This document shows, in pieces, positions 1-64,000 of a stretch of 64,000 nt of DNA. The notes under the pieces are model-generated. The model was not told the origin of the DNA and did no database searches. It saw only the letters and a program-made list of their open reading frames with translations. Made by a program: the position numbers and the translations under genes. Numbering within the stretch: position 1 is the stretch's first letter; every line of letters starts with the position of its first letter. Source of the stretch: Roseobacter sp. SK209-2-6 (GTDB lineage Bacteria; Pseudomonadota; Alphaproteobacteria; Rhodobacterales; Rhodobacteraceae); assembly GCF_000169455.1 (NCBI RefSeq), contig NZ_AAYC01000001.1, forward strand, positions 62,001 through 126,000, read 5' to 3'.

Positions 1-312
1 AAGGCCCTGCATCACGGCGCCGGAAACAGCTAGGGCGGCGCCAACCAGAATACCCATCGCCAGGCGAGGCAGGCGAATGTCAAACAAGACCACCCGATCA
101 AGCGTGGCGAGTTCTCGACCTTGGATCAAATCACTCAGAGTGCGCCAAAGTGAGATGCCAGAGGCCCCTGAGGTGAGCGAGAAAATCGAAACCAGGAGCA
201 AAGAGAACGCCAGGATCAGAGTCAGTTGTTTGGCGCGAATGCGGCGGTCTGGCAATGGTGCAACGTTACTTTGCTTCGAAGCTTCGGAGAGCTCTGCAGT
301 GACGGTGCTCAT
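1..312 (-). CDS. hmuU: Haem ABC transporter permease, FecCD family (partial)
   Basis: The gene starts at ATG 312 and runs left out of the window, so only 104 N-terminal residues are visible. They hold a charged cytoplasmic start, one hydrophobic segment near residues 31-48, and the FecCD-type stretch RLPRLAMGILVGAALAVSG at 80-98. This family forms the inner-membrane channel of haem, siderophore and cobalamin importers. Its start overlaps the hmuT stop as ATGA, so the two are translationally coupled. With hmuS and hmuT upstream, haem is the likely substrate. An ATPase gene (hmuV) would be expected just beyond base 1 but cannot be seen. Confidence 0.9.
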   Translation of the reverse strand, partial: MSTVTAELSEASKQSNVAPLPDRRIRAKQLTLILAFSLLLVSIFSLTSGASGISLWRTLSDLIQGRELATLDRVVLFDIRLPRLAMGILVGAALAVSGAVMQGL

Positions 313-1178
313 TCTTGGGCTCCGTAGAGCGCGTTGCTCAGCTCTGTCACTGCAGAGGCTGTGCGGGGGCCAAAGCCAAGAAGATGCAATCCATTCATGC
401 GAACCAAAGCGCCATTTTGGGCTGCAGGTGTTGGGGTCAAGGCTGGTATTGAAAGCATTTTGTCCGCGCTCATCCCCTGGTCGCCACTCCGATCCATGGC
501 AAGGATTACATCCGGAGCCGCTGCTGAAACTGCCTCATCGGTGATTTGCTTGTAGCCGCTAAACGCCTGCACCGCGTTTACGCCGCCGGCCATGCTGATA
601 ATCCCATCAGCCGCGGTCTCTTGTCCCCCTGCCATGATCCGCCCGCCTTGGGTTGAGAGAATAAACAGAACCTTTTTGGGGCGATCTCCGGCGGCTGCCT
701 TCGCACGAGACAGAGCGGCCTCCAATTCTGCGCTCACCTGATCCGCCAGGGCCCGCGCTTCGGCCTCTTGGCCAAGGGCTGCGCCAACGGTTTCGATCTT
801 TTGGGCTACACCCTTCGCCGAAAAGACCTCTGGCACCTCGATAAAAGTCACATTTGCTGCCTTGAGAACCTCCAGGGTTTCCGGCGGGCCGGCACCTTCT
901 GTTGCGAGGATAAGGTCAGGGGCAATCGACAACACCCCTTCAGGAGACAGCGCACGGGCATAGCCAACATTTGGCAACGCGGTCACCTCCGCCGGATAGG
1001 AGGAGGTGGTATCTCGTGCAACCAGGCGTTTGTCCTGACCTAAAGCGTAGACGATTTCAGTGACCGACCCGCCAATCGAAACAACACGGTTGTGGGGCTC
1101 AGCACGCGCCATCTGGGCGGCAAAAAGCGCGAGGAACAGAATGTTCAGAAACGCGAAGAGGCGAGAGAACAGGCTCAT
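309..1178 (-). CDS. hmuT: Periplasmic haem-binding protein HmuT
   Basis: A 289-residue ABC-type haem-binding protein that receives haem from the outer-membrane receptor and delivers it to HmuU. It has a clear signal peptide (residues 1 to about 26, ending AQMARA) followed by the class III binding-protein opening RVVSIGGSVTEIVYALG. I chose ATG 1178 because it overlaps the hmuS stop as ATGA and puts the signal peptide at the very N-terminus; a longer reading to 1256 would add 26 residues ahead of it. The gene is followed by hmuU with another ATGA overlap. Related siderophore-binding proteins share the fold, so the haem assignment rests mainly on the adjacent hmuS. Confidence 0.92.
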   Translation of the reverse strand: MSLFSRLFAFLNILFLALFAAQMARAEPHNRVVSIGGSVTEIVYALGQDKRLVARDTTSSYPAEVTALPNVGYARALSPEGVLSIAPDLILATEGAGPPETLEVLKAANVTFIEVPEVFSAKGVAQKIETVGAALGQEAEARALADQVSAELEAALSRAKAAAGDRPKKVLFILSTQGGRIMAGGQETAADGIISMAGGVNAVQAFSGYKQITDEAVSAAAPDVILAMDRSGDQGMSADKMLSIPALTPTPAAQNGALVRMNGLHLLGFGPRTASAVTELSNALYGAQE

Positions 1179-2257
1179 TCTGCGGCCTCCATTTCCGAGG
1201 ATTTGGTCGGAGAGTTGCTGGCAAGGGAGGGCAGTTGTGCAATGATGGCGTGCCATTCGGGTCGGTGGTCTTGTTCTTTGGTTCGGCGGCCAAAGATTTG
1301 CAGGATCAACCCGCCCTCGGCATCGAATGCTTCAATGGACTGGGTATTTCCATTGCGGGTGGGTTTGGTGACGGCCCAGACTTCGGCGATGTGATCCAGG
1401 CGCAAATGCAGATCGAATCCGGGATCTAGGATGTTCTGCCAGGGGCCCATTGCACGCAGGTTTTGCACTGGGCCACCATGAATTTCGATACATCCCATAT
1501 TGCCCACAAAGATCATGACTTCCGTTCCGCTACCGCATAGCGCCTGCAGGGAGTCATCGATCGCTTCGGGGGCTAGGGCACGTGCAAGAGGCTCGCCAAC
1601 AATGCGATAGGCGCCGAGGCGATTCATCTTCAGTCGCGAGGTCATGCTGCGAAACTGGTGCGTGTCTGTCATGGCCTCCCAGTCGCGGCGGAGCTCTGCT
1701 GCCTTTTCCGGACTTCCCTTTGCCATCTCTGGCGGGATCCGGGGAGAGACTTCAAGGCTGTCGTTCTGCTCAGCCAGGGTAAGTTCGTCCACCAGGGTCT
1801 GCCAGGCATCAAGATTTGATTCGGGCCTCAGGTGGATTTTGTGCACTGCATCTCCGGCGGCATCAAAGAACTGAAGCGAACGCCGGATGCCCGACGCCCC
1901 CTCCCGCTCTACCGCAAAGGCAGAGACAAAATGGCGGGGGAATAGGCGCAGGTCGATCTCTTCGGTCAAAACCATGGCTGCGTGCTTCCCAGCGTGGAAA
2001 TTCGCATAGCAACCAACCTTCTCAATCACGCATGAGTTGTTTCGCGTGAGGGCCATCACCTCTCCAAGAGTGGCAAGGCGTGGGAAGATTTTATCGATAT
2101 CCGCCGAAATGCAAGTTGCTTCGGTGCCGACAAAGGCAGCAACAAGCTGTGCTTCAGAGATTTGAAATTCAGTGGCGAAATCACGGTCGCGCAACTTTGG
2201 ATTGTTTTTCCGCGCTTGCCGGATTTCCAGCGGGGTGAGGGGGGCAGTTTGGTTCAT
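1175..2257 (-). CDS. hmuS: Haemin-degrading factor / cytosolic haem carrier HmuS
   Basis: A 360-residue protein of the HemS/ChuX/HmuS family, which binds haem in the cytoplasm after import and in some members degrades it to free the iron. The length fits the two-repeat full-length form. It starts at ATG 2257 with an N-terminal motif typical of the family (LRDRDFATEFQISEAQLVAA). It is the first gene of the leftward hmuSTU operon and lies divergent from the receptor gene, with 242 bases between the two starts. A 15-base palindrome in that gap (2344-2358) is a candidate iron-responsive operator. Whether this protein degrades haem or only carries it cannot be told from sequence. Confidence 0.93.
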   Translation of the reverse strand: MNQTAPLTPLEIRQARKNNPKLRDRDFATEFQISEAQLVAAFVGTEATCISADIDKIFPRLATLGEVMALTRNNSCVIEKVGCYANFHAGKHAAMVLTEEIDLRLFPRHFVSAFAVEREGASGIRRSLQFFDAAGDAVHKIHLRPESNLDAWQTLVDELTLAEQNDSLEVSPRIPPEMAKGSPEKAAELRRDWEAMTDTHQFRSMTSRLKMNRLGAYRIVGEPLARALAPEAIDDSLQALCGSGTEVMIFVGNMGCIEIHGGPVQNLRAMGPWQNILDPGFDLHLRLDHIAEVWAVTKPTRNGNTQSIEAFDAEGGLILQIFGRRTKEQDHRPEWHAIIAQLPSLASNSPTKSSEMEAAE

Positions 2258-2343
2258 CTGGGCCCTTTCAGCATGTGCAGATGGTGCAGGAAAGGGCTGG
2301 CGCGGGCCTGCGTGAGAGCATGTGCAGACGGCTGGCGGATTGG

Positions 2344-2358
2344 TTAAGCATTGCTTAA
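2344..2358. promoter_or_regulatory. Candidate operator: 15-base palindrome between hmuS and the receptor gene
   Basis: The bases form a perfect inverted repeat TTAAGCA-T-TGCTTAA around one central base. It lies 87 bases before the hmuS start and about 140 before the receptor start, in a locally AT-rich divergent promoter region, which is where an iron-responsive repressor site would be expected. I cannot say from memory that it matches the Irr, RirA or other known iron box of this group, so the regulator is unassigned. Confidence 0.5.
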
Positions 2359-2499
2359 TTTATGTTGACTGTTTTTATCACCTTTAATATCAGGCTCAAG
2401 CGGAAATTGATGATTCCGCTAGAAAACAAGACGACGACTACCACGCCAGCCCCTTTCCGCAAGCATCGGTAAACACTCCATGATGCAGAGGGACATGCG

Positions 2500-4509
2500 A
2501 TGGGAAAGTTTCGGCTGAACCAGCACTTGCTGGGCACCGTATCCATTTTGGGATTGATGTTGGGAACCGGGGCGCTGGCCCAGGATATTCCGGTTGATGA
2601 GCTGATTGAGACCACGGAAGATGGCTTCCTTGGAACGGTTGAATTGGGCCAGGGCAAGCGAGAGGTCCAAATCGCGACCTCGACTCCGGTCACCGTGATC
2701 AACCAGGAAGAAATCGACGATCGTCAGGCGAGCACTGTGGCGGAATTGATTGACTCGGTACCGGGTGTTTCGCTGGTGAACGGCTCTCGTCCTGAAGGGT
2801 CGGGGATCAACATCCGTGGTTTCGGCGCCAATGGCACCTATGGCACCGACCAGAAGGTGGCCATCGTGATCGATGGCGCGACCACGGGTTCCGAAGAGAT
2901 CTACCGGATTGGGACCCAGCTTTTCACGGATCCGTCCCTTTACAAGTCAGTTTCGGTTATCCGCGGAACTGTTGGGTCGTTTGAATTTGGCTCTGGTATT
3001 GTCGGTGGCGTGGTGCAGTTCGAAACCAAGGATGCCTCTGACTTTACCGGCGGCGAAGTGGGTCTGCGCTTCCGCCAAACACTAGGGTATTCCTCTAATG
3101 CGCAGGGCTACCACAGCTCTTCCATCATTGCCTGGCAGCCGATGGAGAATTTGGAAGTCCTGCTGAACTATACCAAGCGGGATACGGATGCCTACGAAGA
3201 TGGAAATGGCACTCTGGTAAGCAACTCTGCAACAGAGCCTTACTCTGGGTTGGCCAAGATCAGATACACCTTCGGGGAGGATGGCGAGCACGCGGTGACC
3301 GTAAGCTACCAGAAGACTGCGACGGATGAGTTTGATGCGCCATATGATGCCTTTAACGTCGTCAACTTTGGCAACGTGAACCGGCGCACCGAATCCGAAG
3401 TTGCGACCCTGAAGTATGAGTACAACCCAGTAGGGAATGACCTGATCAATCTGTCGGTTCAGTATTCCTATTCGGACATATTTATCGAAAGCGAAGCTGC
3501 TAACCCTGGTGGGTTTGCCGACTACCTGCTGAACGGCGATCACGACTACACCATCGATAAACTGACGGTGAAAAACGCGATGTTCTTCCAGACAGGTGCA
3601 GCGTCACATGATCTGCGTTTTGGTGTGGAATGGTCCAAGCGGGACAGGTTGGAAAGCCAGGTTAGCCCCTTCTCCGGCAGTGTGGCTGTGCCTGGTGGCA
3701 CGGATGAGCGTATTGCCCTGTTTGCAGTGGATGAAATCTCCCTCGGCAATTGGACTTTTAGTCCCGCCTTCCGCTGGGAGGATCAGACTGTGGAGGGGCG
3801 TAAGACCTATGCGGGTGATCGCTACGACAACTCGGCAGCGATGGGCGGTATCTCGGCGCGCTATGAGTTCAACTCCGGTTTCGCTCTCTTTGCCAGTGCA
3901 GCCTATACCGAAAGTCTGCCGATCATTGACGATCTGAGCAATGCGGCCTTTATGACCCAGCCGGAGAAATCTCGCACCTACGAGATCGGCGCCTCTTATG
4001 CGGGTAGCGATGTCTTCACCAGCGAAGACAGCCTGCAGGCCAAGGTCAATTTCTTCCGCAGCGATCTGTGGGACGTGACCTCGTATTCCTCGATCGCTTC
4101 TGTCCAAAGTGAAGGCGTGGAGGTGGAAGTCACCTATGCCATGGCAAGTGGTCTTTATGTGGATGTTAATGCGGCCTATGGCGACTATGAGTCCCTGTCC
4201 TCTGCCGGGGTTCGTGGAGATTGGAGGAATGCGCCTGCAAACTCCGCGCGCCTGACAGTTGGCAAACGCATCGGTGAGGCCTGGGATCTAAGCTGGGAAC
4301 AGGTTGTGGCCGAAGAGGGCAACAACAACTACGGAGGCTATGGGGTTAGCAATCTGCGTGCAACCTACCGTCCGCAAAGCGGTGTTCTAGCCGGAACAGA
4401 AGTACGCTTTGGCATCGAAAACGCCTTTGACCGGCAGTACAAGCCCAACCTTGCAACCGAGTTTGCACCCGGTCGGAACTTCAAGCTGACCCTGGCCAAA
4501 ACTTTCTGA
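2500..4509 (+). CDS. hmuR: TonB-dependent outer-membrane haem receptor
   Basis: A 669-residue outer-membrane receptor. It has a signal peptide (residues 1 to about 27, ending GTGALA), then a plug domain with the usual elements (VTVINQEEIDDRQASTVAEL, a PGVS motif, then GINIRGFG) and a long beta-barrel ending in the aromatic LAKTF. The C-terminal barrel shows the usual ENAFDRQYKPNL. The gene is divergent from hmuSTU and is followed by a small exported protein, exbB, two exbD and tonB, so receptor and energising complex are encoded together. Haem as ligand is inferred from hmuSTU; the classic FRAP motif of many haem receptors was not obvious. A siderophore or other haem-like ligand remains possible. 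Confidence 0.88.
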   Translation: MGKFRLNQHLLGTVSILGLMLGTGALAQDIPVDELIETTEDGFLGTVELGQGKREVQIATSTPVTVINQEEIDDRQASTVAELIDSVPGVSLVNGSRPEGSGINIRGFGANGTYGTDQKVAIVIDGATTGSEEIYRIGTQLFTDPSLYKSVSVIRGTVGSFEFGSGIVGGVVQFETKDASDFTGGEVGLRFRQTLGYSSNAQGYHSSSIIAWQPMENLEVLLNYTKRDTDAYEDGNGTLVSNSATEPYSGLAKIRYTFGEDGEHAVTVSYQKTATDEFDAPYDAFNVVNFGNVNRRTESEVATLKYEYNPVGNDLINLSVQYSYSDIFIESEAANPGGFADYLLNGDHDYTIDKLTVKNAMFFQTGAASHDLRFGVEWSKRDRLESQVSPFSGSVAVPGGTDERIALFAVDEISLGNWTFSPAFRWEDQTVEGRKTYAGDRYDNSAAMGGISARYEFNSGFALFASAAYTESLPIIDDLSNAAFMTQPEKSRTYEIGASYAGSDVFTSEDSLQAKVNFFRSDLWDVTSYSSIASVQSEGVEVEVTYAMASGLYVDVNAAYGDYESLSSAGVRGDWRNAPANSARLTVGKRIGEAWDLSWEQVVAEEGNNNYGGYGVSNLRATYRPQSGVLAGTEVRFGIENAFDRQYKPNLATEFAPGRNFKLTLAKTF

Positions 4510-4556
4510 TCCACTCCCCCAAAGGCGAAAGCACAAACAAATAGAGGAGACCTCAT

Positions 4557-4997
4557 ATGACTCTTTCCTCCAAACGTTCAGCCCCGTTTATCGCGATGGC
4601 TGTGGCTGGTTTGATAGGGCAGGCATCTGCTGAGACTAACCGAGAGCAAAAGCCTGGCCTCTCAATAGAACTCAGCACTGCTGAGGAGGCTCCTGATGCT
4701 TGCAGGCTATCCTTTGTGGTCAGTAATGCGCTTGGCACCTCCATTGAACAGGCGGTTTTTGAAACCGTCCTGTTTGATGCCAAGGGGCAGGTTTCACAGC
4801 TGACCTTGTTGGATTTTCAAGATCTTCCTGCCGGGCGCCTCCGTGTGCGGCAGTTTCAATTCCCGCAGCTCTGTAGTGATATCAGTCGTGTGCTGATCAA
4901 TGGGGCTTCCACCTGTCAGGGAGAAGGCATCGCGCAAGGCGCCTGCTCTGACAACCTGCGTCTGCTGAGCCGTGAAAAAATGGAGCTGGCAGGATGA
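4557..4997 (+). CDS. Small exported cysteine-containing protein of the exb operon
   Basis: A 146-residue protein of unknown function. It starts at ATG 4557 behind a clear AGAGGAGA ribosome binding site. The N-terminus (LSSKRSAPFIAMAVAGLIGQASA) is a Sec- or Tat-like signal peptide with cleavage expected after ASA. The mature part is mostly beta-type sequence with four cysteines (in DACRL, QLCSD, STCQG and GACSD), which could form two disulfides in the periplasm. Its stop overlaps the exbB start as ATGA. Proteins annotated only as Tat-signal proteins are known at this position in related bacteria; a role in the TonB system is inferred from position alone. Confidence 0.82.
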   Translation: MTLSSKRSAPFIAMAVAGLIGQASAETNREQKPGLSIELSTAEEAPDACRLSFVVSNALGTSIEQAVFETVLFDAKGQVSQLTLLDFQDLPAGRLRVRQFQFPQLCSDISRVLINGASTCQGEGIAQGACSDNLRLLSREKMELAG

Positions 4998-5677
4998 ACC
5001 TTGTGTTGAATGCCTTGGAGCGGGTGCTGAACCTGGGTGGTCCGGTGGTCCTGCTGCTACTGGTGGTTTCCATTCTGACGACGAGCTTGGTGCTATACAA
5101 AATCTGGCAATACCAGGTGGCACGGGTGGGTAACCATAAGCAGTTGTCACAGGCCGTCGCCGCCTGGGATCGGGGCGACAGTCAGGGAGCTTTGGCTGCG
5201 GTTGCCCAAAGCCGGTCCTATCTAGTGCCAGTTCTGCACATGGCTTTGACTGCGCCACAGGACGAGAGGCTGGCCGCGCGTGCAGATGCAGAAGCAGAGG
5301 CGCGTTTTGCCCGATTGGAACGTGGGCTCGGGGCTTTGGATATGGTAGCGCAACTGGCGCCGCTGATGGGCCTCTTTGGTACAGTGATCGGCATGATCGA
5401 AGCCTTTCAAAAACTGCAATCCGCCGGTTCCTCCGTGGACCCATCGCTCCTGGCTGGGGGGATCTGGGTGGCGTTGCTGACAACGGCCGCAGGGCTGGCC
5501 GTAGCGATGCCCGCCGCCCTCGTCTTGGGCTGGCTGACAGCGCGCATGCAGCAAGAGCGGGTCTTTGCAAATCACGCACTTCGCGTTGCCTTTTCCCCGC
5601 AAAAGATGGTGCAGTCTGAGCGGGTGAATGACACAGACCATACCCAACCTGTCCAGGGCCTTTCTTATGCCGGTTAA
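4994..5677 (+). CDS. exbB: MotA/TolQ/ExbB proton channel protein
   Basis: A 227-residue inner-membrane protein that forms the pentameric proton channel powering TonB. It has three hydrophobic segments, near residues 17-35, 116-136 and 155-180. The second contains the family signature LAPLMGLFGTVIGMIEAF. The gene overlaps the preceding small-protein gene by four bases and the first exbD by about 11. The context with a haem receptor and tonB argues for ExbB rather than TolQ, since no tolA, tolB or pal is nearby. Confidence 0.94.
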   Translation: MNLVLNALERVLNLGGPVVLLLLVVSILTTSLVLYKIWQYQVARVGNHKQLSQAVAAWDRGDSQGALAAVAQSRSYLVPVLHMALTAPQDERLAARADAEAEARFARLERGLGALDMVAQLAPLMGLFGTVIGMIEAFQKLQSAGSSVDPSLLAGGIWVALLTTAAGLAVAMPAALVLGWLTARMQQERVFANHALRVAFSPQKMVQSERVNDTDHTQPVQGLSYAG

Positions 5678-6050
5678 GCTGCATGGACCAAGGCGTGGCC
5701 GCCTCTCTATGACATCTCTCATCGATGTGATTTTCCTACTTCTTTTGTTCTTTATGCTGACCTCGACTTTCTCGAAATACGGGGAGGTCGAGTTGATGGC
5801 CGCTGGCCAAGCCACAGCGGGGGAAGCCCCACAAAGATTGTTTGTCCAACTGGGTGCAGAGAGCGTTTCGCTAAATGGCCAGCCAGCGGATTTGCAAAGT
5901 CTGGCGGGGCTCCTACGCAGTCAGCCTGATGACGGGCGTGGGCATGTTGTCCTGATCAGCCCGGATGAGAGTGCCACATCACAGCACCTTGTCGATCTGC
6001 TGGCGGAGCTACGACAGGTTGAAGGATTGCAATGGGTGGTGCTGGGGTGA
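5667..6050 (+). CDS. exbD: ExbD/TolR family protein (first copy)
   Basis: A 127-residue single-span inner-membrane protein, partner of ExbB in harvesting the proton gradient. After a short basic N-terminus (GPRRGRLSMTSLIDVIF) comes the membrane segment LLLLFFMLTSTF, holding the conserved Asp of the DVIF motif, then a periplasmic domain. I chose ATG 5667, which lies about 10 bases after an AGGG and overlaps exbB only slightly. An in-frame start at 5628 would add 13 residues and overlap exbB by 50 bases. A second, diverged exbD follows directly. Confidence 0.9.
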   Translation: MPVKLHGPRRGRLSMTSLIDVIFLLLLFFMLTSTFSKYGEVELMAAGQATAGEAPQRLFVQLGAESVSLNGQPADLQSLAGLLRSQPDDGRGHVVLISPDESATSQHLVDLLAELRQVEGLQWVVLG

Positions 6051-6439
6051 TGCTGCTCAATCGAACCAGACCTACGCAGAAAGAACCAACGATTGCTCTT
6101 ATCAATATCGTCTTTCTGATGTTGGTCTTTTTCATGATTGCAGGGACGCTGGCGGTCCCCCTCGATCAGGAGATCAAGTTGATTCAGACTGCGGATTTGG
6201 ATGGTCGAGAGCCCCCCGATACTCTGGTCGTGCATGCGGATGGCAGATTGCAGCTGCGAGGGCAGCAGGTCGAAAGTGCTGAGGCCTATTTTGCAACCCT
6301 GCCAGAGGCAGCCAGGAGTGTGGTCAAATTGGTGCCGGACCGGGATCTTCCGGCGCGCCAGTTGATCGCGATTTCCAACAGTTTGCGAAAGTCCGGTGCC
6401 GGGCGGGTCCTTTTGGTTTCGGAGCGCGCCCTCCCATGA
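6032..6439 (+). CDS. exbD: ExbD/TolR family protein (second copy)
   Basis: A 135-residue ExbD-type protein with one membrane segment (IVFLMLVFFMIAGTLA) and a periplasmic domain. It differs from its neighbour in that the membrane segment is entered by IALINIVFLM, so the Asp found in DVIF-type ExbD is replaced by Asn. ATG 6032 has an AAGGA five bases upstream; ATG 6050, overlapping the first exbD stop as TGATG, is an alternative that would remove six residues. The stop overlaps tonB as ATGA. Two exbD copies in one operon suggest a mixed ExbD pair, but this is inference. Confidence 0.88.
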   Translation: MGGAGVMLLNRTRPTQKEPTIALINIVFLMLVFFMIAGTLAVPLDQEIKLIQTADLDGREPPDTLVVHADGRLQLRGQQVESAEAYFATLPEAARSVVKLVPDRDLPARQLIAISNSLRKSGAGRVLLVSERALP

Positions 6440-7536
6440 ATAACCTCTCAGGTCAGGTATTGGCTGTCGCGCCAAATGTTGTGGGGGCGCCCATTGTTCC
6501 GGGTTCTGTGTTGGCTGCTGTTGGGGCATTTCTACTTGCGCTTCTTTTGCATGCAGGGCTTGCGCCCTTCAAACAAGAACTGGCCGTCGAAAACTCAGGT
6601 GGTGAAACTGAACTCGCCGCGAGAGGGAGCAGTTTTGCCAATCTGGCCGAAGGGGAAATGTCCCCTTTCCCCACGCAAGAGACTGTCCGGCCTAAGGTCC
6701 ATCAGACAGCTTTGCCTGTTGCTCCAGAGACAGCCAATACGACCCTGATAGCGCCATCAAAGGCTCTTCTTGTCCGCGCTGAAGAGAGTTCGAAACAGGA
6801 GAATTTGGAACTGGTTCCTGGCGGCGTGCCACTACTGCCCGTAAGCGCGGAGGAGAGTGTTGTCGAGGGCGCGGGGGAAGTCGCCATACTTCCAGTTTCA
6901 CAGAAGGTCCAACAAGAGCCAGTGTTAGAGAGATCTGCTACGATTGCGGCTGAAGACCGGGTAAGCGAGCAGGTATCAGTGCAACAAGAGTTGCAACAAC
7001 CTGTGCCGGATCCAGCGGCGCAGGCCCCGAAGGTTGAACAATCTTTACGCCCACCGACCCGTCCAGAACCACAACCAACACGCCCGCAACAGGCAGAGCA
7101 GGCGCTTGCGGTGCAGCAGCCTCGTCCAAACCCCAAGCCCGAACTCTTGCCAAAACCTGTCACAAAGCCACGGGGCAACAGTGTCGTGAACACAAACCGA
7201 GGCGTGACAGAATCGAACCGCCAAGCCCAAGGTGGGCAGTCACAGCGTCAGAACGGACAAGCGAGGGTGCAGGGTAATGCTGCGGTTAGCAATTATCCTG
7301 GCAAAGTGATGCGTAAGATCCAGCGAGCCAAGCGGCCAGCATCGGTCAAGGGCGTCGCGGTCGTGAGTTTTTCCATTGGCCCTGGTGGATCCCTGGCTGG
7401 GGTTGGCATTGCGCGCAGCTCTGGCTCTGGGAAGCTGGATAGTATTGCTCTGGCGCAGGTGCGTCGTGCAGCGCCCTTCCCACCGCCACCCGCTGGTGCG
7501 CGTACCCGCTTTACCGTCCGGATCAAAGGCAATTAG
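6436..7536 (+). CDS. tonB: Energy transducer TonB
   Basis: A 366-residue TonB that links the ExbB/ExbD motor to outer-membrane receptors. There is one N-terminal membrane anchor (about residues 20-40), a long linker rich in Pro, Gln, Glu and Val (about 60-260) that would span the periplasm, and a C-terminal TonB domain beginning near YPGKVMRKIQRAKRPASVKG and ending PPPAGARTRFTVRIKGN. The linker is longer than in the roughly 240-residue E. coli protein. It closes a tightly overlapped run of receptor-accessory genes and probably serves the haem receptor at 2500-4509. No obvious terminator follows. Confidence 0.92.
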   Translation: MNNLSGQVLAVAPNVVGAPIVPGSVLAAVGAFLLALLLHAGLAPFKQELAVENSGGETELAARGSSFANLAEGEMSPFPTQETVRPKVHQTALPVAPETANTTLIAPSKALLVRAEESSKQENLELVPGGVPLLPVSAEESVVEGAGEVAILPVSQKVQQEPVLERSATIAAEDRVSEQVSVQQELQQPVPDPAAQAPKVEQSLRPPTRPEPQPTRPQQAEQALAVQQPRPNPKPELLPKPVTKPRGNSVVNTNRGVTESNRQAQGGQSQRQNGQARVQGNAAVSNYPGKVMRKIQRAKRPASVKGVAVVSFSIGPGGSLAGVGIARSSGSGKLDSIALAQVRRAAPFPPPPAGARTRFTVRIKGN

Positions 7537-7657
7537 GGCGCTGAGTGGATTGGCCGAGGTAATTTGATCAAATTCTTGCGTATCTCGTTCATGTTCGGCT
7601 AAGGAAGGGGTAGGATTGGATTGGGGAGTACGCCTCCCCCAATAGGAGCACTGCCCG

Positions 7658-8761
7658 ATGACCCCGCTTTCCGGCCTGAAAGTTGTTGAACTTGCCCGTA
7701 TTCTTGCAGGCCCCTGGATCGGCCAGTCGCTGGCGGATCTGGGTGCAGAGGTGACCAAGGTCGAAAGCCCGGAGGGAGATGATACCCGCCGCTGGGGCCC
7801 TCCCTTTATCGAGCGCGACGGTGACAAGACTGCTGCTTACTATTATTCGGCCAACCGGGGTAAAACCTGTGTCACTGCTGATTTCCGCACTCCAGAAGGG
7901 CGTGATACGGTGATTGAGCTGATCAAGGATGCAGACATCCTGATTGAAAATTTCAAGGTTGGGGGCCTCAGGAAATACGGGTTGGACTATGACAGCCTGG
8001 CGGAGGTGAACCCGCGTCTGATCTATTGTTCCGTTACCGGTTTCGGTCAGGATGGTCCCTATGCCAAACGGGCGGGCTACGATTTCCTGTTGCAGGGCAT
8101 GTCTGGCCTCATGTCGATTACGGGTGATCCGGGTGGACAGCCGCAGAAGGTGGGTGTTGCCATTACCGATATTGTCACCGGGCTATATGGGACCATCGGC
8201 ATTCTGGCCGCGGTTGAGCAGCGCCACAGCACCGGGCGCGGGCAGCACATCGATATGTCTTTGCTGGACTGTGCCACGGCGGTTCTGGCCAATCAGGCGA
8301 TGAACTATCTCGCCACCGGAGACAGCCCCTCGCGGCTGGGCAATGAACATCCGAATATTGCGCCTTATCAGGTCATGGCGGTCAAGGACGGGCATGTCAT
8401 TTTGGCCGTTGGCAACGATGGCCAGTTTCAGCGGCTCTGTGATGTGCTGGGGCTGGCTGGGGTCAAATCGGATGCGCGCTTTGCTTCCAACCAGCAGCGG
8501 GTCGAGAACCGCCAGGCTTTGACGGTGCTTCTGGAAGCGGTTGTTGGTGGTTGGCAGCAGGCGGATCTCTTGGCGGCATTGGAGGCCGCTACAGTGCCTG
8601 CGGGGCCGATCAATACTATCGGTCAGGCCTTTGCCGATCCGCAGATTCAACACCGAGACATGCAGATCAAGCCGGAGGGTATCCCAGGCGTACGCGGCCC
8701 CTGGAGGTTCTCAGACGCCGAACTGGCCTTGGAGAAGTCAGCGCCTACGCTTCCTAAATAG
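7658..8761 (+). CDS. Class III (CaiB/BaiF) CoA-transferase
   Basis: A 367-residue family III CoA-transferase, which moves CoA between carboxylic acids through an aspartyl-CoA anhydride. The N-terminal LSGLKVVELARILAGPW motif and the GPYAKRAGYDFLLQGMSGLM region are diagnostic; the catalytic Asp should be D142 in GYD. Length is slightly shorter than formyl-CoA transferase (about 420), matching the racemase/mesaconyl/succinyl group. An AGGAG ribosome binding site precedes ATG 7658, behind a small bulged hairpin at 7621-7642. It stands alone, convergent with the regulator gene, whose 3' end overlaps by eight bases. The acyl substrate cannot be told from sequence. Confidence 0.88.
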   Translation: MTPLSGLKVVELARILAGPWIGQSLADLGAEVTKVESPEGDDTRRWGPPFIERDGDKTAAYYYSANRGKTCVTADFRTPEGRDTVIELIKDADILIENFKVGGLRKYGLDYDSLAEVNPRLIYCSVTGFGQDGPYAKRAGYDFLLQGMSGLMSITGDPGGQPQKVGVAITDIVTGLYGTIGILAAVEQRHSTGRGQHIDMSLLDCATAVLANQAMNYLATGDSPSRLGNEHPNIAPYQVMAVKDGHVILAVGNDGQFQRLCDVLGLAGVKSDARFASNQQRVENRQALTVLLEAVVGGWQQADLLAALEAATVPAGPINTIGQAFADPQIQHRDMQIKPEGIPGVRGPWRFSDAELALEKSAPTLPK

Positions 8762-9569
8762 TGGCAGATCCAGCCTCTGCCGGGGATAGAGGCCTGTTGA
8801 TGCAAAGCGGGTTTTCCTCTCCCAGAAGCCTGCGCACCTTTGGGTCGATGTTCCGGCTGTTTTCAGGATAGGCCCCAGTCATGTTCAGGGCATCACGGGC
8901 GCTTAGACGTTCGCTGATCCTCACCCAGACAGTACGGGTGGAAAAGGGTTGCTGATCAGGACGGGCGGAAATGCCTAGTGTCAGCCCCTGCAGATAGCTG
9001 GTCTGCTGCGCATGCTCCGGCATGAGCACCGTCTCAGAGAGAAAACCGTCTTCACGGCGAGCACTTTCATACATGCAGAGCCGATTATTGCGAAGGGCAG
9101 CCAGCCCTTGATAGCGGCTGCGTTGCCTGATGCTGCCATCGCTGCTGGAAGCCCTCTCGAAAGTATGGGTCAGGACAAGCCCGTCTTCAGCGCGCAGCTG
9201 AACCAGGCTGCGCAGGATCAGGCCGGGCCAGGTCGGCGTGCGGTAATAGGCATGATAATGGCCCAGAAACCGTCGCAGCGGGCGGGCCTGATTTTGAAAC
9301 AGCCCCGAAAAATGGCCCAGAGCAGGCTTCTTTTCCAGGCCAGAGGAGCTAGGCTGCTGTTCTAGGAATTCAGCATGTGGCATCAGCAGGTTGTCTTCGG
9401 GGATGGCAAAATACTTGGCTATACGGCGCAGGATCTGGGCGGCGGGCCTGCCCCCATTCAAATATCTATTGAATTGCTGACGGTTGATGCCCAGCCCGCG
9501 GCAGGTTTCGGCGATGGAACCGTGTTCTGCACAGAGCCAACGCAAATTGCGCGGGAAGTCACTTTCCAA
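8754..9569 (-). CDS. HTH (XRE-like) transcriptional regulator
   Basis: A 271-residue regulator. A lambda-repressor-like helix-turn-helix lies at about residues 8-50 (SIAETCRGLGINRQQFNRYL followed by PAAQILRRIAKYFAI), then a roughly 200-residue C-terminal part of unknown fold. No ATG occurs in a sensible place. I chose TTG 9569, which has AAAGGAAAG just upstream; a longer open frame would overlap the next gene and has non-protein-like composition. The gene is divergent from the CocE-type hydrolase, with 146 bases between starts, so the hydrolase gene is the most likely target. Effector unknown. Confidence 0.78.
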   Translation of the reverse strand: MESDFPRNLRWLCAEHGSIAETCRGLGINRQQFNRYLNGGRPAAQILRRIAKYFAIPEDNLLMPHAEFLEQQPSSSGLEKKPALGHFSGLFQNQARPLRRFLGHYHAYYRTPTWPGLILRSLVQLRAEDGLVLTHTFERASSSDGSIRQRSRYQGLAALRNNRLCMYESARREDGFLSETVLMPEHAQQTSYLQGLTLGISARPDQQPFSTRTVWVRISERLSARDALNMTGAYPENSRNIDPKVRRLLGEENPLCINRPLSPAEAGSATI

Positions 9570-9609
9570 AGGCTTTCCTTTCCTGAATCGCTCTCTAACT
9601 GCTAACAAA

Positions 9610-9663
9610 TGCGAAATTGTGCTTGCAACTGCGAAGTTTCCCCTGGCTGTTTTCAAAGCGAAG
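9610..9663. promoter_or_regulatory. Divergent promoter region with TGCGAA direct repeats
   Basis: Between the regulator start (9569) and the hydrolase start (9716), TGCGAA occurs at 9610-9615 and again at 9630-9635, exactly 20 bases apart. A third, shorter copy GCGAA lies at 9659-9663. Repeats spaced by about two helical turns fit a dimeric regulator binding one DNA face. This is a weak pattern call with no known consensus behind it. Confidence 0.3.
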
Positions 9664-9715
9664 CTCGAGCGGCTAGAACGCACCAAATCAAACCTCGAAC
9701 CAGTAGAAGGCCCCC

Positions 9716-11707
9716 ATGCCGCAAACCTTTCAAACCATTGACCATACTTGGATTCCTCTCCCGGATGGGCGGCGTCTGGCCGCGCGCATGTGGCTGCCGG
9801 AGGTGGATCACGCAGGGCCTGCAATCCTGGAATACCTTCCCTACCGCAAAGGCGATGGCACCGCTCCGAGGGATGAGACCACGCATCGGGTTTTCGCCGC
9901 GGAAGGCTATGCCTGCATTCGCGTCGATATTGCCGGAACCGGTGACAGCGAAGGGCTGTTTGATGACGAGTATTCAGAACAAGAGCTGAGCGATGGTGAA
10001 GCGGTTTTGGCCTGGATTGCCGCGCAGGATTGGTGTGATGGCAATATTGGCATGATCGGAATTTCATGGGGCGGTTTCAACGGGTTGCAACTGGCCTACC
10101 GGCAGCCGCCCGCACTGAAGGCGGTGGTCTCGGTAGCCTCAACCACGGATCGCTATGCGGATGACATTCACTACATGGGCGGTTGCCTGCTGAGCGATAA
10201 TGCCAACTGGGGCAGCCAGATGTTTGCCTATCAGTCGCGCCCTTCAGATCCGGAAAACCGGCCGGACTGGCGGGAGGATTGGATACGGCGTCTGGAAGAA
10301 ATGCCCTTTATGGCTGCCGATTGGCTGCGTCACCAAGCCCGGGTTGGGCAGTGGAAACATGGCTCTGTCTGCGAAGACTTCTCGCGCATAGAGGCTCCGG
10401 TTCTGGCCATTACCGGTTGGGCCGATGCCTACGTGAATGCGCCCCCTCGGCTGGCTGCCAATATGACTGCCCCTGCCAAAGCCTTGATCGGCCCCTGGGA
10501 GCATCGCTACGCCCATATTGCCAAGCTTGACCCAGCGGATTTCCATGGTGAGGTGCTGGCCTGGTTCGGCAAATGGCTAAGGGGTGAAGAAACAGGCGTC
10601 GAGGCGCTGCCGGACTACCGCACCTATATGCAGGAGCATTTTGACCCCACGATGCAGAACAAACCGCGCCGGGGGCGCTGGATCGCAGAACAGGATTGGC
10701 CATCGCCAAATCTGCGCGAACGCGTTGTGCATTTGGGGGCAGGGACCCTAGAGCAAGATCCTGTAGAGGGAACGCAGACCGTCAGCAATCCCGCCACGCT
10801 GGGTCAGGCAGGGGGTTATTTCTGCCCTGGCATGCGTTATGATAATGAACTGGCCGGGGATCAGGCCGACGATGATGCGCTCTCTCTTTGCTTCGATACA
10901 GGGGCATTGCCAGAGCCATTGGAGCTGTTGGGGCGGCCACGCCTGAGGGTGGCCTTTACGGTGAACAAACCTGTGGCGCAGCTGGTGGCGCGTCTTTGCG
11001 ATGTGGCGCCGGATGGGGTCTCGCAGCGGATTACTTTCCGTCCTTTGAACCTGAACCATTACCAAAGCCATGAGGCGCCGGAGCTGCTGGAGCCGGGTAA
11101 ACGCTATGAGGCCGAGATCGAGCTGAACGAATGTGCGCATCATCTGCGGGCAGGGCATCGTTTGCGTCTGGCGCTCTCGACCTCTTACTGGCCCATTGTC
11201 TGGCCCGCGCCCGAAGCGGCAGAGGTGACACTGCATTTGCAAGGTTGCCAATTGATCTTGCCAGAACGCAAGGTCAGCGCAGAAGCGGAAATAGAGCCGC
11301 AAAACCCGGGTGCTCCACGCAAATACCCACAGTTGCAAAGCGAAGAGCTGCGCCCCGCGGGCGGGCGTTCCGAAACCTATGAGCGTGAAGACGGTACTCT
11401 GGTGCTGGATACCTTTGACGACTACGGAAAGGCAGTTGACCCCTATCATGGGATGACCGTGGGCAGCCATGTGACCATGCACTATGCCATTCATCCTGAT
11501 GATCCGGCCTCGGCTGTTTTTGCCAGCGACTGGAAATTCACCTTCCAGCGCGGGGACTGGCAGGTTGAGGTCGATACCGAAAACAAGATGACCTGCGACC
11601 GGGAGAACTTTTACCTCTGGCGGCGCCTCACAGCACGCGAAGGGGAGGTGGGGACTGAGGTTCTGACCAGGGAATGGCAGGAGGAGATCCCGCGCGGCTG
11701 CCTTTAA
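9716..11707 (+). CDS. CocE/NonD-family alpha/beta hydrolase (X-Pro dipeptidyl-peptidase-like)
   Basis: A 663-residue serine hydrolase of the CocE/NonD family, which cleaves esters or acyl-amino bonds. The nucleophile is S117 in GISWGGF, with probable acid D237 (GWADAY) and base H263 or H267 (GPWEHRYAH). A C-terminal jelly-roll domain (from about residue 390) matches the X-Pro dipeptidyl-peptidase C-terminal fold. There is no signal peptide, so it should be cytoplasmic. It is divergent from an HTH regulator and ends before a strong terminator. The substrate cannot be predicted: cocaine esterase, glutaryl-7-ACA acylase and peptidases all share this architecture. Confidence 0.88.
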   Translation: MPQTFQTIDHTWIPLPDGRRLAARMWLPEVDHAGPAILEYLPYRKGDGTAPRDETTHRVFAAEGYACIRVDIAGTGDSEGLFDDEYSEQELSDGEAVLAWIAAQDWCDGNIGMIGISWGGFNGLQLAYRQPPALKAVVSVASTTDRYADDIHYMGGCLLSDNANWGSQMFAYQSRPSDPENRPDWREDWIRRLEEMPFMAADWLRHQARVGQWKHGSVCEDFSRIEAPVLAITGWADAYVNAPPRLAANMTAPAKALIGPWEHRYAHIAKLDPADFHGEVLAWFGKWLRGEETGVEALPDYRTYMQEHFDPTMQNKPRRGRWIAEQDWPSPNLRERVVHLGAGTLEQDPVEGTQTVSNPATLGQAGGYFCPGMRYDNELAGDQADDDALSLCFDTGALPEPLELLGRPRLRVAFTVNKPVAQLVARLCDVAPDGVSQRITFRPLNLNHYQSHEAPELLEPGKRYEAEIELNECAHHLRAGHRLRLALSTSYWPIVWPAPEAAEVTLHLQGCQLILPERKVSAEAEIEPQNPGAPRKYPQLQSEELRPAGGRSETYEREDGTLVLDTFDDYGKAVDPYHGMTVGSHVTMHYAIHPDDPASAVFASDWKFTFQRGDWQVEVDTENKMTCDRENFYLWRRLTAREGEVGTEVLTREWQEEIPRGCL

Positions 11708-11729
11708 CCAGGGCCCAGGATGCACAGAA

Positions 11730-11759
11730 GTGATGCCGGGCGGCTGCGTCCGGCATCAC
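11730..11759 (+). terminator. Rho-independent terminator after the hydrolase gene
   Basis: Arms GTGATGCCGG (11730-11739) and CCGGCATCAC (11750-11759) pair perfectly over 10 bases around a 10-base loop and are followed by CTTTT. It sits 22 bases past the hydrolase stop and just ahead of the convergent nadC stop. Confidence 0.85.
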
Positions 11760-11772
11760 CTTTTGATCTATC

Positions 11773-12624
11773 CTAGAAGTCCAAGCCCAGATCCAAGGTC
11801 TTAGCGGAATGGGTCAAAGCACCGGATGAGATATAGTCAACGCCCGTAGCGGCGACTTCGGCGATGCGCTCCAGCTTCATATTGCCAGAGGCTTCGGTCA
11901 CTAGCCGACCCTTGGCCATATTCACCGCCTGCAATAGCTCATCTGTGGTCATGTTGTCCAAAAGCACAACATCCGCGCCGCCAACCTGCAGAATCTCTTC
12001 GAGCTGCGCCAAGGTATCGACTTCGATTTCGACTTTCATCATATGGCTGACGCTGGATTTGGCGGCCTCGAGCACCTGAGGGATGCCGCCTGCTGCTGCG
12101 ATGTGATTGTCCTTGATCAGGATCGCATCAGAGAGGCCAAAACGGTGGTTCGAGCCGCCGCCGTGGATTACCGCTTGTTTCTCCACCATCCGCAGGCCCG
12201 GCGTGGTCTTGCGGGTGCAGGTGATCCGGGTCTTGGTGCCCTTGGTTTCGGCTACGAACCCGGCGGTCAGGCTGGCAATGCCCGACAGGCGTCCGGCAAA
12301 GTTCAGCGCCACACGTTCGCCAGACAGGATCGCAGCAGCAGAGCCCTCAATGCTCATCAGCGTATCCCCGGCTCCACAGGCGCTGCCATCTTCGCGCAGG
12401 ACCTCAACCTTCAGGTTGGGGTCCACCAGATGAAAGGCGATGCGCGCAATCTGCATGCCCGAGATCACCCCAGCCTCCCGTGCATTCAGCGTTGCGCTGT
12501 AGCGGGCGGCAGGCGGGATCACGGCGCGGGTGGTAATGTCGCCATTCTGGCCCAGGTCCTCATGCAGAGCAGCACGTACCAGAGGTTCCAGCAGCAGGTC
12601 GGGCAGGGGGGCAGAGAGGATCAT
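11773..12624 (-). CDS. nadC: Nicotinate-nucleotide diphosphorylase (carboxylating), quinolinate phosphoribosyltransferase
   Basis: A 283-residue cytoplasmic enzyme that converts quinolinate and PRPP into nicotinate mononucleotide, the third step of de novo NAD synthesis. It shows the expected N-terminus (ALHEDLGQNGDITTRAV), the phosphate-binding TRKTTPGLRMVEKQAV region, and IKDNHIAAAGG. The start overlaps the nadB stop as ATGA. With nadB and nadA directly upstream it forms a complete aspartate-to-NaMN operon. Confidence 0.96.
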   Translation of the reverse strand: MILSAPLPDLLLEPLVRAALHEDLGQNGDITTRAVIPPAARYSATLNAREAGVISGMQIARIAFHLVDPNLKVEVLREDGSACGAGDTLMSIEGSAAAILSGERVALNFAGRLSGIASLTAGFVAETKGTKTRITCTRKTTPGLRMVEKQAVIHGGGSNHRFGLSDAILIKDNHIAAAGGIPQVLEAAKSSVSHMMKVEIEVDTLAQLEEILQVGGADVVLLDNMTTDELLQAVNMAKGRLVTEASGNMKLERIAEVAATGVDYISSGALTHSAKTLDLGLDF

Positions 12625-14231
12625 GTGGTTTCCTTCTGGGCCCTGTTCCGGGCCTCTTCAGTGACTTGTGTTCTGAGGGTCAGAGCCTCAGCCAGGGTAA
12701 TGCGGCTGCGCTGCGCCTGTGCGGGGTCTGCCTGCGGGAAATCATCCCGAAAATGCCCGCCCCGGCTCTCGCGCCGCATCAGGGCGGCTGCGGCGATCAG
12801 GGTTGCGGTGGCGCACATGTTGCAGAAACCCTCGTCTTCTGCCTGCACCTGCTCCAATTCCGCCAGTATTGTCAGGGCCTGCCGCAATCCAGCTTCGTCG
12901 CGCCGCACTCCAACATAGTCTGTCATGCATTGGCGCAGCCTGCTGACGGCCTCCGGGTTCATCGCGGCGACGCCTGGGCCGAAGGCTGGCTCGACTTCTG
13001 GCGTCTCAGCGGTCGGAGCAGGGAGACTTGCAGCAATGTCCTGCGCCGCGCGCCGCGCGTAGACCAGGGCTTCGAGCAGGCCGTTGGAGGCCAGTCTATT
13101 GGCCCCATGAAGCCCGGTAGAGGCGGCCTCACCGCTGACCCAAAGATGCCCCAGACTGGCCCGACCGTTCTGATCGGTGGCAATGCCTCCCATATGGTAG
13201 TGAGCGGCTACTGCGACGGGCACTGGCTGGGTGAGCGGGTCGATGCCTGCGCGCTTACAGGTCTCTGCGAGCGCCGGAAAGCGGGTCAGGACTTCGGATC
13301 CCAAGGCGCTTCGGGTGTCCAGCATGGGTCGCCGCCCGGCTTGGGCTTCGGCAAAGATAGCGCGAGCGACGATGTCGCGCGGAGCCAGTTCCGCATCAGT
13401 GTGCTGATCCAGCATGAAACGGATACCATCCGCGTTAATCAGCGTGGCGCCTTCGCCGCGTAGGGCCTCTGTGGCCAGAGGGGCGGGATCCTCGCCGCAA
13501 TCGACTGCGGTGGGGTGAAACTGCACAAACTCAGGGTCCGCAATCACAGCGCCTGCACGCGCGGCCAAACCAATCACCTGCCCGCGAACGCGGGGAGGAT
13601 TGGTAGTATGGGCAAATAACCCGCCAGAGCCACCCCCTGCGAGCAGCACACCTGGGCAGCGGATCAGCATCGGAGCAGAATATGGTCCGGAGAGTCTGAT
13701 CCATACGCCGGTGGTGCGTTGCCCTTGAGTTTCCAGGCGCAGGGCCTCGGTGCCCTCCAGGATTTGGATGGATGGGGTTTCCCGGACAATGGCAATCAGC
13801 GTTTCCATGATCTGATGCCCGGCCTGATCCCCTTTGACCCGCACCACGCGTGCCGCAGAATGGGCCGCCTCGCGGTTCATCAGGAAATTGCCCTGGGCAT
13901 CCCTGTCAAAGGGCGCACCAAGCGCGCTGAGATCAAGAATATGCTCGTGTGCCAGCCGGGTAACCATGGCAGCTACTTCCGGATCCACGGTGCCTGCACC
14001 GGCATCCTCAGTGTCACGGGCGTGGGCTTCGGGACTGTCGCTTTTGGCCATGGCGGCGGCGACACCGCCCTGTGCCCAGGCTGAACTTGCGCCTTGGCCA
14101 AGTTCTTCCGGGGAGATCATTAGGACCGGGCGCGGCGCCAGTTCTAATGCTGCATAGAGAGCTGCAAGGCCGGCGCCGACGATCACGATACGGTCGGTCC
14201 CGATACGATCTGTTTCAAGGGCTTGGGGCAA
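12621..14231 (-). CDS. nadB: L-aspartate oxidase
   Basis: A flavoprotein of about 536 residues that oxidises L-aspartate to iminoaspartate, feeding NadA. The FAD-binding Rossmann motif VIVGAGLAALYAALEL is near the N-terminus, followed by GQGASSAWAQGGVAAA and the HPTAVD substrate region. The C-terminal helical domain is intact. No ATG fits; I chose TTG 14231 because GGAGG sits seven bases upstream. A second TTG at 14258 would add nine residues but has no well-spaced ribosome binding site. The gene lies 62 bases after nadA and overlaps nadC by four. Confidence 0.94.
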   Translation of the reverse strand: MPQALETDRIGTDRIVIVGAGLAALYAALELAPRPVLMISPEELGQGASSAWAQGGVAAAMAKSDSPEAHARDTEDAGAGTVDPEVAAMVTRLAHEHILDLSALGAPFDRDAQGNFLMNREAAHSAARVVRVKGDQAGHQIMETLIAIVRETPSIQILEGTEALRLETQGQRTTGVWIRLSGPYSAPMLIRCPGVLLAGGGSGGLFAHTTNPPRVRGQVIGLAARAGAVIADPEFVQFHPTAVDCGEDPAPLATEALRGEGATLINADGIRFMLDQHTDAELAPRDIVARAIFAEAQAGRRPMLDTRSALGSEVLTRFPALAETCKRAGIDPLTQPVPVAVAAHYHMGGIATDQNGRASLGHLWVSGEAASTGLHGANRLASNGLLEALVYARRAAQDIAASLPAPTAETPEVEPAFGPGVAAMNPEAVSRLRQCMTDYVGVRRDEAGLRQALTILAELEQVQAEDEGFCNMCATATLIAAAALMRRESRGGHFRDDFPQADPAQAQRSRITLAEALTLRTQVTEEARNRAQKETT

Positions 14232-14293
14232 TTCGATGCCTCCGGGACATAGTCTCAAATCCTGGCTTAGACCGATCCCGGCCCTGGCTCTCC

Positions 14294-15346
14294 TCAGATA
14301 CCCAGTTTCTGCGAAAGATCAATCATGCGCTGGACGGCGATCCGGGCCTTGTCAGCTACCGCCGGATCTACTTCGACCGGTTCGCTCATGGTGTGCAGCG
14401 ACCAGAGGATTTTCTCCAGCGTGATCATCTTCATGTAGGGGCACATGTTGCAAGGACCGACGAAGTCAACCTCAGGCAGGCTGTCAGCGATGTTCGAAGC
14501 CATCGAACATTCGGTGATCAGCAGGGCCTTTTCCGGTTTCTCATCGGTGACATATTTGATGATACCGCTGGTGGAGCCGGAGTAATCCGCCTCGGCCACC
14601 ACATCGGGTGGGCATTCCGGGTGGGCGATCAGGCGGGTGCCGGGGTTCCATTCGCGGAAATCACGCAGATCTTTGGCGCTGTATTGCTCATGCACGATGC
14701 AGGAGCCTTCCCACCAGACGACATTCTTATGCGGGACTTCCTTGGCGACATTTTGTGCCAGATACTGGTCCGGCGTCATGATCACAGTATCGCTTTCCAT
14801 CGCGCCCACGATCTGCGCCGCATTGGAAGAAGTACAGCAGATGTCGGATGCCGCCTTTACCTCAGCCGTGGTGTTAACATAGGTGACCACCGGCGCGCCG
14901 GGGTAGCGGCGGCGCATTTCTTCGACACCCTCGGCGGTGATCGATTCTGCAAGCGAACAACCTGCTTCCATATCCGGGATCAGCACGGTTTTTTCCGGGC
15001 TCAGGATTTTGGAGGTTTCGGCCATGAAATGTACACCGCATTGTACGATGACATCGGCCTCGACTTTGGTTGCCTCAATCGCCAGCTGCAAGCTGTCGCC
15101 AACCACATCGGAAACACCGTGATAGATTTCAGGCGTCATGTAGTTATGCGCCAAGATCACCGCGTTGCGCTCTTTCTTGAGCTTCTGGATCGCGGCGACA
15201 TAGGGCGCATGCATGGCCCAGTCCATCGGAGAGACAACCCGATCCATACGGGCGAAGGTTTCAGCCATCTCCTGCGCCAGGTCAGGGTTAGGCGCCAGGT
15301 CATAGGTATTGGCAAGCTGATCACGCATCGTCTGCAGATCGAACAT
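14294..15346 (-). CDS. nadA: Quinolinate synthase (4Fe-4S)
   Basis: A 350-residue iron-sulfur enzyme that condenses iminoaspartate with dihydroxyacetone phosphate to quinolinate. The cluster cysteines can be placed in [10 protein letters not shown], in [10 protein letters not shown] or TECSMASNI, and in [13 protein letters not shown] 15346 has a GAGGATAAG ribosome binding site. It is the first gene of the nadABC operon; its promoter should lie in the 420-base gap to its right. Confidence 0.95.
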
Positions 15347-15766
15347 GGCTTATCCTCGAAGTTGTTTTCAGGATGAAACTTTGAGACGGGCTTGTTTCAT
15401 GTTCAAATCTCGCACGCAAGCAAAAGGGCCGGTTTTAGAGGAGGGATGTGCGAATTTGGCGCTCTGGCGCGGGAGACAAGCGCTTTTTCTAGGCCCGATA
15501 TCGATATAGGCGGTAAAAACACTGTTTCAAGGTCGCTTCTGAGGATTGCCCTGTCCGTTTTGCAGGCGGATTTTGGAGGGGTGCGCGCTAGGAACGGGCT
15601 CTGTTCTGACCTTTTGTCGAGGAAAGGGCATTCATGAGCTGGTCAATTTGACCGAATCTAACCCTGTGCCAAGATTCCCACTGTTGTTGGACAGAGGCCT
15701 GTGGTTTTGACGATTTGGAAGAGAACTGGCAGCGAAAGCTGCCGCTAGGGGAGCAAAGCGCAGAGC
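15347..15766. other. Non-coding gap between nadA and tupB
   Basis: This 420-base divergent region should hold the promoters of nadABC (leftward) and tupBCA (rightward). I found no convincing gene. An open frame at 15392-15637 has no similarity I recognise and no good ribosome binding site. The only clear structure is a small GAAA-loop hairpin near the tupB start. Confidence 0.6.
15728..15743 (+). promoter_or_regulatory. GAAA-tetraloop hairpin in the tup leader
   Basis: GGCAGC (15728-15733), GAAA (15734-15737) and GCTGCC (15738-15743) make a perfect six-pair stem capped by a GNRA tetraloop. It lies 23 bases ahead of the tupB start and just before AGGGGAG, the likely ribosome binding site. GNRA-capped stems occur in structured leader RNAs, including molybdenum/tungsten cofactor riboswitches, but I cannot recognise the rest of such a motif here. 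Confidence 0.4.
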
Positions 15767-16471
15767 ATGTCTGATCTCTTGGAGGGTATGGTCCAGGCCT
15801 TTTGGCTCTTGGTGACCCTGGACAGTGATCTGGTGGAGATTACACTGCGTTCATTGCAGGTGACTCTGACCGCATTGATCATTGCCTCGGTCATTGCCTT
15901 GCCTATGGCGGCACTGTTGTCAGTGCGCCGGTTCCGGATGCGTCGTGCCACGATTGCGGTGCTCAACGCTCTGATGGGGCTGCCGCCGGTTGTTGTTGGG
16001 CTGATCGTATATGTCTTCCTGTCGCGTTCTGGCCCCTTTGGGGTCTTTGGATTGTTGTTCACGCCTACGGCGATGATCATCGCCCAGGTGATCATTATCG
16101 TTCCGCTGATTGCCTCCATTGCGCATCAGTCGCTGCGCGAACTCTGGAGCGACTATCACGATCTGCTAATCTCGATGAATGCCACTCAGGTGCAGCGTAT
16201 CCAGGCGCTTCTGTGGGATGGGCGCCGCGCCCTGCTGACCGCTGCGCTGGCAGGCTTTGGCCGCGCGATTGGTGAGGTTGGCGCCATCATGGTGGTGGGC
16301 GGAAACATTGATCATGCCACCCGAGTACTGACCACGGCCATCGCCTTGGAAACAGGCAAAGGCGATTTTGCAATGGCGCTGGGCCTTGGCTTTGTGCTGA
16401 TTGCGCTGGCCATTGCGGTGAACCTCGCCATCCACTGGCTGGGTCACACAGAGCGGGAGGGCCGCTGGTGA
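15767..16471 (+). CDS. tupB: Tungstate ABC transporter permease
   Basis: A 234-residue inner-membrane permease with about five to six hydrophobic segments and the binding-protein-dependent signature near GFGRAIGEVGAIMVVGGNI (EAA-type loop, roughly residues 160-185). It forms the channel for oxyanion import. ATG 15767 follows AGGGGAG. Its stop overlaps tupC as GTGA. Assignment to tungstate rather than molybdate or sulfate comes from the TupA-type binding protein encoded two genes on. Confidence 0.9.
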   Translation: MSDLLEGMVQAFWLLVTLDSDLVEITLRSLQVTLTALIIASVIALPMAALLSVRRFRMRRATIAVLNALMGLPPVVVGLIVYVFLSRSGPFGVFGLLFTPTAMIIAQVIIIVPLIASIAHQSLRELWSDYHDLLISMNATQVQRIQALLWDGRRALLTAALAGFGRAIGEVGAIMVVGGNIDHATRVLTTAIALETGKGDFAMALGLGFVLIALAIAVNLAIHWLGHTEREGRW

Positions 16472-17181
16472 GAGAGATGTTCCCTCTGGTGGCGAAGGAC
16501 GCCTTGGTGCGCCGCAATGGTAGGGTGCTGGTTGGGCCGATTGACCTGCAGCTCGAAGGCAAGGGCACCACGATCGTCATTGGGCCAAACGGCGCTGGCA
16601 AGACAACATTGCTGAAGATGTTGCATGGCATCATGCGGATGAATGGTGGTTCCTTGGATTGGGGCTGTGCGCGCGAAGAAGCGCAGCGCCGCCAAGCCTT
16701 TGTCTTCCAGTCCCCCGTGATGATGCGTCGTTCTGTGGTGGACAATATCGCCTATCCGCTGCAGCTGGCCGGCACTGCGCGCAAAGACGCGCGCGCGCAG
16801 GCCGCGGATTGGGCCGCCCGGATCAGCCTGGGCGATGCGCTGGACCGTCCGGCAACACGGCTGTCCGGAGGCGAGCGGCAGAAACTGGCACTGGCGCGGG
16901 CCCTTATCCGCAAGCCAGACGTTCTGTTCCTGGATGAACCCTGCGCCTCGCTTGATGGGCGGGCCACTCGCGAGATCGAAGACATCCTGAAACAGGCAGC
17001 CGCCGAGGGCACACGCCTAATCATGTCGACCCACAACATGGGGCAGGCGCAGCGCCTGGCGGATGAGGTGCTCTTTGTTCTGCATGGGCGCATCCATGAG
17101 TTCAGTCCCGCTGCCGCGTTTTTTGCCGGGCCACAAACCTCGCAGGCTCAGGCCTTTTTGAACGGAGATATTGTCGAATGA
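16468..17181 (+). CDS. tupC: Tungstate ABC transporter ATP-binding protein
   Basis: A 237-residue ABC ATPase with Walker A GPNGAGKTTLL, signature LSGGERQKLALARAL, Walker B VLFLDEPCASLD and the H-loop MSTHN. It starts at a GTG that overlaps the tupB stop (GTGA) and ends with ATGA into tupA. It powers uptake of tungstate, the metal used by some formate dehydrogenases and aldehyde oxidoreductases. Confidence 0.92.
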   Translation: MREMFPLVAKDALVRRNGRVLVGPIDLQLEGKGTTIVIGPNGAGKTTLLKMLHGIMRMNGGSLDWGCAREEAQRRQAFVFQSPVMMRRSVVDNIAYPLQLAGTARKDARAQAADWAARISLGDALDRPATRLSGGERQKLALARALIRKPDVLFLDEPCASLDGRATREIEDILKQAAAEGTRLIMSTHNMGQAQRLADEVLFVLHGRIHEFSPAAAFFAGPQTSQAQAFLNGDIVE

Positions 17182-17987
17182 AACAGTTGTTGCTTGGCGC
17201 ATTTGTTGGCCTCGCCCTGAGTGGTGCGGCCTGGGCAGAAGAGATGAAATTGGCGGTGACCACCTCGTTTCACAACTCCGGCCTGGCAGAGATTCTGCTG
17301 CCAGAAATCCAGACGGATCTTGGACTGGAGGTTCAGCTTCTTGTGGTTGGAACGGGCCAAGCGATCCGCTTGGGTGAGGCTGGCGATGTCGACGCGATTC
17401 TGGTGCATTCCAAAAAGGCCGAAGCGGCCTTTCTTGCGGGCGACTACGGCACCCACCGGCGTGAAATCATGTACAATGACTTTGTTTTCATTGGCCCAAC
17501 CGGCGACGCGGCGGGCATCAATTCCTCTGCCAGTGCCGCCGAAGCCCTGCAGCGCGTAGCCACCGCAGAGCAACCCTTTGTGAGCCGTGGCGATGACAGT
17601 GGTACCCACAAGAAAGAGCTGAGCCTCTGGCGTGCCTCGGATCTAGACCCAGAGCAATTTAGTGGTTGGTATCGCGCAGTTGGCGCCGGAATGGGGGCAG
17701 CGTTGAATACTGCAGCAGGGATGGAAGCCTATATCATGGCCGATCGCGCAAGCTGGCTGAACTTTGGCAACAAGGGGGAGCTTAGCTTGCTCTATGCCGG
17801 GGATCCGGTGCTGTTCAATCAATATGCCTATTTGCCGGTGAACCCTGACAAGCACCCGCATGTGCGCCATGAACTCGCGTTGGCGCTCGAAGAGTGGTTG
17901 GTGTCCGACAAGGCAAAGAGTCTGATCGACGGATATCAGATCAATGGGGAAACACTCTTTGTTTTTAATGCAAAGGCCGTGAACTAG
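17178..17987 (+). CDS. tupA: Periplasmic tungstate-binding protein
   Basis: A 269-residue periplasmic protein with a signal peptide (residues 1 to about 20, ending GAAWA). The mature N-terminus LAVTTSFHNSGLAEILLP and the later SRGDDSGTHKKE are TupA hallmarks, the Thr/Ser residues forming the oxyanion pocket. The order permease-ATPase-binding protein with 4-base overlaps is unusual in having the binding protein last, which may lower its ratio to the membrane parts. A hairpin follows eight bases after the stop. Confidence 0.92.
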   Translation: MKQLLLGAFVGLALSGAAWAEEMKLAVTTSFHNSGLAEILLPEIQTDLGLEVQLLVVGTGQAIRLGEAGDVDAILVHSKKAEAAFLAGDYGTHRREIMYNDFVFIGPTGDAAGINSSASAAEALQRVATAEQPFVSRGDDSGTHKKELSLWRASDLDPEQFSGWYRAVGAGMGAALNTAAGMEAYIMADRASWLNFGNKGELSLLYAGDPVLFNQYAYLPVNPDKHPHVRHELALALEEWLVSDKAKSLIDGYQINGETLFVFNAKAVN

Positions 17988-17995
17988 AGGCTTTC

Positions 17996-18019
17996 GCCGT
18001 CGCAATGTCTTGCGGCGGC
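17996..18019 (+). terminator. Likely terminator after tupA
   Basis: Arms GCCGTCGCAA (17996-18005) and TTGCGGCGGC (18010-18019) pair over 10 bases with one G-U wobble around the loop TGTC. The downstream stretch is only moderately T-rich, so it may be a weak or bidirectional terminator between tupA and the convergent phnF. Confidence 0.65.
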
Positions 18020-18096
18020 ACTCTTCCTGTTTGCTCTCAGGAGCGTGGGACGGAAGGGGTTGGAATACCAGCCTGCCACAGCGGGCGATCGAAGTG

Positions 18097-18846
18097 CTAG
18101 ATGTCCTGTGCACCCAGGGTCAGAGTAACCCGATCTCCAGCAAACCAAGTCTTCCCGAATTCGATAGGTTTGCCGTCAACAGTTCCGTTGACGCCAGTGG
18201 AGCGCAGGATTGGTGCGCCTTCCGAAATCTGTAGGTGAAGCGCCTGGGTCGCAGTCGCCAGTTTGGCTGTGAGGCGGGTCTCCTGGCGGGTGTAATCGGC
18301 TACACCGCAGGCCGCCAATGCGGCAGTCACTGATTGTCTTTCCTCCAATGCGTGGAGCAGCCCAGGCAGAGGGCCGGCCGGGAAAATACTCTGGAAAACA
18401 GCAATTGGGTGCTCATCCGCCAAAGAGAGCCCGTCGTAGACATGGACAGGATCACCTGCGGCAATTTGTAAGGCTTCTGCCTCAGTGGCAGAAGCTGCGC
18501 GGGTTTCCAGCATCAGGATGCGTTTGGCTGGCACCTGACCGCCACGAGAAATGTTCTGGTGAAAACGAACGCGCTTCCCGATGGGATACTCCGTTGGCCG
18601 TGCCGCCACAAAAACCCCGGATCCGCGCCTTGCATGAACCAGGCCCTGCTCTGCCATCTCTGCCAGCGCGCGCCTAACCGTATGGCGGTTAACGCCAAAC
18701 CGAGCGGAAAGCTTAGCCTCTGATGGCAGCTTACTGCCCTGCTCATAGCACCCCTGTGCAATGTCATCGGTCAGTGAAATCGCGATGGATTTCCAGACCG
18801 CTGTTTTGGCTCTGGCCAGATCGGGAGTTTGCTCTGTTTCGGTCAT
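18097..18846 (-). CDS. phnF: Phosphonate utilisation regulator, GntR/HutC family
   Basis: A 249-residue repressor-type regulator. The N-terminal winged helix lies at about residues 22-80 (GSKLPSEAKLSARFGVNRHTVRRAL split over the helix-turn-helix, then GSGVFVAA). The C-terminal UTRA ligand domain follows (PVHVYDGLSLADEHPIAVFQ). It is divergent from phnG, with 107 bases between starts, so it most likely represses the phnGHI operon and itself, released by phosphonate or a C-P lyase intermediate. Confidence 0.92.
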   Translation of the reverse strand: MTETEQTPDLARAKTAVWKSIAISLTDDIAQGCYEQGSKLPSEAKLSARFGVNRHTVRRALAEMAEQGLVHARRGSGVFVAARPTEYPIGKRVRFHQNISRGGQVPAKRILMLETRAASATEAEALQIAAGDPVHVYDGLSLADEHPIAVFQSIFPAGPLPGLLHALEERQSVTAALAACGVADYTRQETRLTAKLATATQALHLQISEGAPILRSTGVNGTVDGKPIEFGKTWFAGDRVTLTLGAQDI

Positions 18847-18903
18847 GTCATGAAAAATTCACAAGGTTTCTGTTGCGCAATCACAGGCAAGTTTTCTAAT
18901 ATT

Positions 18904-18930
18904 TGTCTAGTTGTATAGGCCAAGTAGACA
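18904..18930. promoter_or_regulatory. phnF: Candidate PhnF operator
   Basis: TGTCTA (18904-18909) and TAGACA (18925-18930) form a perfect inverted repeat 15 bases apart in the phnF-phnG divergent promoter region, just ahead of the phnG start. An inner CTA...TAG pair lies within it. HutC-type repressors bind inverted repeats of about this kind, but I do not have an established consensus to match. Confidence 0.45.
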
Positions 18931-18953
18931 GCTTGGCCAAGAGGTTTTGGGAC

Positions 18954-19421
18954 ATGAAAACAGAAAACGCCACAAATGAACCCGCCCTGGGGGCGCGAAA
19001 AGCCTGGATGGGGCTTTTGGCCCGCTCAGAAGAAACGCGTCTTGCGGGGCTATGGGCAGCTTTTGATCGTGACCCAGCCTTTGAATGGCTGCGCGCGCCG
19101 CAGTTTGGTGGCGTCATGGTACGTGGCCGAATGGGCAGCACAGGTGCGCCCTTCAATTTGGGTGAGATGACCGTAACACGCTGTGCGCTGGCGCTGCAGG
19201 ACGGCACTGTCGGGCATGGCTATGTACAGGGGCGCAGCACGCAAAAGGCTGAGATCGCGGCGAAGATCGATGCGCTGATGCAAACGCCGGTGGCCTCTGC
19301 TCTGAAAGAGGCCGTTCTGCGCCCGCTGGAAGCGGAACAAAAATCACTCAAGGAACACCGAGCCGCCAAAGCGGCTGCAACCAAGGTTGAGTTTTTCACC
19401 ATGGTGCGGGGAGAGGACTGA
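18954..19421 (+). CDS. phnG: C-P lyase subunit PhnG
   Basis: A 155-residue subunit of the phosphonate C-P lyase core complex (PhnG2H2I2J2). PhnG, H and I together with PhnL attach the phosphonate to ribose of ATP in place of adenine. It shows the family core from ARKAWMGLLARSEETRLAGLW through MVRGRMGSTGAPFNLGEMTVTRC. ATG 18954 gives the normal length; an upstream in-frame start at 18903 would run through the operator. The stop overlaps phnH as TGATG. Confidence 0.94.
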   Translation: MKTENATNEPALGARKAWMGLLARSEETRLAGLWAAFDRDPAFEWLRAPQFGGVMVRGRMGSTGAPFNLGEMTVTRCALALQDGTVGHGYVQGRSTQKAEIAAKIDALMQTPVASALKEAVLRPLEAEQKSLKEHRAAKAAATKVEFFTMVRGED

Positions 19422-20005
19422 TGCAGAAAACGATCGAACAGAGCAGTTTTTCAGGTGGTTTTTCCGAACCGGCCTTTGATGCAGCCTATGGTTTTCGTGC
19501 TGCCATGCGCGCCATGGCTCGCCCTGGAGAGCGTCAGGAAATTGGTGGAGCGGTTCCGCCTGCCGGAGTGTCCGATGCGGCCGGTAGTCTGCTCCTGACG
19601 TTGTGTGATCCTGAAACAGCCATCTATCTGACGTCTGAGTTTGATACGCCCGCGCTAAGAGAGTGGATTGCCTTTCATACCGGGGCGCCGGTGGTTGCTC
19701 CGGAGAGGGCCGATTTCGCTTTGGGTGGCTGGGAGGCCATTGCACCACTTGAGCGTTTTCGGATGGGCACCGCAGAATATCCAGACCGCTCCTGCACACT
19801 GATTGTAGAAATGCCCTTTGGTGAAGCGCCCAATGCCACCCTGCGGGGACCAGGGATCAAAGACAGCCGGGACGTCTTTCTGCCAGCGGTAGCTCCATTT
19901 CAAAAGAACGCTTTAAGTTACCCGCAGGGGCTGGATTTCTTCTTCACCTCAGGGTCAGAGCTGATGGCCCTGCCGCGCTCTACCTCTATCACGGCAAAGG
20001 GATAA
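19421..20005 (+). CDS. phnH: C-P lyase subunit PhnH
   Basis: A 194-residue subunit of the C-P lyase core. The family start (FDAAYGFRAAMRAMARPG) and length agree with E. coli PhnH. It is needed with PhnG and PhnI for making the alpha-D-ribose 1-methylphosphonate 5-triphosphate type intermediate. It overlaps phnG by one base and precedes phnI by four bases. Confidence 0.94.
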   Translation: MQKTIEQSSFSGGFSEPAFDAAYGFRAAMRAMARPGERQEIGGAVPPAGVSDAAGSLLLTLCDPETAIYLTSEFDTPALREWIAFHTGAPVVAPERADFALGGWEAIAPLERFRMGTAEYPDRSCTLIVEMPFGEAPNATLRGPGIKDSRDVFLPAVAPFQKNALSYPQGLDFFFTSGSELMALPRSTSITAKG

Positions 20006-20009
20006 TCAG

Positions 20010-21110
20010 ATGTATGTTGCTGTAAAAGGGGGCGAGCGCGCCATCGACAACGCCCATGCCTGGCTCGCAGAAGAACGCCGGGGTGATACGTCGGTTGCGG
20101 AACTCTCCATTGCGCAAATTCGTGAGCAAATGAGCCTGGCGGTGAACCGGGTCATGGCGGAGGGCTCACTCTATGATCCGGATCTGGCGGCGCTGGCGAT
20201 CAAGCAGTCGCGCGGTGATTTGATCGAAGCGATCTTTCTCATTAGAGCCTATCGCACAACCCTGCCGCGCTTTGGCTATAGCGAACCCGTTGATACAGGA
20301 GCGATGGCCTGTGATCGCCGGATCTCGGCCACTTTCAAGGATGCGCCCGGTGGGCAGGTGCTGGGACCAACCTTTGACTACACGCATCGTCTTTTGGATT
20401 TCAAACTGGCGGCGGATGGCGAAGTGGCAGAGGCCCCGACAGCGGAGCCGAGGACCGAGGAAACGCCCCATATTTTGGAGTTCCTGCAAGGTGAAAACAT
20501 CATCGAACAGGAACCGGAACTGGACGACGAACCGGGGGATTTGACACGCGAGCCAATCTCTTTTCCTGCCGGGCGCGCGGTGCGGCTGCAATCGCTGTCA
20601 CGCGGTGACGAGGGCTTTATCCTCGGCATGGCTTATTCAACCCAGCGCGGCTATGCCCGCAACCATGCCTTTGTGGGCGAGCTGCGCATCGGCAAGGTGC
20701 CTGTCGAGATGGAAATCCCCGAGCTGGGCTTTGCCATTGAGATCGGCGAGGTGGAGCTGACCGAATGTGAAACTGTGAACCAGTTCAAGGGCTCCAAGAC
20801 GGTGCCGCCGCAGTTTACCCGTGGCTATGGGCTGGTCTTTGGCCAGTCAGAACGCAAAAGCATCGCCATGGCGCTGGTGGACCGCGCCCTGCGCTGGGAA
20901 GAATTGGGCGAGGATAATCTTGGTGCTGCGGCCCAGGATGAGGAATTTGTCCTCAGTCATTCCGACAATATCCAGGCGACGGGTTTTCTCGAGCATATCA
21001 AACTGCCGCATTACGTCGATTTCCAGTCCGAGTTGGAGCTGGTGCGCAAGTTGCGCCGCGAAGCGCAGGAGCTAGCCGAGGACATGGCCGCGCGGGAGGC
21101 TGCGGAATGA
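20010..21110 (+). CDS. phnI: C-P lyase subunit PhnI
   Basis: A 366-residue subunit that carries the nucleosidase activity of the C-P lyase complex. The N-terminus MYVAVKGGERAIDNAHAWLA and the C-terminal region around SHSDNIQATGFLEHIKLPHYVDFQSE are typical. Full length. Unlike the usual arrangement, phnJ does not follow directly: 561 bases intervene, holding a GC-rich hairpin and two small genes on the other strand. Confidence 0.95.
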   Translation: MYVAVKGGERAIDNAHAWLAEERRGDTSVAELSIAQIREQMSLAVNRVMAEGSLYDPDLAALAIKQSRGDLIEAIFLIRAYRTTLPRFGYSEPVDTGAMACDRRISATFKDAPGGQVLGPTFDYTHRLLDFKLAADGEVAEAPTAEPRTEETPHILEFLQGENIIEQEPELDDEPGDLTREPISFPAGRAVRLQSLSRGDEGFILGMAYSTQRGYARNHAFVGELRIGKVPVEMEIPELGFAIEIGEVELTECETVNQFKGSKTVPPQFTRGYGLVFGQSERKSIAMALVDRALRWEELGEDNLGAAAQDEEFVLSHSDNIQATGFLEHIKLPHYVDFQSELELVRKLRREAQELAEDMAAREAAE

Positions 21111-21132
21111 GGTGCCGAAACAAGAGGGCGCA

Positions 21133-21150
21133 GCCTGCCGGGGGGCAGGC
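21133..21150. terminator. GC-rich hairpin between phnI and the small minus-strand genes
   Basis: GCCTGCC (21133-21139), GGGG loop, GGCAGGC (21144-21150) form a perfect seven-pair stem 22 bases past the phnI stop and 56 bases past the end of the small minus-strand gene at 21206. There is no T-run on either side, so it may only attenuate or protect transcript ends. Confidence 0.4.
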
Positions 21151-21205
21151 AGGCGCAGCCCGGGCTGCAAGCATCCCGGGTGAGAAAGGTCAAAGCCACT
21201 CCGCT

Positions 21206-21391
21206 TCAGTCGCCACTGCTGCCATCGCCATCAATCAAGGTATCATCAATCCCATGAGTGAAACCCGATCGGCTGCGCGTCTTTTTGTGGGCCTTGGGGC
21301 GGTAGAACAGCCCAACCAGGATCACCGCCACCACCAGAAACACAATGGCAATGCCCAGGACCGTACCCAGCAATTCGTCAGAATGGCTCAC
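21206..21391 (-). CDS. Small single-span membrane protein (61 aa)
   Basis: A 61-residue predicted membrane protein of unknown function. It starts at GTG 21391, which directly follows the TAA of the next small gene and has GGAGGGGAC upstream. One hydrophobic segment (TVLGIAIVFLVVAVILVGLFY, about residues 10-30, split here by its ends) is followed by a basic patch (RPKAHKKTRSRSG) and an acidic tail (DDTLIDGDGSSGD), giving an N-out, C-in orientation by the positive-inside rule. It lies on the strand opposite to phnI and phnJ. The ribosome binding site and tandem arrangement support a real gene; I know no family. Confidence 0.6.
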   Translation of the reverse strand: MSHSDELLGTVLGIAIVFLVVAVILVGLFYRPKAHKKTRSRSGFTHGIDDTLIDGDGSSGD

Positions 21392-21640
21392 TTAGTCCCC
21401 TCCACCGCCATCTCCACCGCCACCGTCTCCTCCATCTCCAGACCCATCAGAGTACCACTCTCCCCCGGGTTCTTCCGGATGGGTGTCCGAACGACGTTCT
21501 TCTCCACTGTGGTCGATCCAAACCCAGGCGCCCGTGTGGTCTTGATAGAGCGATTCTTTCCTTCTGCGGGTGCGGCGAATGTCCCAAACAATGAAGGCCA
21601 CAACCAAGATTACAAGCGCGCCAAGAAAGAAAAAAGCCAA
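21392..21640 (-). CDS. Small membrane protein with Gly/Asp-rich tail (82 aa)
   Basis: An 82-residue protein of unknown function. Start TTG 21640 has GAGG seven bases upstream. Residues 2-18 (AFFFLGALVILVVAFIV) form one membrane span, then a basic stretch (DIRRTRRRKES), a Trp-containing segment (HTGAWVWIDHSGEER) and a low-complexity tail of repeated GGGD units. The stop abuts the GTG of the next small gene. It lies antisense within the phnI-phnJ gap, ending its promoter region inside the phnJ leader. Similar low-complexity tails occur in small secreted or surface proteins, but no function can be assigned. Confidence 0.6.
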   Translation of the reverse strand: MAFFFLGALVILVVAFIVWDIRRTRRRKESLYQDHTGAWVWIDHSGEERRSDTHPEEPGGEWYSDGSGDGGDGGGGDGGGGD

Positions 21641-21671
21641 ACTGAAACCTCGTCAGAAAATGGAGAAAACC

Positions 21672-22538
21672 ATGTCTGACTATAATTTTGCATACCTTGA
21701 TGAACAAACCAAGCGGATGATCCGTCGGGCTATTTTGAAGGGCCTGGCTATCCCCGGTTATCAAGTTCCCTTTGCCAGCCGTGAAATGCCGATGCCCTAT
21801 GGTTGGGGCACCGGCGGTGTGCAGGTGTCTGCAGCGACATTGACACCGGATGACACGCTCAAAGTGATCGATCAGGGCGCCGATGACACCACCAATGCGG
21901 TTTCGATCCGTAAATTCTTTGAAAGAACAGCAGGTGTCGAGACAACCGAGGTAACCGCCAAGGCCAGCGTTATTCAGACCCGCCACCGTATACCTGAGGC
22001 GGCACTCAATGAGGATCAGATCCTAGTCTATCAGGTGCCAATTCCAGAACCGCTGCGTTTTCTGGAGCCGCGCGAGACCGAGACGCGCAAGATGCATGCG
22101 CTTGAGGAATATGGCCTCATGCATGTGAAGCTTTACGAGGATATCAGCCAACATGGCGATATCGCCACCTCGTATGCCTATCCGGTCAAGGTGGAAGACC
22201 GCTATGTCATGGACCCTTCGCCGATCCCGAAATTCGACAATCCCAAATTGGAGATGGCTGCGATCCAGCTCTTTGGTGCAGGCCGTGAACAGCGGATTTA
22301 TGCGCTGCCGCCCTACACCAAGGTGGTGAGCCTTGATTTCGAGGATTTTCCCTTTGTCGCGAGTAAGGCGGATCATCCCTGTGATCTCTGCGCAGCGGAG
22401 GACAGCTATCTGGATGAGGTGATCCTCGATGATGCGGGCAACCGAATGTTTGTCTGTTCGGACACGGATTATTGCCGCAGCCGCCGTGCCGAGGGGCATG
22501 TCGGGCGTCTGGGAGAGCAGGAAGGGGCGGCTGCGTGA
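21672..22538 (+). CDS. phnJ: C-P lyase catalytic subunit PhnJ (radical SAM-like 4Fe-4S)
   Basis: A 288-residue catalytic subunit that cleaves the carbon-phosphorus bond by radical SAM chemistry. Four cysteines, C237, C240, C262 and C268, match the spacing of E. coli C241, C244, C266 and C272, so the last should be the thiyl-radical residue. I chose ATG 21672, with GGAG seven bases upstream and the family start SDYNFAYLDEQTKRMIRRA. The start lies only 32 bases from the start of the minus-strand small gene, so the gap holds a promoter for that gene or the phn transcript runs through. The stop overlaps an alternative phnK start. Confidence 0.96.
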   Translation: MSDYNFAYLDEQTKRMIRRAILKGLAIPGYQVPFASREMPMPYGWGTGGVQVSAATLTPDDTLKVIDQGADDTTNAVSIRKFFERTAGVETTEVTAKASVIQTRHRIPEAALNEDQILVYQVPIPEPLRFLEPRETETRKMHALEEYGLMHVKLYEDISQHGDIATSYAYPVKVEDRYVMDPSPIPKFDNPKLEMAAIQLFGAGREQRIYALPPYTKVVSLDFEDFPFVASKADHPCDLCAAEDSYLDEVILDDAGNRMFVCSDTDYCRSRRAEGHVGRLGEQEGAAA

Positions 22539-22564
22539 TGAGTATTTCAGCAGGAGGCCAGGAG

Positions 22565-23335
22565 ATGACACCGCTGTTGCAGGTGAACAGGCTGACAAAA
22601 ATGTACGGGCCCCGGATCGGCTGCAAGGATGTGAGCTTTGACCTCTATCCCGGAGAGGTCATGGGCATTGTAGGCGAAAGTGGGTCGGGCAAGTCGACGT
22701 TGCTCAATGCTATGGCGGGTCACCATGCCCCCGACAGGGGTGAGGTGATTTTTGACACCCGCACTGAGGGGCCAAGGGACACCCTGAAAATGTCCGAGCC
22801 CGAACGGCGGATGCTGGGGCGCACCGACTGGGCCTTTGTGCATCAACATGCCCGTGACGGGCTGCGCATGTCGGTCTCGGCCGGGGGCAATATCGGTGAG
22901 CGGCTGATGGCCGTTGGTGATCGTCACTATGGTGAAATCCGCGCTCAGGCTGCTGATTGGCTGGGCCGGGTGGAGATTGCTGAGACGCGTATCGACGACC
23001 GCCCCAGCGCTTTTTCTGGTGGAATGCAGCAGCGGCTGCAGATTGCCCGCAATCTGGTCACCGCTCCGCGTCTGGTTTTTATGGATGAACCTACCGGGGG
23101 GCTGGATGTTTCCGTTCAGGCACGCCTGCTGGATCTGTTGCGCGGTCTGGTGCGCGAAATGGGCCTCAGCGCCATCATCGTGACCCATGATCTGGCCGTC
23201 GTGCGGCTGCTCGCCGATCGGCTGATGGTGATGAAGGACGGTCATGTGGTGGAAAGCGGTCTCACCGATCAGGTGCTGGATGACCCACAACATGCCTATA
23301 CCCAGCTTTTGGTTTCTAGCGTGCTGCAGGTGTGA
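22565..23335 (+). CDS. phnK: C-P lyase system ABC-type ATPase PhnK
   Basis: A 256-residue ABC-type ATPase that binds the C-P lyase core rather than a membrane permease. It has Walker A GESGSGKSTLL, signature FSGGMQQRLQIARNL and Walker B LVFMDEPTGGLD. I chose ATG 22565 because AGGAGG precedes it at good spacing; ATG 22538, overlapping the phnJ stop as TGATG, would add nine residues. PhnL follows after three bases. Confidence 0.93.
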   Translation: MTPLLQVNRLTKMYGPRIGCKDVSFDLYPGEVMGIVGESGSGKSTLLNAMAGHHAPDRGEVIFDTRTEGPRDTLKMSEPERRMLGRTDWAFVHQHARDGLRMSVSAGGNIGERLMAVGDRHYGEIRAQAADWLGRVEIAETRIDDRPSAFSGGMQQRLQIARNLVTAPRLVFMDEPTGGLDVSVQARLLDLLRGLVREMGLSAIIVTHDLAVVRLLADRLMVMKDGHVVESGLTDQVLDDPQHAYTQLLVSSVLQV

Positions 23336-23338
23336 AGG

Positions 23339-24031
23339 ATGAAGAAGATGATTGAACTCGAAAATGTGAGCAAGAGCTTCACCTTGCACAACCAGGGCAG
23401 CGCCGTGATCCCGGTGATGGAGCAGGTGAACCTGCAGGTTACAGCGGGGCAATGTGTCGGGCTGGTGGGCGCATCGGGAGCGGGGAAATCCACCCTGATG
23501 CGGTTGATCTACGGCAACTACCTGGCGGCCTCAGGACGGATCATGGTGGGGGGGCTGGATGTGGCTCAGGCAGAGCCACGTCAGATCATTGCACTGCGCC
23601 GTGAGACCCTGGGCTATGTGAGCCAGTTTTTGCGGGTGGTGCCCCGTGTGCCTGCGCTGGACGTGGTGGCGGAACCGCTCCTGGCAGTTGGAACAACGCA
23701 GGAAAAGGCGCGCGATAAGGCGGTGTCGCTGCTGACGGAGCTGAACATCCCAGAACGGCTCTGGAGCCTTAGCCCGACCACTTTTTCGGGCGGTGAGCAG
23801 CAGCGGGTGAACATCGCACGGGGCTTTGCCTATGATTATCCCGCGCTATTGCTGGATGAACCCACCGCCAGTCTGGATGCGCAGAATCGCGCCACAGTGC
23901 TGCGCCTGATCGAAGGTGCCAAAGCGCGCGGCGCAGCTATCATAGGCATTTTCCATGACGAGGCAGCCCGCAATCAGGTCTGCGACAGCTTTGTTGATGT
24001 TTCAATCTTTTCGCCACAGGTGGCAGCATGA
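23339..24031 (+). CDS. phnL: C-P lyase system ABC-type ATPase PhnL
   Basis: A 230-residue ABC-type ATPase needed with PhnGHI for phosphonate ribosylation. Walker A GASGAGKSTLMRL, signature FSGGEQQRVNIARGF and Walker B LLLDEPTASLD are intact, and GLDVAQAEPRQIIALRRETLG is typical. It starts three bases after phnK and overlaps phnN as ATGA. Confidence 0.93.
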   Translation: MKKMIELENVSKSFTLHNQGSAVIPVMEQVNLQVTAGQCVGLVGASGAGKSTLMRLIYGNYLAASGRIMVGGLDVAQAEPRQIIALRRETLGYVSQFLRVVPRVPALDVVAEPLLAVGTTQEKARDKAVSLLTELNIPERLWSLSPTTFSGGEQQRVNIARGFAYDYPALLLDEPTASLDAQNRATVLRLIEGAKARGAAIIGIFHDEAARNQVCDSFVDVSIFSPQVAA

Positions 24032-24600
24032 GTGCCAGCACAGAAAAAGGGCCGGTCATTGCCGTGGTCGGCCCTTCCGGGGTTGGCAAGGACAGTCTGA
24101 TGCAGGCTTTGGTTGCCGCAGATCCCAAGCTCTGCTTGATGCGGCGGGTCGTAACCCGCGCGCCAGAGGCTGGGGGCGAAGACTATGATGCGGTCAGCGA
24201 GGAGGTTTTTGCCAAAATGATGCAGGCAGACGGCTTTGCTTTGCATTGGCCTGCCCACGGGCTGCTGTATGGCATTCCACGCAGCATTGATGAGCTGAGA
24301 GTTGAAGGGCGAGGGGTGTTGGTCAATCTCTCCCGCGCAGTCCTGCTGCAGGCGCAGGCAGTGTTTGAAGACTTTATCGTGCTCTCGGTGACTGCCAGAT
24401 CTGAGGTCCTTGCACAGCGGCTGGCACAGCGCGGGCGCGAGGGGACCGCCGAGGTCGAACGTCGTCTCGCCCGCGCATCGCACCCGCTGCCTGCGGGGCT
24501 CCGTCGCCTGTACCAGATCGATAACTCAGGAGATCTGGCGGATGCAGTGATAGCGGCCCGCGTTGCAATCTATGCCGCGGTAGAACCGGTGAGGGTGTAG
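24028..24600 (+). CDS. phnN: Ribose 1,5-bisphosphate phosphokinase PhnN
   Basis: A 190-residue guanylate-kinase-fold enzyme that phosphorylates ribose 1,5-bisphosphate to PRPP, closing the C-P lyase pathway. The P-loop VVGPSGVGKDSLMQAL and the RRVVTRAPEAGGEDYDAV region are clear. It is the last gene of the rightward phnGHIJKLN run. Its 3' end overlaps the convergent 2H-phosphoesterase gene by 31 bases. Its substrate is normally made by PhnP, which is not encoded in this window. Confidence 0.93.
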   Translation: MSASTEKGPVIAVVGPSGVGKDSLMQALVAADPKLCLMRRVVTRAPEAGGEDYDAVSEEVFAKMMQADGFALHWPAHGLLYGIPRSIDELRVEGRGVLVNLSRAVLLQAQAVFEDFIVLSVTARSEVLAQRLAQRGREGTAEVERRLARASHPLPAGLRRLYQIDNSGDLADAVIAARVAIYAAVEPVRV

Positions 24601-25265
24601 CGGTGGAACATGTGGAAACGACCCTCGCTATCTTCGCCCACCAGCGCCAGATCCCGGATTTCAAAAGGCGTGGGCAGCAAGGGTGCAAGATGCGTGTCAA
24701 GCGCAGCCTCAACAGCCGGGAGGTCAGATTTGGGCAATTTCCCACTCAGCGTGATATGAAACTTGAAAGCCTCCATCACATAGGGGTAGCCCCAGCGCAT
24801 AAGATTGGCATCCTGTTGCATGCTCGATCCAGCCGAGCGGCGTTTGGCAAGTTCTGCTTCGCTGGCGGGGGCACGAAATCCGTCAAGATCGGCAACGCAG
24901 GCGCTGGCCAGGACATTCAGAGCGGCCTCATTACCGGTGACGCGCAGCGCGAGGAAACGTCCCAGGCGGGCCAGATGCAACCCGTCCAGGACAACAGGCG
25001 CCTGACGGGCAGCCAAATCAGCACAGGCCGTTTGCAGCTCAGCCAAACTGGTTCCGGGCGCAAGGCGCATCGGCGGCTTCAGCGTTGCATGCAACCCGTA
25101 TTTGCGCGGTACACGAGTGATTGCCGCCAGATCCAGCCCATCAATTTCAGGCTGCGTGACCTCGCAGCCCGCTCCCATGTCCCAGCCCAGCCAGCGGGTC
25201 GCAAACCGTCCCCATTCGGCATCCGCCGGGGGCGCAAAATAGATCGCGTATCGCGTGAATGTCAC
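24570..25265 (-). CDS. DUF1045-type 2H phosphoesterase of phosphonate metabolism
   Basis: A 231-residue protein of the family annotated only as putative phosphonate metabolism protein. It carries the two HxT motifs of 2H phosphoesterases, H59-A-T61 in GLHATLKPP and H170-I-T172 in KFHITLSGKL, which act on cyclic phosphodiesters. GTG 25265 has AGGAGG five bases upstream. It is convergent with phnN and divergent from phnM, 52 bases apart. No PhnP-type metallo-beta-lactamase cyclic phosphodiesterase gene is seen here, so this enzyme may open 5-phosphoribosyl 1,2-cyclic phosphate instead. That role is inference; the fold is confident. Confidence 0.88.
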   Translation of the reverse strand: MTFTRYAIYFAPPADAEWGRFATRWLGWDMGAGCEVTQPEIDGLDLAAITRVPRKYGLHATLKPPMRLAPGTSLAELQTACADLAARQAPVVLDGLHLARLGRFLALRVTGNEAALNVLASACVADLDGFRAPASEAELAKRRSAGSSMQQDANLMRWGYPYVMEAFKFHITLSGKLPKSDLPAVEAALDTHLAPLLPTPFEIRDLALVGEDSEGRFHMFHRYTLTGSTAA

Positions 25266-25317
25266 ATTGGCCTCCTATACGTGGCCGAAGCTATATCTCG
25301 AAAGTTGTGAAATTCAG

Positions 25318-26460
25318 ATGACAGATGAATTGATCCTTGCCAATGCCACACTGGTTCTGCCGGGCGAAACCCTTTGCGGATCTGTGAAGGTTGTAGAAGG
25401 CGTTATTGCAGATATTTCCGAAGGAGGCAGTATCCCGAAAGGGGCAGTTGACAGCGGTGGAGATTTCCTCTGCCCAGGGTTGGTCGAACTGCATACAGAT
25501 AATCTGGAGCGGCATATTCAGCCGAGGCCAGGCGTCGATTGGCCCCATGCCGCGGCCATTCTCGCCCATGATGCGGAGCTGGCTGGAACCGGCATTACTA
25601 CGGTTTTTGATGCAATGCGCGTAGGCTCTGTCAGCCGCAAAGAGAGCCGCTATGGCGCTTATGCGCGAGGCCTGGCGAGTGAGCTTTTGGACATGCGGGC
25701 CAAAGAGGCTCTCAAGATTTCGCATTTTCTGCATCTGCGGGCTGAGGTGTGCTCTGATACCCTGGTTGAAGAGCTGAATGCCTTTGGAGAAGAGGATCGG
25801 GTTGGTCTGGTCTCTTTGATGGATCACACTCCAGGGCAACGGCAGTTCCGTGATGTTTCCAAGTTGGAGGCCTATGTCAAAGGCAAGCATGGCTTTGATG
25901 ATGCACAGTTTCAGGCGCATATCGCCCATTTGAAGACCCTGCGGGATAGATATGGTGACCTGCACGAAGCTGAAGCCGTCAGGGCGGCAAAGCGCTTTGG
26001 CGCGGTACTCGCCAGCCATGATGATACGACAGAGGACCAAGTGGCAGTTTCCGCTAGGCATGGGATCCATCTGGCGGAGTTCCCCACCACTGTGGAAGCT
26101 GCCCGTGCCTGTCGCTCACATGACATCAAGGTGATGATGGGGGCGCCCAACCTGATCCGTGGCGGGTCTCACTCGGGCAATGTCGCAGCTCAGGAGCTTG
26201 CCGAGTTGGAGCTGCTGGATATTGTCTCTTCCGACTATGTACCCGGCGCTCTGTTGATGTCAGCGGTCCAGCTGGGCCAGATATGGGGCGATCTGGCCCG
26301 GGGGGTTGCAACTGTTACTCAGGCACCAGCAGATGCAGTGAACTTATTTGATCGTGGCCGGATTGATATTGGCAAAAGAGCCGATCTGGTTCGCTTTGCC
26401 ATGGTCGACGATACGGCCGCGGTCAGAGGGGTCTGGTCCCGCGGTCACAGGGTCGCCTAA
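25318..26460 (+). CDS. phnM: Alpha-D-ribose 1-methylphosphonate 5-triphosphate diphosphatase PhnM
   Basis: A 380-residue amidohydrolase-family enzyme that removes pyrophosphate from the ribose-phosphonate triphosphate. The metal-binding region LCPGLVELHTDNLERH and later SHDDTTEDQV, GAPNLIRGGSHSGN and SSDYVPGALL are family-specific. ATG 25318 gives the normal length; an upstream in-frame start at 25255 would overlap the divergent gene and has no ribosome binding site. It stands apart from phnGHIJKLN, separated by the convergent-divergent 2H-phosphoesterase gene. Confidence 0.94.
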   Translation: MTDELILANATLVLPGETLCGSVKVVEGVIADISEGGSIPKGAVDSGGDFLCPGLVELHTDNLERHIQPRPGVDWPHAAAILAHDAELAGTGITTVFDAMRVGSVSRKESRYGAYARGLASELLDMRAKEALKISHFLHLRAEVCSDTLVEELNAFGEEDRVGLVSLMDHTPGQRQFRDVSKLEAYVKGKHGFDDAQFQAHIAHLKTLRDRYGDLHEAEAVRAAKRFGAVLASHDDTTEDQVAVSARHGIHLAEFPTTVEAARACRSHDIKVMMGAPNLIRGGSHSGNVAAQELAELELLDIVSSDYVPGALLMSAVQLGQIWGDLARGVATVTQAPADAVNLFDRGRIDIGKRADLVRFAMVDDTAAVRGVWSRGHRVA

Positions 26461-26507
26461 CGTCAGCTCGGCGTGTTGCATGCCCTTCAACTCTGAGAAG
26501 AGGCTGT

Positions 26508-26984
26508 TCAGGCCCGGTAAAACTGGTAGCGGCCGGGGGGAATTCCCTCGGGTCCTGTCAGCTCTTCGAAGCCGACGAGAGGTTGGCCAGAGACGATGAT
26601 CCCGCCCTTGACCATGACCTTCGCAACTGCAGGCGACATCGCAACCGCTTCGGCGAGGTCTTTTTCTTTGACGCCAAAGCCAAAGTCATAATGGGCCAGG
26701 GCAATCCTGTGCCCTGACAGGGCCAGGCGATCCAGCATCGGCTCTGCTTCTCCTTGCAGGAAGTTCTCTGCCGGAGGGACGCAAGAGGGGTGGCATTGCA
26801 ACACACGGTCAATGACCCAAACGCGCCGGTCGGCGCAGGTCTCACGCAGATGGTCATAGGTGCGACCATTGCCCAATCCCAGATCCAGGACATCCCCCTC
26901 GAGAGAGGCGATCATTTTTGCAGCCCAGTTCAGCCCATCGCGCTGTGCGGTCAACCGGCGCAGCATGGAATCCAATCTGCTCAT
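26508..26984 (-). CDS. Small class I SAM-dependent methyltransferase
   Basis: A 158-residue protein with the SAM-binding glycine motif DVLDLGLGNGRTYDHLRE (about residues 31-48) and a following acidic strand (VWVIDRV). The short size and LGNGRTY motif match the small methyltransferase group known as Methyltransf_17. Its ATG directly abuts the TGA of the deacetylase gene, so it is the last gene of the leftward glycan cluster. A paralogue with the same motif lies at 43285-43794. Acceptor unknown; a sugar or lipid target would fit the neighbours. Confidence 0.8.
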   Translation of the reverse strand: MSRLDSMLRRLTAQRDGLNWAAKMIASLEGDVLDLGLGNGRTYDHLRETCADRRVWVIDRVLQCHPSCVPPAENFLQGEAEPMLDRLALSGHRIALAHYDFGFGVKEKDLAEAVAMSPAVAKVMVKGGIIVSGQPLVGFEELTGPEGIPPGRYQFYRA

Positions 26985-27743
26985 TCAATGTGTCCTTGTT
27001 TCAAATCGCCAAACGGTTCCGGGCCCCTGCAGCAACCGGGTTAGAAGCGCTTCGGTGAAATCCCAGATTGATTCATCATGAACCAGATGATGGGTGAGAA
27101 TGCCATAGGGTTCTTGGTTGTCGGCCTCGCCGACCCTGCGTGCACGCAATTGCTCGGCTACCTGATGGATCAGTTTTTCCGGAGCGACAAGGCTGCGGCT
27201 TCCTTTCCAGTCGATGGGATCGAGATGGGTGTTAATCTGTTCCAGAGCACCAGAGGCTCTGCTGGATTTGCGAGGCGTGAAGGTGGAAATGGCGTGATAG
27301 CCAATACCCGCCATCCATGGCAGAAACTGCGGCGCCAAACGGTTCCAAGGTGGGACAAAGATTGGCTGTAGGGATGGGCCAAGCAGCTCTTGCAGCTTTG
27401 ACAATCCAGTTTCCATTTCCAGCAGGGCTTGGTCTATGGGGCGATCCTCTGGAAACTCACATTTCTTCTGCCCCTCAGCCGCCAGGTTGCGATGCTGCCA
27501 ACCGTGAACCACGGGGATCATCTGAGGCTGGCTCTGCAGAAACTCAGCGAGTTCCGATGTCGCGGCGGCGGGGATGACCGCAAGGTGGACGGGTAGGCCC
27601 AATATCGCGGAAAGATCGCTCAACCGGTGCAAAGGTTCCGTTGGTTCAATCGCGTCATCATCGCGCCACCAAAGCGGGAGTTTCAGCGCCTCAGCCTTCC
27701 AGAGGCTCAGCTCTTTGTCCAAAGGGGTCCAATCAAGGGTCAT
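26985..27743 (-). CDS. Polysaccharide deacetylase-family protein
   Basis: A 252-residue protein of the NodB-like deacetylase superfamily. The metal-binding Asp region (WWRDDDAIEP, about residues 25-34) and a His pair (VVHGWQHRN, about 79-87) are visible, with a later conserved PPWNRLAPQFLPWMAGIGY. These enzymes remove N- or O-acetyl groups from sugars. There is no signal peptide, so it should act in the cytoplasm on an intermediate. Its start overlaps the glycosyltransferase stop as ATGA and it abuts the methyltransferase. Confidence 0.82.
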   Translation of the reverse strand: MTLDWTPLDKELSLWKAEALKLPLWWRDDDAIEPTEPLHRLSDLSAILGLPVHLAVIPAAATSELAEFLQSQPQMIPVVHGWQHRNLAAEGQKKCEFPEDRPIDQALLEMETGLSKLQELLGPSLQPIFVPPWNRLAPQFLPWMAGIGYHAISTFTPRKSSRASGALEQINTHLDPIDWKGSRSLVAPEKLIHQVAEQLRARRVGEADNQEPYGILTHHLVHDESIWDFTEALLTRLLQGPGTVWRFETRTH

Positions 27744-28876
27744 CAGCGGGCTCCAGCCAGATCCTCTGCAATCTCTACCGAGCGTGCAGCGCCGTCAAAC
27801 TGGAAAGCACTCCTCTCACGCCGGGGAGCAGCAATAAGATGGGAAACGCGTTCAACCAGTGTTTCAGCGGTCAGCTCTGCGGCGGTCAGGACCTCAAATC
27901 CAGGCAAGGGTGCAAGACTGCTCGCCCGCAGGCCTTGTTCCACTTCATTGCCGGCATCAAAAGGGACCAGCAAGCCAGGGGTCCCCGCCTGGAGCAGATC
28001 CAGGGCGGTATTGTATCCGCACATGCTTACAGAGGCGGCAGCATGAAGGAGCATCTGGCGGAAATCGGGACGGGCCGGTTCCAAAATTGCCGGAGACGCG
28101 ATTTGTTGCAGGTCATTGATCCGGGAAGGCGCATCCTGGCCACCGACCAGTAGGCGCCAGGTGTGACCTGGCATCAGTCTTGCCGCTTCCAAAGCTGTTC
28201 GGTAGATCTCTTCACCCACGTTTCCACCGCCCGCACTGACTAAAATCTCGCCCTCGCCGAGGCGGTCAGGATGGGGGCGCGCCGCAGGAGGGGCGACATA
28301 ACCCGTGTAACGCAGTTTGCCCTGAAGAAGAGGCGAAACCGGCCAGCTGATCTCCAGTTTCGTGGCGTTAGGATCTGAATGTACCAGCACCGCATCGTAA
28401 TATGCCGCAAGAACTTCATCCGCCTTTGTGGCCTTTTCCGGTTTGGAGGGTGGAGCAAGAATATCCCGTATAGAAGACAGAATGATGGGCGGCTTAGGCA
28501 GGCCCTTGGCCGCTTTTAGAAGTGCGAGGAATTCATGGCGCAGAGAACGACGGCCAAAAGGATAGAGCTCTGTTATCAGAACGTCAGGCTGCAGCTGCTC
28601 CATAGCGGTGCAGAGCTGGGTGGCTCTGGCAGCCATGTAATGGCTGTCCGCGATTTGGGCGTCAGGCGTCAGGAGCTGACTGAAATTCACCCCATCAGAC
28701 CGGAGCGGAGGCAGCTGCAAAAGATCCACGCCCGCGCTATTGAGCTGAGGTGCAGGAGTTCCCCCAGACGCGAGGCGAACCTGATGACCCGCGGCAAGGA
28801 AGGCCCGCGCCAGGGTCAGTGCCCTCGACAGATGCCCGGTTCCAAGAAGATGTGTGACCGCGATGAAAACCTTCAT
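27743..28876 (-). CDS. MurG-like (GT28-type) glycosyltransferase
   Basis: A 377-residue GT-B fold protein. The N-terminal THLLGTGHLSRALTLARAF and C-terminal CGYNTALDLLQAGTPGLLVPF resemble MurG and other nucleotide-sugar transferases of the GT28 type. No membrane span or signal peptide is seen. It overlaps both neighbours by four bases. It is related in pattern to the cluster's first gene (31807-33033), so two GT28-like enzymes serve one pathway. Donor and acceptor sugars are unknown. Confidence 0.82.
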   Translation of the reverse strand: MKVFIAVTHLLGTGHLSRALTLARAFLAAGHQVRLASGGTPAPQLNSAGVDLLQLPPLRSDGVNFSQLLTPDAQIADSHYMAARATQLCTAMEQLQPDVLITELYPFGRRSLRHEFLALLKAAKGLPKPPIILSSIRDILAPPSKPEKATKADEVLAAYYDAVLVHSDPNATKLEISWPVSPLLQGKLRYTGYVAPPAARPHPDRLGEGEILVSAGGGNVGEEIYRTALEAARLMPGHTWRLLVGGQDAPSRINDLQQIASPAILEPARPDFRQMLLHAAASVSMCGYNTALDLLQAGTPGLLVPFDAGNEVEQGLRASSLAPLPGFEVLTAAELTAETLVERVSHLIAAPRRERSAFQFDGAARSVEIAEDLAGAR

Positions 28877-29460
28877 TGGGGATCTCTCGGGACCAGCCGC
28901 ACGGGATCCTGGACGGGGGAGAGGTCTCTGCCTGTGATTTCGACGACAAACAACCGATTGCGTTTGATCCGAAAAGGAGCCGGTCCGTCAAAGTTCCAGC
29001 CATAGGCCTTTGCAAGGATCATGCGCATGATTCCGATATGACAAACCGCAAGGCTGTCACGCGAGAGACTGTACAGCCAGGGTTCAATACGTGCCCAGAC
29101 CTCTGCCGGGCTTTCTCCTTCGGGGGGGCGGTAGTCCCAGCCCCAGTCTTCGATGTCACGAAATCCATTTTCCGGATCGGCCTTGAGTTCAAGGCCCTTG
29201 CAGCCTTCCCACTCTCCCCAGAACATTTCGGTAAGTTCCGGTGCGCATTGCGGTGTCTTATGAGTGACCAGACGCGCGGTTTCCACCGCACGACAGAGTG
29301 GACTGGACCAGAGGTCAGCCCCCAGCCACTCCTTTGGTAGTTCATAGCCCGCCAGTTCTTCTCGCGCCTCTTGATCCAGCGGTATATCGCTGCGGCCCTG
29401 GATCTGGCCAGCGCGGTTCCAGGCAGTATGTCCATGGCGCAAAAGGGCAAGACGGATCAA
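28873..29460 (-). CDS. Histidine phosphatase-family protein
   Basis: A 195-residue phosphoglycerate-mutase-like phosphatase. The catalytic RHG motif (ALLRHGHTAWNRAGQIQG) lies at the N-terminus, the conserved SSPLCRAVETA follows, and the second His is in AVCHIGIMR. I chose TTG 29460, which overlaps the upstream stop as TTGA and has GAGGGAG upstream; a longer frame would overlap the previous gene heavily. Inside a glycosyltransferase cluster it may dephosphorylate a sugar phosphate or glycan intermediate. Confidence 0.85.
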   Translation of the reverse strand: MIRLALLRHGHTAWNRAGQIQGRSDIPLDQEAREELAGYELPKEWLGADLWSSPLCRAVETARLVTHKTPQCAPELTEMFWGEWEGCKGLELKADPENGFRDIEDWGWDYRPPEGESPAEVWARIEPWLYSLSRDSLAVCHIGIMRMILAKAYGWNFDGPAPFRIKRNRLFVVEITGRDLSPVQDPVRLVPRDPQ

Positions 29461-30569
29461 TGGCTTTTCTCCCTCAAGACTGGGGTGACGGCGGACCAGA
29501 ACGCAGCTGATCCACTTGTGGCAAGGTGATTTTGCGCGATGCATCTGCGCGCCTTTTGTCCCAAGGTATGGCGCAGATCTGCTTCGCGAAGGAGCTGCCC
29601 AACCCGTTGTGCAATGGCGAGACTGCCTTCTTCGGGCCTGGGGTATTGGCCCTCGGGGCTTAGGACATCTCGCAGCCCCGGTCGATCCTGCGCAACGACG
29701 GGCAGCCCATGAGATTGTGCTTCTAGATAGACCATACCAAAGGCCTCGTTGACACCGGGCCAAAGGAAGAGGCTGGCCTGTTCATAGTGCCGTGCCAGCT
29801 CCTCACGAGCAAGCTGCCCCAAGAAGCGTATACGCGTGCCAAAGGGCGCCATCAGAGCCTCAACCGCAGCACGTGCAGGCCCATCGCCTGCAATATCGAG
29901 ACGCCAGTCTTGATTGAGGTGCCCCAGGGTGTCTGCAATCAGTTGATAAGAGGCCAGTTTGTCCCCTTCGCGCATCATCCCGGCGGTCAGCATTGGTCCC
30001 AGCCCGGTAGAGGCTTTGGGCAATGAGGCAAAGGGGAGGAAAGGCGGAAGAGGTGCAAGTATTTGATCCGCGAAGCGGTCACGTTCCAGAGCCTCTTTGT
30101 CCTGGTTGGTCAGATAGAAAATCACATCTGCAGCATCTGCGGCTGCATGCGCTTTGGCTGCAAACTCTGACCAGGGACCAATTAGGCGCTTTTGGGCGCG
30201 GGTGCTTTCAATTTGAACATAGGGAATGTTGCGCGCGCGCGCCACGCGGGGGCCAATTAGATCAGGGGCTTTGTAGTAGTTGTGATAGGTAACCCAAAGG
30301 TCAAGTGGCGGCATCTCTTGCAATAGGCGGTCCACCTCAAAATCTGACTTTGCGGCGAGGTCCTGCTGGCGGCTTGTACGTCCTTCTTTGTCAAAGATAC
30401 GGAGCTGACTGACCAGCTCCACGGACAAGGGCGCGCGCTGTCCCGGAGGGCCGCCTGCAAGCAAGGCCATCAGATTGCGTGCCATTTCTCGATCCCCTGA
30501 TGGGACAGGGTGCTTTGGGGATTTCATCGGCGCGTAAAACGCGATGCCTGACAGGTCGATCTCCGTCAT
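29457..30569 (-). CDS. Glycosyltransferase family 4
   Basis: A 370-residue GT-B glycosyltransferase. The C-terminal half has the GT4 pattern (LDIAGDGPARAAVEALM, RIRFLGQL, then PGVNEAFGMVYLEAQSHGLPVVA with the E-x7-E nucleotide-sugar site). The N-terminal part includes SGIAFYAPMKSPKHPVPSGDREMARNLM. It lies in the middle of the leftward cluster, overlapping the previous gene by four bases and the phosphatase gene by four. Confidence 0.88.
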   Translation of the reverse strand: MTEIDLSGIAFYAPMKSPKHPVPSGDREMARNLMALLAGGPPGQRAPLSVELVSQLRIFDKEGRTSRQQDLAAKSDFEVDRLLQEMPPLDLWVTYHNYYKAPDLIGPRVARARNIPYVQIESTRAQKRLIGPWSEFAAKAHAAADAADVIFYLTNQDKEALERDRFADQILAPLPPFLPFASLPKASTGLGPMLTAGMMREGDKLASYQLIADTLGHLNQDWRLDIAGDGPARAAVEALMAPFGTRIRFLGQLAREELARHYEQASLFLWPGVNEAFGMVYLEAQSHGLPVVAQDRPGLRDVLSPEGQYPRPEEGSLAIAQRVGQLLREADLRHTLGQKARRCIAQNHLATSGSAAFWSAVTPVLREKSH

Positions 30570-31810
30570 GATCCCTGCAGCATTGCATCCAGACGCTCTT
30601 TGAGCTGGGCAATGCCGGGATCCATGCCAAAATCCTGGCGCAGGCGGTTGAGGGCTGCTTCGGCCATCCTGGAGGCCTGATCCGGGCTCCGGGCCAGAGA
30701 CACCAGCGCCTGGGCAAGATCCTCGGGGGCATCCGGGCTGAGCACCCCATGGGTGCCGTTGGTGATAAACTCTGGGATTGCGGATACGGGTGTCGAAAGG
30801 ATCGGGAGGCGCTGGGATGCGGCTTCCATCAGAACATTGGGAAGCCCGTCGCGATCGCCGTCACTGGCAATGCGGCTCGGTAAAACAAATAGATCGGAAG
30901 CGCGCATGGCCTCGATCACTTCGGGTTGGTCGCAGGCACCGCGCCAAGTGATCCGATCCGCGATGCCAGCATCATCTGCCAGATCCTGCAGCAGGTCTTT
31001 CAACCCGCCTCCGCCGATATGAACCCAATGCCAGTCCAGGTCTTTGGGGAGTAACGCAAGGGCCGCAATGAGGCGGTCAAAACCTTTTTTCTCTACCAAA
31101 CGCCCAACGGACATCAGCTGCAGCGGATCGCTTGCCCTGCGCCAAAGGCGTTGTGGCGGCTCCGGGAAACGGCTGAGGTCAAGTCCGTGGTAGATCAAAT
31201 CGATGCGCGCAGGGTCATCCGACATCTCTTGCAGGTGTTTTGCCCCAAAACCGGTACAGGTCGCGCCGAAATGGGCGCCGTGGTGTTGGCTGGACAGCTT
31301 TTCCGAAATCTCCCAATCTGGAGAAGTCCAGATATCCTTGGCATGGGCGGAAAAGCTCCAAGGAAGCCCACGCATGATCGCTGCATATCTGGCGACCGAA
31401 GAAGGTGTGTGCAGGAAATGGGCATAAAGACCCAGAACCTCAGCGGGCATTTCTGCGGCTAACACGCAGGCCTGACCAAAGCGGCGGATGCGATTGCGAC
31501 TGGGGTCGCGGCGCAGATCCTGACGCCAGACACGATAGGCTTCGTCATAGCCCGGTAGAGCCTGCGCCGTTTTCCGGGCCTCCCAAACACGGGATGGCTC
31601 TTGATGCAGATATTCCGGGAGGTAGCGGATCTGGGCCTGTAGCCGGTCATGTAGGGGATGACGCTTTACATCGGTGGGATGGCGCAGGGACCAGATTTCA
31701 AAATCCAGGCCAGCTGCTTCCAGCGCGACGAGTTCCTGTGCGATGAAGGTTTCGGAAAGCCTTGGCCACCCCTTCACCAGAACGGCAAGGGTGGGGGTCT
31801 GATGTGTCAT
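30566..31810 (-). CDS. Glycosyltransferase family 4 (second)
   Basis: A 414-residue GT4-type enzyme. Recognisable elements are VLVKGWPRLSETFIAQELVAL at the N-terminus (shown here as the usual SETFI start), LMSVGRLVEKKGFDRLI, and FVLPSRIASDGDRDGLPNVL followed by MEAASQRLPILSTPV, the E-x7-E region. The SETFI start is common in colanic-acid and exopolysaccharide transferases. ATGA overlaps tie it to both neighbours. Confidence 0.88.
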   Translation of the reverse strand: MTHQTPTLAVLVKGWPRLSETFIAQELVALEAAGLDFEIWSLRHPTDVKRHPLHDRLQAQIRYLPEYLHQEPSRVWEARKTAQALPGYDEAYRVWRQDLRRDPSRNRIRRFGQACVLAAEMPAEVLGLYAHFLHTPSSVARYAAIMRGLPWSFSAHAKDIWTSPDWEISEKLSSQHHGAHFGATCTGFGAKHLQEMSDDPARIDLIYHGLDLSRFPEPPQRLWRRASDPLQLMSVGRLVEKKGFDRLIAALALLPKDLDWHWVHIGGGGLKDLLQDLADDAGIADRITWRGACDQPEVIEAMRASDLFVLPSRIASDGDRDGLPNVLMEAASQRLPILSTPVSAIPEFITNGTHGVLSPDAPEDLAQALVSLARSPDQASRMAEAALNRLRQDFGMDPGIAQLKERLDAMLQGS

Positions 31811-33033
31811 TCCGCTGCCTTTCGCGGTGTTTCATGCAAAATAGCGGCAACCCGTTCCGTAACATAGTCCAGCCCATCAAGCAGCCCCTCGGAGAAGGCG
31901 GCAGAGGGGGAGGGTTGATCTGCAAGCTTTCGGATAGCACGGATCATTGCCTCTGGCGTCCAGCCATCGCGGTTCTCGTCGAGCATTGCCACCAGACCCA
32001 GCTCCTCGGCCCGGCTTGCACGGATCCATTGTTCGAGCCGTGGTGTAGTGCGCGGGACGATGACCGCTGGCCGATCAAAGGAAAGCACTTCGCAGAAGGT
32101 ATTGTAACCGCCCATGCTGACGACCCCCTGAGCGGCCGAGAATAATGTCTCGATACGGGATTCAAAACCAACGGCGCTCACCCGGCCGTTCAGCGCCTCG
32201 ACCCTCGCCTCAAAGGCCTCGCGGGTTTCACCGGAGAGGAATGGCCCATAGACTAGGATGGCGCGGGGCGCCAGCTGTGGGTCTCTCTCATAGGCGGAGA
32301 GAACGAGGTCGACCATCATTGCGCCATCGCCACCGCCACCGGGGGTGATCAGCACATAGGGTTGCTCAGGTGGCTCATCCAACCGTCCAAGATCGCGCCT
32401 AAGATAGCCTGTCCAGTGCATGCGCGCCTGAACATCCGCACTTAGATCCAAACCCTGGGTGGGATCATAAATCGAGCGAAGCCCATAAACCCAGATTTCG
32501 TCGTAAAAGCGTTCAGTGGCGGCAATGGCTTCTTTGCGCTCCCATTCCGCAGCCAGGACCTCGGGCTCATCCAATACGTCGCGAAGCCCAAGAACCAGCT
32601 TGCAGCGCCTTTGGTTGGCAAGTTGCTCCAAAGCGGGCAACAGCTCTCCGCGAAAGCCCGTTGGTTCCTTGTCCACGATCAGCACATCGGGATCATATTG
32701 CTCCGCCATGGAGAGGATCAGGCCGGATCTGAGGTCGGTGGTTTCTTCGATGCTCATACCCATGGTACGTGAAGCATAGCTGCCGTCGGAACGCTTGATG
32801 ACGCCTGGAAGGCGCATGTGATCGACACGTGTGGGAAAGTCAAAACGCCCAGCAACCGGTGAGCCTGTCAATATCAGGGCCGAGGCAGTGGGATCCGCCG
32901 CAGTGATTGCCCCAGCAAGCGCGCGCGAGCGCCTCAGATGCCCAAGGCCAAAGGTATCATGGCTGTATAGCATGACCCTGGGACCGCGCGATTTAGCGTC
33001 CCTTTCGGAGTAAGTACTTGGGGTCGTGATCAT
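31807..33033 (-). CDS. GT28-type glycosyltransferase, first gene of the glycan cluster
   Basis: A 408-residue protein with YSHDTFGLGHLRRSRALAGA at the N-terminus and VLITPGGGGDGAMMVDLVL plus SMGGYNTFCEVLSFDRPAVI in the C-terminal half, matching GT28/MurG-type transferases. Its ATG 33033 faces a 264-base gap to the MscS gene, where the cluster promoter should lie. Coupled to the next gene by ATGA. The enzyme is cytoplasmic by sequence. The product of the pathway is unknown. Confidence 0.8.
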   Translation of the reverse strand: MITTPSTYSERDAKSRGPRVMLYSHDTFGLGHLRRSRALAGAITAADPTASALILTGSPVAGRFDFPTRVDHMRLPGVIKRSDGSYASRTMGMSIEETTDLRSGLILSMAEQYDPDVLIVDKEPTGFRGELLPALEQLANQRRCKLVLGLRDVLDEPEVLAAEWERKEAIAATERFYDEIWVYGLRSIYDPTQGLDLSADVQARMHWTGYLRRDLGRLDEPPEQPYVLITPGGGGDGAMMVDLVLSAYERDPQLAPRAILVYGPFLSGETREAFEARVEALNGRVSAVGFESRIETLFSAAQGVVSMGGYNTFCEVLSFDRPAVIVPRTTPRLEQWIRASRAEELGLVAMLDENRDGWTPEAMIRAIRKLADQPSPSAAFSEGLLDGLDYVTERVAAILHETPRKAAE

Positions 33034-33297
33034 TGGCGGGCCTGAAAGGAGCTACATAGGGACTGGTGCCTTAGGAATTGGCTGAAATCAAGGGGGGCGA
33101 CCTTCAAAACACTGGTTTTTGAGGCGCCGTGTCGACCAAATTACATTTTCTTGAGAGATGTTTACAAAGCAATGCAACTGTTGATCGGGATGGTCCTGTC
33201 AATGTGAACCATGAGACGAGGCAGCAGACTGCAGGCGATTGCGCCTTGCCGATGGCATCGATAGTCTGGCCGGAATGTCCGGGGGAGAGGATTCACC

Positions 33298-35646
33298 ATG
33301 ACTGCAGGAATGTCCTGGCTCATTCGCTTGAGCATATTTGTCTTGTTTTTGGCAGTGCCAATGGCTTTGACGGCACAAACTCTGGGTAGTGATGCGCCCT
33401 CATCTGATCCGGTGGCCCGTGCCGTAGAGCTGGCACAGGAAAGTGGTCTGGACGTCATCATTGTGGGTGCCGATGGCTCTGTAGCCGGAGGAGATGCCCT
33501 GCAGAGTGCAGCAAGTCCCGAAAACCCAATGGATAAGCCTTCGGCGCTGATGCAGGCGCAGTCTGAGTTCCAGGCATTCAGACAGGAACTCAAAAGCCGC
33601 TTGGAGGCCTTGCCCTATTCGGTCTTTGAGATGAACTACATCCTGCGTCAAACAAGCCCTAATGGTGAGATCTTTACCTACGTCGAAGTGCTTGGCTGGA
33701 GCCTTTTGTTCCTCCTGATCGGACGTTGGCTTTCGGTTGAGATCTATGGAAAACGCTTTGCTAAGCGTTTTGTCGTTGCTCGGATCAAGGCCTCTCCCGA
33801 GGGCTATTATGAAAAGATGCCCTTCCTGATCTATCGTTTTCTGATGGGCGTATTGGGGACCATTTTTGCGATGGTCTTTGCGCTGTTGATCTCCTACCTC
33901 ATCTTTGGTGCGTCTGGGGATAGCTCGATAGAGTTTACTGTGACAGCGATATACACAGCGTTTTTTGTCGCAAGCGTTGTCTCTGACCTGTGGCGCATGG
34001 TGCTTTCGCCCTATCTGAGCCAATATCGCGTGCCGGTTTTTTCGGATCGTGATGCGAAACGCTTGTATTATTCCGCTTCGATCCTGGCGACCTATGATAT
34101 TTTTTCGCTGATTTTTGCCACCTGGATCGGTGATTTTGGTCTCAACTACAATGTCTATGCCATGGTCTATGGCGTGTTGGCCTTGGTTGGAGCCGCTGGC
34201 AGCTTGGTCCTACTTGCGATCAATGCCCGTGCGATCAGCAATGCTATTCGGGTCGGACGGCCAAAGGAGGATTGTTCCTGGCTGCTGAAAATCCTCTCTG
34301 TACTCTGGGCGCCTGCAGTTGCCGCTTATGTGATTTTTGGCTGGCTTGAACTTGCCTTTGATCTGGTGCTGGAGCGCGACATGTCGGTGCCACTGATGGC
34401 CGGAACCTATATGGTTCTGACCTCCATTCTGGTTGTCTATGGTGTCATCAACTACATCATCGAAGCCTATTCCCGCCGTCGGCGTGTCCTTGATGCCAGC
34501 CTGGGCGAAGCACTGGTTGACGAACAATTCGACGCTGATGGTGAGCTGACCGAAGGGGAAATTCAGGCCATGGCTTCCCACCCCGGGCATCAGATCTCCA
34601 GTTTTGAAGATCTGGCGCGACGGGTTGCGGGCATCCTTGCCTTCTTGGTCGGCAGTTTTGCATTGGTGCTGGTCTGGGATCCGGAGGCCAGCTGGCTGCA
34701 GACCTCGGCGGCTGAACGAGGAATTGACATTACCGTCATTCTGTTCCTCGGCTATGTGATCTATCACGTGGCGCGGATCTGGATTGACAGCAAGATTGAC
34801 GAAGAACGGGGCGACCTTCCTGAGGCCGAACTTGGCGACGAAGGCGGAGCGGGTGGCGCGAGCCGTCTGGCCACCCTGTTGCCATTGTTCCGTGGCGGCA
34901 TCCTGGCCATTGTTATTGTCTCGATCGTTCTCATCGTCTTGATGGAGCTGGGCGTGAACGTCAGTCCCCTCTTCGCCGGTGCCGGTGTTGTAGGCCTGGC
35001 GGTTGGCTTTGGCTCTCAGACGCTGGTGCGCGATATTTTCTCCGGCGCATTTTTCCTGGTTGATGACGCCTTTCGCAAAGGAGAATACATCGACATTGGC
35101 GATGTAAAAGGCACGGTGGAGAAGATCTCCGTCCGGTCTTTCCAGCTGCGCCACCATCTGGGCGCTCTGCATACTATACCCTTTGGAGAGATTAAGGTTC
35201 TGACCAATTACTCCCGTGATTGGGTTATGATGAAGCTGCCGCTGCGGGTCACCTATGACACCGATGTGGAAAAGGTTCGCAAGATGATCAAGAAGCTTGG
35301 CAAAGAGCTTCTGAGTGATCCGGTAATTGGTGACAATTTCATCCAGCCCCTGAAGTCCCAGGGGGTGATTGAAATGCAGGATTCCGCAATGATCATCCGG
35401 GTCAAGTTTATGACCAAACCCGGTGATCAATGGTTGGTGCGCAAAAAGGTCTACCAGGAAATCCGTGAGCTCTTTGCCCGTGAAGGGATCAAATTCGCCC
35501 ACCGTGAGGTTACCGTCAGATTGGCACCTGATCAGGAAGGTGAAGTTTCCCCAAAACAGAAAGAAGCGGCCGTTGGCGCTGTGCAGGCCGCGATTGATGA
35601 GGATCTTCTGGATGAGATGGGCGGCCCCGGCGGTGATGATCGCTAA
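33298..35646 (+). CDS. Large MscS-family mechanosensitive channel
   Basis: A 782-residue inner-membrane channel. A signal peptide (residues 1 to about 25) precedes a periplasmic segment with a possible coiled coil (about 80-105), then roughly eight to ten membrane spans, and the MscS pore and beta domain from about residue 540 (VSPLFAGAGVVGLAVGFGSQ, then VRDIFSGAFFLVDDAFRKGE). The pore helix is rich in Gly and Ala as in MscS. It should release solutes under osmotic downshock. ATG 33298 has GGGGGAGAGG upstream. It is monocistronic and divergent from the glycan cluster; a functional tie to it is possible but unproven. Confidence 0.9.
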   Translation: MTAGMSWLIRLSIFVLFLAVPMALTAQTLGSDAPSSDPVARAVELAQESGLDVIIVGADGSVAGGDALQSAASPENPMDKPSALMQAQSEFQAFRQELKSRLEALPYSVFEMNYILRQTSPNGEIFTYVEVLGWSLLFLLIGRWLSVEIYGKRFAKRFVVARIKASPEGYYEKMPFLIYRFLMGVLGTIFAMVFALLISYLIFGASGDSSIEFTVTAIYTAFFVASVVSDLWRMVLSPYLSQYRVPVFSDRDAKRLYYSASILATYDIFSLIFATWIGDFGLNYNVYAMVYGVLALVGAAGSLVLLAINARAISNAIRVGRPKEDCSWLLKILSVLWAPAVAAYVIFGWLELAFDLVLERDMSVPLMAGTYMVLTSILVVYGVINYIIEAYSRRRRVLDASLGEALVDEQFDADGELTEGEIQAMASHPGHQISSFEDLARRVAGILAFLVGSFALVLVWDPEASWLQTSAAERGIDITVILFLGYVIYHVARIWIDSKIDEERGDLPEAELGDEGGAGGASRLATLLPLFRGGILAIVIVSIVLIVLMELGVNVSPLFAGAGVVGLAVGFGSQTLVRDIFSGAFFLVDDAFRKGEYIDIGDVKGTVEKISVRSFQLRHHLGALHTIPFGEIKVLTNYSRDWVMMKLPLRVTYDTDVEKVRKMIKKLGKELLSDPVIGDNFIQPLKSQGVIEMQDSAMIIRVKFMTKPGDQWLVRKKVYQEIRELFAREGIKFAHREVTVRLAPDQEGEVSPKQKEAAVGAVQAAIDEDLLDEMGGPGGDDR

Positions 35647-35765
35647 AGTTTCCCAGTAAGGTTAGTCCCGCGGGACTTGGGTGGTGTGCAGGCCGCGCTT
35701 TACTGGCCTGTTGGGCTCCTGTAGACTGCTCAAAGCAGGCGGATTTTAGGTTTGTCTCTCCGTCC

Positions 35766-37118
35766 TCAACTTCTCCAAGATGAGATTGACGATCCGCAAC
35801 ATTGCGCGGGAAGCGACCAGTGCATCTGGCATTGCTCAAGTTCCAGGGCTGGTTGTAGTCGTTGACCCGGTCCCCAGCTGCTGAATTCGGGCTCTGCACT
35901 GAAATCCGCCTCTGAGGCACTTGAAATCTCAGTGGTATCCTTAGTCCCAGAATTCTGAAGAGAGGCGAGGTGCTCTGCCGTTCTGGCGAGGGAGAGCTTT
36001 GCGCTTTGTGTTTGTCCGGTTTGCACCAAGTTGCGCAAGGAACAGAGCACTGCGGCAGCCATCAGATAACCTGTGGCATGATCCAAGGCCTGTACCGGTA
36101 GAGGTGTTGGTTCCGAAGCTTTGGCCCAGTTTCGACCTGCATCGGCAATTCCGCAACTCATCTGGACCAGGCTGTCAAAGCCACGCCTAGCTGCCCATGG
36201 TCCAGTCCAACCATAGGCATCAAGAGAGACATCAACGAGTTGTGGCGCAATCTGGCGACGGATCTCCGTCCCAAAGCCCAATCTCTCCAGGGCGTCGGGG
36301 CGATATCCGTGAACCAACACGTCAGCCTTGGCCGCAAGCTCTTTGAGGCGGGTCAGGCCAGCTTCGGTCTTCAAATCCAGAGAGGCCATATTTTTGCCCA
36401 GGGAAATGTCCTGGATCACTCCGGGTTCATCCCAACCGGGCGGATCAATGCGCAAGACCTCTGCGCCAAAGCCTGCGAGAGTGCGGGTTGCAATAGGCCC
36501 CGCCAGAACTCGGGTCAGATCCAAGACCCGGAGGCCATCCAATGGACGTTTGGGATCATGAAACAGACCGGCCCGGATCTTCCCCGCAAGGGCTTCCCCC
36601 CAGTGAATGAGCGGCTCCTTGGAAAGGGCCTGCCCCTGAGGATGGGCTTGCCATTCCGCACGGCTGCGCATCTTGGCGGAAACGCCCCCCTCCGAGGCAA
36701 TCGCGGTTTCCAGCACGTCCCCTTCCCAGGTGCGAACAGCTTGCTGGACTGCTTCTCGATCCTCTTGGCATTCGAGAACAGCCAGAGCCGCGGCGCGGTG
36801 GTGCGCAAGATTGGTGTGGAGCCGGATCCAGCCATCTTTGGTTTCATAGTTTCCGGCAATGGGGTCCCATAGGTCGGGCAGCTCCCATCCAATGGCGCGA
36901 AAGCTGTAGCCAAACCAGAGCGAGGCCAAGCGTTGGTCAACGGTGACCTCGGGACGCGTGTTGGCAAGGCCTGTGGCTTGCATCAACTGTGCCATCTGCT
37001 GGCCTACCGAGGCGAAACTGGCGTTGGCCAACTCGCTGACAGCGAATGCGCTGGGCAGAATTCCCGAACCGGTTACTCTGTAGTCCTTAGCCGTGGGGAG
37101 GTTTTGAAAAAGGGTCAT
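35766..37118 (-). CDS. Class III CoA-transferase, coupled to a peptide-type ABC importer
   Basis: A 450-residue CaiB/BaiF-type protein. The CoA-transferase motif LDGLRVLDLTRVLAGPIATR starts only near residue 195, followed by FGAEVLRIDPPGWDE and WAARRGFDSLVQMSCGIAD with the probable catalytic Asp in GFD. The first 190 residues are a second, diverged half. Its ATG overlaps the permease stop as ATGA, so it is translated with the ABC importer. This suggests that the imported compound or a breakdown product is a carboxylic acid activated to a CoA thioester. A perfect 14-base palindrome (35664-35677) lies beyond its stop. Confidence 0.82.
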   Translation of the reverse strand: MTLFQNLPTAKDYRVTGSGILPSAFAVSELANASFASVGQQMAQLMQATGLANTRPEVTVDQRLASLWFGYSFRAIGWELPDLWDPIAGNYETKDGWIRLHTNLAHHRAAALAVLECQEDREAVQQAVRTWEGDVLETAIASEGGVSAKMRSRAEWQAHPQGQALSKEPLIHWGEALAGKIRAGLFHDPKRPLDGLRVLDLTRVLAGPIATRTLAGFGAEVLRIDPPGWDEPGVIQDISLGKNMASLDLKTEAGLTRLKELAAKADVLVHGYRPDALERLGFGTEIRRQIAPQLVDVSLDAYGWTGPWAARRGFDSLVQMSCGIADAGRNWAKASEPTPLPVQALDHATGYLMAAAVLCSLRNLVQTGQTQSAKLSLARTAEHLASLQNSGTKDTTEISSASEADFSAEPEFSSWGPGQRLQPALELEQCQMHWSLPAQCCGSSISSWRS

Positions 37119-38269
37119 TGCTGATAAGGATCCAAACTGTCCCGTAAGCCGTCGCCCAGGAAATTGAAAGCCAGGACAATAATGATAATCGGCAGCATCG
37201 GGATCGCGGTCCAGGGATAGATCTCGATATTGGCGAGGTTCTGCGCGTCGTTCAGCATTACTCCCCAGCTAACAGCGGGAGCGCGCAGGCCAAGACCCAA
37301 GAAGGAGAGAGCCGTTTCGCCGAGGATCATTGCCGGAATAGAAAGAGTGGCTGAGGCGATCAGGTGGCTCATGAAATTGGGTAGCAGGTGTTTTCGAATT
37401 ACCCGTCCCGAAGAGGCCCCCATCATTTCCGCTGCACGCACATATTCTTCTTCACGAAGGGACAGGAACTTGGCCCTGACAGAGCGCGCAAGACCTGGCC
37501 AGTCCAAAATCCCCAGGATCACTGAGATGATGAAGAACACTGCCACCGGTGACCAGTTTGAGGGCACCGCGGCAGAAAGGGCCAGCCAAAGCGGCAGTTC
37601 CGGCAAGGAGCGCAGGATTTCGATCACCCTATTGATGACCCAATCGATGCGCCCACCAAAATAGCCTGCGATGGACCCGAAGAAGATGCCCAGTACAAAA
37701 GAAACCGAGATCCCAATAAGACCCACAGTAAGGGAAAGCTGGGCGCCATAGAGAATGCGACTGAACACATCTCTGCCCAATCGGTCAGAGCCCCAAAGAA
37801 AGAGGGTCGACCCTTCGGGCGCGCAAAAAAGATGGGTATCCGAAGGGACGAGACCAAAGAGATTATACTCTTTCCCCTCGCAGAAAAACTCGAGCTTCAT
37901 TGGCGTCTGGTAATCTGGCTTAAAGACCCATTGAAAGGTCTCCAGATCCGCTTCTGAAGTCATCGGATAGACAAAGGGGCCGATGAACTTGCCCTCATGG
38001 AACAAGTTTATGGATTGCGGCGGTGAATAAAGATGCTCGCTGTGCCTCTGATTGGGGCCATAGGGGGCAATGAAACCGACAATCGGCAGCAACAGGTAGC
38101 AAAACAGCAGGAAGGCACCAGAGACAAGACCCAGTTTGTGGGTCTTGAATTTGCGCCAGATCAGAACCCAGTTCGGGGCGTCCAGATCTTTGCGCTCTAG
38201 TTCTTGCAGAGAGGCGCCTGGGTCATAGGGCGCATCGTCGACATAGCGGCCGTCAGGAAGCTGGGTCAT
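37115..38269 (-). CDS. ABC transporter permease, OppC/YejE type
   Basis: A 384-residue permease of the dipeptide/oligopeptide class. After a soluble N-terminus of about 40 residues comes one span (LVSGAFLLFCYLLLPIVGFI), a large periplasmic loop of about 120 residues, and a five-span core with the EAA motif region (VRAAEMMGASSGRVIRKHLLPN). The large loop is typical of YejE-like microcin C/peptide importers. It overlaps the partner permease by four bases and the CoA-transferase by four. Confidence 0.9.
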   Translation of the reverse strand: MTQLPDGRYVDDAPYDPGASLQELERKDLDAPNWVLIWRKFKTHKLGLVSGAFLLFCYLLLPIVGFIAPYGPNQRHSEHLYSPPQSINLFHEGKFIGPFVYPMTSEADLETFQWVFKPDYQTPMKLEFFCEGKEYNLFGLVPSDTHLFCAPEGSTLFLWGSDRLGRDVFSRILYGAQLSLTVGLIGISVSFVLGIFFGSIAGYFGGRIDWVINRVIEILRSLPELPLWLALSAAVPSNWSPVAVFFIISVILGILDWPGLARSVRAKFLSLREEEYVRAAEMMGASSGRVIRKHLLPNFMSHLIASATLSIPAMILGETALSFLGLGLRAPAVSWGVMLNDAQNLANIEIYPWTAIPMLPIIIIVLAFNFLGDGLRDSLDPYQQ

Positions 38270-39294
38270 GCATCTCGCCCTTCATACCGAATGCGTGGAT
38301 CCAATAGAACCAAAAGCACATCAGAGATCATTGTCCCGATCAAAGTCAGGAGCGCCACGAACATCAGAACAAAACCTGACAAGAATAGATCCTGGGTTTT
38401 CAGGGCGGTCAGCAGCGTTGGCCCAATAGTTTGCAGTCCTAGCACCACGGATACCAGGACCGAGCCCGAGATCATTGAAGGCAGCAGATTGCCAATATCT
38501 GCGACAAAAGGATTGAAGGCGACCCTGAGAGGGTATTTCGCCAACATGCGTGAGGGGGACATGCCCTTGGCCACTGCGGTTTCAACATAGGGTTTCCCGA
38601 GTTCATCCAGCATGTTTGCACGCAACCGCTGCATCATGGCAGAGGCACCCGATGTGCCTATCACAAAGGTGGGGACAATCAGGTGGATCAGGATCGACTT
38701 CACCTTGTCCCAGGACATCGGCTCCCCTTCGAAGGCAGGATCCATTAGCCCACCAATGGGCAAATCGAACCAACGATGGCCGTAGTAAAACAGGATCAGT
38801 GCAAGCAGGAAGTTGGGCGTTGCCAGACCCAGATAACCGACAAAGGCAGAGGTATAGTCTACCCAACTGCGGGCTCGGGCCGCGGCCAGCACACCAAGGG
38901 GCAGGGCGACCATATAGACAAAAAGAACCGCTGCGAGGTTGACCAGAACAGTTAACCACAGCGTGTCGCCCACGATCTCAGCCACGGGCAGGTCGAATTC
39001 AAAAGACCAACCAAAATTCCCCTGGATCAAACCCGAAAACCCATGTGGACCAGGCAGAAAACCGACCCAAATCAGATACTGTTGCCACAGGGGTTTATCC
39101 AAAGCGTATTCCGACCTCAGGAATTCAGCCTTGGCAACACCTGCGGATTGCCCGCTGGCGCGTAGCTCAGCGATTTGGTTGGACAGATAATCTCCTGGAG
39201 GCAGGTTGATGATGACAAAGACCAGGATCGAAACCACCCAGAGTGTGAGCAGCATGGTTCCAAAGCGGTAGATGGCGTAGCGCAGAATTTCCAT
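38266..39294 (-). CDS. ABC transporter permease, OppB/YejB type
   Basis: A 342-residue permease with the N-terminal RFGTMLLTLWVVSILVFVII span, a periplasmic segment with WVGFLPGPHGFSGLIQGNFG, and a core with the EAA region (LGKPYVETAVAKGMSPSRML). It pairs with the OppC-type permease. Its ATG overlaps the binding-protein stop as TGATG. Confidence 0.9.
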   Translation of the reverse strand: MEILRYAIYRFGTMLLTLWVVSILVFVIINLPPGDYLSNQIAELRASGQSAGVAKAEFLRSEYALDKPLWQQYLIWVGFLPGPHGFSGLIQGNFGWSFEFDLPVAEIVGDTLWLTVLVNLAAVLFVYMVALPLGVLAAARARSWVDYTSAFVGYLGLATPNFLLALILFYYGHRWFDLPIGGLMDPAFEGEPMSWDKVKSILIHLIVPTFVIGTSGASAMMQRLRANMLDELGKPYVETAVAKGMSPSRMLAKYPLRVAFNPFVADIGNLLPSMISGSVLVSVVLGLQTIGPTLLTALKTQDLFLSGFVLMFVALLTLIGTMISDVLLVLLDPRIRYEGRDA

Positions 39295-41213
39295 CAGCCC
39301 TCACCATCAGTGAAGAAGAACTCATCTGGACGATAGATGCCAAAATGCGCGCCGGGCTCCCAGGCCCAGATCCCCTTGGTCGGTACATTCTGCAAGCGAT
39401 TTGAAACCACGACCGGCTGCGGCGCTCCGGCAACGATGCCGATGCCATAAACCTCATTGGCATGAATTTTTAGCATTTCATGCCAGGCGCTTTCGCGCTC
39501 AGCCTCGTTTGTTGCATTCTCCCAGTCATGCATCAATTCCATCAGGCGTTTGGCGGGTACCAGGTCAGGGGCTTCGCCGGCCTCGCCGCCTGTTTGATAG
39601 TGCTGCCCCCATTTTGGCCAGGCCAGAAAAACCTGATCCGTAGGGGCCAGATAGGCCGGGGAAGTATAGCTTTGAGGAAGACCATTGTCCCAGCCAAACC
39701 AGACCGAGGCCATGGTGGTTCCGGAAAAGACGCGGTTGCGCAGGATGTCGCGATCAAGTGGGCGCATCACCAGTTTCACACCGACATCGCGCCAGTCATC
39801 AGTGATGATCTGCAGAGCGTTTTCAACTTCTTGACGTTCGCCAGCGGTTTCCACAATGAGTTCCATTAGGCGACCATCCGGGAGGTAGCGGATCCCGTAG
39901 TGATCCTTCTCGTGGAGGCCTGCTTCATCCAGCAGCTGATTTGCCAGTTCTGGATCAAATGACGCCCAGGCTTTGCGCATCTCGGGGTCGAAGAAGGGGC
40001 TTTGTTCCAGCACGGTCATCGCGCCAGGTTTTGCCAGCTTGAAGAAGAGAGCTCTGTTGATGGCAGCGCGGTTGATGGAAAGTGAGAGCGCGCGGCGGAC
40101 CCGAACATCCCGCAGTATTGTCCGCCAAACCGGGTCGTTCACATTGAGGTTCGGGTAGATGGCAATTTGCGAAGCGGCTCCGGTTCCCCAGAGATAGGTC
40201 TTATAATCGGCCCCGTCATTCTCTCCCTTGCGCAGAATTGGGATGTCGCGAAAGCCAAGGCCACGGGCTTGCAGGTCGCTCTCACCGGCGTTTGTTTTGG
40301 CTGCCACAAGCCCGGCTGAGACGATTTCCATTTCGACAGTATCGATATAGGGAAGCTGAACCCCACGGGTGTCTACCCTGTGGTAATAGGGGTTGCGGAC
40401 AAACTGGTGGCGGATTTTCTTGCCAGCGCTTGCGTTGATCCAGGGCTGAAGGGTGGGTAGTTCGTGATTATCGAACTTGTACATATTGTCGTATTTATTG
40501 TGCAGGGCGGCCCAGCTTTTCACCCGTGCATAGTCGACCTCTTCAGCGAGCGCGGTCGCATCGGCATAGTTTGCATGGAATTGTTTTAGATAGTTCGAAG
40601 GGCGGTAAATGAACGGAGGCCGCGCTTGTGCAAGGTTTTGCAAGAACTGTGCATTTGGGGTTTTCCATTCGTAGATGACAGTTTGTTCATCTGGAAAACT
40701 GACCTTGGGCAAGGTGCCATCGACGCGAAGGAAATCAGGCGGGCCGGCCGGGCTTAACGCTGGGTTTCCCGCAACATCTTCCCACCAGTAGCGAAAATCG
40801 TCTGACGTGAATGGATCACCGTTGGACCAACGATGACCGGGGCGCAGTTTAAGAGTAAAGCGCCGATTGCCCTCATTCTCGTAGCCCAACAGGATATCGG
40901 GTTGCAGTTTATATTCCCGGTCATACCCAACCAAACGCGCATAGCCATAGACAACCATCTGGCGGATGTCCTTGGAACGCGTCACCATGGTGTTCAGGGT
41001 GCCTCCCTGCTGCCCAAAGGCTCGGCCTTCCTGGGCAAGATCCACGAAAAGAGGCGTTTCAGGCACACGCTCTTCCACGGGGGGTAAGTTGCCGGATGAG
41101 ACTTCTGACTGCCAGAAAGGGCTTTCGTTCAAACGCGGAGAGGCAAAGGCAGCGTTCACGGAGACAAATAGGGTTGCCGCAAGAGGTAGGGCGGTTTTGA
41201 GGGTTTTAAGCAT
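39294..41213 (-). CDS. Extracellular solute-binding protein, family 5 (peptide type)
   Basis: A 639-residue periplasmic binding protein. The signal peptide covers residues 1 to about 24 (ending NAAFA). The family 5 core (RFTLKLRPGHRWSNGDPFTSDDFRYWWED) and DVRVRRALSLSINRAAINRALF are diagnostic. I chose ATG 41213, which puts the signal peptide at the N-terminus and overlaps the ATPase gene by eight bases. The size (over 600) is larger than dipeptide-binding proteins and closer to YejA-like or oligosaccharide/peptide-conjugate binders. The ligand is unknown. Confidence 0.9.
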   Translation of the reverse strand: MLKTLKTALPLAATLFVSVNAAFASPRLNESPFWQSEVSSGNLPPVEERVPETPLFVDLAQEGRAFGQQGGTLNTMVTRSKDIRQMVVYGYARLVGYDREYKLQPDILLGYENEGNRRFTLKLRPGHRWSNGDPFTSDDFRYWWEDVAGNPALSPAGPPDFLRVDGTLPKVSFPDEQTVIYEWKTPNAQFLQNLAQARPPFIYRPSNYLKQFHANYADATALAEEVDYARVKSWAALHNKYDNMYKFDNHELPTLQPWINASAGKKIRHQFVRNPYYHRVDTRGVQLPYIDTVEMEIVSAGLVAAKTNAGESDLQARGLGFRDIPILRKGENDGADYKTYLWGTGAASQIAIYPNLNVNDPVWRTILRDVRVRRALSLSINRAAINRALFFKLAKPGAMTVLEQSPFFDPEMRKAWASFDPELANQLLDEAGLHEKDHYGIRYLPDGRLMELIVETAGERQEVENALQIITDDWRDVGVKLVMRPLDRDILRNRVFSGTTMASVWFGWDNGLPQSYTSPAYLAPTDQVFLAWPKWGQHYQTGGEAGEAPDLVPAKRLMELMHDWENATNEAERESAWHEMLKIHANEVYGIGIVAGAPQPVVVSNRLQNVPTKGIWAWEPGAHFGIYRPDEFFFTDGEG

Positions 41214-42981
41214 GGCAACGTACCTTATGTCCGGGCTCAACCGGGATCAGCGGTGGGGCCTCTTGACCTGAGAACCTGAAGTCCTCTGGCCAGCTTTCGG
41301 GGCTTCCGGCTCCCTGCGCCACAAGCTTTAGGTTGATTGGGCGATGGATATTGGGTTCCGGTTGGGCTGCGATAAGGGCCTTGGTATAGGGGTGCTGAGG
41401 GTTGTGAAACAGGGCTTCGGGCGGGGCTTGTTCCACCACCAGACCACGCCGCATGACGGCAACCTCATCAGCGATGCGGGCGACAACCGCCAGATCATGG
41501 CTGATGAAAAGATAAGAGAGGTTTCTCTCGTCTCTGATTTCTTCCAGCAGGCAGAGGATTTGCTCTTGCACGGAAACATCCAGGGCCGAAGTCGGTTCGT
41601 CGCAAACGATGAGTGAAGGATCCAGCATCAAGGCACGCGCAATAGAGAGGCGCTGTCTCTGTCCACCAGAAAAGGCATGCGGATAGCGCAAAAGCATATC
41701 CCGCCCCAGTCCAACCATCTCCAACATGTCAGCAGCTTTGGCCCGCCGCTCCTCCTGACGGCCGATGCGGTGAATCTCCAGCGGCTCAATCATCGTGTCG
41801 AGAATGCGCATCCGAGGGCTCAGCGAGGAATAGGGATCCTGAAACACCATCTGCGCTTCCCGCTGGAACGCTGTACGCGCAGCCCGGTTCATTTCATGGA
41901 CCTTGGTGGCGGGGCCATCAGTTTGCGGACGAAAAATCACTTCGCCACCCGGATCAGGGGCTTCGGCGCCGAGCGCGATGCGTGCGGCGGTCGTTTTGCC
42001 CGATCCGCTCTCACCTACAATCGCCAGGGTTTTACCCCGTGGTAGGCGCAGATTGATATCCCTACAGGCGGAGATCAGACTTGGAGCGCGCCAGCCTTTG
42101 CCTGCACGCATACTATAGGTCTTGGAGACGGATTTAAGCTCTAGGATCAGGTCTTCCGAGGCAGGAGCTGGTGGAGTCGCTGCGGTTGCTTCAGGAACCT
42201 TGGGTGCCGCATCTATTAGGGCTTGTGTATAGGGGTGTGCAGGGGCGGACAGCAGAGGTTCAGCAGCACCTGCTTCCATTACACGGCCCTTGTGCATCAC
42301 GACCACCTGTTCGGCCATATTCGCCACAACACCCAGATCATGCGTGACCAAGATCATTGCCATGCCGGTGTCGCGTTGCAGATCTTTCATCAGGCCCAGG
42401 ACCTGGGCCTGTGTTGTTACATCCAGTGCAGTTGTCGGTTCATCGGCAATCAGGAGTTTGGGTTTTGCAACCATTGCCATTGCGATCATCGCACGTTGGC
42501 GCATCCCGCCTGACAGCTCAAAAGGGTAGGAGCCATAAGTGCGCTCCGGATCCGGGAAGCCAACCCGCTCAAAGCACTCAAGCACTTCTTTCTTGGCTTC
42601 ACGTTCGCTTTTACGTCCGTGCAGCCAGAGAACTTCTGCCACCTGGTTGCCGATGCGATGCAAAGGGGAAAGAGAGCGCATCGGTTCCTGAAAAATCATC
42701 GAAATCTGATTGCCCCGCAGATCCCGCATCTTGCGTTCGCCGAGGGTCAAAAGATCAATCGCTCGATCCTTGCCATTCAGGGTGATGGAGCCAGAACGTA
42801 TTTGGGCGGCTTTTGGCAAAATGCGCAGAACACTTCGGCAGGTTATGGTCTTGCCAGAACCACTTTCACCTACCAGGGCCAGGGTCTGACCGGCGGCCAC
42901 ATCGAAGCTGACCGACTGAACGACCGGATCTTCTTCCCCAAAACCGATGCTTAGGTTTTCGACGGACAGCAATGGCGTCAT
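41206..42981 (-). CDS. Dual-domain ABC transporter ATPase, YejF type
   Basis: A 591-residue protein holding two full ABC ATPase domains. The first has Walker A GESGSGKTITC, signature LSGGMRQRAMIAMAM and Walker B LLIADEPTTALD; the second has Walker A GESGSGKTTAA, signature FSGGQRQRLSIARAL and Walker B LIVCDEPTSALD. Such fused DppDF-like ATPases serve peptide-type importers. I chose ATG 42981 (MTPLLSVENLSIGF); a longer reading to 43086 adds 35 residues of low-complexity basic sequence. First gene of the operon. Confidence 0.93.
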   Translation of the reverse strand: MTPLLSVENLSIGFGEEDPVVQSVSFDVAAGQTLALVGESGSGKTITCRSVLRILPKAAQIRSGSITLNGKDRAIDLLTLGERKMRDLRGNQISMIFQEPMRSLSPLHRIGNQVAEVLWLHGRKSEREAKKEVLECFERVGFPDPERTYGSYPFELSGGMRQRAMIAMAMVAKPKLLIADEPTTALDVTTQAQVLGLMKDLQRDTGMAMILVTHDLGVVANMAEQVVVMHKGRVMEAGAAEPLLSAPAHPYTQALIDAAPKVPEATAATPPAPASEDLILELKSVSKTYSMRAGKGWRAPSLISACRDINLRLPRGKTLAIVGESGSGKTTAARIALGAEAPDPGGEVIFRPQTDGPATKVHEMNRAARTAFQREAQMVFQDPYSSLSPRMRILDTMIEPLEIHRIGRQEERRAKAADMLEMVGLGRDMLLRYPHAFSGGQRQRLSIARALMLDPSLIVCDEPTSALDVSVQEQILCLLEEIRDERNLSYLFISHDLAVVARIADEVAVMRRGLVVEQAPPEALFHNPQHPYTKALIAAQPEPNIHRPINLKLVAQGAGSPESWPEDFRFSGQEAPPLIPVEPGHKVRCHA

Positions 42982-43284
42982 ACAGCGCGTCCCGCTGGCA
43001 TGACGCCCCGATCTGGTTGTCCCGGCATTCCTTGTCTTCCCCGTTATTTTTTGCTCACCTTCGCGTGCAGAGGCAAAGGGAGTCAAACCTCATTTGCCAA
43101 AGCTGACCAAAGCTGAAGAAAAATTGATCCAACGGCACCATGGGGCCACATTCCACTGCCTCAATGCTTGTGTTAGTTGCGCAGTATTGCAGGTTTCCCG
43201 AGAAATCAGGAAACTGCGGGGAGAGCACGCCTCCTGCAAGCAAGTTGAGACGCAACCAAACCAGGCTGAACAAGGAAAAAGAAT
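42982..43284. other. Gap between the ABC operon and the methyltransferase gene
   Basis: About 300 bases between two divergent starts, expected to hold promoters for both. Short open frames exist on both strands (for example 43094-43288 on the plus strand), but none has a convincing ribosome binding site or a recognisable family. I see no strong palindrome. Confidence 0.5.
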
Positions 43285-43794
43285 ATGACCGCTCCTGAGC
43301 AAAGCACGCGCTTGGATCTATTTATCAATAGGATGGTCTCGCAGCGCGCCTGCCTGGATTTTGCGATTGCGCAAACCGCTTCGATGGCTGGGCCTGTATT
43401 CGAACTGGGCCTTGGCAATGGGCGCACCTACCATCATATGCGTGAGCGTATTTCAGGCCGCGACATTTTTGTTTTTGAACGGGCGGTGGCCTCTCACCCC
43501 GATAGTCGCCCCGCAGAGGAGCTGACCATTCTGGGAGATGTGCGTGAGACATTGCCAGCAGCTTTGACCCGATTTGGCGATGGCGCCAGCCTAATCCATG
43601 CCGATCTGGGTGGACACAATCGGGCCAAGAATGACGAATTTGCGCGGATGGTTTCGCCGCTGGTCGAGCCCCTCCTGGTGGTTGGGGGGCTTATGGTCTC
43701 CTCTGATCGGATGTATTTCGAGGCACTGGAAGAGCTTCCTCTGCCAGCAGATGCGGTTGAGGGGCGCTGCTTCATCTATCGTCGCAACGCCTGA
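43285..43794 (+). CDS. Small class I SAM-dependent methyltransferase (paralogue)
   Basis: A 169-residue protein with SAM motif PVFELGLGNGRTYHHMRER and following acidic strand (IFVFERAV). It shares the LGLGNGRTY motif, size and overall layout with the methyltransferase at 26508-26984. An AAGGAAAAAG-like ribosome binding site lies just before ATG 43285. Unlike its paralogue it is not in a glycan cluster; a GST gene follows 100 bases on. Substrate unknown. Confidence 0.78.
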   Translation: MTAPEQSTRLDLFINRMVSQRACLDFAIAQTASMAGPVFELGLGNGRTYHHMRERISGRDIFVFERAVASHPDSRPAEELTILGDVRETLPAALTRFGDGASLIHADLGGHNRAKNDEFARMVSPLVEPLLVVGGLMVSSDRMYFEALEELPLPADAVEGRCFIYRRNA

Positions 43795-43894
43795 GTTTTT
43801 CATCATGTAGATTTCGGGGAAATGGGACGCGCGGTTATGCTAGTCCTATTGCCTCTATCGCCGCTAGGCTGCCTTTGATCAAAGGGGGCTTCTT

Positions 43895-44524
43895 ATGATT
43901 TTCTACGACTGTTCTACTGCGCCAAGTCCGCGACGTGCCAGAATGTTTCTGGCTGAAAAAGGACTGATGCCTAAGAGCTTGGACATCTCCATCGCGAATG
44001 GAGAGCAATTCGGGACCGAATTTCGTAGCGTAAACCCGCGTGGCACACTGCCGGTTCTGATTACGGACGCAGGCACCGTGCTGACCGAAAATCTTGGCAT
44101 TGCTGCCTATCTTGAAGCTTATAAACCTGACCCGCCATTGATGGGGCGCAATGCCGATGAAAAGGGGCTGGTCCTGATGTGGAACGCTATTGCGGAGCAG
44201 CAGGGGGGCATGCCCATCGCCGAGGCCCTCCGCAACAGCCATCCAGCGTTTCAAGATCGCGCCTTGCCGGGGCCGGTAAACCATGCGCAGCTCCCCGATC
44301 TTGCGGAGCGCGGATTCACCCGGGTGCGAGGGTTTTTTGACCTTCTGGAGGAGAGGTTGAGCCAAAGCCCTTATCTGGCAGGAGAGCGCTTTTCACTGGC
44401 AGATATTACGGCATTTGTTTTTGTGGAGTTTGCACGGGTCATCAAAATGCGCCTGCCAGAGGAGCATGCAAACGCCCGAGCATGGCATGCCTCTGTTCAG
44501 GAACGCCCAAGCGCCAGCCTGTAA
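43895..44524 (+). CDS. Glutathione S-transferase family protein
   Basis: A 209-residue cytosolic GST. The N-terminal thioredoxin-like half (MIFYDCSTAPSPRRARMFLAE region) contains the cis-Pro motif GTLPVL and the glutathione-binding ENLGIAAYLE; the C-terminal helical half has LAGERFSLADITAFVFVEF with the N-capping box. A GGGGGCTT leader precedes ATG 43895. A TetR regulator follows 83 bases on the same strand. Substrate unknown. Confidence 0.9.
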   Translation: MIFYDCSTAPSPRRARMFLAEKGLMPKSLDISIANGEQFGTEFRSVNPRGTLPVLITDAGTVLTENLGIAAYLEAYKPDPPLMGRNADEKGLVLMWNAIAEQQGGMPIAEALRNSHPAFQDRALPGPVNHAQLPDLAERGFTRVRGFFDLLEERLSQSPYLAGERFSLADITAFVFVEFARVIKMRLPEEHANARAWHASVQERPSASL

Positions 44525-44607
44525 GACAAAGACACGGCGTCCAAGGTCATTCCGGCACTGTCTGGACAATTTAACCCGCTTCATCGCAGGATGCGATTAA
44601 CTCGACT

Positions 44608-45291
44608 ATGCAAGAGACCGACTGGATGCCTGGAAAACCTGTCTTACACCGCGATGATCCAAGTGCTGCTCCCTTGATTGGGAATGTCAAAGTCACGCGT
44701 GATGACTGGCTCAATGTTGCTATGGATGTCCTGATCACGGATGGGGTCGAACAGGTTAAGGTCCTGGCCTTGGCGGAGCGTATGAATGTGTCGCGCTCTT
44801 CCTTTTATTGGTACTTCAAATCCCGCCAGGACCTGTTGGATGCGCTTTTGAAAACCTGGGAAGAAACCAACACGGCCGCCATGGTGGCCCAGTCCGAGTT
44901 ACCGACTAAACAAATTACCGGCGCTGTGCTGAATGTCTTTCACTGCATTGCCAATCCAGCTCTGTTCAATACGGCATTGGATTTTGCGATCCGGGATTGG
45001 GCGCGCCGGTCCGGCAAGGTTCGAAACCTGCTGGACCGTTCGGATGCTCGACGCGTGGAGGCCTTGACGCAGATGTTCTCGCGTTTTGACTTCCCAGAGG
45101 TCGAAGCCATGACCAGAGCCAAGGTGCTGTATTACATGCAGCTTGGCTATGACATGGCCGAGCCAAATGAAACCTATGCCCACCGTCTAAAGATGGTTCC
45201 CCACTATCTTAAGGCCTTCACCGGCATCGCCCCCCTAGAAGAAGAGCTGGAGGCCTTTGAAGTCTTTACCCAGCAACACTGGGAGGTCTGA
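44608..45291 (+). CDS. TetR/AcrR family regulator
   Basis: A 227-residue regulator. The TetR helix-turn-helix lies at about residues 30-78 (WLNVAMDVLITDGVEQVKVLALAERMNVSRSSFYWYF, given here in parts as WLNVAMDVLITDG and LAERMNVSRSSFYWYF). The C-terminal ligand domain follows. A possible target is its own promoter or the GST gene; no operator was recognised. It converges on the indolepyruvate oxidoreductase gene, 71 bases apart. Confidence 0.88.
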   Translation: MQETDWMPGKPVLHRDDPSAAPLIGNVKVTRDDWLNVAMDVLITDGVEQVKVLALAERMNVSRSSFYWYFKSRQDLLDALLKTWEETNTAAMVAQSELPTKQITGAVLNVFHCIANPALFNTALDFAIRDWARRSGKVRNLLDRSDARRVEALTQMFSRFDFPEVEAMTRAKVLYYMQLGYDMAEPNETYAHRLKMVPHYLKAFTGIAPLEEELEAFEVFTQQHWEV

Positions 45292-45362
45292 CAGAGATCT
45301 TGCTGACTGATGTGGTTCGCAGCGGGTCAATAGCCGCCAACCCACAGTGCTATCTGGGGTCT

Positions 45363-48300
45363 TTAAGGCTGGAGATTCCTGAGTTGCGCCTTTGTGGCCT
45401 CGCGCACCTCCTGCGCTGCCTGTACACGAACGGGGCCATAACCACGGATTTCCATAGGTGCTTTGAGAATGTCACACCATTGGTCGTGATGCTCGGCTTT
45501 GTAGCCGTTCTGGCATGCGCAAAGGATATCTTCATACCAGGCAAGGAGCTCCCGGTGCAGCCGCGCTTCTTCATGGTAGCCAAAGGGGTTGAAGCGACCA
45601 CCACGTAGTGATTTTCCCCGTGCAAGTAGCGAAAGTGCAGATCGTATCCAGGGACCAAAGGTCTTTTTTTCTGGGCGTCCGCGCGCATCCTTGCGACGGG
45701 ATAGCAGTGGCGGGGCCATATGGAATTTGACTTGGAAATCACCTTCAAATTCCTGCGTAAGCTGCTCTGTGAAGTACTCACCCGTCATCAGACGCGCCAC
45801 TTCATACTCGTCCTTGTAGGCCATCAGCTTGAACAGAGATTTAGCTGCGGCAAGCATCAGCTCGTCGGACTGCGTTGCAGGTAGGGAGCTTTGGAGATCC
45901 TCCAGGGTCATTCTGTAGCGCTGGGCATAGGCGGTGTCTTGATATCCGGCCAGGAAAACCGAACGGTGGTCGATGACCTCCTCCAGGCTTTCGGGGTCTT
46001 GTGGTATTTCCTTATAATGCTTGGCAATGCGCTCAGGATCATGGGCAAAGGCACGGCCTAGCGCAAAGGCCAGACGGTTCTTCTCAATGGCCACACCGTT
46101 GAGCTCAATTGCTTGATCCAGGGCTGTGGCGCTCACCGGGACAAGCCCCTTTTGCCAAGCAAAGCCCAGCATCATCACATTGGCAAGAACCGTATCGCCC
46201 AATAGTGCCTCTGATGCTTCATTGGCATTAAATCCAGAGAGGTTCTGCGAACCAACGGCTTTGGCGATTTCTTGTTCCCGCAGCCCTGCCAGCAGATCTG
46301 CATCGCGGCGTAGCACCAAATCGCCCGTTGGCATCTCGGCACGGTTCAGAACGACCTTTGTGCCCGCGCGGAAGTGGGTCGAAGCTTTGGGTGCGGAGCT
46401 GACCACAATATCACAGCCAATGACCGCATCCGCAGCGGCCTGATCAATGCGCACCTGATTGAGGTCCTTTGGATCGGCTGAGAGGCGGATGTAGCTCAGT
46501 ACGGTGCCAAATTTCTGTGCAAAGCCGGTGAAATCCAGCACGCTGGCGCCTTTGCCCTCCACATGTGCAGCCATGGTGATCAGCGCTCCAACCGTGACAA
46601 CGCCGGTGCCGCCGACGCCTGTGACCAGTAGATCAAAGGGTTCAGCGAGACTAGGCAGCGTCGGGCTTGGCAAATCAGCGGTTATTGCGGAGGCCTCCAG
46701 CCCGGTGGGCTTCTTCTTGCGTCTTTGTCCGCCTTCGATGGTGACAAAGCTGGGGCAAAACCCATTTAGGCAGGAGAAATCCTTGTTGCAGCTGGAGAGA
46801 TTGATTTTGCGCTTGCGCCCCAAAACGGTCTCTTTCGGTTCTACGCTCAGGCAATTGCTTTCCACCGAGCAATCTCCACAGCCTTCGCAAACCAGGTCAT
46901 TTATGAAGGCAAATCTCTTTGGATCCTCCATGGTGCCACGCTTGCGACGGCGGCGTTTCTCTGTGGCGCAGGTCTGTTCATAGATCAGGCAGGAAACCCC
47001 TTTGACCTCACGCAGCTCACGCTGCACCAGATCCAGATCGGATCGGTCGTGAAATGTGACGCGGGCCGGGAAATCGGCTGGGTTGAATTTGCTGATGTCA
47101 TCAGAGACCAGGGCAATGCGCTCCACACCTTCGGCACGGCAGGTCTGGGCAATCCCCAGGACACTGACCGGGCCATCAACAGGCTGACCACCGGTCATGG
47201 CCACCGCGTCATTGTAAAGGATCTTATAGGTGATGTTGGTTTGGGCAGCGACGGCCTGGCGGATCGCCAGGGAGCCGGAATGATACCAGGTGCCCTCACC
47301 CAGGTTCTGGAAGATATGTTTGCCGCCGTTGAACTGTGACGCCACCGACCAAGGCACGCCTTCGCCCCCCATCTGCGCATAGCCAGCCGTTTCGCGATCC
47401 ATCCAGCTGGCCATGACATGACAGCCGATGCCAGATTTCGCCTCGCTGCCTTCTGGCACTTTGGTGGAGGTGTTATGCGGACAACCCGAACAGAAGTAAG
47501 GCGTGCGGGTGGCGCCGGGAACATTGATTAGTTTGGGAGGCTCCGCCACCAGGGCGGCGGCCTTAGCGGGCAGGTTCTCATCTGGGAAAAACCTATCCAA
47601 CCGCGCTGCAACGATAGGTGCCAGCATCAAGGGGCTCAGCTCCCCTGTCCAGGGGATCAGCGGGTTGCCCTTACTATCATATTTGCCGGTCATCTTGTTC
47701 GGTTTGTCACCGGGCCAATCGTAGAAATACTCTTTGAACTGGCTTTCGATGATGCCGCGTTTTTCTTCGACCACCAGCACTTCTTCTTTGCCACGCATAA
47801 AGCGCAGCGCTTCGGGGCGGGCCAGCGGCCAGACCATGCCGACCTTGTAGATGTCGATGCCAAGACGCTGGCAGGCAGCCTCATCAAGGTCAAGGAGACG
47901 CAGCGCCTCCATCAGATCTAGGTGACCCTTGCCAGTCGTGACAAAGCCAAAACTGGCCTCCTCGATATCATAGATACGGCGATCAATTGGATTGGCTTCG
48001 GCAAAGGCCCGCACCGCCTTGATCTTGGCCCGAATGCGGGTTTCGATCTCGGGAGAGGGGAGGTCGGCGCGACGAATATGCAAGCCACCGGGGTAGTCCG
48101 GTAGCTCAGGATAGGTGAAATCGCGATCCGGTTGCAGCTCGACAGAGCGGGCGCTTTCGACGGTTTCAGAGACTGCCTTGAAACCAACCCAGGTGCCGGA
48201 ATAGCGCGAGAGCGCAAAGCCATATTCACCAAAGGACAGGAACTCGGAAACATCAGCCGGGTTCAAAACCGGCATGAACCAAGCCATGAAAGCCACATCG

Positions 48301-48791
48301 GATTGATGCGGCATTGAGGAGCTGACACAGCCGTGGTCATCCCCGGCAACAACCAAAACGCCGCCCTTATCCGAAGAGCCATAGGCGTTGCCGTGCTTTA
48401 GCGCATCGCCGGAACGGTCGACGCCAGGCCCCTTGCCATACCACATGGAGAAGACACCCTCTACTTCGCAATGAGGGTCCAGAATGGCCTGCTGTGCCCC
48501 CAGGACAGCCGTGGCGCCGAGATCTTCATTCACGGCCGACATGAACGTGATTTTGCTCTTCTCCATTTGCTTGCGGGAACGCCAGAATTCCAAATCGACA
48601 CCGCCGAGAGGGGAGCCGCGATAGCCAGAAACAAACCCAGCCGTGTTGAGGCCAGAGTCGCGGTCTCTCCGGGCCTGATCAAGCATGATCCTGGCCAACG
48701 CCTGGGTCCCGGTAAGAAAGACGCGTCCTTTTGTCAGGTCGTAACGATCGTTGAGTTGGTAGCTGCGAAATTCGTGGCTCAGCTCGGTCAT
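45363..48791 (-). CDS. Indolepyruvate ferredoxin oxidoreductase, fused alpha and beta parts
   Basis: A 1142-residue fused IorA-IorB-type enzyme that oxidatively decarboxylates aryl-pyruvates to aryl-acetyl-CoA, feeding electrons to ferredoxin. Order: N-terminal pyruvate-oxidoreductase domain (GFVSGYRGSPLGGVDLEF), TPP-binding domain with FCSGCPHN near residue 430, 4Fe-4S cysteines near 630-680 (VCEGCGDCSVESNC, CNKDFSCLNGFCPSF), and the gamma-like domain (LLVTGVGGTGVVTVGAL) near 720. ATG 48791 has AAGGA upstream. It is divergent from an Lrp/AsnC regulator, a common pairing for amino-acid catabolism. Confidence 0.94.
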   Translation of the reverse strand: MTELSHEFRSYQLNDRYDLTKGRVFLTGTQALARIMLDQARRDRDSGLNTAGFVSGYRGSPLGGVDLEFWRSRKQMEKSKITFMSAVNEDLGATAVLGAQQAILDPHCEVEGVFSMWYGKGPGVDRSGDALKHGNAYGSSDKGGVLVVAGDDHGCVSSSMPHQSDVAFMAWFMPVLNPADVSEFLSFGEYGFALSRYSGTWVGFKAVSETVESARSVELQPDRDFTYPELPDYPGGLHIRRADLPSPEIETRIRAKIKAVRAFAEANPIDRRIYDIEEASFGFVTTGKGHLDLMEALRLLDLDEAACQRLGIDIYKVGMVWPLARPEALRFMRGKEEVLVVEEKRGIIESQFKEYFYDWPGDKPNKMTGKYDSKGNPLIPWTGELSPLMLAPIVAARLDRFFPDENLPAKAAALVAEPPKLINVPGATRTPYFCSGCPHNTSTKVPEGSEAKSGIGCHVMASWMDRETAGYAQMGGEGVPWSVASQFNGGKHIFQNLGEGTWYHSGSLAIRQAVAAQTNITYKILYNDAVAMTGGQPVDGPVSVLGIAQTCRAEGVERIALVSDDISKFNPADFPARVTFHDRSDLDLVQRELREVKGVSCLIYEQTCATEKRRRRKRGTMEDPKRFAFINDLVCEGCGDCSVESNCLSVEPKETVLGRKRKINLSSCNKDFSCLNGFCPSFVTIEGGQRRKKKPTGLEASAITADLPSPTLPSLAEPFDLLVTGVGGTGVVTVGALITMAAHVEGKGASVLDFTGFAQKFGTVLSYIRLSADPKDLNQVRIDQAAADAVIGCDIVVSSAPKASTHFRAGTKVVLNRAEMPTGDLVLRRDADLLAGLREQEIAKAVGSQNLSGFNANEASEALLGDTVLANVMMLGFAWQKGLVPVSATALDQAIELNGVAIEKNRLAFALGRAFAHDPERIAKHYKEIPQDPESLEEVIDHRSVFLAGYQDTAYAQRYRMTLEDLQSSLPATQSDELMLAAAKSLFKLMAYKDEYEVARLMTGEYFTEQLTQEFEGDFQVKFHMAPPLLSRRKDARGRPEKKTFGPWIRSALSLLARGKSLRGGRFNPFGYHEEARLHRELLAWYEDILCACQNGYKAEHHDQWCDILKAPMEIRGYGPVRVQAAQEVREATKAQLRNLQP

Positions 48792-48940
48792 GAAGAAGTA
48801 TCCTTCGCGCCAAAGTTCCTATGTCCCTGACATGGTATTCCGGATTGGGCGAAAAGATGTGCCTGAATGACTTGTTTTCTCTTCTAGTTTGGTTATTTTA
48901 TTCAGATATTGCGGGAGTGCCGAATGAATGGACCGGTTTT

Positions 48941-49399
48941 GTGGAGATTGATGATCGGGACAAGCGTATCTTGCGGCTCCTGCAGGAAGATTCTCGCATT
49001 TCCAATGCAGAACTGTCTGAAAAGGTGGGGATGTCGGCATCTGCGCTGTGGCGACGGGTCCGCGCCCTTGAAGATCTTGGGGTGATTGAGCGTTACGGCG
49101 CCGTGGTCAATGCCAAGGCCATGGGGTTGGGTTTTGAAGCCATCGTGCATGTTCATCTGACCCGGCATGATCAGGATAAATCGCTGGAATTCGTGCGTGC
49201 GGTTGAAACCAGCCCATTGGTTCAGGAATGTTATGCCACAACCGGGCAAGCGGACTATCACTTGCGCGTATTGGCTCCAGATCTCGACGCCTATAATCAC
49301 TTTCTCGAAGAGTTCTTGTTTCGGCTGCCAGCGGTGGCCAGTGCGCAGACCAATCTTGTTCTACGTACGATAAAACGTGATAGGCCGGTTCTGCCCTAA
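48941..49399 (+). CDS. Lrp/AsnC family transcriptional regulator
   Basis: A regulator of about 152 residues. The N-terminal helix-turn-helix (DDRDKRILRLLQEDSRISNA, then LSEKVGMSASALWRRVRALE) and the C-terminal RAM ligand domain (TGQADYHLRVLAPDLDAY) are complete. The start is uncertain: GTG 48941 gives the usual length with GGACC upstream, while GTG 48917 or codons further left would extend it into the divergent promoter. It most likely controls the indolepyruvate oxidoreductase gene in response to an aromatic amino acid; that is inferred from position. Confidence 0.88.
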   Translation: MEIDDRDKRILRLLQEDSRISNAELSEKVGMSASALWRRVRALEDLGVIERYGAVVNAKAMGLGFEAIVHVHLTRHDQDKSLEFVRAVETSPLVQECYATTGQADYHLRVLAPDLDAYNHFLEEFLFRLPAVASAQTNLVLRTIKRDRPVLP

Positions 49400-49443
49400 T
49401 CCGTTCCAAAGGTGTTTCTTAACCGGTTTTTCCGTCGGTTTGG

Positions 49444-49836
49444 TTACATGGCGACACATTTGACCCATGCCGCGGTCATCGCGATATAGGTCAATTGATG
49501 CAGGCACTGATCCGTGCCCATGGCGCGCCAGAAAACGGCTTGCTGAGGCGTCAGTTCCTTTTTCTCGGAATAATGCGCCTTGCCGTAGTCGATGTGAAAA
49601 TGCACCACCCATTCCACGAGGCATACGATCAGTGTGAAAACAACTGGCGCACCCATGATCACAAAAACCAGGATCGAGCCAAGGCAATGCACCCCAGCGT
49701 GCTGTGCCCGGCCAGCATGCAAATAGGACCCGCGCCCCGAAAGCATTTTTGTGGTCTGCAGGAAAAAGTCGGCAAAGAGGTGTTTGATCTGCAAAAGGCA
49801 GAGCAATAGCAAAACGGATCCGACAAGTTCTGGCAA
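49444..49836 (-). CDS. DUF3307-type small membrane protein
   Basis: A protein of about 130 residues with three to four hydrophobic segments. The first (VGSVLLLLCLLQIKHLFADFFLQ, ends at residue 30 or so) carries the conserved H-x-x-x-D/F pattern of the DUF3307 family, followed by HAGVHCLGSILVFVIM and a HFHIDYGK motif. His residues inside membrane segments hint at metal or quinone binding, but no function is established. I chose TTG 49836, which has AGGGG six bases upstream; TTG 49854 is an alternative. It is divergent from the ABC/cNMP gene. Confidence 0.75.
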   Translation of the reverse strand: MPELVGSVLLLLCLLQIKHLFADFFLQTTKMLSGRGSYLHAGRAQHAGVHCLGSILVFVIMGAPVVFTLIVCLVEWVVHFHIDYGKAHYSEKKELTPQQAVFWRAMGTDQCLHQLTYIAMTAAWVKCVAM

Positions 49837-50044
49837 AATATTCCCCTGCGACAATCTAGCCTGCTGGAACCATACGTATTTTTAGCGGGCTGGCAAATAC
49901 TCCGTTTGCGACTTTCCGCAACGGGACAGCACGAAATTGCGATGGGATTTTTGGCCGCGACCATTGCCTGTCTTGGGCAAACCGCGCTAGGCATGGGTAA
50001 TCTTTTGCAAAAGCAAAACCCGGAGCAGTCCCATAGAACCTTCT

Positions 50045-53041
50045 TTGTTCCGTTTCATATGGAAGTATTCCAAGCGTGACCAAATCCTTCTGCTGTTGGT
50101 CACCGCCTGTCTCTTCCCTCTTTTGTATCTGACGCTTGAGTTGCCCAAGCGGATCATCAACGATGCCATCGGCGCGCAGAGTGATCAGATCGATGTGCTG
50201 GGGTATAGTTTTGCCCAGCTGGATTACTTGTGGATCTTGTGCGGAGGCTTCCTGCTAGCGGTCCTGTGCCACGGGTTGCTGAAGATGCGGATCAACACCA
50301 TGAAGGGTGTGTTGGCCGAGCGCATGCTTCGCCGTTTTCGCTATAAGTTGATCGCGAGGGTCCTACGGTTCCCGCAGCCCTATTTTGAACGCACCAGCCA
50401 GGGTGAGCTTGTTTCGATGATCACATCGGAATCCGAACCCATGGGCGGACTGATGGGGGATGCGGTCAGCCAGCCAGTCTTGCAGGCTGGTCAGATGCTG
50501 ACGATCCTCTATTTCCTCTTTGCGCAGAGCGTTTGGTTTGGGCTGGCGGCGGTTGCATTGATTCCGCTGCAGGGCTGGCTGATCCCGATGCTGCAGCGGC
50601 GCATCAACCTGTTGAACAAGAAGCGGATCAAACAGGTGCGCTCCCTCGCGTCCGAGATCGGAGAGAGCGCTGCAGGGGCCTCTACTCTGCGCATCAATGG
50701 CGGCTGGCGCTACCGGATGGCTGCGATTACGGATCGGTTGGGAAGGCTGTACGAGATCCGTTTTGAGATCTACCAGAAAAAGTTCTTCATGAAGTTTCTC
50801 AACAACTTCATTACTCAACTCACGCCGTTCTTCTTCTATGCGGTTGGCGGCTATTTGGTCCTGGAAGGGAAAGTGTCTCTGGGTGCCCTTGTTGCGGCCC
50901 TGGCAGCCTACAAGGATTTGGCCTCCCCCTGGAAAGAGCTTCTGGCCTATTACAATCAGACCCAGGACATGTCCCTGCGTTGGGAAGTCATACTTGAACG
51001 CTTTGCGCCTGCCGGGATGGTGCGTGAAGAGCTCATGACCGGGGAGCCCGAAGTGATTGATCGGTTGCAGGGGGATATCTCTCTGGAGCGGGTCAATGTT
51101 CGGGATGCAGATGGGAATCTGGTGCTGGAAGATCTGAATGCCAAGCTGCCCCAAGGGCAGGTGATCGGTATTGCTGCGCCTTCTGAAGAAGACCGGCATG
51201 CTCTGGCAGAATTGCTGACACGGGAAGTGCTTCCATCCGCGGGGCAATTGTCGATCGCTGGACGTGACATGCGGGAATTGCATCAGGCGGTTCTGGCGCT
51301 GCGTATCGGCCATGTGACCTCCAGACCAATCCTGTTTCAGGGATCATTCGGTGACAATGTCCTAATGCCCGTTCGGCACCGCCCAAAGGGAACAGCCCGC
51401 AATCAGCTGCGCTATGAGGCTGCGCTAAAGGCCGGCAATAGCCCGGATCCCTTTGATGCGCCCTGGCTGGATCCCAAACTGGCGGGTTTTGCCAGTGAAG
51501 CAGAGTTGCGTGATTGGTGGGTGCAATTGCTGAGTGGTATCGGCACTGGCAGTGCCCTGTTCCAGCGTGGGATGGAGCAGGTTTTTGACGAAGGGATCCA
51601 CCCCAAGTTGGCCCAGTGTCTGGTTGATATCCGTCCGCAAATCCAGACAGCCCTCAGGTCAGAGGGGCTGGAAAGCCAAGTCCATGCCTTTGAGCGTGAG
51701 AGTTACAACCCGGCGCTGCCTGTGGCGGAGAACCTATTGTTTGCGACGCTTTGCGAACCCATCAGTGTTGAGGCGCTGCAGCGACACGAAGACTTCCTGA
51801 ACCGCTTGAAAGAGTTGAAACTGGTCGATGATCTGGTCACTCTGACCCAGGATGTCGTTGATATTCTACGGCAAATCTTTGGCATTGATGGTACTGACCA
51901 TCCGCTCTTTCGCAAGCTTGGCTTGGATGCCAAAGCCTATGAAACAGCGCTTGCGCTGGTGGACCGGACCAAGATCAAAGGACCTGAATCGCTGGAGCGC
52001 GATGAACTTGCGCAGCTGATGATTGTTCCTTTCAGTATTTCCGCCGAGCAGATCGGTCCGGCCTTCACGGATGAAATGAAGGAACGGATCCTGGCTTTGC
52101 GTGCAAGTCATTCGGATGAGTTGATGGGGACCCTGGCCGGCACATTTGAACGCCTGGATGAAGCGAAGTTTGCGCCTGGACTTACGGTTCTGGAAAATGC
52201 GCTCTTCGGTAAGATCTCCGATAGTGCCGGGGCGCGTGGGGATGATCTGCGGCGCCTGATTTCTGATGTCTTGGTTAAGAATGGCGCGCGCGACATGGTG
52301 GTGGAACTGATCTTTGATCTGCCAATCTCCTTGGGCGGGCAGGGGTTGCCTGCCAGCTATGCTGAACCTTTGGCCTTTGCCCGTGCCACAGTGAAGCGGC
52401 CGGATGTGCTGATCCTTGATCAGGCCTTGGTCAGCTATGATCTGGAGACCCGTGTAACGGTGCATAAAAACCTGCGCCGTCTCTTGCCGGATACGACGTT
52501 GATCTATCTTGGCGCCGGATTTGAACGCCCTGATGTGTTTGATGTCTACTATGAAATGCGACAGGGGCGCTTGGTAAGTGACGATCCACAGCAGGAAATC
52601 GCAGAAGACAGTGCCGCCAGTCAGGATCTGGCCCGCAAACTGCGTGCGCTTGAACAGACGGAGCTTTTCTCTGGGTTGAACAGACGCCAGTTGCGCCTGC
52701 TCGCTTTTGGTGCGCGCTGGTATCACGCCGAGAAGGGTGAGGTGGTGTTCCAAAAGGACGATGTGGCCAGTGATGGTGTCTATATGATCATCGATGGTGA
52801 GGCTGGCCTCTTCCTGCCACAGGATAGCAGTGAAGATCGTTTGATCACGCGGGTTGGCGCTGGGCGGTTGGTCGGAGAGCTTGGTCTCATCCGGCAAGAG
52901 ACCCGCGCGCTAAGCATGATTGCCCAGAGCGAACTGACCTGCCTGCGAATTGGTGAAGAAGAATTCTTGGCGGTGGTTGAGAACGACGCCAATACTGCCT
53001 TTAAGCTGCTTCAGGTCGTCGCGGGCTACGTCGGGAACTAG
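50045..53041 (+). CDS. ABC-exporter-like protein with degenerate ATPase and C-terminal cyclic-nucleotide-binding domain
   Basis: A 998-residue protein. Residues 1-310 form an ABC exporter membrane domain. The nucleotide-binding domain (about 345-850) is degenerate: the Walker A site reads GIAAPSEEDRHA (375-386) without the Lys, the Q-loop Gln is replaced by Ser426, Walker B is VLILDQ with Gln793 for the catalytic Glu, and the H-loop His is absent. A LSGGQ-like SLGGQ remains at 762-766. An insert of about 270 residues (441-710) splits the domain. Residues 873-998 form a cyclic-nucleotide-binding domain with GELGLIRQETRALS. It probably cannot hydrolyse ATP; a sensor or regulated scramblase role is inference. 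The start is TTG 50045, without a strong ribosome binding site. Confidence 0.85.
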   Translation: MFRFIWKYSKRDQILLLLVTACLFPLLYLTLELPKRIINDAIGAQSDQIDVLGYSFAQLDYLWILCGGFLLAVLCHGLLKMRINTMKGVLAERMLRRFRYKLIARVLRFPQPYFERTSQGELVSMITSESEPMGGLMGDAVSQPVLQAGQMLTILYFLFAQSVWFGLAAVALIPLQGWLIPMLQRRINLLNKKRIKQVRSLASEIGESAAGASTLRINGGWRYRMAAITDRLGRLYEIRFEIYQKKFFMKFLNNFITQLTPFFFYAVGGYLVLEGKVSLGALVAALAAYKDLASPWKELLAYYNQTQDMSLRWEVILERFAPAGMVREELMTGEPEVIDRLQGDISLERVNVRDADGNLVLEDLNAKLPQGQVIGIAAPSEEDRHALAELLTREVLPSAGQLSIAGRDMRELHQAVLALRIGHVTSRPILFQGSFGDNVLMPVRHRPKGTARNQLRYEAALKAGNSPDPFDAPWLDPKLAGFASEAELRDWWVQLLSGIGTGSALFQRGMEQVFDEGIHPKLAQCLVDIRPQIQTALRSEGLESQVHAFERESYNPALPVAENLLFATLCEPISVEALQRHEDFLNRLKELKLVDDLVTLTQDVVDILRQIFGIDGTDHPLFRKLGLDAKAYETALALVDRTKIKGPESLERDELAQLMIVPFSISAEQIGPAFTDEMKERILALRASHSDELMGTLAGTFERLDEAKFAPGLTVLENALFGKISDSAGARGDDLRRLISDVLVKNGARDMVVELIFDLPISLGGQGLPASYAEPLAFARATVKRPDVLILDQALVSYDLETRVTVHKNLRRLLPDTTLIYLGAGFERPDVFDVYYEMRQGRLVSDDPQQEIAEDSAASQDLARKLRALEQTELFSGLNRRQLRLLAFGARWYHAEKGEVVFQKDDVASDGVYMIIDGEAGLFLPQDSSEDRLITRVGAGRLVGELGLIRQETRALSMIAQSELTCLRIGEEEFLAVVENDANTAFKLLQVVAGYVGN

Positions 53042-53148
53042 CCTGCCTCATCCCATAGCGATTTCTCGTTGTTTGGCTGGCATATGCTATTGGTGAGCGA
53101 TAGGGCTGGTTTGAAGGCCGACCAGTCAGCCGTGAAAGAAGCTGAAGT

Positions 53149-53511
53149 TTATTCGTCGTTGCAGAACAGGCGATAAAGCACTGTGATCACTTCACGCGTG
53201 TTTGGGTCGTCCAGTGAATAGAAGATTGTCTTACCCTCGCGGCGGGTTTGAACCAGCCCTTCTTCACGTAGGCGGGCAAGCATTTGACTGACGGCGGCCT
53301 GCCTGGATCCAAGAAGACTTTCCAGTTCGCCCACTGACTTTTCGCCATTTCCCAGATGGCAGAGGATCATCAAGCGTCCCTCATGGGCCAGCGTTTTCAG
53401 AAACGCGGCGGCCTCTGAAGCACGTTCAACCATGTTAGCTGGTGCTTCACCGGCATCATCTATCTCTTCTTCCACGAGATTAGGCACGAGGGCAGGTCCT
53501 GAAGTAGTCAA
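53149..53511 (-). CDS. ArsR-family regulator, SqrR/BigR type
   Basis: A regulator of about 120 residues with a winged helix (residues 35-105, including GSRQAAVSQMLARLREEGLV). Two cysteines, C51 in MILCHLG and C117 in YRLFCND, are 66 residues apart, the same spacing as the sulfide-sensing pair C41 and C107 of Rhodobacter capsulatus SqrR, which form a tetrasulfide link with reactive sulfur. This suggests a persulfide or redox sensor. TTG 53511 is the longest reading; GTG 53487 (AGGA upstream) or ATG 53433 are alternatives. No sulfide:quinone reductase gene is nearby, so its targets are unclear. Confidence 0.85.
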   Translation of the reverse strand: MTTSGPALVPNLVEEEIDDAGEAPANMVERASEAAAFLKTLAHEGRLMILCHLGNGEKSVGELESLLGSRQAAVSQMLARLREEGLVQTRREGKTIFYSLDDPNTREVITVLYRLFCNDE

Positions 53512-53541
53512 TTTGAGCGGCGCCTATGATATTGGCTTTAT

Positions 53542-53584
53542 GCCCAAGAGCAAGGTGCTACTTGGTAGCAAGACCTTGTTGGGC
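53542..53584 (-). terminator. Long bulged hairpin between the alcohol dehydrogenase and ArsR genes
   Basis: Three paired blocks stack into one stem: GCCCAA with TTGGGC (53542-53547 and 53579-53584), CAAGGT with ACCTTG (53551-53556 and 53573-53578) and GCTAC with GTAGC (53557-53561 and 53565-53569), with three-base bulges and a TTG loop. It begins in the last base of the dehydrogenase stop codon. Without a T-run it is either a weak terminator for that gene or a control site ahead of the ArsR gene. Confidence 0.55.
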
Positions 53585-54681
53585 TAGCGCTCGCCCAAGA
53601 GGATCACATTGCGCTTGGCGCTGCCGCTTTTTGTATCTGCAATGGCTTCGTTGATTTGCTCCAAATGCCAACGCCCGGATATCAACTCATCCAGTTTCAA
53701 ACGCCCTTGCTGATAGAGATCCACCATCCAGGGGATATCGCGCTGAATGACCACATCTCCCATTTTAGAACCTGTCATGCCTTGGCCAATTGCCGCCATG
53801 ATGACAGGTTCGTAGCTCGCCTTTTCGCCGGAATGCGGCATGCCGATCATCACCGCACGCCCCCCATAGCCGAGGTAGCGTAGAGCTTGCTCATAGGCGG
53901 GGATGGCGCCAACCGTTATCAGAACAACATCGGCGCCACGACCCCCTAAGGCTTTGTAGGCCGCCTTCCACGGAGATTTCAGGGTTCCTAGAACCGCATC
54001 GGTCGCACCGAATTCCTTTGCGATTTCGAGTTTTTCCTCATTCATATCGACAGCGATGATACGGCGTGCACCGGCAATCCGGGCGCCTTGAATTGCATTC
54101 AGGCCGACGCCACCGGCACCGATCACAACAACATCTTCGCCCGCCCGCAATTTGGCGGCGTTGACAGCGGCGCCTACGCCAGTGATTACCCCGCAAGAGA
54201 TGAGTGCCGCGACATCCTTGCCAATGTCGTCAGGGATTTTCACGATCTGGCGCTGGTCCACCACGACTTTTTCTGCAAATGCGCCGCAGGCCATGGCCTG
54301 TAATAGCGGCGCGCCTTCGGCTGTTTGAAGTGGTCCGGATTTCACACCGTCATATGGAGTTTCACAGATTGTTGGTTTGCCACTGGCACAGCTGGGGCAA
54401 CTGCCGCAGCTGCGGATCAGGGTGACAACCACGCTGTCCCCTTCCTCAAAACCCGATACCCCAGGGCCAACATCTGTGATTTTGCCCGCGGCTTCATGGC
54501 CGTAGACTGCTGGCAAATGCCCACCCCAGGCGCCTTCCGCAAAGGAGATATCACTGTGGCAGATCGCAACTGCCTCAAGCGTGATCTCGACTTCACCCAT
54601 GCGCGGTGGGGCGATCTGAATTTCTTCAATCACCAGAGGTTCGCCAAAACTATAGCAGACGGCGGCCTTGATCTTTTGCAT
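53584..54681 (-). CDS. Zinc-dependent alcohol dehydrogenase
   Basis: A 365-residue medium-chain dehydrogenase. Catalytic zinc ligands are in AICHSD and GHEAAG, four structural-zinc cysteines in CGSCPSCASGKPTIC, and the NAD-binding motif is VVIGAGGVGLNAIQGARIAGA. It resembles class III / formaldehyde-type or acyl alcohol dehydrogenases. I chose ATG 54681, which follows GAGAGAGAG; an in-frame start at 54741 adds 20 unlikely residues. It lies between an MFS exporter and the ArsR regulator on the same strand. Substrate unknown. Confidence 0.9.
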   Translation of the reverse strand: MQKIKAAVCYSFGEPLVIEEIQIAPPRMGEVEITLEAVAICHSDISFAEGAWGGHLPAVYGHEAAGKITDVGPGVSGFEEGDSVVVTLIRSCGSCPSCASGKPTICETPYDGVKSGPLQTAEGAPLLQAMACGAFAEKVVVDQRQIVKIPDDIGKDVAALISCGVITGVGAAVNAAKLRAGEDVVVIGAGGVGLNAIQGARIAGARRIIAVDMNEEKLEIAKEFGATDAVLGTLKSPWKAAYKALGGRGADVVLITVGAIPAYEQALRYLGYGGRAVMIGMPHSGEKASYEPVIMAAIGQGMTGSKMGDVVIQRDIPWMVDLYQQGRLKLDELISGRWHLEQINEAIADTKSGSAKRNVILLGER

Positions 54682-54774
54682 CTCTCTCTCCTGCGCTCCG
54701 GTGTTCTTGCCAAGGGTGACCCGCAGGCAAGAGAGGTTCAAGCTGGAAAGCCCAATGGATGCAGCGCCGTTACG

Positions 54775-56061
54775 TCACGGTTCTTTGCTGTCCATGTCAC
54801 GCAGTATGGGGCTGCGCAGAAAAACCAGACAGCCGATCAGCATAAGAACCAGAGCTAAGAGGAAGGGAGCGCCAGGCAGGTAGTAGCCAGTGGACTGGTC
54901 CGAAAACTGCGCAAACACGGCAGTCATCATCAACGGGGAAACGATCATCGACAGGGCATGTACTGCGGTCATTACTCCCTGCAATTCTCCCTGCTGATTG
55001 TCTTCGACCGCCTTGGACATGATCGCCTGTAGGCCAGGCTGCACAACGGCACCCAGCGCAGAGATCGGGATGAGGGCAAGGGCCAGGTTGCCACTGGTGA
55101 TGAACGCCAGGATCCCAAAGGCGATAAAATCGAAAACCTGCCCCCAGACAACGGTTCGCCGCTCCCCAAACCAGCGGACAAGGTAGCGCATCAGCCATCC
55201 CTGCACCAAGGCCATGGAGATGCCGTAGATGGCCAGTGACAGGCCGATCATTTGCGGTTGCCAGCCGAAGCGCTCAGCCGAGAAATAGGACCAGATGGCC
55301 GGGTAGACGTAGATCGCGACCGAATAGAGGAAGTAGACCCAAAGCAGGCTCTTGATGCCGGGGATGCCAGCCATGGCCTTGAAGGCACCAAAGGGATTGG
55401 CTCGCCGCCAGTCAAAGGGCCGCCGCTTTTCCTCCGTTACGGTTTCTCCCATGACGAACCAGCCAAGGACGAAGTTCAAACCCGCCAAAATAGCCGCCGC
55501 ATAGAATGGCGCGCGGGTGCCAAACTCACCCAAGAGGCCGCCAATAAGTGGGCCGAGCACAAAGCCTGCGCCAAAAGCTGCCCCCAAGAGACCGAAGTTT
55601 GCAGCTTTTTCCGAAGGCTTTGAAATATCGGCGATATAGGCGCCAGCGGTGGAATGGGTTGCAGCGGTGATGCCTCCGACGATCCGCCCGATAAGGAGTA
55701 ACCACAGCGACCCCGCCAGGGCCATGACCAGATAGTCCAGTGCCATGACAAAGAGTGAGACCAGCAAAACAGGCCGCCGCCCCAATGCATCAGAAAGCGA
55801 CCCCAAAACTGGGCTAAAGAGAAATTGCATCACCGCAAAGGCCGTGCTCAGTATGCCGCCCCAGATCGCGGCGTCTGCCAGGCTTCCACCCTGCAGCTCA
55901 ACAATCAGATTGGGCATGATCGGCATGATCAGGCCGATCCCCATGGCATCGATCATCACGGTGATCAGTACAAAAAGCAAAGAAAGGCGCATGAGGTGAT
56001 TTTGGCTAATTTCCGGTTTCGCAATAGGCTCATCACATTTGTGTGCAGAAACGGGGTTCAA
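54775..56061 (-). CDS. MFS transporter, TCR/Tet-type drug-proton antiporter
   Basis: A protein of up to 428 residues with 12 predicted membrane spans. The N-terminal LFVLITVMIDAMGIGLIMPI, motif A GSLSDALGRRPVLL and GRIVGGITAATHSTAGAYIAD are typical of the tetracycline-type exporters. TTG 56061, seven bases after the pcaB stop with AGGTG between, suggests coupling to pcaB; ATG 55992 gives a more usual N-terminus. Chromosomal family members commonly export other compounds, so tetracycline resistance should not be assumed. Its place behind pcaB hints at transport of an aromatic-related compound. Confidence 0.88.
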   Translation of the reverse strand: MNPVSAHKCDEPIAKPEISQNHLMRLSLLFVLITVMIDAMGIGLIMPIMPNLIVELQGGSLADAAIWGGILSTAFAVMQFLFSPVLGSLSDALGRRPVLLVSLFVMALDYLVMALAGSLWLLLIGRIVGGITAATHSTAGAYIADISKPSEKAANFGLLGAAFGAGFVLGPLIGGLLGEFGTRAPFYAAAILAGLNFVLGWFVMGETVTEEKRRPFDWRRANPFGAFKAMAGIPGIKSLLWVYFLYSVAIYVYPAIWSYFSAERFGWQPQMIGLSLAIYGISMALVQGWLMRYLVRWFGERRTVVWGQVFDFIAFGILAFITSGNLALALIPISALGAVVQPGLQAIMSKAVEDNQQGELQGVMTAVHALSMIVSPLMMTAVFAQFSDQSTGYYLPGAPFLLALVLMLIGCLVFLRSPILRDMDSKEP

Positions 56062-56068
56062 GCACCTG

Positions 56069-57406
56069 CTAGCCTAGGGATAGATCCTCTGTTTTTTGCG
56101 CGAAACGCAAGGCTTCCGCTGGGGCACTTCCCATTTGCTGCAGGGGGTCAAAGACTGCAGCGAGGGAGAGATCCGGGAAGTCACGCTCGGCCAGTTCCAG
56201 CAACTCGCAGCCCTTTTCCTGGGCTTCACGGCACAGCCGTTTCACCGCGGCCTGCGCGTCTGGCCGGGGTAGGATTTCAGTCAGAGCGAAACTCAGCGCC
56301 TCAGCGTGGATCATGCCGAAGCCGCTTTCCAGAGCCCGCCTCATCGCGGCCTCTTGCGGGGTGAGGCCTGTGCAAAGATCCCGGGCGAGGCGGGCGGCGC
56401 TGCCAGCGCCCAGAACGATCTGTGGCAGGCACATCCATTCGGTGAACCAAGCAGCCCCATCGCGCTGGTTCTGCTGTAGGGCACTCCCCTGCAGGGCGGT
56501 AAGCAAACCGCTGCCCTGATGCGCCAGGGCGACAAGCGCGGAAGGGGCAACAGGGTTCTGTTTTTGCGGCATGGTGGACGAGGCACCGGCCCCTCCTAGG
56601 GAGAGTTCTCCAATACCGCTCTGCGTCAGGGCGATACAATCTTCTCCCAGTTTGCCGAGGGTAGCGTTGACCCGCACCATCCAATCGGCCAGCCGAAGCA
56701 AGGGGCCACGGTCGCTATGCCAGCTGCGCTCCGGATCCCCCAGGCTAAGTGCCTTGGCCATGGCGGCGCGGATCTCGGCGGATCTGGGCCCAAGGGCGCC
56801 GGATGTCCCGGCTGCTCCGGAGAGCGAAATCAAGATGCAGCTTTTGCGCAGAGCGGGCAGTTCTTCAAGCAAGTCGAGCAGAGGCGCGCCCCAGGCGGCT
56901 GCGACTGCGCCAAAACTAGTTGGGGTGGCATGTTGCCCGTAGGTGCGTGCAGGCATGGGTAAGTTGGCATGGCTTCGGGCGAGTTTTGCCAAGGCGGCGA
57001 CAGCGGACTGCAGATCATCTTCGATCAGCGTCAACGCCTGACGCAGACGCAGCATCAGTGCCGTGTCCATGATGTCCTGCGAGGTCGCCCCCCAATGCAG
57101 ATACTGGGCATGTTCCGGGGCCTGCATCTCCTCACGAAAAGCCGCGACCAGTCCGGGAACTGGTACGCCATTCTGGCCGGTGGGCTTCAGCAGGGCTGCG
57201 GGGTCGAGAGCAACCTCAACCACTGCGCGCCCTATCGCCTGAGCGCTTTCCAATGGAATAATGCCGAGGTCCCCTTGGGCCTTTGCCAGGGCACCTTCAA
57301 CCAGCAACATGGCGCGGGTCTCTGCGGTGTCGGTAAAGAGACGGCCCAGCTCACCAGGCTTGAATAGTGCACCATAGATTTGGCTGTCAAAGACGGATGC
57401 TGCCAT
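56069..57406 (-). CDS. pcaB: 3-carboxy-cis,cis-muconate cycloisomerase
   Basis: A 445-residue member of the fumarase/aspartase superfamily that lactonises 3-carboxy-cis,cis-muconate in the protocatechuate branch of the beta-ketoadipate pathway. The superfamily signature GGAGASSTMPQKQNPV is present, and HWGATSQDIMDTALMLRLRQ matches PcaB. ATG 57406 has AAGGA six bases upstream (GTG 57409 is adjacent). It follows pcaD by 42 bases. The genes for the ring-cleaving dioxygenase (pcaHG) and decarboxylase (pcaC) are not here. Confidence 0.92.
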   Translation of the reverse strand: MAASVFDSQIYGALFKPGELGRLFTDTAETRAMLLVEGALAKAQGDLGIIPLESAQAIGRAVVEVALDPAALLKPTGQNGVPVPGLVAAFREEMQAPEHAQYLHWGATSQDIMDTALMLRLRQALTLIEDDLQSAVAALAKLARSHANLPMPARTYGQHATPTSFGAVAAAWGAPLLDLLEELPALRKSCILISLSGAAGTSGALGPRSAEIRAAMAKALSLGDPERSWHSDRGPLLRLADWMVRVNATLGKLGEDCIALTQSGIGELSLGGAGASSTMPQKQNPVAPSALVALAHQGSGLLTALQGSALQQNQRDGAAWFTEWMCLPQIVLGAGSAARLARDLCTGLTPQEAAMRRALESGFGMIHAEALSFALTEILPRPDAQAAVKRLCREAQEKGCELLELAERDFPDLSLAAVFDPLQQMGSAPAEALRFAQKTEDLSLG

Positions 57407-57448
57407 CACAGGTCCTTTGCATTTTGGAAGTCGCCGATGAAAGCGGAT

Positions 57449-58240
57449 TTAGTTGATATGTCCGATTTCCCTTAGAAACAGGGTGAGACGCTCTGCAAAT
57501 TCGTCGGGCTGTTCGACGCAGGGGATATGGCCCGCGCGGCGGATCAGGTGAAATTGGCTACCGGGAATGAGATCAACGGTTTCACGCACCAGATCCGGCG
57601 GGGTGGATCCATCTTCGCTTCCGGCAATGCCGAGGCAGGGCAGGCGCAACCCGCTGGTAGGCGTATAGAAATCGGTGCCAGCGATTGCGGCAGAGCACCC
57701 GGCATATCCATCCCTCGACTGCTGGACCAGCATGTTGCGCCACAGCTGCAGCTCCGGCGTTTTGCGAAAACCTCTGGAGAACCAGCGTTCCATGACATTG
57801 TCCGCCAAGGCCTCAATACCGCCGGTTTCGACGGCTCTCACCCGTTCACGCCACATTTCTGCGGTGCCGATCTTGGCTGCGGTATTGGACAGCACCAAGG
57901 CGCGGATCTGATCCAGACGCTTCACAGCCAGCCCCTGAGCGGTCATGCCGCCGATGGAGAGGCCGACAAAGACACAGTCCCGTACCTCCAGCTGATCAAG
58001 CAGCCGCTCCGCATCCCGCACCAGTGCCCCCATGGAGTATGGAGCCGGAGGCATGGAGGATAGCCCATGGCCACGCTTGTCAAAACGGATGATTTTCAGC
58101 CCAGCAGGCAGGCGTTCAACGACTTGGTCCCAGACCCGCAGATCAGTGCCAAGGGAATTGGCAAAGACAATCGGCGCGCCGTCCGGATCGCCGTCAATAC
58201 GGTAGTGAAGCTGGACGTCGCCCAGGTCTGCTATCTGCAT
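57449..58240 (-). CDS. pcaD: 3-oxoadipate enol-lactonase
   Basis: A 263-residue alpha/beta hydrolase that opens 3-oxoadipate enol-lactone. Nucleophile S95 is in VGLSIGGMTAQGLA, the acid is probably D210 (GSEDGSTPP) and the base H238 (RRAGHIPCVEQP). N-terminal LHYRIDGDPDGAPIVFANSL is typical of PcaD. It precedes pcaB on the same strand. A GC-rich hairpin lies upstream, separating it from the phosphatase/nuclease gene. Confidence 0.92.
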   Translation of the reverse strand: MQIADLGDVQLHYRIDGDPDGAPIVFANSLGTDLRVWDQVVERLPAGLKIIRFDKRGHGLSSMPPAPYSMGALVRDAERLLDQLEVRDCVFVGLSIGGMTAQGLAVKRLDQIRALVLSNTAAKIGTAEMWRERVRAVETGGIEALADNVMERWFSRGFRKTPELQLWRNMLVQQSRDGYAGCSAAIAGTDFYTPTSGLRLPCLGIAGSEDGSTPPDLVRETVDLIPGSQFHLIRRAGHIPCVEQPDEFAERLTLFLREIGHIN

Positions 58241-58276
58241 GGCTTTCTCCGATTTTGGCCGTGCGCAGTCTAGAGG

Positions 58277-58313
58277 CGCGCGCCAGAAGGGGCAAACAGC
58301 TAGTTGGCGCGCG
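58277..58313 (-). terminator. GC-rich hairpin after the EEP-family gene
   Basis: CGCGCGCCA (58277-58285) and TGGCGCGCG (58305-58313) are perfect nine-base complements around a 19-base loop. On the minus strand it begins six bases after the stop of the gene at 58320-59534 and ahead of pcaD. It lacks a T-run, so it may be a weak terminator. Confidence 0.45.
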
Positions 58314-58319
58314 ACTTAC

Positions 58320-59534
58320 CTAAGTCTTTGTCGAAGGCGGGTCTTTCAACTCCATATGGGCCATGATCTGACCGTGGTCCGAGGCGAGCTTGTTGTACGG
58401 GGCTTCGGGGTGACTTCCGTCTGTCAGGTGGTCGTTGAAGACGCTGTAGTACTGCATATTGCCAATTGCGCCGCCCCATTCAGGGTCAAAGTGTCGTGAC
58501 ATGTAGATCTGGTCGATGCTCTCATGCACGCCACCAAAGGCGGTGGTGTAGACAACATCCCGCAAGGAGCGTTTGAGGAAGGTCTTCTCAGCCGACCGCA
58601 GACGCACCTTGTCCATGGCCTCCCGGATCTCTTCGTTATCGCCCTTGCTGTAGCGGTCGCTTCCATGTTTGGCATCATGGCGCAGCATCCAGGCATAGTT
58701 CCGGAATGGCATCTCCCCAGAGATGATTTCACTACTCACCGCATGTTCACCATCGTTGAAATCGCCAAGAACCATGACCGGGCGGTCCTGTTCCAACTCT
58801 TCCAGGATGGCGCGCCGCAGTACCCAGGCCTCTGCCATGCGCCGCAAGGCTGAGCGCAAGGATCCCAGTGCGCGCCCCGCGGGATCATAGGCAGTGAGAA
58901 CACTCTCAGGGGCATAGGGGGCGCCCGCGGGAGTGATGAATTCCCCCAGCTTGGATTTGAGGTGGCAATTGAACACGGTGAGGATCTGATCACCTACAGG
59001 AATGCGAGCTTTCAGGATCGGGCGGGAGAGGCGGCGCAGGGTGTAAAACCCTTCTTCTTCGTCTCCACCCAGGCCCGACATAGGGATATCCAGAGGCTGT
59101 TCCATTTCCTGGATCACCTCGGGTTCACCGATAAAGCCAAAGCGCGAGAGGATCGCTAGTCCGGGTCGCCGGTGACCGGGTTCGCCGGTGTCATTGACAT
59201 TTGGCGCAAAGGCAAGCCCGGCGTCGCCGTAGGGGCCATAGGCCAGTTTGCGGAAAATGGCCTTGCGGTGGTAGCGTTTGGATCGGTCTGGAATGGTTGC
59301 AGCATTGGCAGCGATACCCCTGGTGTCCGCTTCGGAGATAACGGCGCGCAGGGGTTCTGCGTCAAAAATCTCCTGAAAGCCAACGATATCGGCATCCATG
59401 GTCAGCAGCTGGTCTGCCATCCAATCGGCCTTCCAGGCGTATTCCTCGGGGGTGTAACTTTGGAAACGGTAGTATTCCTGATCCGGGCCGATCAGGTTTT
59501 TCACATTGAATGAGGCAATGGTGAAACGGTTCAT
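58320..59534 (-). CDS. Endonuclease/exonuclease/phosphatase family protein
   Basis: A 404-residue EEP-fold metallo-phosphoesterase. The motif series is complete: SFNVKNL at the N-terminus, VGFQEIFD, FNCHLKSKLG, VLGDFNDGEH and ASDHGQIMAHM at the C-terminus, giving the catalytic Asn, Glu, Asp, Asn and His. It has no signal peptide. Family members hydrolyse DNA, inositol phosphates or nucleotides; I cannot tell which. It lies 36 bases after the dehydratase gene and is probably in its operon. Confidence 0.86.
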   Translation of the reverse strand: MNRFTIASFNVKNLIGPDQEYYRFQSYTPEEYAWKADWMADQLLTMDADIVGFQEIFDAEPLRAVISEADTRGIAANAATIPDRSKRYHRKAIFRKLAYGPYGDAGLAFAPNVNDTGEPGHRRPGLAILSRFGFIGEPEVIQEMEQPLDIPMSGLGGDEEEGFYTLRRLSRPILKARIPVGDQILTVFNCHLKSKLGEFITPAGAPYAPESVLTAYDPAGRALGSLRSALRRMAEAWVLRRAILEELEQDRPVMVLGDFNDGEHAVSSEIISGEMPFRNYAWMLRHDAKHGSDRYSKGDNEEIREAMDKVRLRSAEKTFLKRSLRDVVYTTAFGGVHESIDQIYMSRHFDPEWGGAIGNMQYYSVFNDHLTDGSHPEAPYNKLASDHGQIMAHMELKDPPSTKT

Positions 59535-59570
59535 GACTTTTGCCCCCTTCGGCTTAGCTCCCTGCGCTTT

Positions 59571-60548
59571 CTAAGCATAGCGGCAGAGAGCGTTGCCGAA
59601 CAGCGCCGCGTCCACATTGCCGCCTGTTGCGACGGCTATGACTGCTTCACCCTCAATTTGATCCGCATGGAAAAGTGCCGCAGCCAAGGCGACCGCTCCA
59701 CCAGGTTCGAGCACGATCTTGAGACGGGTGAAGGCCAGGGCCATGGCGTGTAGAGCTTCCTCTTCGGTAACGGCCAGGCCTGGGCCACAGAGGCGGCTGA
59801 GAATGGGAAAGGTCAGCTCGCCCGGTGCAAGGGTCAGGATTGCGTCGCAGATGGAACCGGAAGCACTTGCATTGTGGCAAATCTCTCTGGCTTCAAGTGA
59901 GCGTTTGACGTCATCAAACCCCTGCGGCTCTACCGGGCGCACGCGCAAACCCGGCGCCTCTGCCTCCAGGGCGAGAGCGATGCCACTGGTCAGCCCACCG
60001 CCGCCGCAGCAGACCAGAACCTCTGCTTTGTCGATGCCTTCAGCTCGGGCCTGTTCTGCAATCTCCAGCCCGGTGGTGCCCTGACCGGCGATAACCTGTG
60101 GCTCATCATAGGGTTTGATCAAGGTAAGGCCTCGGGCCTCTGCGAGCTCTTTGCCAATGGCATCGCGATCTTCACCCGCCGCACGATCATAGAGCACGAC
60201 TTCCGCGCCCAGTGCACCGGTGTTTTCGATCTTCAACTTAGGCGCATCTGAGGGCATCACGATGACCGCTGGTGCATCATGGGCTTTGGCGGCTGCAGCA
60301 ACCCCCTGCGCGTGGTTGCCGCTGGAAAAGGCGATAACACCTTTGCGAAGCTGTTCCGCTGACAAAGCCGATACCGCTGACCAGCCACCGCGAAACTTGA
60401 AAGACCCGGTATGTTGCAGGCATTCTGCTTTCACCAGAAGGCGCCGGCCTGCGATTTCGTCCAGGAAGGGTGAAGACAGCAAAGGCGTTTTGCGCGCGTG
60501 GCCTTTCAGGCGCCTTGCAGCCTGACGGATCTGTTCAATCGAAGACAT
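59571..60548 (-). CDS. Threonine/serine dehydratase-like PLP enzyme
   Basis: A 325-residue fold-type II PLP enzyme. The PLP lysine is K51 in HTGSFKFRGG, SSGNHAQGVAAAA holds the substrate loop, and CCGGGGLTSGIAL binds the cofactor phosphate. The length (no C-terminal ACT domain) fits catabolic threonine dehydratase, serine racemase or hydroxyaspartate dehydratase. ATG 60548 overlaps the hydrolase stop as TGATG. Substrate specificity is not predictable. Confidence 0.9.
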   Translation of the reverse strand: MSSIEQIRQAARRLKGHARKTPLLSSPFLDEIAGRRLLVKAECLQHTGSFKFRGGWSAVSALSAEQLRKGVIAFSSGNHAQGVAAAAKAHDAPAVIVMPSDAPKLKIENTGALGAEVVLYDRAAGEDRDAIGKELAEARGLTLIKPYDEPQVIAGQGTTGLEIAEQARAEGIDKAEVLVCCGGGGLTSGIALALEAEAPGLRVRPVEPQGFDDVKRSLEAREICHNASASGSICDAILTLAPGELTFPILSRLCGPGLAVTEEEALHAMALAFTRLKIVLEPGGAVALAAALFHADQIEGEAVIAVATGGNVDAALFGNALCRYA

Positions 60549-61381
60549 CAAATCTGGTCCAATACGGTTTCAATGAGAGACAGGCTTTCTGGTTCGTCCA
60601 AGAAGGGCACATGCCCGCGATTGGGCACTTCCACCGCCTCCATTTCCGGCAGGCATTCCTGCATCTTGTGGTAGGTTTCCTGGCTTAGAATATCGGAGTT
60701 AGCACCACGGATGATTCCGGAGGGGAGACATCCCAAGGATCTGAAGAGCGGCCAGAGATCCGGTGTTGGGCCTGCATTGGCCTGGGCTAGAAGGGCATCG
60801 CGAAGGCGCGGGTCATAACGTAGCTGCAAACCTTCGGGGGAAGCGGTGTAAAAGGTCTCTACCTCTTCTTGCCACCGTGACATCTCCACATCCGGGAAGG
60901 CCGGGGACATCAGTTTGGCCAAAGTCTCGGCAGCCTCTGCATGGGTTTTGGTAGCGGGACGGCGGCCGATGTATTCCATGATCCGGGCAACGCCACTTGC
61001 GGGAATTTCCGGACCGACATCATTGAGGATGACAGCCTGCAAACGGTGTTTGGCTGTCGCCGCCAAAGCCATGGCAACCATTCCACCACGAGAGGTGCCA
61101 AGGATCGCAGCCTTTTCCAGATCCAGATGGACCATCAGCTCCAATACATCCTGCGCTTCTCTTGCGACATTGTAGTTGGAGAAATCCGGATCATAGTCGG
61201 ATTGGCCACGTCCGCGCGCGTCCAGAAGGATAAGGCGCAGATGCGAGGCTTGGGGCAAGAAGTAGCGAAAGTCGCTGCCAGCCCGGGTAAGGCCTGCAAG
61301 GCAGATCAAGGGCTGACCAGCGCGGTCACCACAGTCTTCAAAATGCAGCGATAGGCCGTCACTGGAAGAAAAACTGCTCAT
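60548..61381 (-). CDS. Alpha/beta hydrolase
   Basis: A 277-residue hydrolase of the fold shared by lactonases and C-C hydrolases. Nucleophile in ILGTSRGGMVAMALA, oxyanion region LICLAGLTRAGSDFRYFLP, base His near the C-terminus in VPNRGHVPFLDEP. I chose ATG 61381 (MSSFSSSDGLSLHFED); a longer frame to 61420 adds 13 polar residues. It is coupled to the dehydratase gene and lies 19 bases after the haloacid dehalogenase gene. Substrate unknown. Confidence 0.88.
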   Translation of the reverse strand: MSSFSSSDGLSLHFEDCGDRAGQPLICLAGLTRAGSDFRYFLPQASHLRLILLDARGRGQSDYDPDFSNYNVAREAQDVLELMVHLDLEKAAILGTSRGGMVAMALAATAKHRLQAVILNDVGPEIPASGVARIMEYIGRRPATKTHAEAAETLAKLMSPAFPDVEMSRWQEEVETFYTASPEGLQLRYDPRLRDALLAQANAGPTPDLWPLFRSLGCLPSGIIRGANSDILSQETYHKMQECLPEMEAVEVPNRGHVPFLDEPESLSLIETVLDQI

Positions 61382-61400
61382 CGTGATAGGCGGTCCCTTG

Positions 61401-62093
61401 TTATTGCTGTTGCTGCGCAATCTCTGGAATGGAGCTGAGGTTTGTTAGGATATGCTGGGGGACCCAGGGCAGCCGGTCCATTGGGTCGCCTGCGCGATTG
61501 ACCCATGCTGTGGTGAACCCATGCCCTGAGGCTCCAGCAGCGTCCCAGCCGTTGGAAGAGACAAATAGCACCTGCTCTCTGGAGCATTGGAACCTCTGTT
61601 CCACCAAATCATAGACGCGGGCATCCGGTTTGAAGACCCCGACGCTTTCTACTGACAGGACATCATCCAGAAGATCGCCTATGGCGGCAGATTGCACCGC
61701 ACCATCCAGCATGTGGGGGGATCCATTTGAGAGGATGGCGGTATTGAAACCAGCCTCCTTGAGGTTGCGCAGCATGGCGGGCACTTCCGGATAGGCTTGC
61801 AACTCCCAATAGAGATCCAGAAGCCGTTGCCTGAGATCCGGATCGGCATTCAGGTCACAGGCTTCCAGCGCCCAGTCCAAACCTTCCTGGGTCACCTGCC
61901 AGAAATCGCAATGGGCGCCCGTGATTGCGCGCAACCAAGTATATTGCAACTGCTTAAGACGCCAATGCTCAGCCAATTGTGCCCAATTGTCCCGCAAGTG
62001 AGGGAACTGTGGTTCTGCTGCGGCCTGCCGGGCAGCGGCGGCAACATCAAACAAGGTTCCGTAGGCGTCAAAAACACAAGTGGTAATAGGCAT
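61401..62093 (-). CDS. Haloacid dehalogenase, type II (L-2-haloacid dehalogenase-like)
   Basis: A 230-residue HAD hydrolase. The nucleophile is D9 in CVFDAYGTLFD, followed by SNGSPHML, the KPD lysine in GVFKPDARVY, and FVSSNGWDAAGA. This pattern is that of L-2-haloacid dehalogenases, which convert L-2-haloalkanoates to D-2-hydroxyacids; marine bacteria meet halogenated acids often. ATG 62093 has AAGGGGGA upstream. It heads a probable operon with the alpha/beta hydrolase and dehydratase. Confidence 0.9.
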   Translation of the reverse strand: MPITTCVFDAYGTLFDVAAAARQAAAEPQFPHLRDNWAQLAEHWRLKQLQYTWLRAITGAHCDFWQVTQEGLDWALEACDLNADPDLRQRLLDLYWELQAYPEVPAMLRNLKEAGFNTAILSNGSPHMLDGAVQSAAIGDLLDDVLSVESVGVFKPDARVYDLVEQRFQCSREQVLFVSSNGWDAAGASGHGFTTAWVNRAGDPMDRLPWVPQHILTNLSSIPEIAQQQQ

Positions 62094-62281
62094 GGCATCC
62101 CCCTTGGCGGGGATCTTTTCACGGCCAAGGGAAGACTGCAAAGCGCGAAGTTGTGACTGATACAATTCTCTTGCGTCACCTCGCGACGGGTTCCTGCGTC
62201 AAGAAGCCAAAGGTGGTACGGGTTTACACTGGCGGCAGGCGCTGTAGGGTGCTGACCTTTGATGGTTTGACTGGAGTTCAC

Positions 62282-62710
62282 ATGACCGAGGTAAAAAACG
62301 GAGATTCCGTCCGTATCCACTATACCGGAACTTTGAAGGATGGCTCTGTCTTCGACAGCTCTGAGGGGCGCGATCCTCTGGAGTTCACTGTCGGCTCTGG
62401 ACAGGTGATTAAAGGCATGGACGCGGGCCTGCCGGGCATGGCTGTTGGAGATAAGAAGCGTCTGGAAATTCCCTGTGCCGATGCATATGGCCCGCTGAAC
62501 CCAGAGGCGCGCCAGGCTATCCCCCGCGAAGGTATCCCGGAAGAGATCCCCCTGGAGCTGGGTACTCAGTTGCAGATGCAAAGCCCCGAAGGCCATGTGC
62601 TGCCGGTCACTGTTGTTGAGGTAACGGAAGCCACCGTGACATTGGATGCAAATCACCCGCTCGCGGGCAAGGACCTCATCTTTGAGATCGAGCTGGTTTC
62701 GATCGGATAA
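62282..62710 (+). CDS. FKBP-type peptidyl-prolyl isomerase, SlyD-like
   Basis: A 142-residue cytoplasmic prolyl isomerase and chaperone. The FKBP start (VRIHYTGTLKDGSVFDSSEG) and GSGQVIKGMDAGLPGMAVGD are intact, with an insert-in-flap region (about residues 68-120) as in SlyD. The His/Cys-rich metal-binding tail of E. coli SlyD is missing. ATG 62282 is chosen because the upstream part of the open frame is not protein-like. A strong hairpin terminator follows. Confidence 0.92.
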   Translation: MTEVKNGDSVRIHYTGTLKDGSVFDSSEGRDPLEFTVGSGQVIKGMDAGLPGMAVGDKKRLEIPCADAYGPLNPEARQAIPREGIPEEIPLELGTQLQMQSPEGHVLPVTVVEVTEATVTLDANHPLAGKDLIFEIELVSIG

Positions 62711-62715
62711 ACTTC

Positions 62716-62744
62716 AGTGCCAGCGCTCTTGAAGTGCTGGCACT
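62716..62744 (+). terminator. Terminator after the FKBP gene
   Basis: AGTGCCAGC (62716-62724) and GCTGGCACT (62736-62744) pair perfectly over nine bases around an 11-base loop and run into TT then CCC. It lies five bases past the stop codon. Confidence 0.75.
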
Positions 62745-62854
62745 TTCCCGCGACGGCCTCTCTTTTTGCCCAATTGGTGATTTTTCTCCAATTCTTGTCA
62801 CAAACCTGGGCGGCTGTGCGTCTTACCTTCAGACCAAGAGTTCTGGAGGTATTG

Positions 62855-63241
62855 ATGAATAGGGTCATTCTGGCAGGTGTTGGCGGTTACTCGCTTATAA
62901 ACGCTGCATATATTTGGGTCGCAACCCAGCACTGGTACGCGAATGTGCCTGGTGTGCTGCAGACGGGCCCTTTGAACTTTCACTTCGCAAAAGATGTTGC
63001 TTTGGCTTTTCTCTCTAGCGGATTGGCCCTGATCTGGGCCGCGCGGCACGCGGATAGATCAGCCGCTGTTTGCGGGATGTCCTGGCTCTGTCTTCATGCC
63101 CTGTTTCACATTTGGATTTGGGTTCATCGCGGCCTCCCCGTTGATTTTATCGCGTTTACCAATCTTGCGGGCATTCAACTCCCTGCAGGGCTTGCGATTT
63201 GGGCTGCTATGCGCCTGCCCGCGCGGAGGGTTGAAGCATGA
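62855..63241 (+). CDS. Small four-span membrane protein of unknown function
   Basis: A 128-residue protein with about four hydrophobic segments (near residues 3-22, 43-60, 70-92 and 98-117). ATG 62855 has GGAGG seven bases upstream. The sequence includes WVATQHWYANVPGV and a His-rich patch (LHALFHIWIWVHRG) inside or near a membrane span. Its stop overlaps the next gene as ATGA. With the CxxC protein and the ECF sigma factor it forms a three-gene unit; the family is not one I recognise. Confidence 0.75.
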   Translation: MNRVILAGVGGYSLINAAYIWVATQHWYANVPGVLQTGPLNFHFAKDVALAFLSSGLALIWAARHADRSAAVCGMSWLCLHALFHIWIWVHRGLPVDFIAFTNLAGIQLPAGLAIWAAMRLPARRVEA

Positions 63242-63780
63242 TCAAGCACTTACTCCGAATGGGCATAAAGAAGTTCTCGGCGCGCTATTCCTATGATGCG
63301 AGCTACATGTCCCATGTTGTGGATCACTCGACTTCGGCGGGTCTCCGTCTGTTGGCCTTACCTCTTTATGGCCAGTTTCGTGGTCCTGAAAAGGCGCTGG
63401 GCATCTGGGCTGGCGCGGTTGTGGCCTCGACCATGGAAGGCGATTGTGGCCCATGCGTGCAGCTGGTTGTCGATATGGCCCTGGAAGCTGGCGTTCCGGC
63501 GGGACAAATTGAACTTTGTCTTCAGGGGAGGGCAGCGGAAGCTGGCCAGATGGGGTTGGGATTTCGCTTTGCCCAGGCTGCAATAGCTGATCTACCAGAG
63601 CTTGAGGCCCTGCGGCATGAGATCGAAAAAGGTTTTGGACCAGAAGCGGTGATCGCTGCGTCTTTTGCAGCCTCCAGCGGGCGGGTCTATCCTGTGCTCA
63701 AACGCGGGCTGGATTATGGTCATACCTGCAGCCGGGTGAGTATTGAAAACCGTATGATCGAGGTCGCGCATCAGACATGA
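63238..63780 (+). CDS. Carboxymuconolactone decarboxylase/AhpD-like protein
   Basis: A 180-residue helical protein with C70-G-P-C73 in EGDCGPCVQLVVDMALEAG, resembling the AhpD-type redox motif in an all-alpha fold, with an upstream helix (LGIWAGAVVASTM). Such proteins reduce peroxides or organic substrates, often paired with ECF41-type sigma factors. It overlaps both neighbours as ATGA. The family call rests on the CxxC helix context and the neighbour, so it is moderate. Confidence 0.65.
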   Translation: MIKHLLRMGIKKFSARYSYDASYMSHVVDHSTSAGLRLLALPLYGQFRGPEKALGIWAGAVVASTMEGDCGPCVQLVVDMALEAGVPAGQIELCLQGRAAEAGQMGLGFRFAQAAIADLPELEALRHEIEKGFGPEAVIAASFAASSGRVYPVLKRGLDYGHTCSRVSIENRMIEVAHQT

Positions 63781-64000
63781 ACATGCAGACAGACATATTT
63801 GAGGCTGAGCGCTGCAAGCTCACCTCCCTGTGCTATCGAATGCTGGGGGAGAGGTCCGGGGCTGAAGACGCGGTTCAGGAAACCTGGCTTAGATGGGCGG
63901 CGGCTGACAGGGCGCAGATCCGAAACCCATCGGCCTGGCTGCGGCGTGTCGCCACCAATATTGCGATAGATACTCTGCGGGCCGCACAAAACCGGCGCGA
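63777..64000 (+). CDS. ECF-family RNA polymerase sigma factor (partial, SigJ/ECF41-like)
   Basis: Only the first 74 codons are in the window. They encode sigma-70 region 2: FEAERCKLTSLCYRMLGE, then SGAEDAVQETWLRW and AWLRRVATNIAIDTLRAAQN. The LxxLxYRMLGxxxxAEDxVQETWLRW pattern is that of the SigJ/ECF41 group. These sigma factors often carry a C-terminal SnoaL-like regulatory domain and sit beside a carboxymuconolactone decarboxylase, oxidoreductase or epimerase gene, as here. The start overlaps the preceding gene as ATGA, so the sigma factor is co-translated. Confidence 0.85.
   Translation, partial: MNMQTDIFEAERCKLTSLCYRMLGERSGAEDAVQETWLRWAAADRAQIRNPSAWLRRVATNIAIDTLRAAQNRR

Follow-up and report, generated by a model that had tools for sequence, protein, structure and literature searches.

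The window analysed here, a 64,000-nucleotide stretch of the Roseobacter sp. SK209-2-6 genome, holds an intact open reading frame of 998 codons at 50045–53041 on the forward strand, without an internal stop. Its product combines an exporter-type membrane domain (Pfam ABC_membrane, PF00664, residues 37–286, E 2.4e-20), a nucleotide-binding domain (NBD) whose Pfam ABC_tran match at residues 361–450 stays below the cut-off (21.4 versus 25 bits), and a cyclic-nucleotide (cNMP)-binding domain (cNMP_binding, PF00027, residues 895–981, E 1.9e-14, 53.8 bits with a cut-off of 27.5). A Pfam scan of the protein found no peptidase and no DNA-binding domain. The architecture given in the preliminary description, an exporter membrane domain followed by a broken NBD and a C-terminal cNMP domain, holds by both Pfam and motif alignment. 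Upstream of the gene, at 26.5–43.8 kb, lies a cluster of glycosyltransferase, methyltransferase and importer genes (Table 1); neither this cluster nor the insert within the NBD figured in that description.

Table 1. Features of the pseudo-exporter gene and of the upstream cluster, in window coordinates (residues numbered from TTG 50045).
Feature	Position	Strand	Basis or comment
Whole coding region as proposed (1002 aa + stop)	50033..53041	+	earlier ORF opens at 50045
Shine-Dalgarno-like GGAG, 7 nt ahead of ATA	50022..50025	+	G conserved at -11 and -10
ATA, most likely start codon	50033..50035	+	orthologue codon conservation
Exporter-type membrane domain, residues 1–320	50045..51004	+	Pfam ABC_membrane; exporter fold
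Degenerate NBD, first part, residues 345–445	51077..51379	+	sub-cut-off Pfam ABC_tran; structure models
Lost Walker A, APSEEDRH, residues 378–385	51176..51199	+	canonical exporters: GxxGxGK[ST]
Q-loop region without Gln, VTSRP, residues 424–428	51314..51328	+	Ser replaces Gln
Insert within NBD, residues 446–705	51380..52159	+	sequence and structure models
Helical-lobe segment, second copy, residues 547–604	51683..51856	+	hhalign vs 702–759
Helical-lobe segment, normal position, residues 702–759	52148..52321	+	hhalign
Degenerate NBD, second part, residues 706–850	52160..52594	+	structure models
Walker B remnant LILDQA, residues 789–794	52409..52426	+	Asp792 retained, Glu gone
H-loop region without His, IYLGAGF, residues 820–826	52502..52522	+	motif alignment
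cNMP-binding domain, residues 895–981	52727..52987	+	Pfam cNMP_binding E 1.9e-14
Phosphate-binding cassette, GELGL (944–948) to RALS (954–957)	52874..52915	+	residues 944–957
Glycan genes: Methyltransf_17, polysaccharide deacetylase (named by TM1040 synteny only), GT28-C type, histidine phosphatase, two GT4-type, GT28-C type	26508..33033	-	Pfam
Oligopeptide-type ABC importer: two permeases, SBP_bac_5, ATPase	37115..43086	-	Pfam
Second Methyltransf_17 gene	43285..43794	+	Pfam

While the reading frame at 50045–53041 is real, the TTG at 50045 that had been taken as its start did not stand, and the codons of orthologues indicate that the true start is very probably the ATA at 50033. Among 67 close orthologues, the codon at this site is ATA in 47, ATC in 16, ATT in one and ATG in three, giving an ATH codon in 64 (43 of 46 once the set is thinned at 85% identity), and ATA accounts for 47 of these 64 codons compared with 3.9% of the isoleucine codons in the gene bodies. 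The AT at +1/+2 is present in 67/67, the six preceding bases being at most 66% conserved, and a conserved GG stands ahead of the site (G at -11 in 63/67 and at -10 in 59/67). ATG is the rule at the equivalent position in the paralogue clade and in distant relatives. It is very unlikely that translation begins at TTG 50045 or at a later GTG or TTG, with the conserved AT being a chance feature or an upstream element. TTG is a usual minor start codon, the annotated start of the TM1040 orthologue falls 39 nt into the tblastn match, on the downstream side of the ATA site, and in 32/67 orthologues a canonical codon does occur in frame at some point further upstream; however, the TTG position is occupied by CTN, TTA, ATT or ATC in 63/67 orthologues, and among the columns scored from -30 to +45 codons the highest share of canonical starts in these orthologues is 43%. 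The start-column control takes the best of 45 columns and therefore leans towards canonical starts; an equivalent scan of the target peaks at 43%. On these grounds TTG 50045 was rejected as the start. An annotation error at the start site is thus indicated in at least one reference record, that of the TM1040 orthologue. By title or start of abstract, no open-licence paper among the matches listed addressed AUH starts in Alphaproteobacteria; the conserved AUH start offers a clean case for the regulatory use of poor start codons outside infC.

Inspection of the NBD bore out the residue calls made earlier: the Walker A Lys, the Q-loop Gln, the catalytic Glu and the H-loop His are gone, and GELGL and RALS are present in the cNMP domain. 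The glycine-rich loop is absent at the Walker A position (APSEEDR), and the LSGGQ signature is absent from the window protein, with GQGLP standing near its position. As a control, the corresponding alignment columns of four ordinary exporters encoded in this genome are canonical, bar a single signature-motif column in one protein. At residues 789–794 the sequence LILDQA places a Gln directly after the retained Asp (Asp792-Gln793), a natural Gln that the preliminary description set beside the Walker B Glu-to-Gln change that blocks hydrolysis in normal ABC proteins. Reading it as a Glu-to-Gln 'trap' is unsupported, since position 793 varies freely among the 67 orthologues (S in 12, Q in 11, G in 11, N in 8, K in 6, D in 6, R in 5, others in 8), and a meaningful trap was rejected for this lack of constraint; Gln793 is incidental, and the fixed feature is the missing Glu.

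To place these losses, 263 loci were collected, 248 of which carry near-full open reading frames, leaving 243 distinct homologues once identical ones were removed, 115 with a fused cNMP domain and 128 unfused. The 15 loci lacking a near-full frame are L002–L005 (ordinary exporters), L017, L022–L024, L053, L087, L249–L252 and L259. The clade of 67 orthologues was bounded at 53% identity, a line drawn after viewing the list; as the 80 named loci are best matches and near relatives, counts of fused members do not represent a random sample. Alignment of the homologues shows the motif loss to be fixed across the family, with R in place of the Walker A Lys in 67/67 close orthologues. The five residues K and S/T (Walker A), D and E (Walker B) and H (H-loop) are all kept in a single homologue of the 243, L185 (K-T-D-E-H). 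Checked against relatives with an intact Walker A and Glu, which had been named as a sign of local decay, the proposal comes through almost, though not entirely, L185 being the one homologue of 243 with the full set. This family-wide loss lends good support to the earlier claim that the protein does not work as an ATP-driven pump, and, judged from its residues, the window protein on its own can hardly be a pump that hydrolyses ATP.

Single residues are often retained in the unfused homologues (K in 78/128, E in 74/128, H in 43/128), and the D-loop Asp is retained in 216/243 homologues overall. Because L185 is intact and such residues are often kept, the family probably descends from a protein with a working NBD, which later decayed. 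L185 itself may be active, and the Walker A Lys kept in unfused members would make weak nucleotide binding possible there. The window gene is a member of an old, widespread alphaproteobacterial family of exporter-like membrane proteins that have a dead ATP motor and keep a cyclic-nucleotide sensor.

The best conserved part of the protein is the membrane domain, in which 54/320 columns are at least 95% identical across the 243 homologues, as compared with 2/101, 8/260 and 7/145 columns in other segments. We estimated dN/dS on aligned codons of ten genus copies; L015 and the truncated L017 were excluded, as were saturated pairs (two for the insert, one for the cNMP domain). Median values of 0.03–0.08 by domain indicate purifying selection, with 0.032 for the membrane domain and 0.065–0.082 for the NBD and insert; together with the stop-free frame, this bears out the proposal that the gene is under selection. 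The conservation of the NBD (median dN/dS below 0.1) is high enough for a putative task of its own. The loss of many catalytic residues at once would suit a local decay event or a pseudogene, but close orthologues share the loss, the frame is free of stops and dN/dS is low, making this explanation extremely improbable, and it was rejected.

A cNMP domain is tied to the exporter-like protein in 237/243 homologues, either fused (115) or encoded downstream (122). Of the 128 unfused members, 122 have this separate gene in the same orientation, and in 121 it lies within 300 bases; no cNMP gene was found near the other six, at one of which the available flank was shorter than 5 kb. Within the phosphate-binding cassette of the 115 fused copies, G944 and R954 are invariant (115/115 each), and residue 945 is E in 76 and D in 39, a replacement that may change or lower ligand binding. 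Control of the window protein by cNMP, through putative ligand binding, is likely, and the sensor, scramblase and scaffold named in the preliminary description stand as candidate roles. Class III cyclase domains are encoded at five places in the genome.

The predicted structure of the whole protein (pLDDT 80.9) compares with half-exporter chains of TmrAB, TM287/288 and the PCAT1 core at TMt 0.56–0.63, with an rmsd of 14–16 Å over the chain, and Foldseek matches to the model include TmrAB and TM287/288. For the NBD alone (residues 335–860), the model (pLDDT 87.7) matches the ComA NBD (3vx4) at TMt 0.75, suggesting that the ABC ATPase fold is retained. A viral fold search returned mostly ordinary ABC transporters and one CRP-like protein as best matches; lower matches were unrelated. 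The insert of ~260 residues (446–705) holds a second copy of the NBD's own helical lobe: hhalign aligned residues 547–604 with 702–759 at 96.7% for fused members and 98.0% for all members (E 1.4e-13), and 17/18 control pairs gave E-values of 0.007 or worse, the remaining pair overlapping by design.

The order of the glycan genes is identical in TM1040, where the cluster also lies upstream of the orthologue, and the cluster occurs in 8/9 other related genomes checked. Of the 128 unfused members, 107 have in their flank one or more homologues of the glycan or importer genes seen in the window; by type, GT28-type genes occur in 95 of these 128 flanks, homologues of the two GT4-type genes in 75 and 62, and homologues of the two Methyltransf_17 genes in 58 and 13, the 58 matching the gene at 43285..43794. 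In Azospirillum and S. meliloti, an oligopeptide-type importer adjoins family members, and glycosyltransferase genes lie near them. Within a distance of 20 kb, the cluster did not turn up near the orthologue of genome G060 (upstream side searched), near any of the three paralogue copies checked (both sides searched), or near fused members in G296 and G361 (both sides) and G227 (one side). Relatives without an NBD also exist, six of whose nine loci lie beside copper-resistance genes.

ABC exporters are taught as ATP machines. Our preferred reading of this protein, to which we give an even chance as a whole, is a pseudo-exporter that is cNMP-gated and ATP-independent, with the NBD as a relay, an output serving glycan and an AUH start that keeps the dose low. 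The protein would have the exporter fold in its membrane part, and its NBD would keep the ABC fold, having lost normal ATP binding and hydrolysis. Enlarged by the second helical lobe, this NBD would relay signals to the membrane domain from the CRP-type nucleotide-sensing domain, and the protein would most likely act as a homodimer. A cyclic nucleotide or a related alarmone, once bound, would shift the state of the membrane domain, as ATP does in ordinary exporters, and the output would be gated and independent of ATP. This output would most likely serve the glycan, in the envelope or outside the cell, that the glycosyltransferase/methyltransferase cluster makes, candidates being passage or flipping of glycan or a lipid-linked sugar, or control of assembly. 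Translation from an AUA/AUC/AUU codon, the type of start found in infC, probably keeps synthesis of the protein low and controlled in the Roseobacteraceae clade, perhaps through IF3. More tentatively, cNMP binding could replace ATP as the trigger of alternating access, acting via the dead, lobe-duplicated NBD on a gated, ATP-independent path or flippase for glycan or lipid-linked sugar, with an IF3-tunable AUA/AUC start holding the dose low; unfused relatives would then use a separate sensor beside the same glycosyltransferases, and the NBD-less cousins in copper clusters the membrane domain alone.

The glycan genes in the window, their counterparts in the flanks of unfused members and the glycosyltransferase genes near the S. 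meliloti and Azospirillum members would also suit a protein without a transport role, in which the membrane domain serves as an anchor or platform bringing the nucleotide sensor to glycan enzymes (GT28-type, GT4-type, Methyltransf_17). We regard this as conceivable but doubtful, given that the membrane domain is the most conserved part, as for a working path, that six NBD-less relatives sit in copper clusters and that the paralogues checked sit away from the glycan cluster. Alternatively, the protein could be the degenerate partner in a heterodimeric exporter, with one working ATP site supplied by an ordinary ABC half whose gene lies elsewhere. Half-dead heterodimers are known, two of them are among the Foldseek matches, and the same genome encodes ordinary exporters. 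Yet an ordinary exporter gene with an intact Walker A flanks only 3/115 fused and 1/128 unfused loci, so that no linked canonical partner was found at 239/243 (flanks mostly 1.5–6 kb), and all of the Walker A, Q-loop, signature, catalytic Glu and H-loop are gone in the window protein, which makes such a partnership unlikely. A further alternative is an NBD that binds ATP, or a different nucleotide, but does not hydrolyse it, and acts as an ATP sensor alongside the cNMP domain. The Walker A Lys of many unfused members and the widely retained D-loop Asp are consistent with this; nevertheless, with the Lys replaced throughout the window clade and the glycine-rich loop missing, we consider it quite improbable.

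A large bacterial family with its strongest selection on the membrane domain, its catalytic residues given up, a tie to a nucleotide sensor and NBD-less relatives would allow non-ATP drive or gating of the exporter fold to be tested, and the conserved glycan cluster is a place to look for a phenotype.

No open-licence paper on the family itself was found by title or start of abstract among the matches listed; several known systems invite comparison. With ABC exporters of the MsbA/TmrAB/PCAT1 type (type IV fold), the window protein shares the membrane-domain fold, the NBD fold and the domain order, whereas it lacks their five motifs and adds the NBD insert of ~260 residues and the C-terminal cNMP domain. 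TAP1/2, TmrAB and TM287/288 are half-degenerate heterodimeric exporters in which one of two sites is degenerate; they, like CFTR/SUR, keep one working site per dimer or bind ATP. A degenerate ATP site, and an exporter frame used beyond plain pumping, are common to these proteins and ours, but 242/243 members of the present family lack at least one of the five core residues. CRP-type proteins have the same Pfam domain and phosphate-binding cassette, which in the window protein is carried on a membrane protein with no DNA-binding domain by Pfam. HetC of Nostoc is a peptidase-containing ABC exporter with a cyclic-nucleotide-binding domain, which binds ppGpp in vitro and is required in vivo (PMC10986499). 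HetC thus resembles the window protein in joining an ABC exporter to a cNMP-type domain; it differs in having this domain at the N-terminus, a C39 peptidase and an NBD with an essential catalytic Glu, none of which the window protein has. Lastly, infC, ccpN, cvfC1 and citZ are listed as AUU/AUA-start genes of S. aureus (PMC13009471). Like infC and other such genes, the window gene combines a conserved non-canonical start with a Shine-Dalgarno sequence; in contrast, it is a gene for an alphaproteobacterial membrane protein, and its start is predicted from conservation.

The target gene is an intact ORF encoding an exporter-type membrane domain, a nucleotide-binding domain (NBD) whose two parts are separated by a long stretch and, at the C terminus, a cNMP-binding domain (Pfam). 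Its NBD had been described as lacking the Walker A Lys, the Q-loop Gln, the catalytic Glu and the H-loop His; an alignment check showed these losses to be correct, and the observation proved both real and general. Retention was scored at six catalytic residues: Lys and Ser/Thr of Walker A, Gln of the Q-loop, Asp and Glu of Walker B, and His of the H-loop. Four ordinary exporters of the same genome have all six in the matching columns. Homologues with the cNMP domain in the same protein (fused) keep 0 to 2 of the six in 113 of 115 cases and 4 in the other 2. Those without it (unfused) keep 0 to 4 in 127 of 128 cases and 5 in one, L185, which retains the Walker A Lys and Thr, the Walker B Asp and Glu and the H-loop His, and is a candidate for a still-active, ancestor-like form. 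Among unfused members, the Walker A Ser/Thr position is mostly acidic (E in 61, D in 47 of 128), and the Walker B Asp is replaced by N (69) or S (31). Decay of the NBD looks like an old, stepwise and repeated process, starting from an active ancestor. The NBD fold is retained in structure predictions: a whole-protein model (pLDDT 80.9) has exporters among its structural matches, and a model of the NBD plus insert (pLDDT 87.7) aligns with the NBD of ComA at a TMt of 0.75 and an rmsd of 7–9 Å.

The insert (residues 446–705, counted from TTG 50045) splits the NBD between its Q-loop side and its signature side. Profile comparison across all members identifies residues of about 546–605 as a repeat of about 701–759 (98.0%, E 1.4e-13), a match recovered within the unfused (97.6%) and fused (96.7%) groups alone, while control pairs scored E 0.007 or worse in 17 of 18 cases, the eighteenth overlapping by design. 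One duplication inside the NBD is shown. A triplication is only suggested: a further piece that connects units one and two at their ends scored 84% (E 7e-6) in all members and 90% in unfused members but 3%, effectively nothing, in fused members, and the first and third units match weakly (46% in all, 73% in unfused, 14% in fused). Distant members L019–L021 carry the motif N-[LI]-[FLT]-[FY]-G up to three times.

Relatives at E 1e-30 or better are present in 20 of the 60 nearest genomes (the window's own counted), among them all 11 other members of its genus. Family members at E 1e-60 were found in 149 of 387 genomes drawn from the class; in a sample drawn from the phylum, 39 of 397 genomes were positive, 38 belonging to the same class and one being a membrane-domain-only match. 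Plasmid records with a tblastn match numbered 330, mostly from Rhizobium (144) and Sinorhizobium (80). We extracted 248 near-full ORFs, 243 of them distinct and nearly all alphaproteobacterial (the MAG that yielded one of them, L106, is titled Granulosicoccus). The cNMP domain is fused in 115 and absent from the protein in 128; in 122 of these 128, a cNMP gene lies downstream on the same strand, at a median ORF gap of 3 bases and within 300 in 121. A tree of 106 of the 243 (quick method, midpoint root) parts fused from unfused members at one branch. A full-length second copy (48–50% identical, ATG start) is present in 9 of the 11 other genus members, with fragments in the remaining two; the window's own genome has one family match besides ordinary exporters.

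As read from the sequences, constraint sits in the membrane domain. For 10 copies from the genus (45 pairs, of which up to 2 were dropped as saturated), median dN/dS was 0.032 for the membrane domain, 0.052 for the cNMP domain, and 0.082, 0.072 and 0.065 for NBD part 1, the insert and NBD part 2. Across the 243 homologues, at least 95% identity is reached in 54 of the membrane domain's 320 columns, against 2 of 101 in NBD part 1, 8 of 260 in the insert and 7 of 145 in NBD part 2. Membrane-domain-only proteins of 382–437 codons occur in G005, G008, G011, G132, G395, G691 and G531 (the last at the edge of its contig); G014 and G015 have more distant examples. Those of three genus members are 41–43% identical to the target over the matched part. 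Unless an NBD is provided in trans, the membrane domain is evidently able to function with none attached. In six of nine such loci (L278–L283), queries for multicopper oxidase and cupredoxin matched separate neighbouring genes, with CopB in five of the six and a copper ATPase in three (neighbours of L281 named by Pfam); at L284 (on a 3.2 kb contig), L286 and L287 the search found no such gene.

The ORF caller's start, TTG 50045, is a codon other than TTG in 63 of the 67 members of the orthologue clade (at least 53% identity), and was rejected. Four codons upstream, these 67 members carry ATA (47), ATC (16), ATT (1) or ATG (3), and it is at the AT of this proposed start that codon-type conservation sets in. 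The same column holds ATG (44), GTG (3) or TTG (1) in fused members outside the clade, and ATG (97), GTG (9), TTG (7) or other codons (15: CTC, CTG, TTC, CTA), which we take for misaligned N termini, in unfused members; ATA, ATC or ATT occurs in neither group. Since ATA makes up 3.9% of Ile codons in gene bodies, 47 ATA among 64 is far from chance, although the binomial value for this excess ignores relatedness; thinning below 85% identity (46 members) leaves ATA 28, ATC 14, ATT 1 and ATG 3. A canonical in-frame start upstream is absent in 35 of 67 orthologues, and the best canonical column reaches 43%. A like scan of neighbouring genes found a canonical start column common to 65/65 DUF3307, 33/33 ArsR, 7/7 oxidoreductase and 14/20 Lrp genes, and to all those scored for the dehydrogenase (27 of 29) and PcaB-type (10 of 11) genes. 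Upstream, GG is conserved at -11/-10, none of the other bases among the 24 scored exceeding 66%. In the divergent DUF3307 gene, which adjoins 64 of 115 fused members, the conserved start is not that of the longest ORF but an ATG lying 36 codons inside it. In the Ruegeria sp. TM1040 record (NC_008043.1; L264 8001-8040), the orthologue's annotated start lies 39 nt inside the conserved match and misses the AUH (ATA, ATC or ATT) start; the THAF33 paralogue is annotated from ATG. In the window's genome, infC most likely also starts at ATA, read from a single sequence; AAGGA lies 8 nt ahead of this codon and directly adjoins an ATT sited three codons before the ATA, and the sole canonical in-frame option is a TTG 18 codons upstream. 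Staphylococcus aureus infC and ccpN offer a parallel, with Ribo-Ret density found at their AUA starts (PMC13009471).

Features of the window and of its genome
Feature	Location	Strand	Remark
Target gene	50045-53041	+	proposed start ATA 50033
DUF3307 gene	49444-49854	-	divergent
GT28-type gene	31807-33033		L020 query match, E 5.5e-119
Methyltransf_17 gene	43285-43794		L020 query match
Methyltransf_17 gene	26508-26984		L020 query match
252-aa gene	26985-27743		without Pfam match; polysaccharide deacetylase by name only in TM1040
Cluster span	26508-43794		MscS-type channel and CoA-transferase in its middle
infC (IF3), L290	C18, near 151312-151521

Gene neighbourhoods provide a predicted link to a glycan pathway. 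With queries taken from the flanks of one unfused member, L020, 92 of the 128 unfused members proved to have a divergent GT28-type gene upstream; downstream, two Methyltransf_17-type queries found matches in 62 and 14. Between their matches in the window lie, by Pfam, more GT28- and GT4-type genes, a histidine phosphatase, an MscS-type channel, a CoA-transferase and an oligopeptide-type importer. TM1040 keeps the window's order (pseudo-exporter, DUF3307, Lrp, ferredoxin oxidoreductase, TetR, importer, then CoA-transferase, channel, glycosyltransferases, deacetylase, methyltransferase), differing in an extra glutamine amidotransferase gene and in that glutathione transferase and methyltransferase genes beside TetR are not listed. 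Importer, CoA-transferase, channel, GT28 and GT4 genes recur in 8 of 9 further orthologue genomes (20 kb upstream checked); in G060, none of 14 cluster queries was found in that span. Conversely, with the window's glycan and importer genes as queries, the short flanks of 107 of the 128 unfused members gave one or more matches (GT28 in 95, GT4 in 75 and 62, Methyltransf_17 in 58 and 13). The family gene is followed by importer, GT28 and GT4 genes in Azospirillum and preceded, on S. meliloti pSymB, by importer and glycosyltransferase homologues, some in pieces. Cluster genes occur in the short flank of 11 of 67 orthologue-clade members versus 1 of the 48 remaining fused members, and none of the 14 queries was found within 20 kb of three copies of the paralogue clade (both sides) or of three further fused members (both sides searched for two, one side for the third). 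The link is therefore strong in the orthologue clade and the unfused group, but did not show in the paralogue copies examined.

The preliminary description had inferred that the target is a cNMP-controlled membrane protein rather than an ATP-driven pump, an interpretation that is mostly sound; it did not include the conserved AUH start, the glycan cluster or the duplication within the dead NBD. Our best, tentative reading is a nucleotide-gated, ATP-independent protein of exporter fold that in the orthologue clade is tied to a glycan pathway. Fused members retain the phosphate-binding cassette (Gly 115/115, Glu/Asp 76/39, Arg 115/115), and the separate cNMP genes of unfused members match a strict cassette pattern in 113 of 122 cases, with the cassette visible by eye in 5 of 6 printed misses. 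Five class III cyclase matches over the cut-off occur in the window's genome. Cyclic AMP is not to be assumed as the ligand, since in HetC of Nostoc such a domain is joined to an active exporter and binds ppGpp (PMC10986499).
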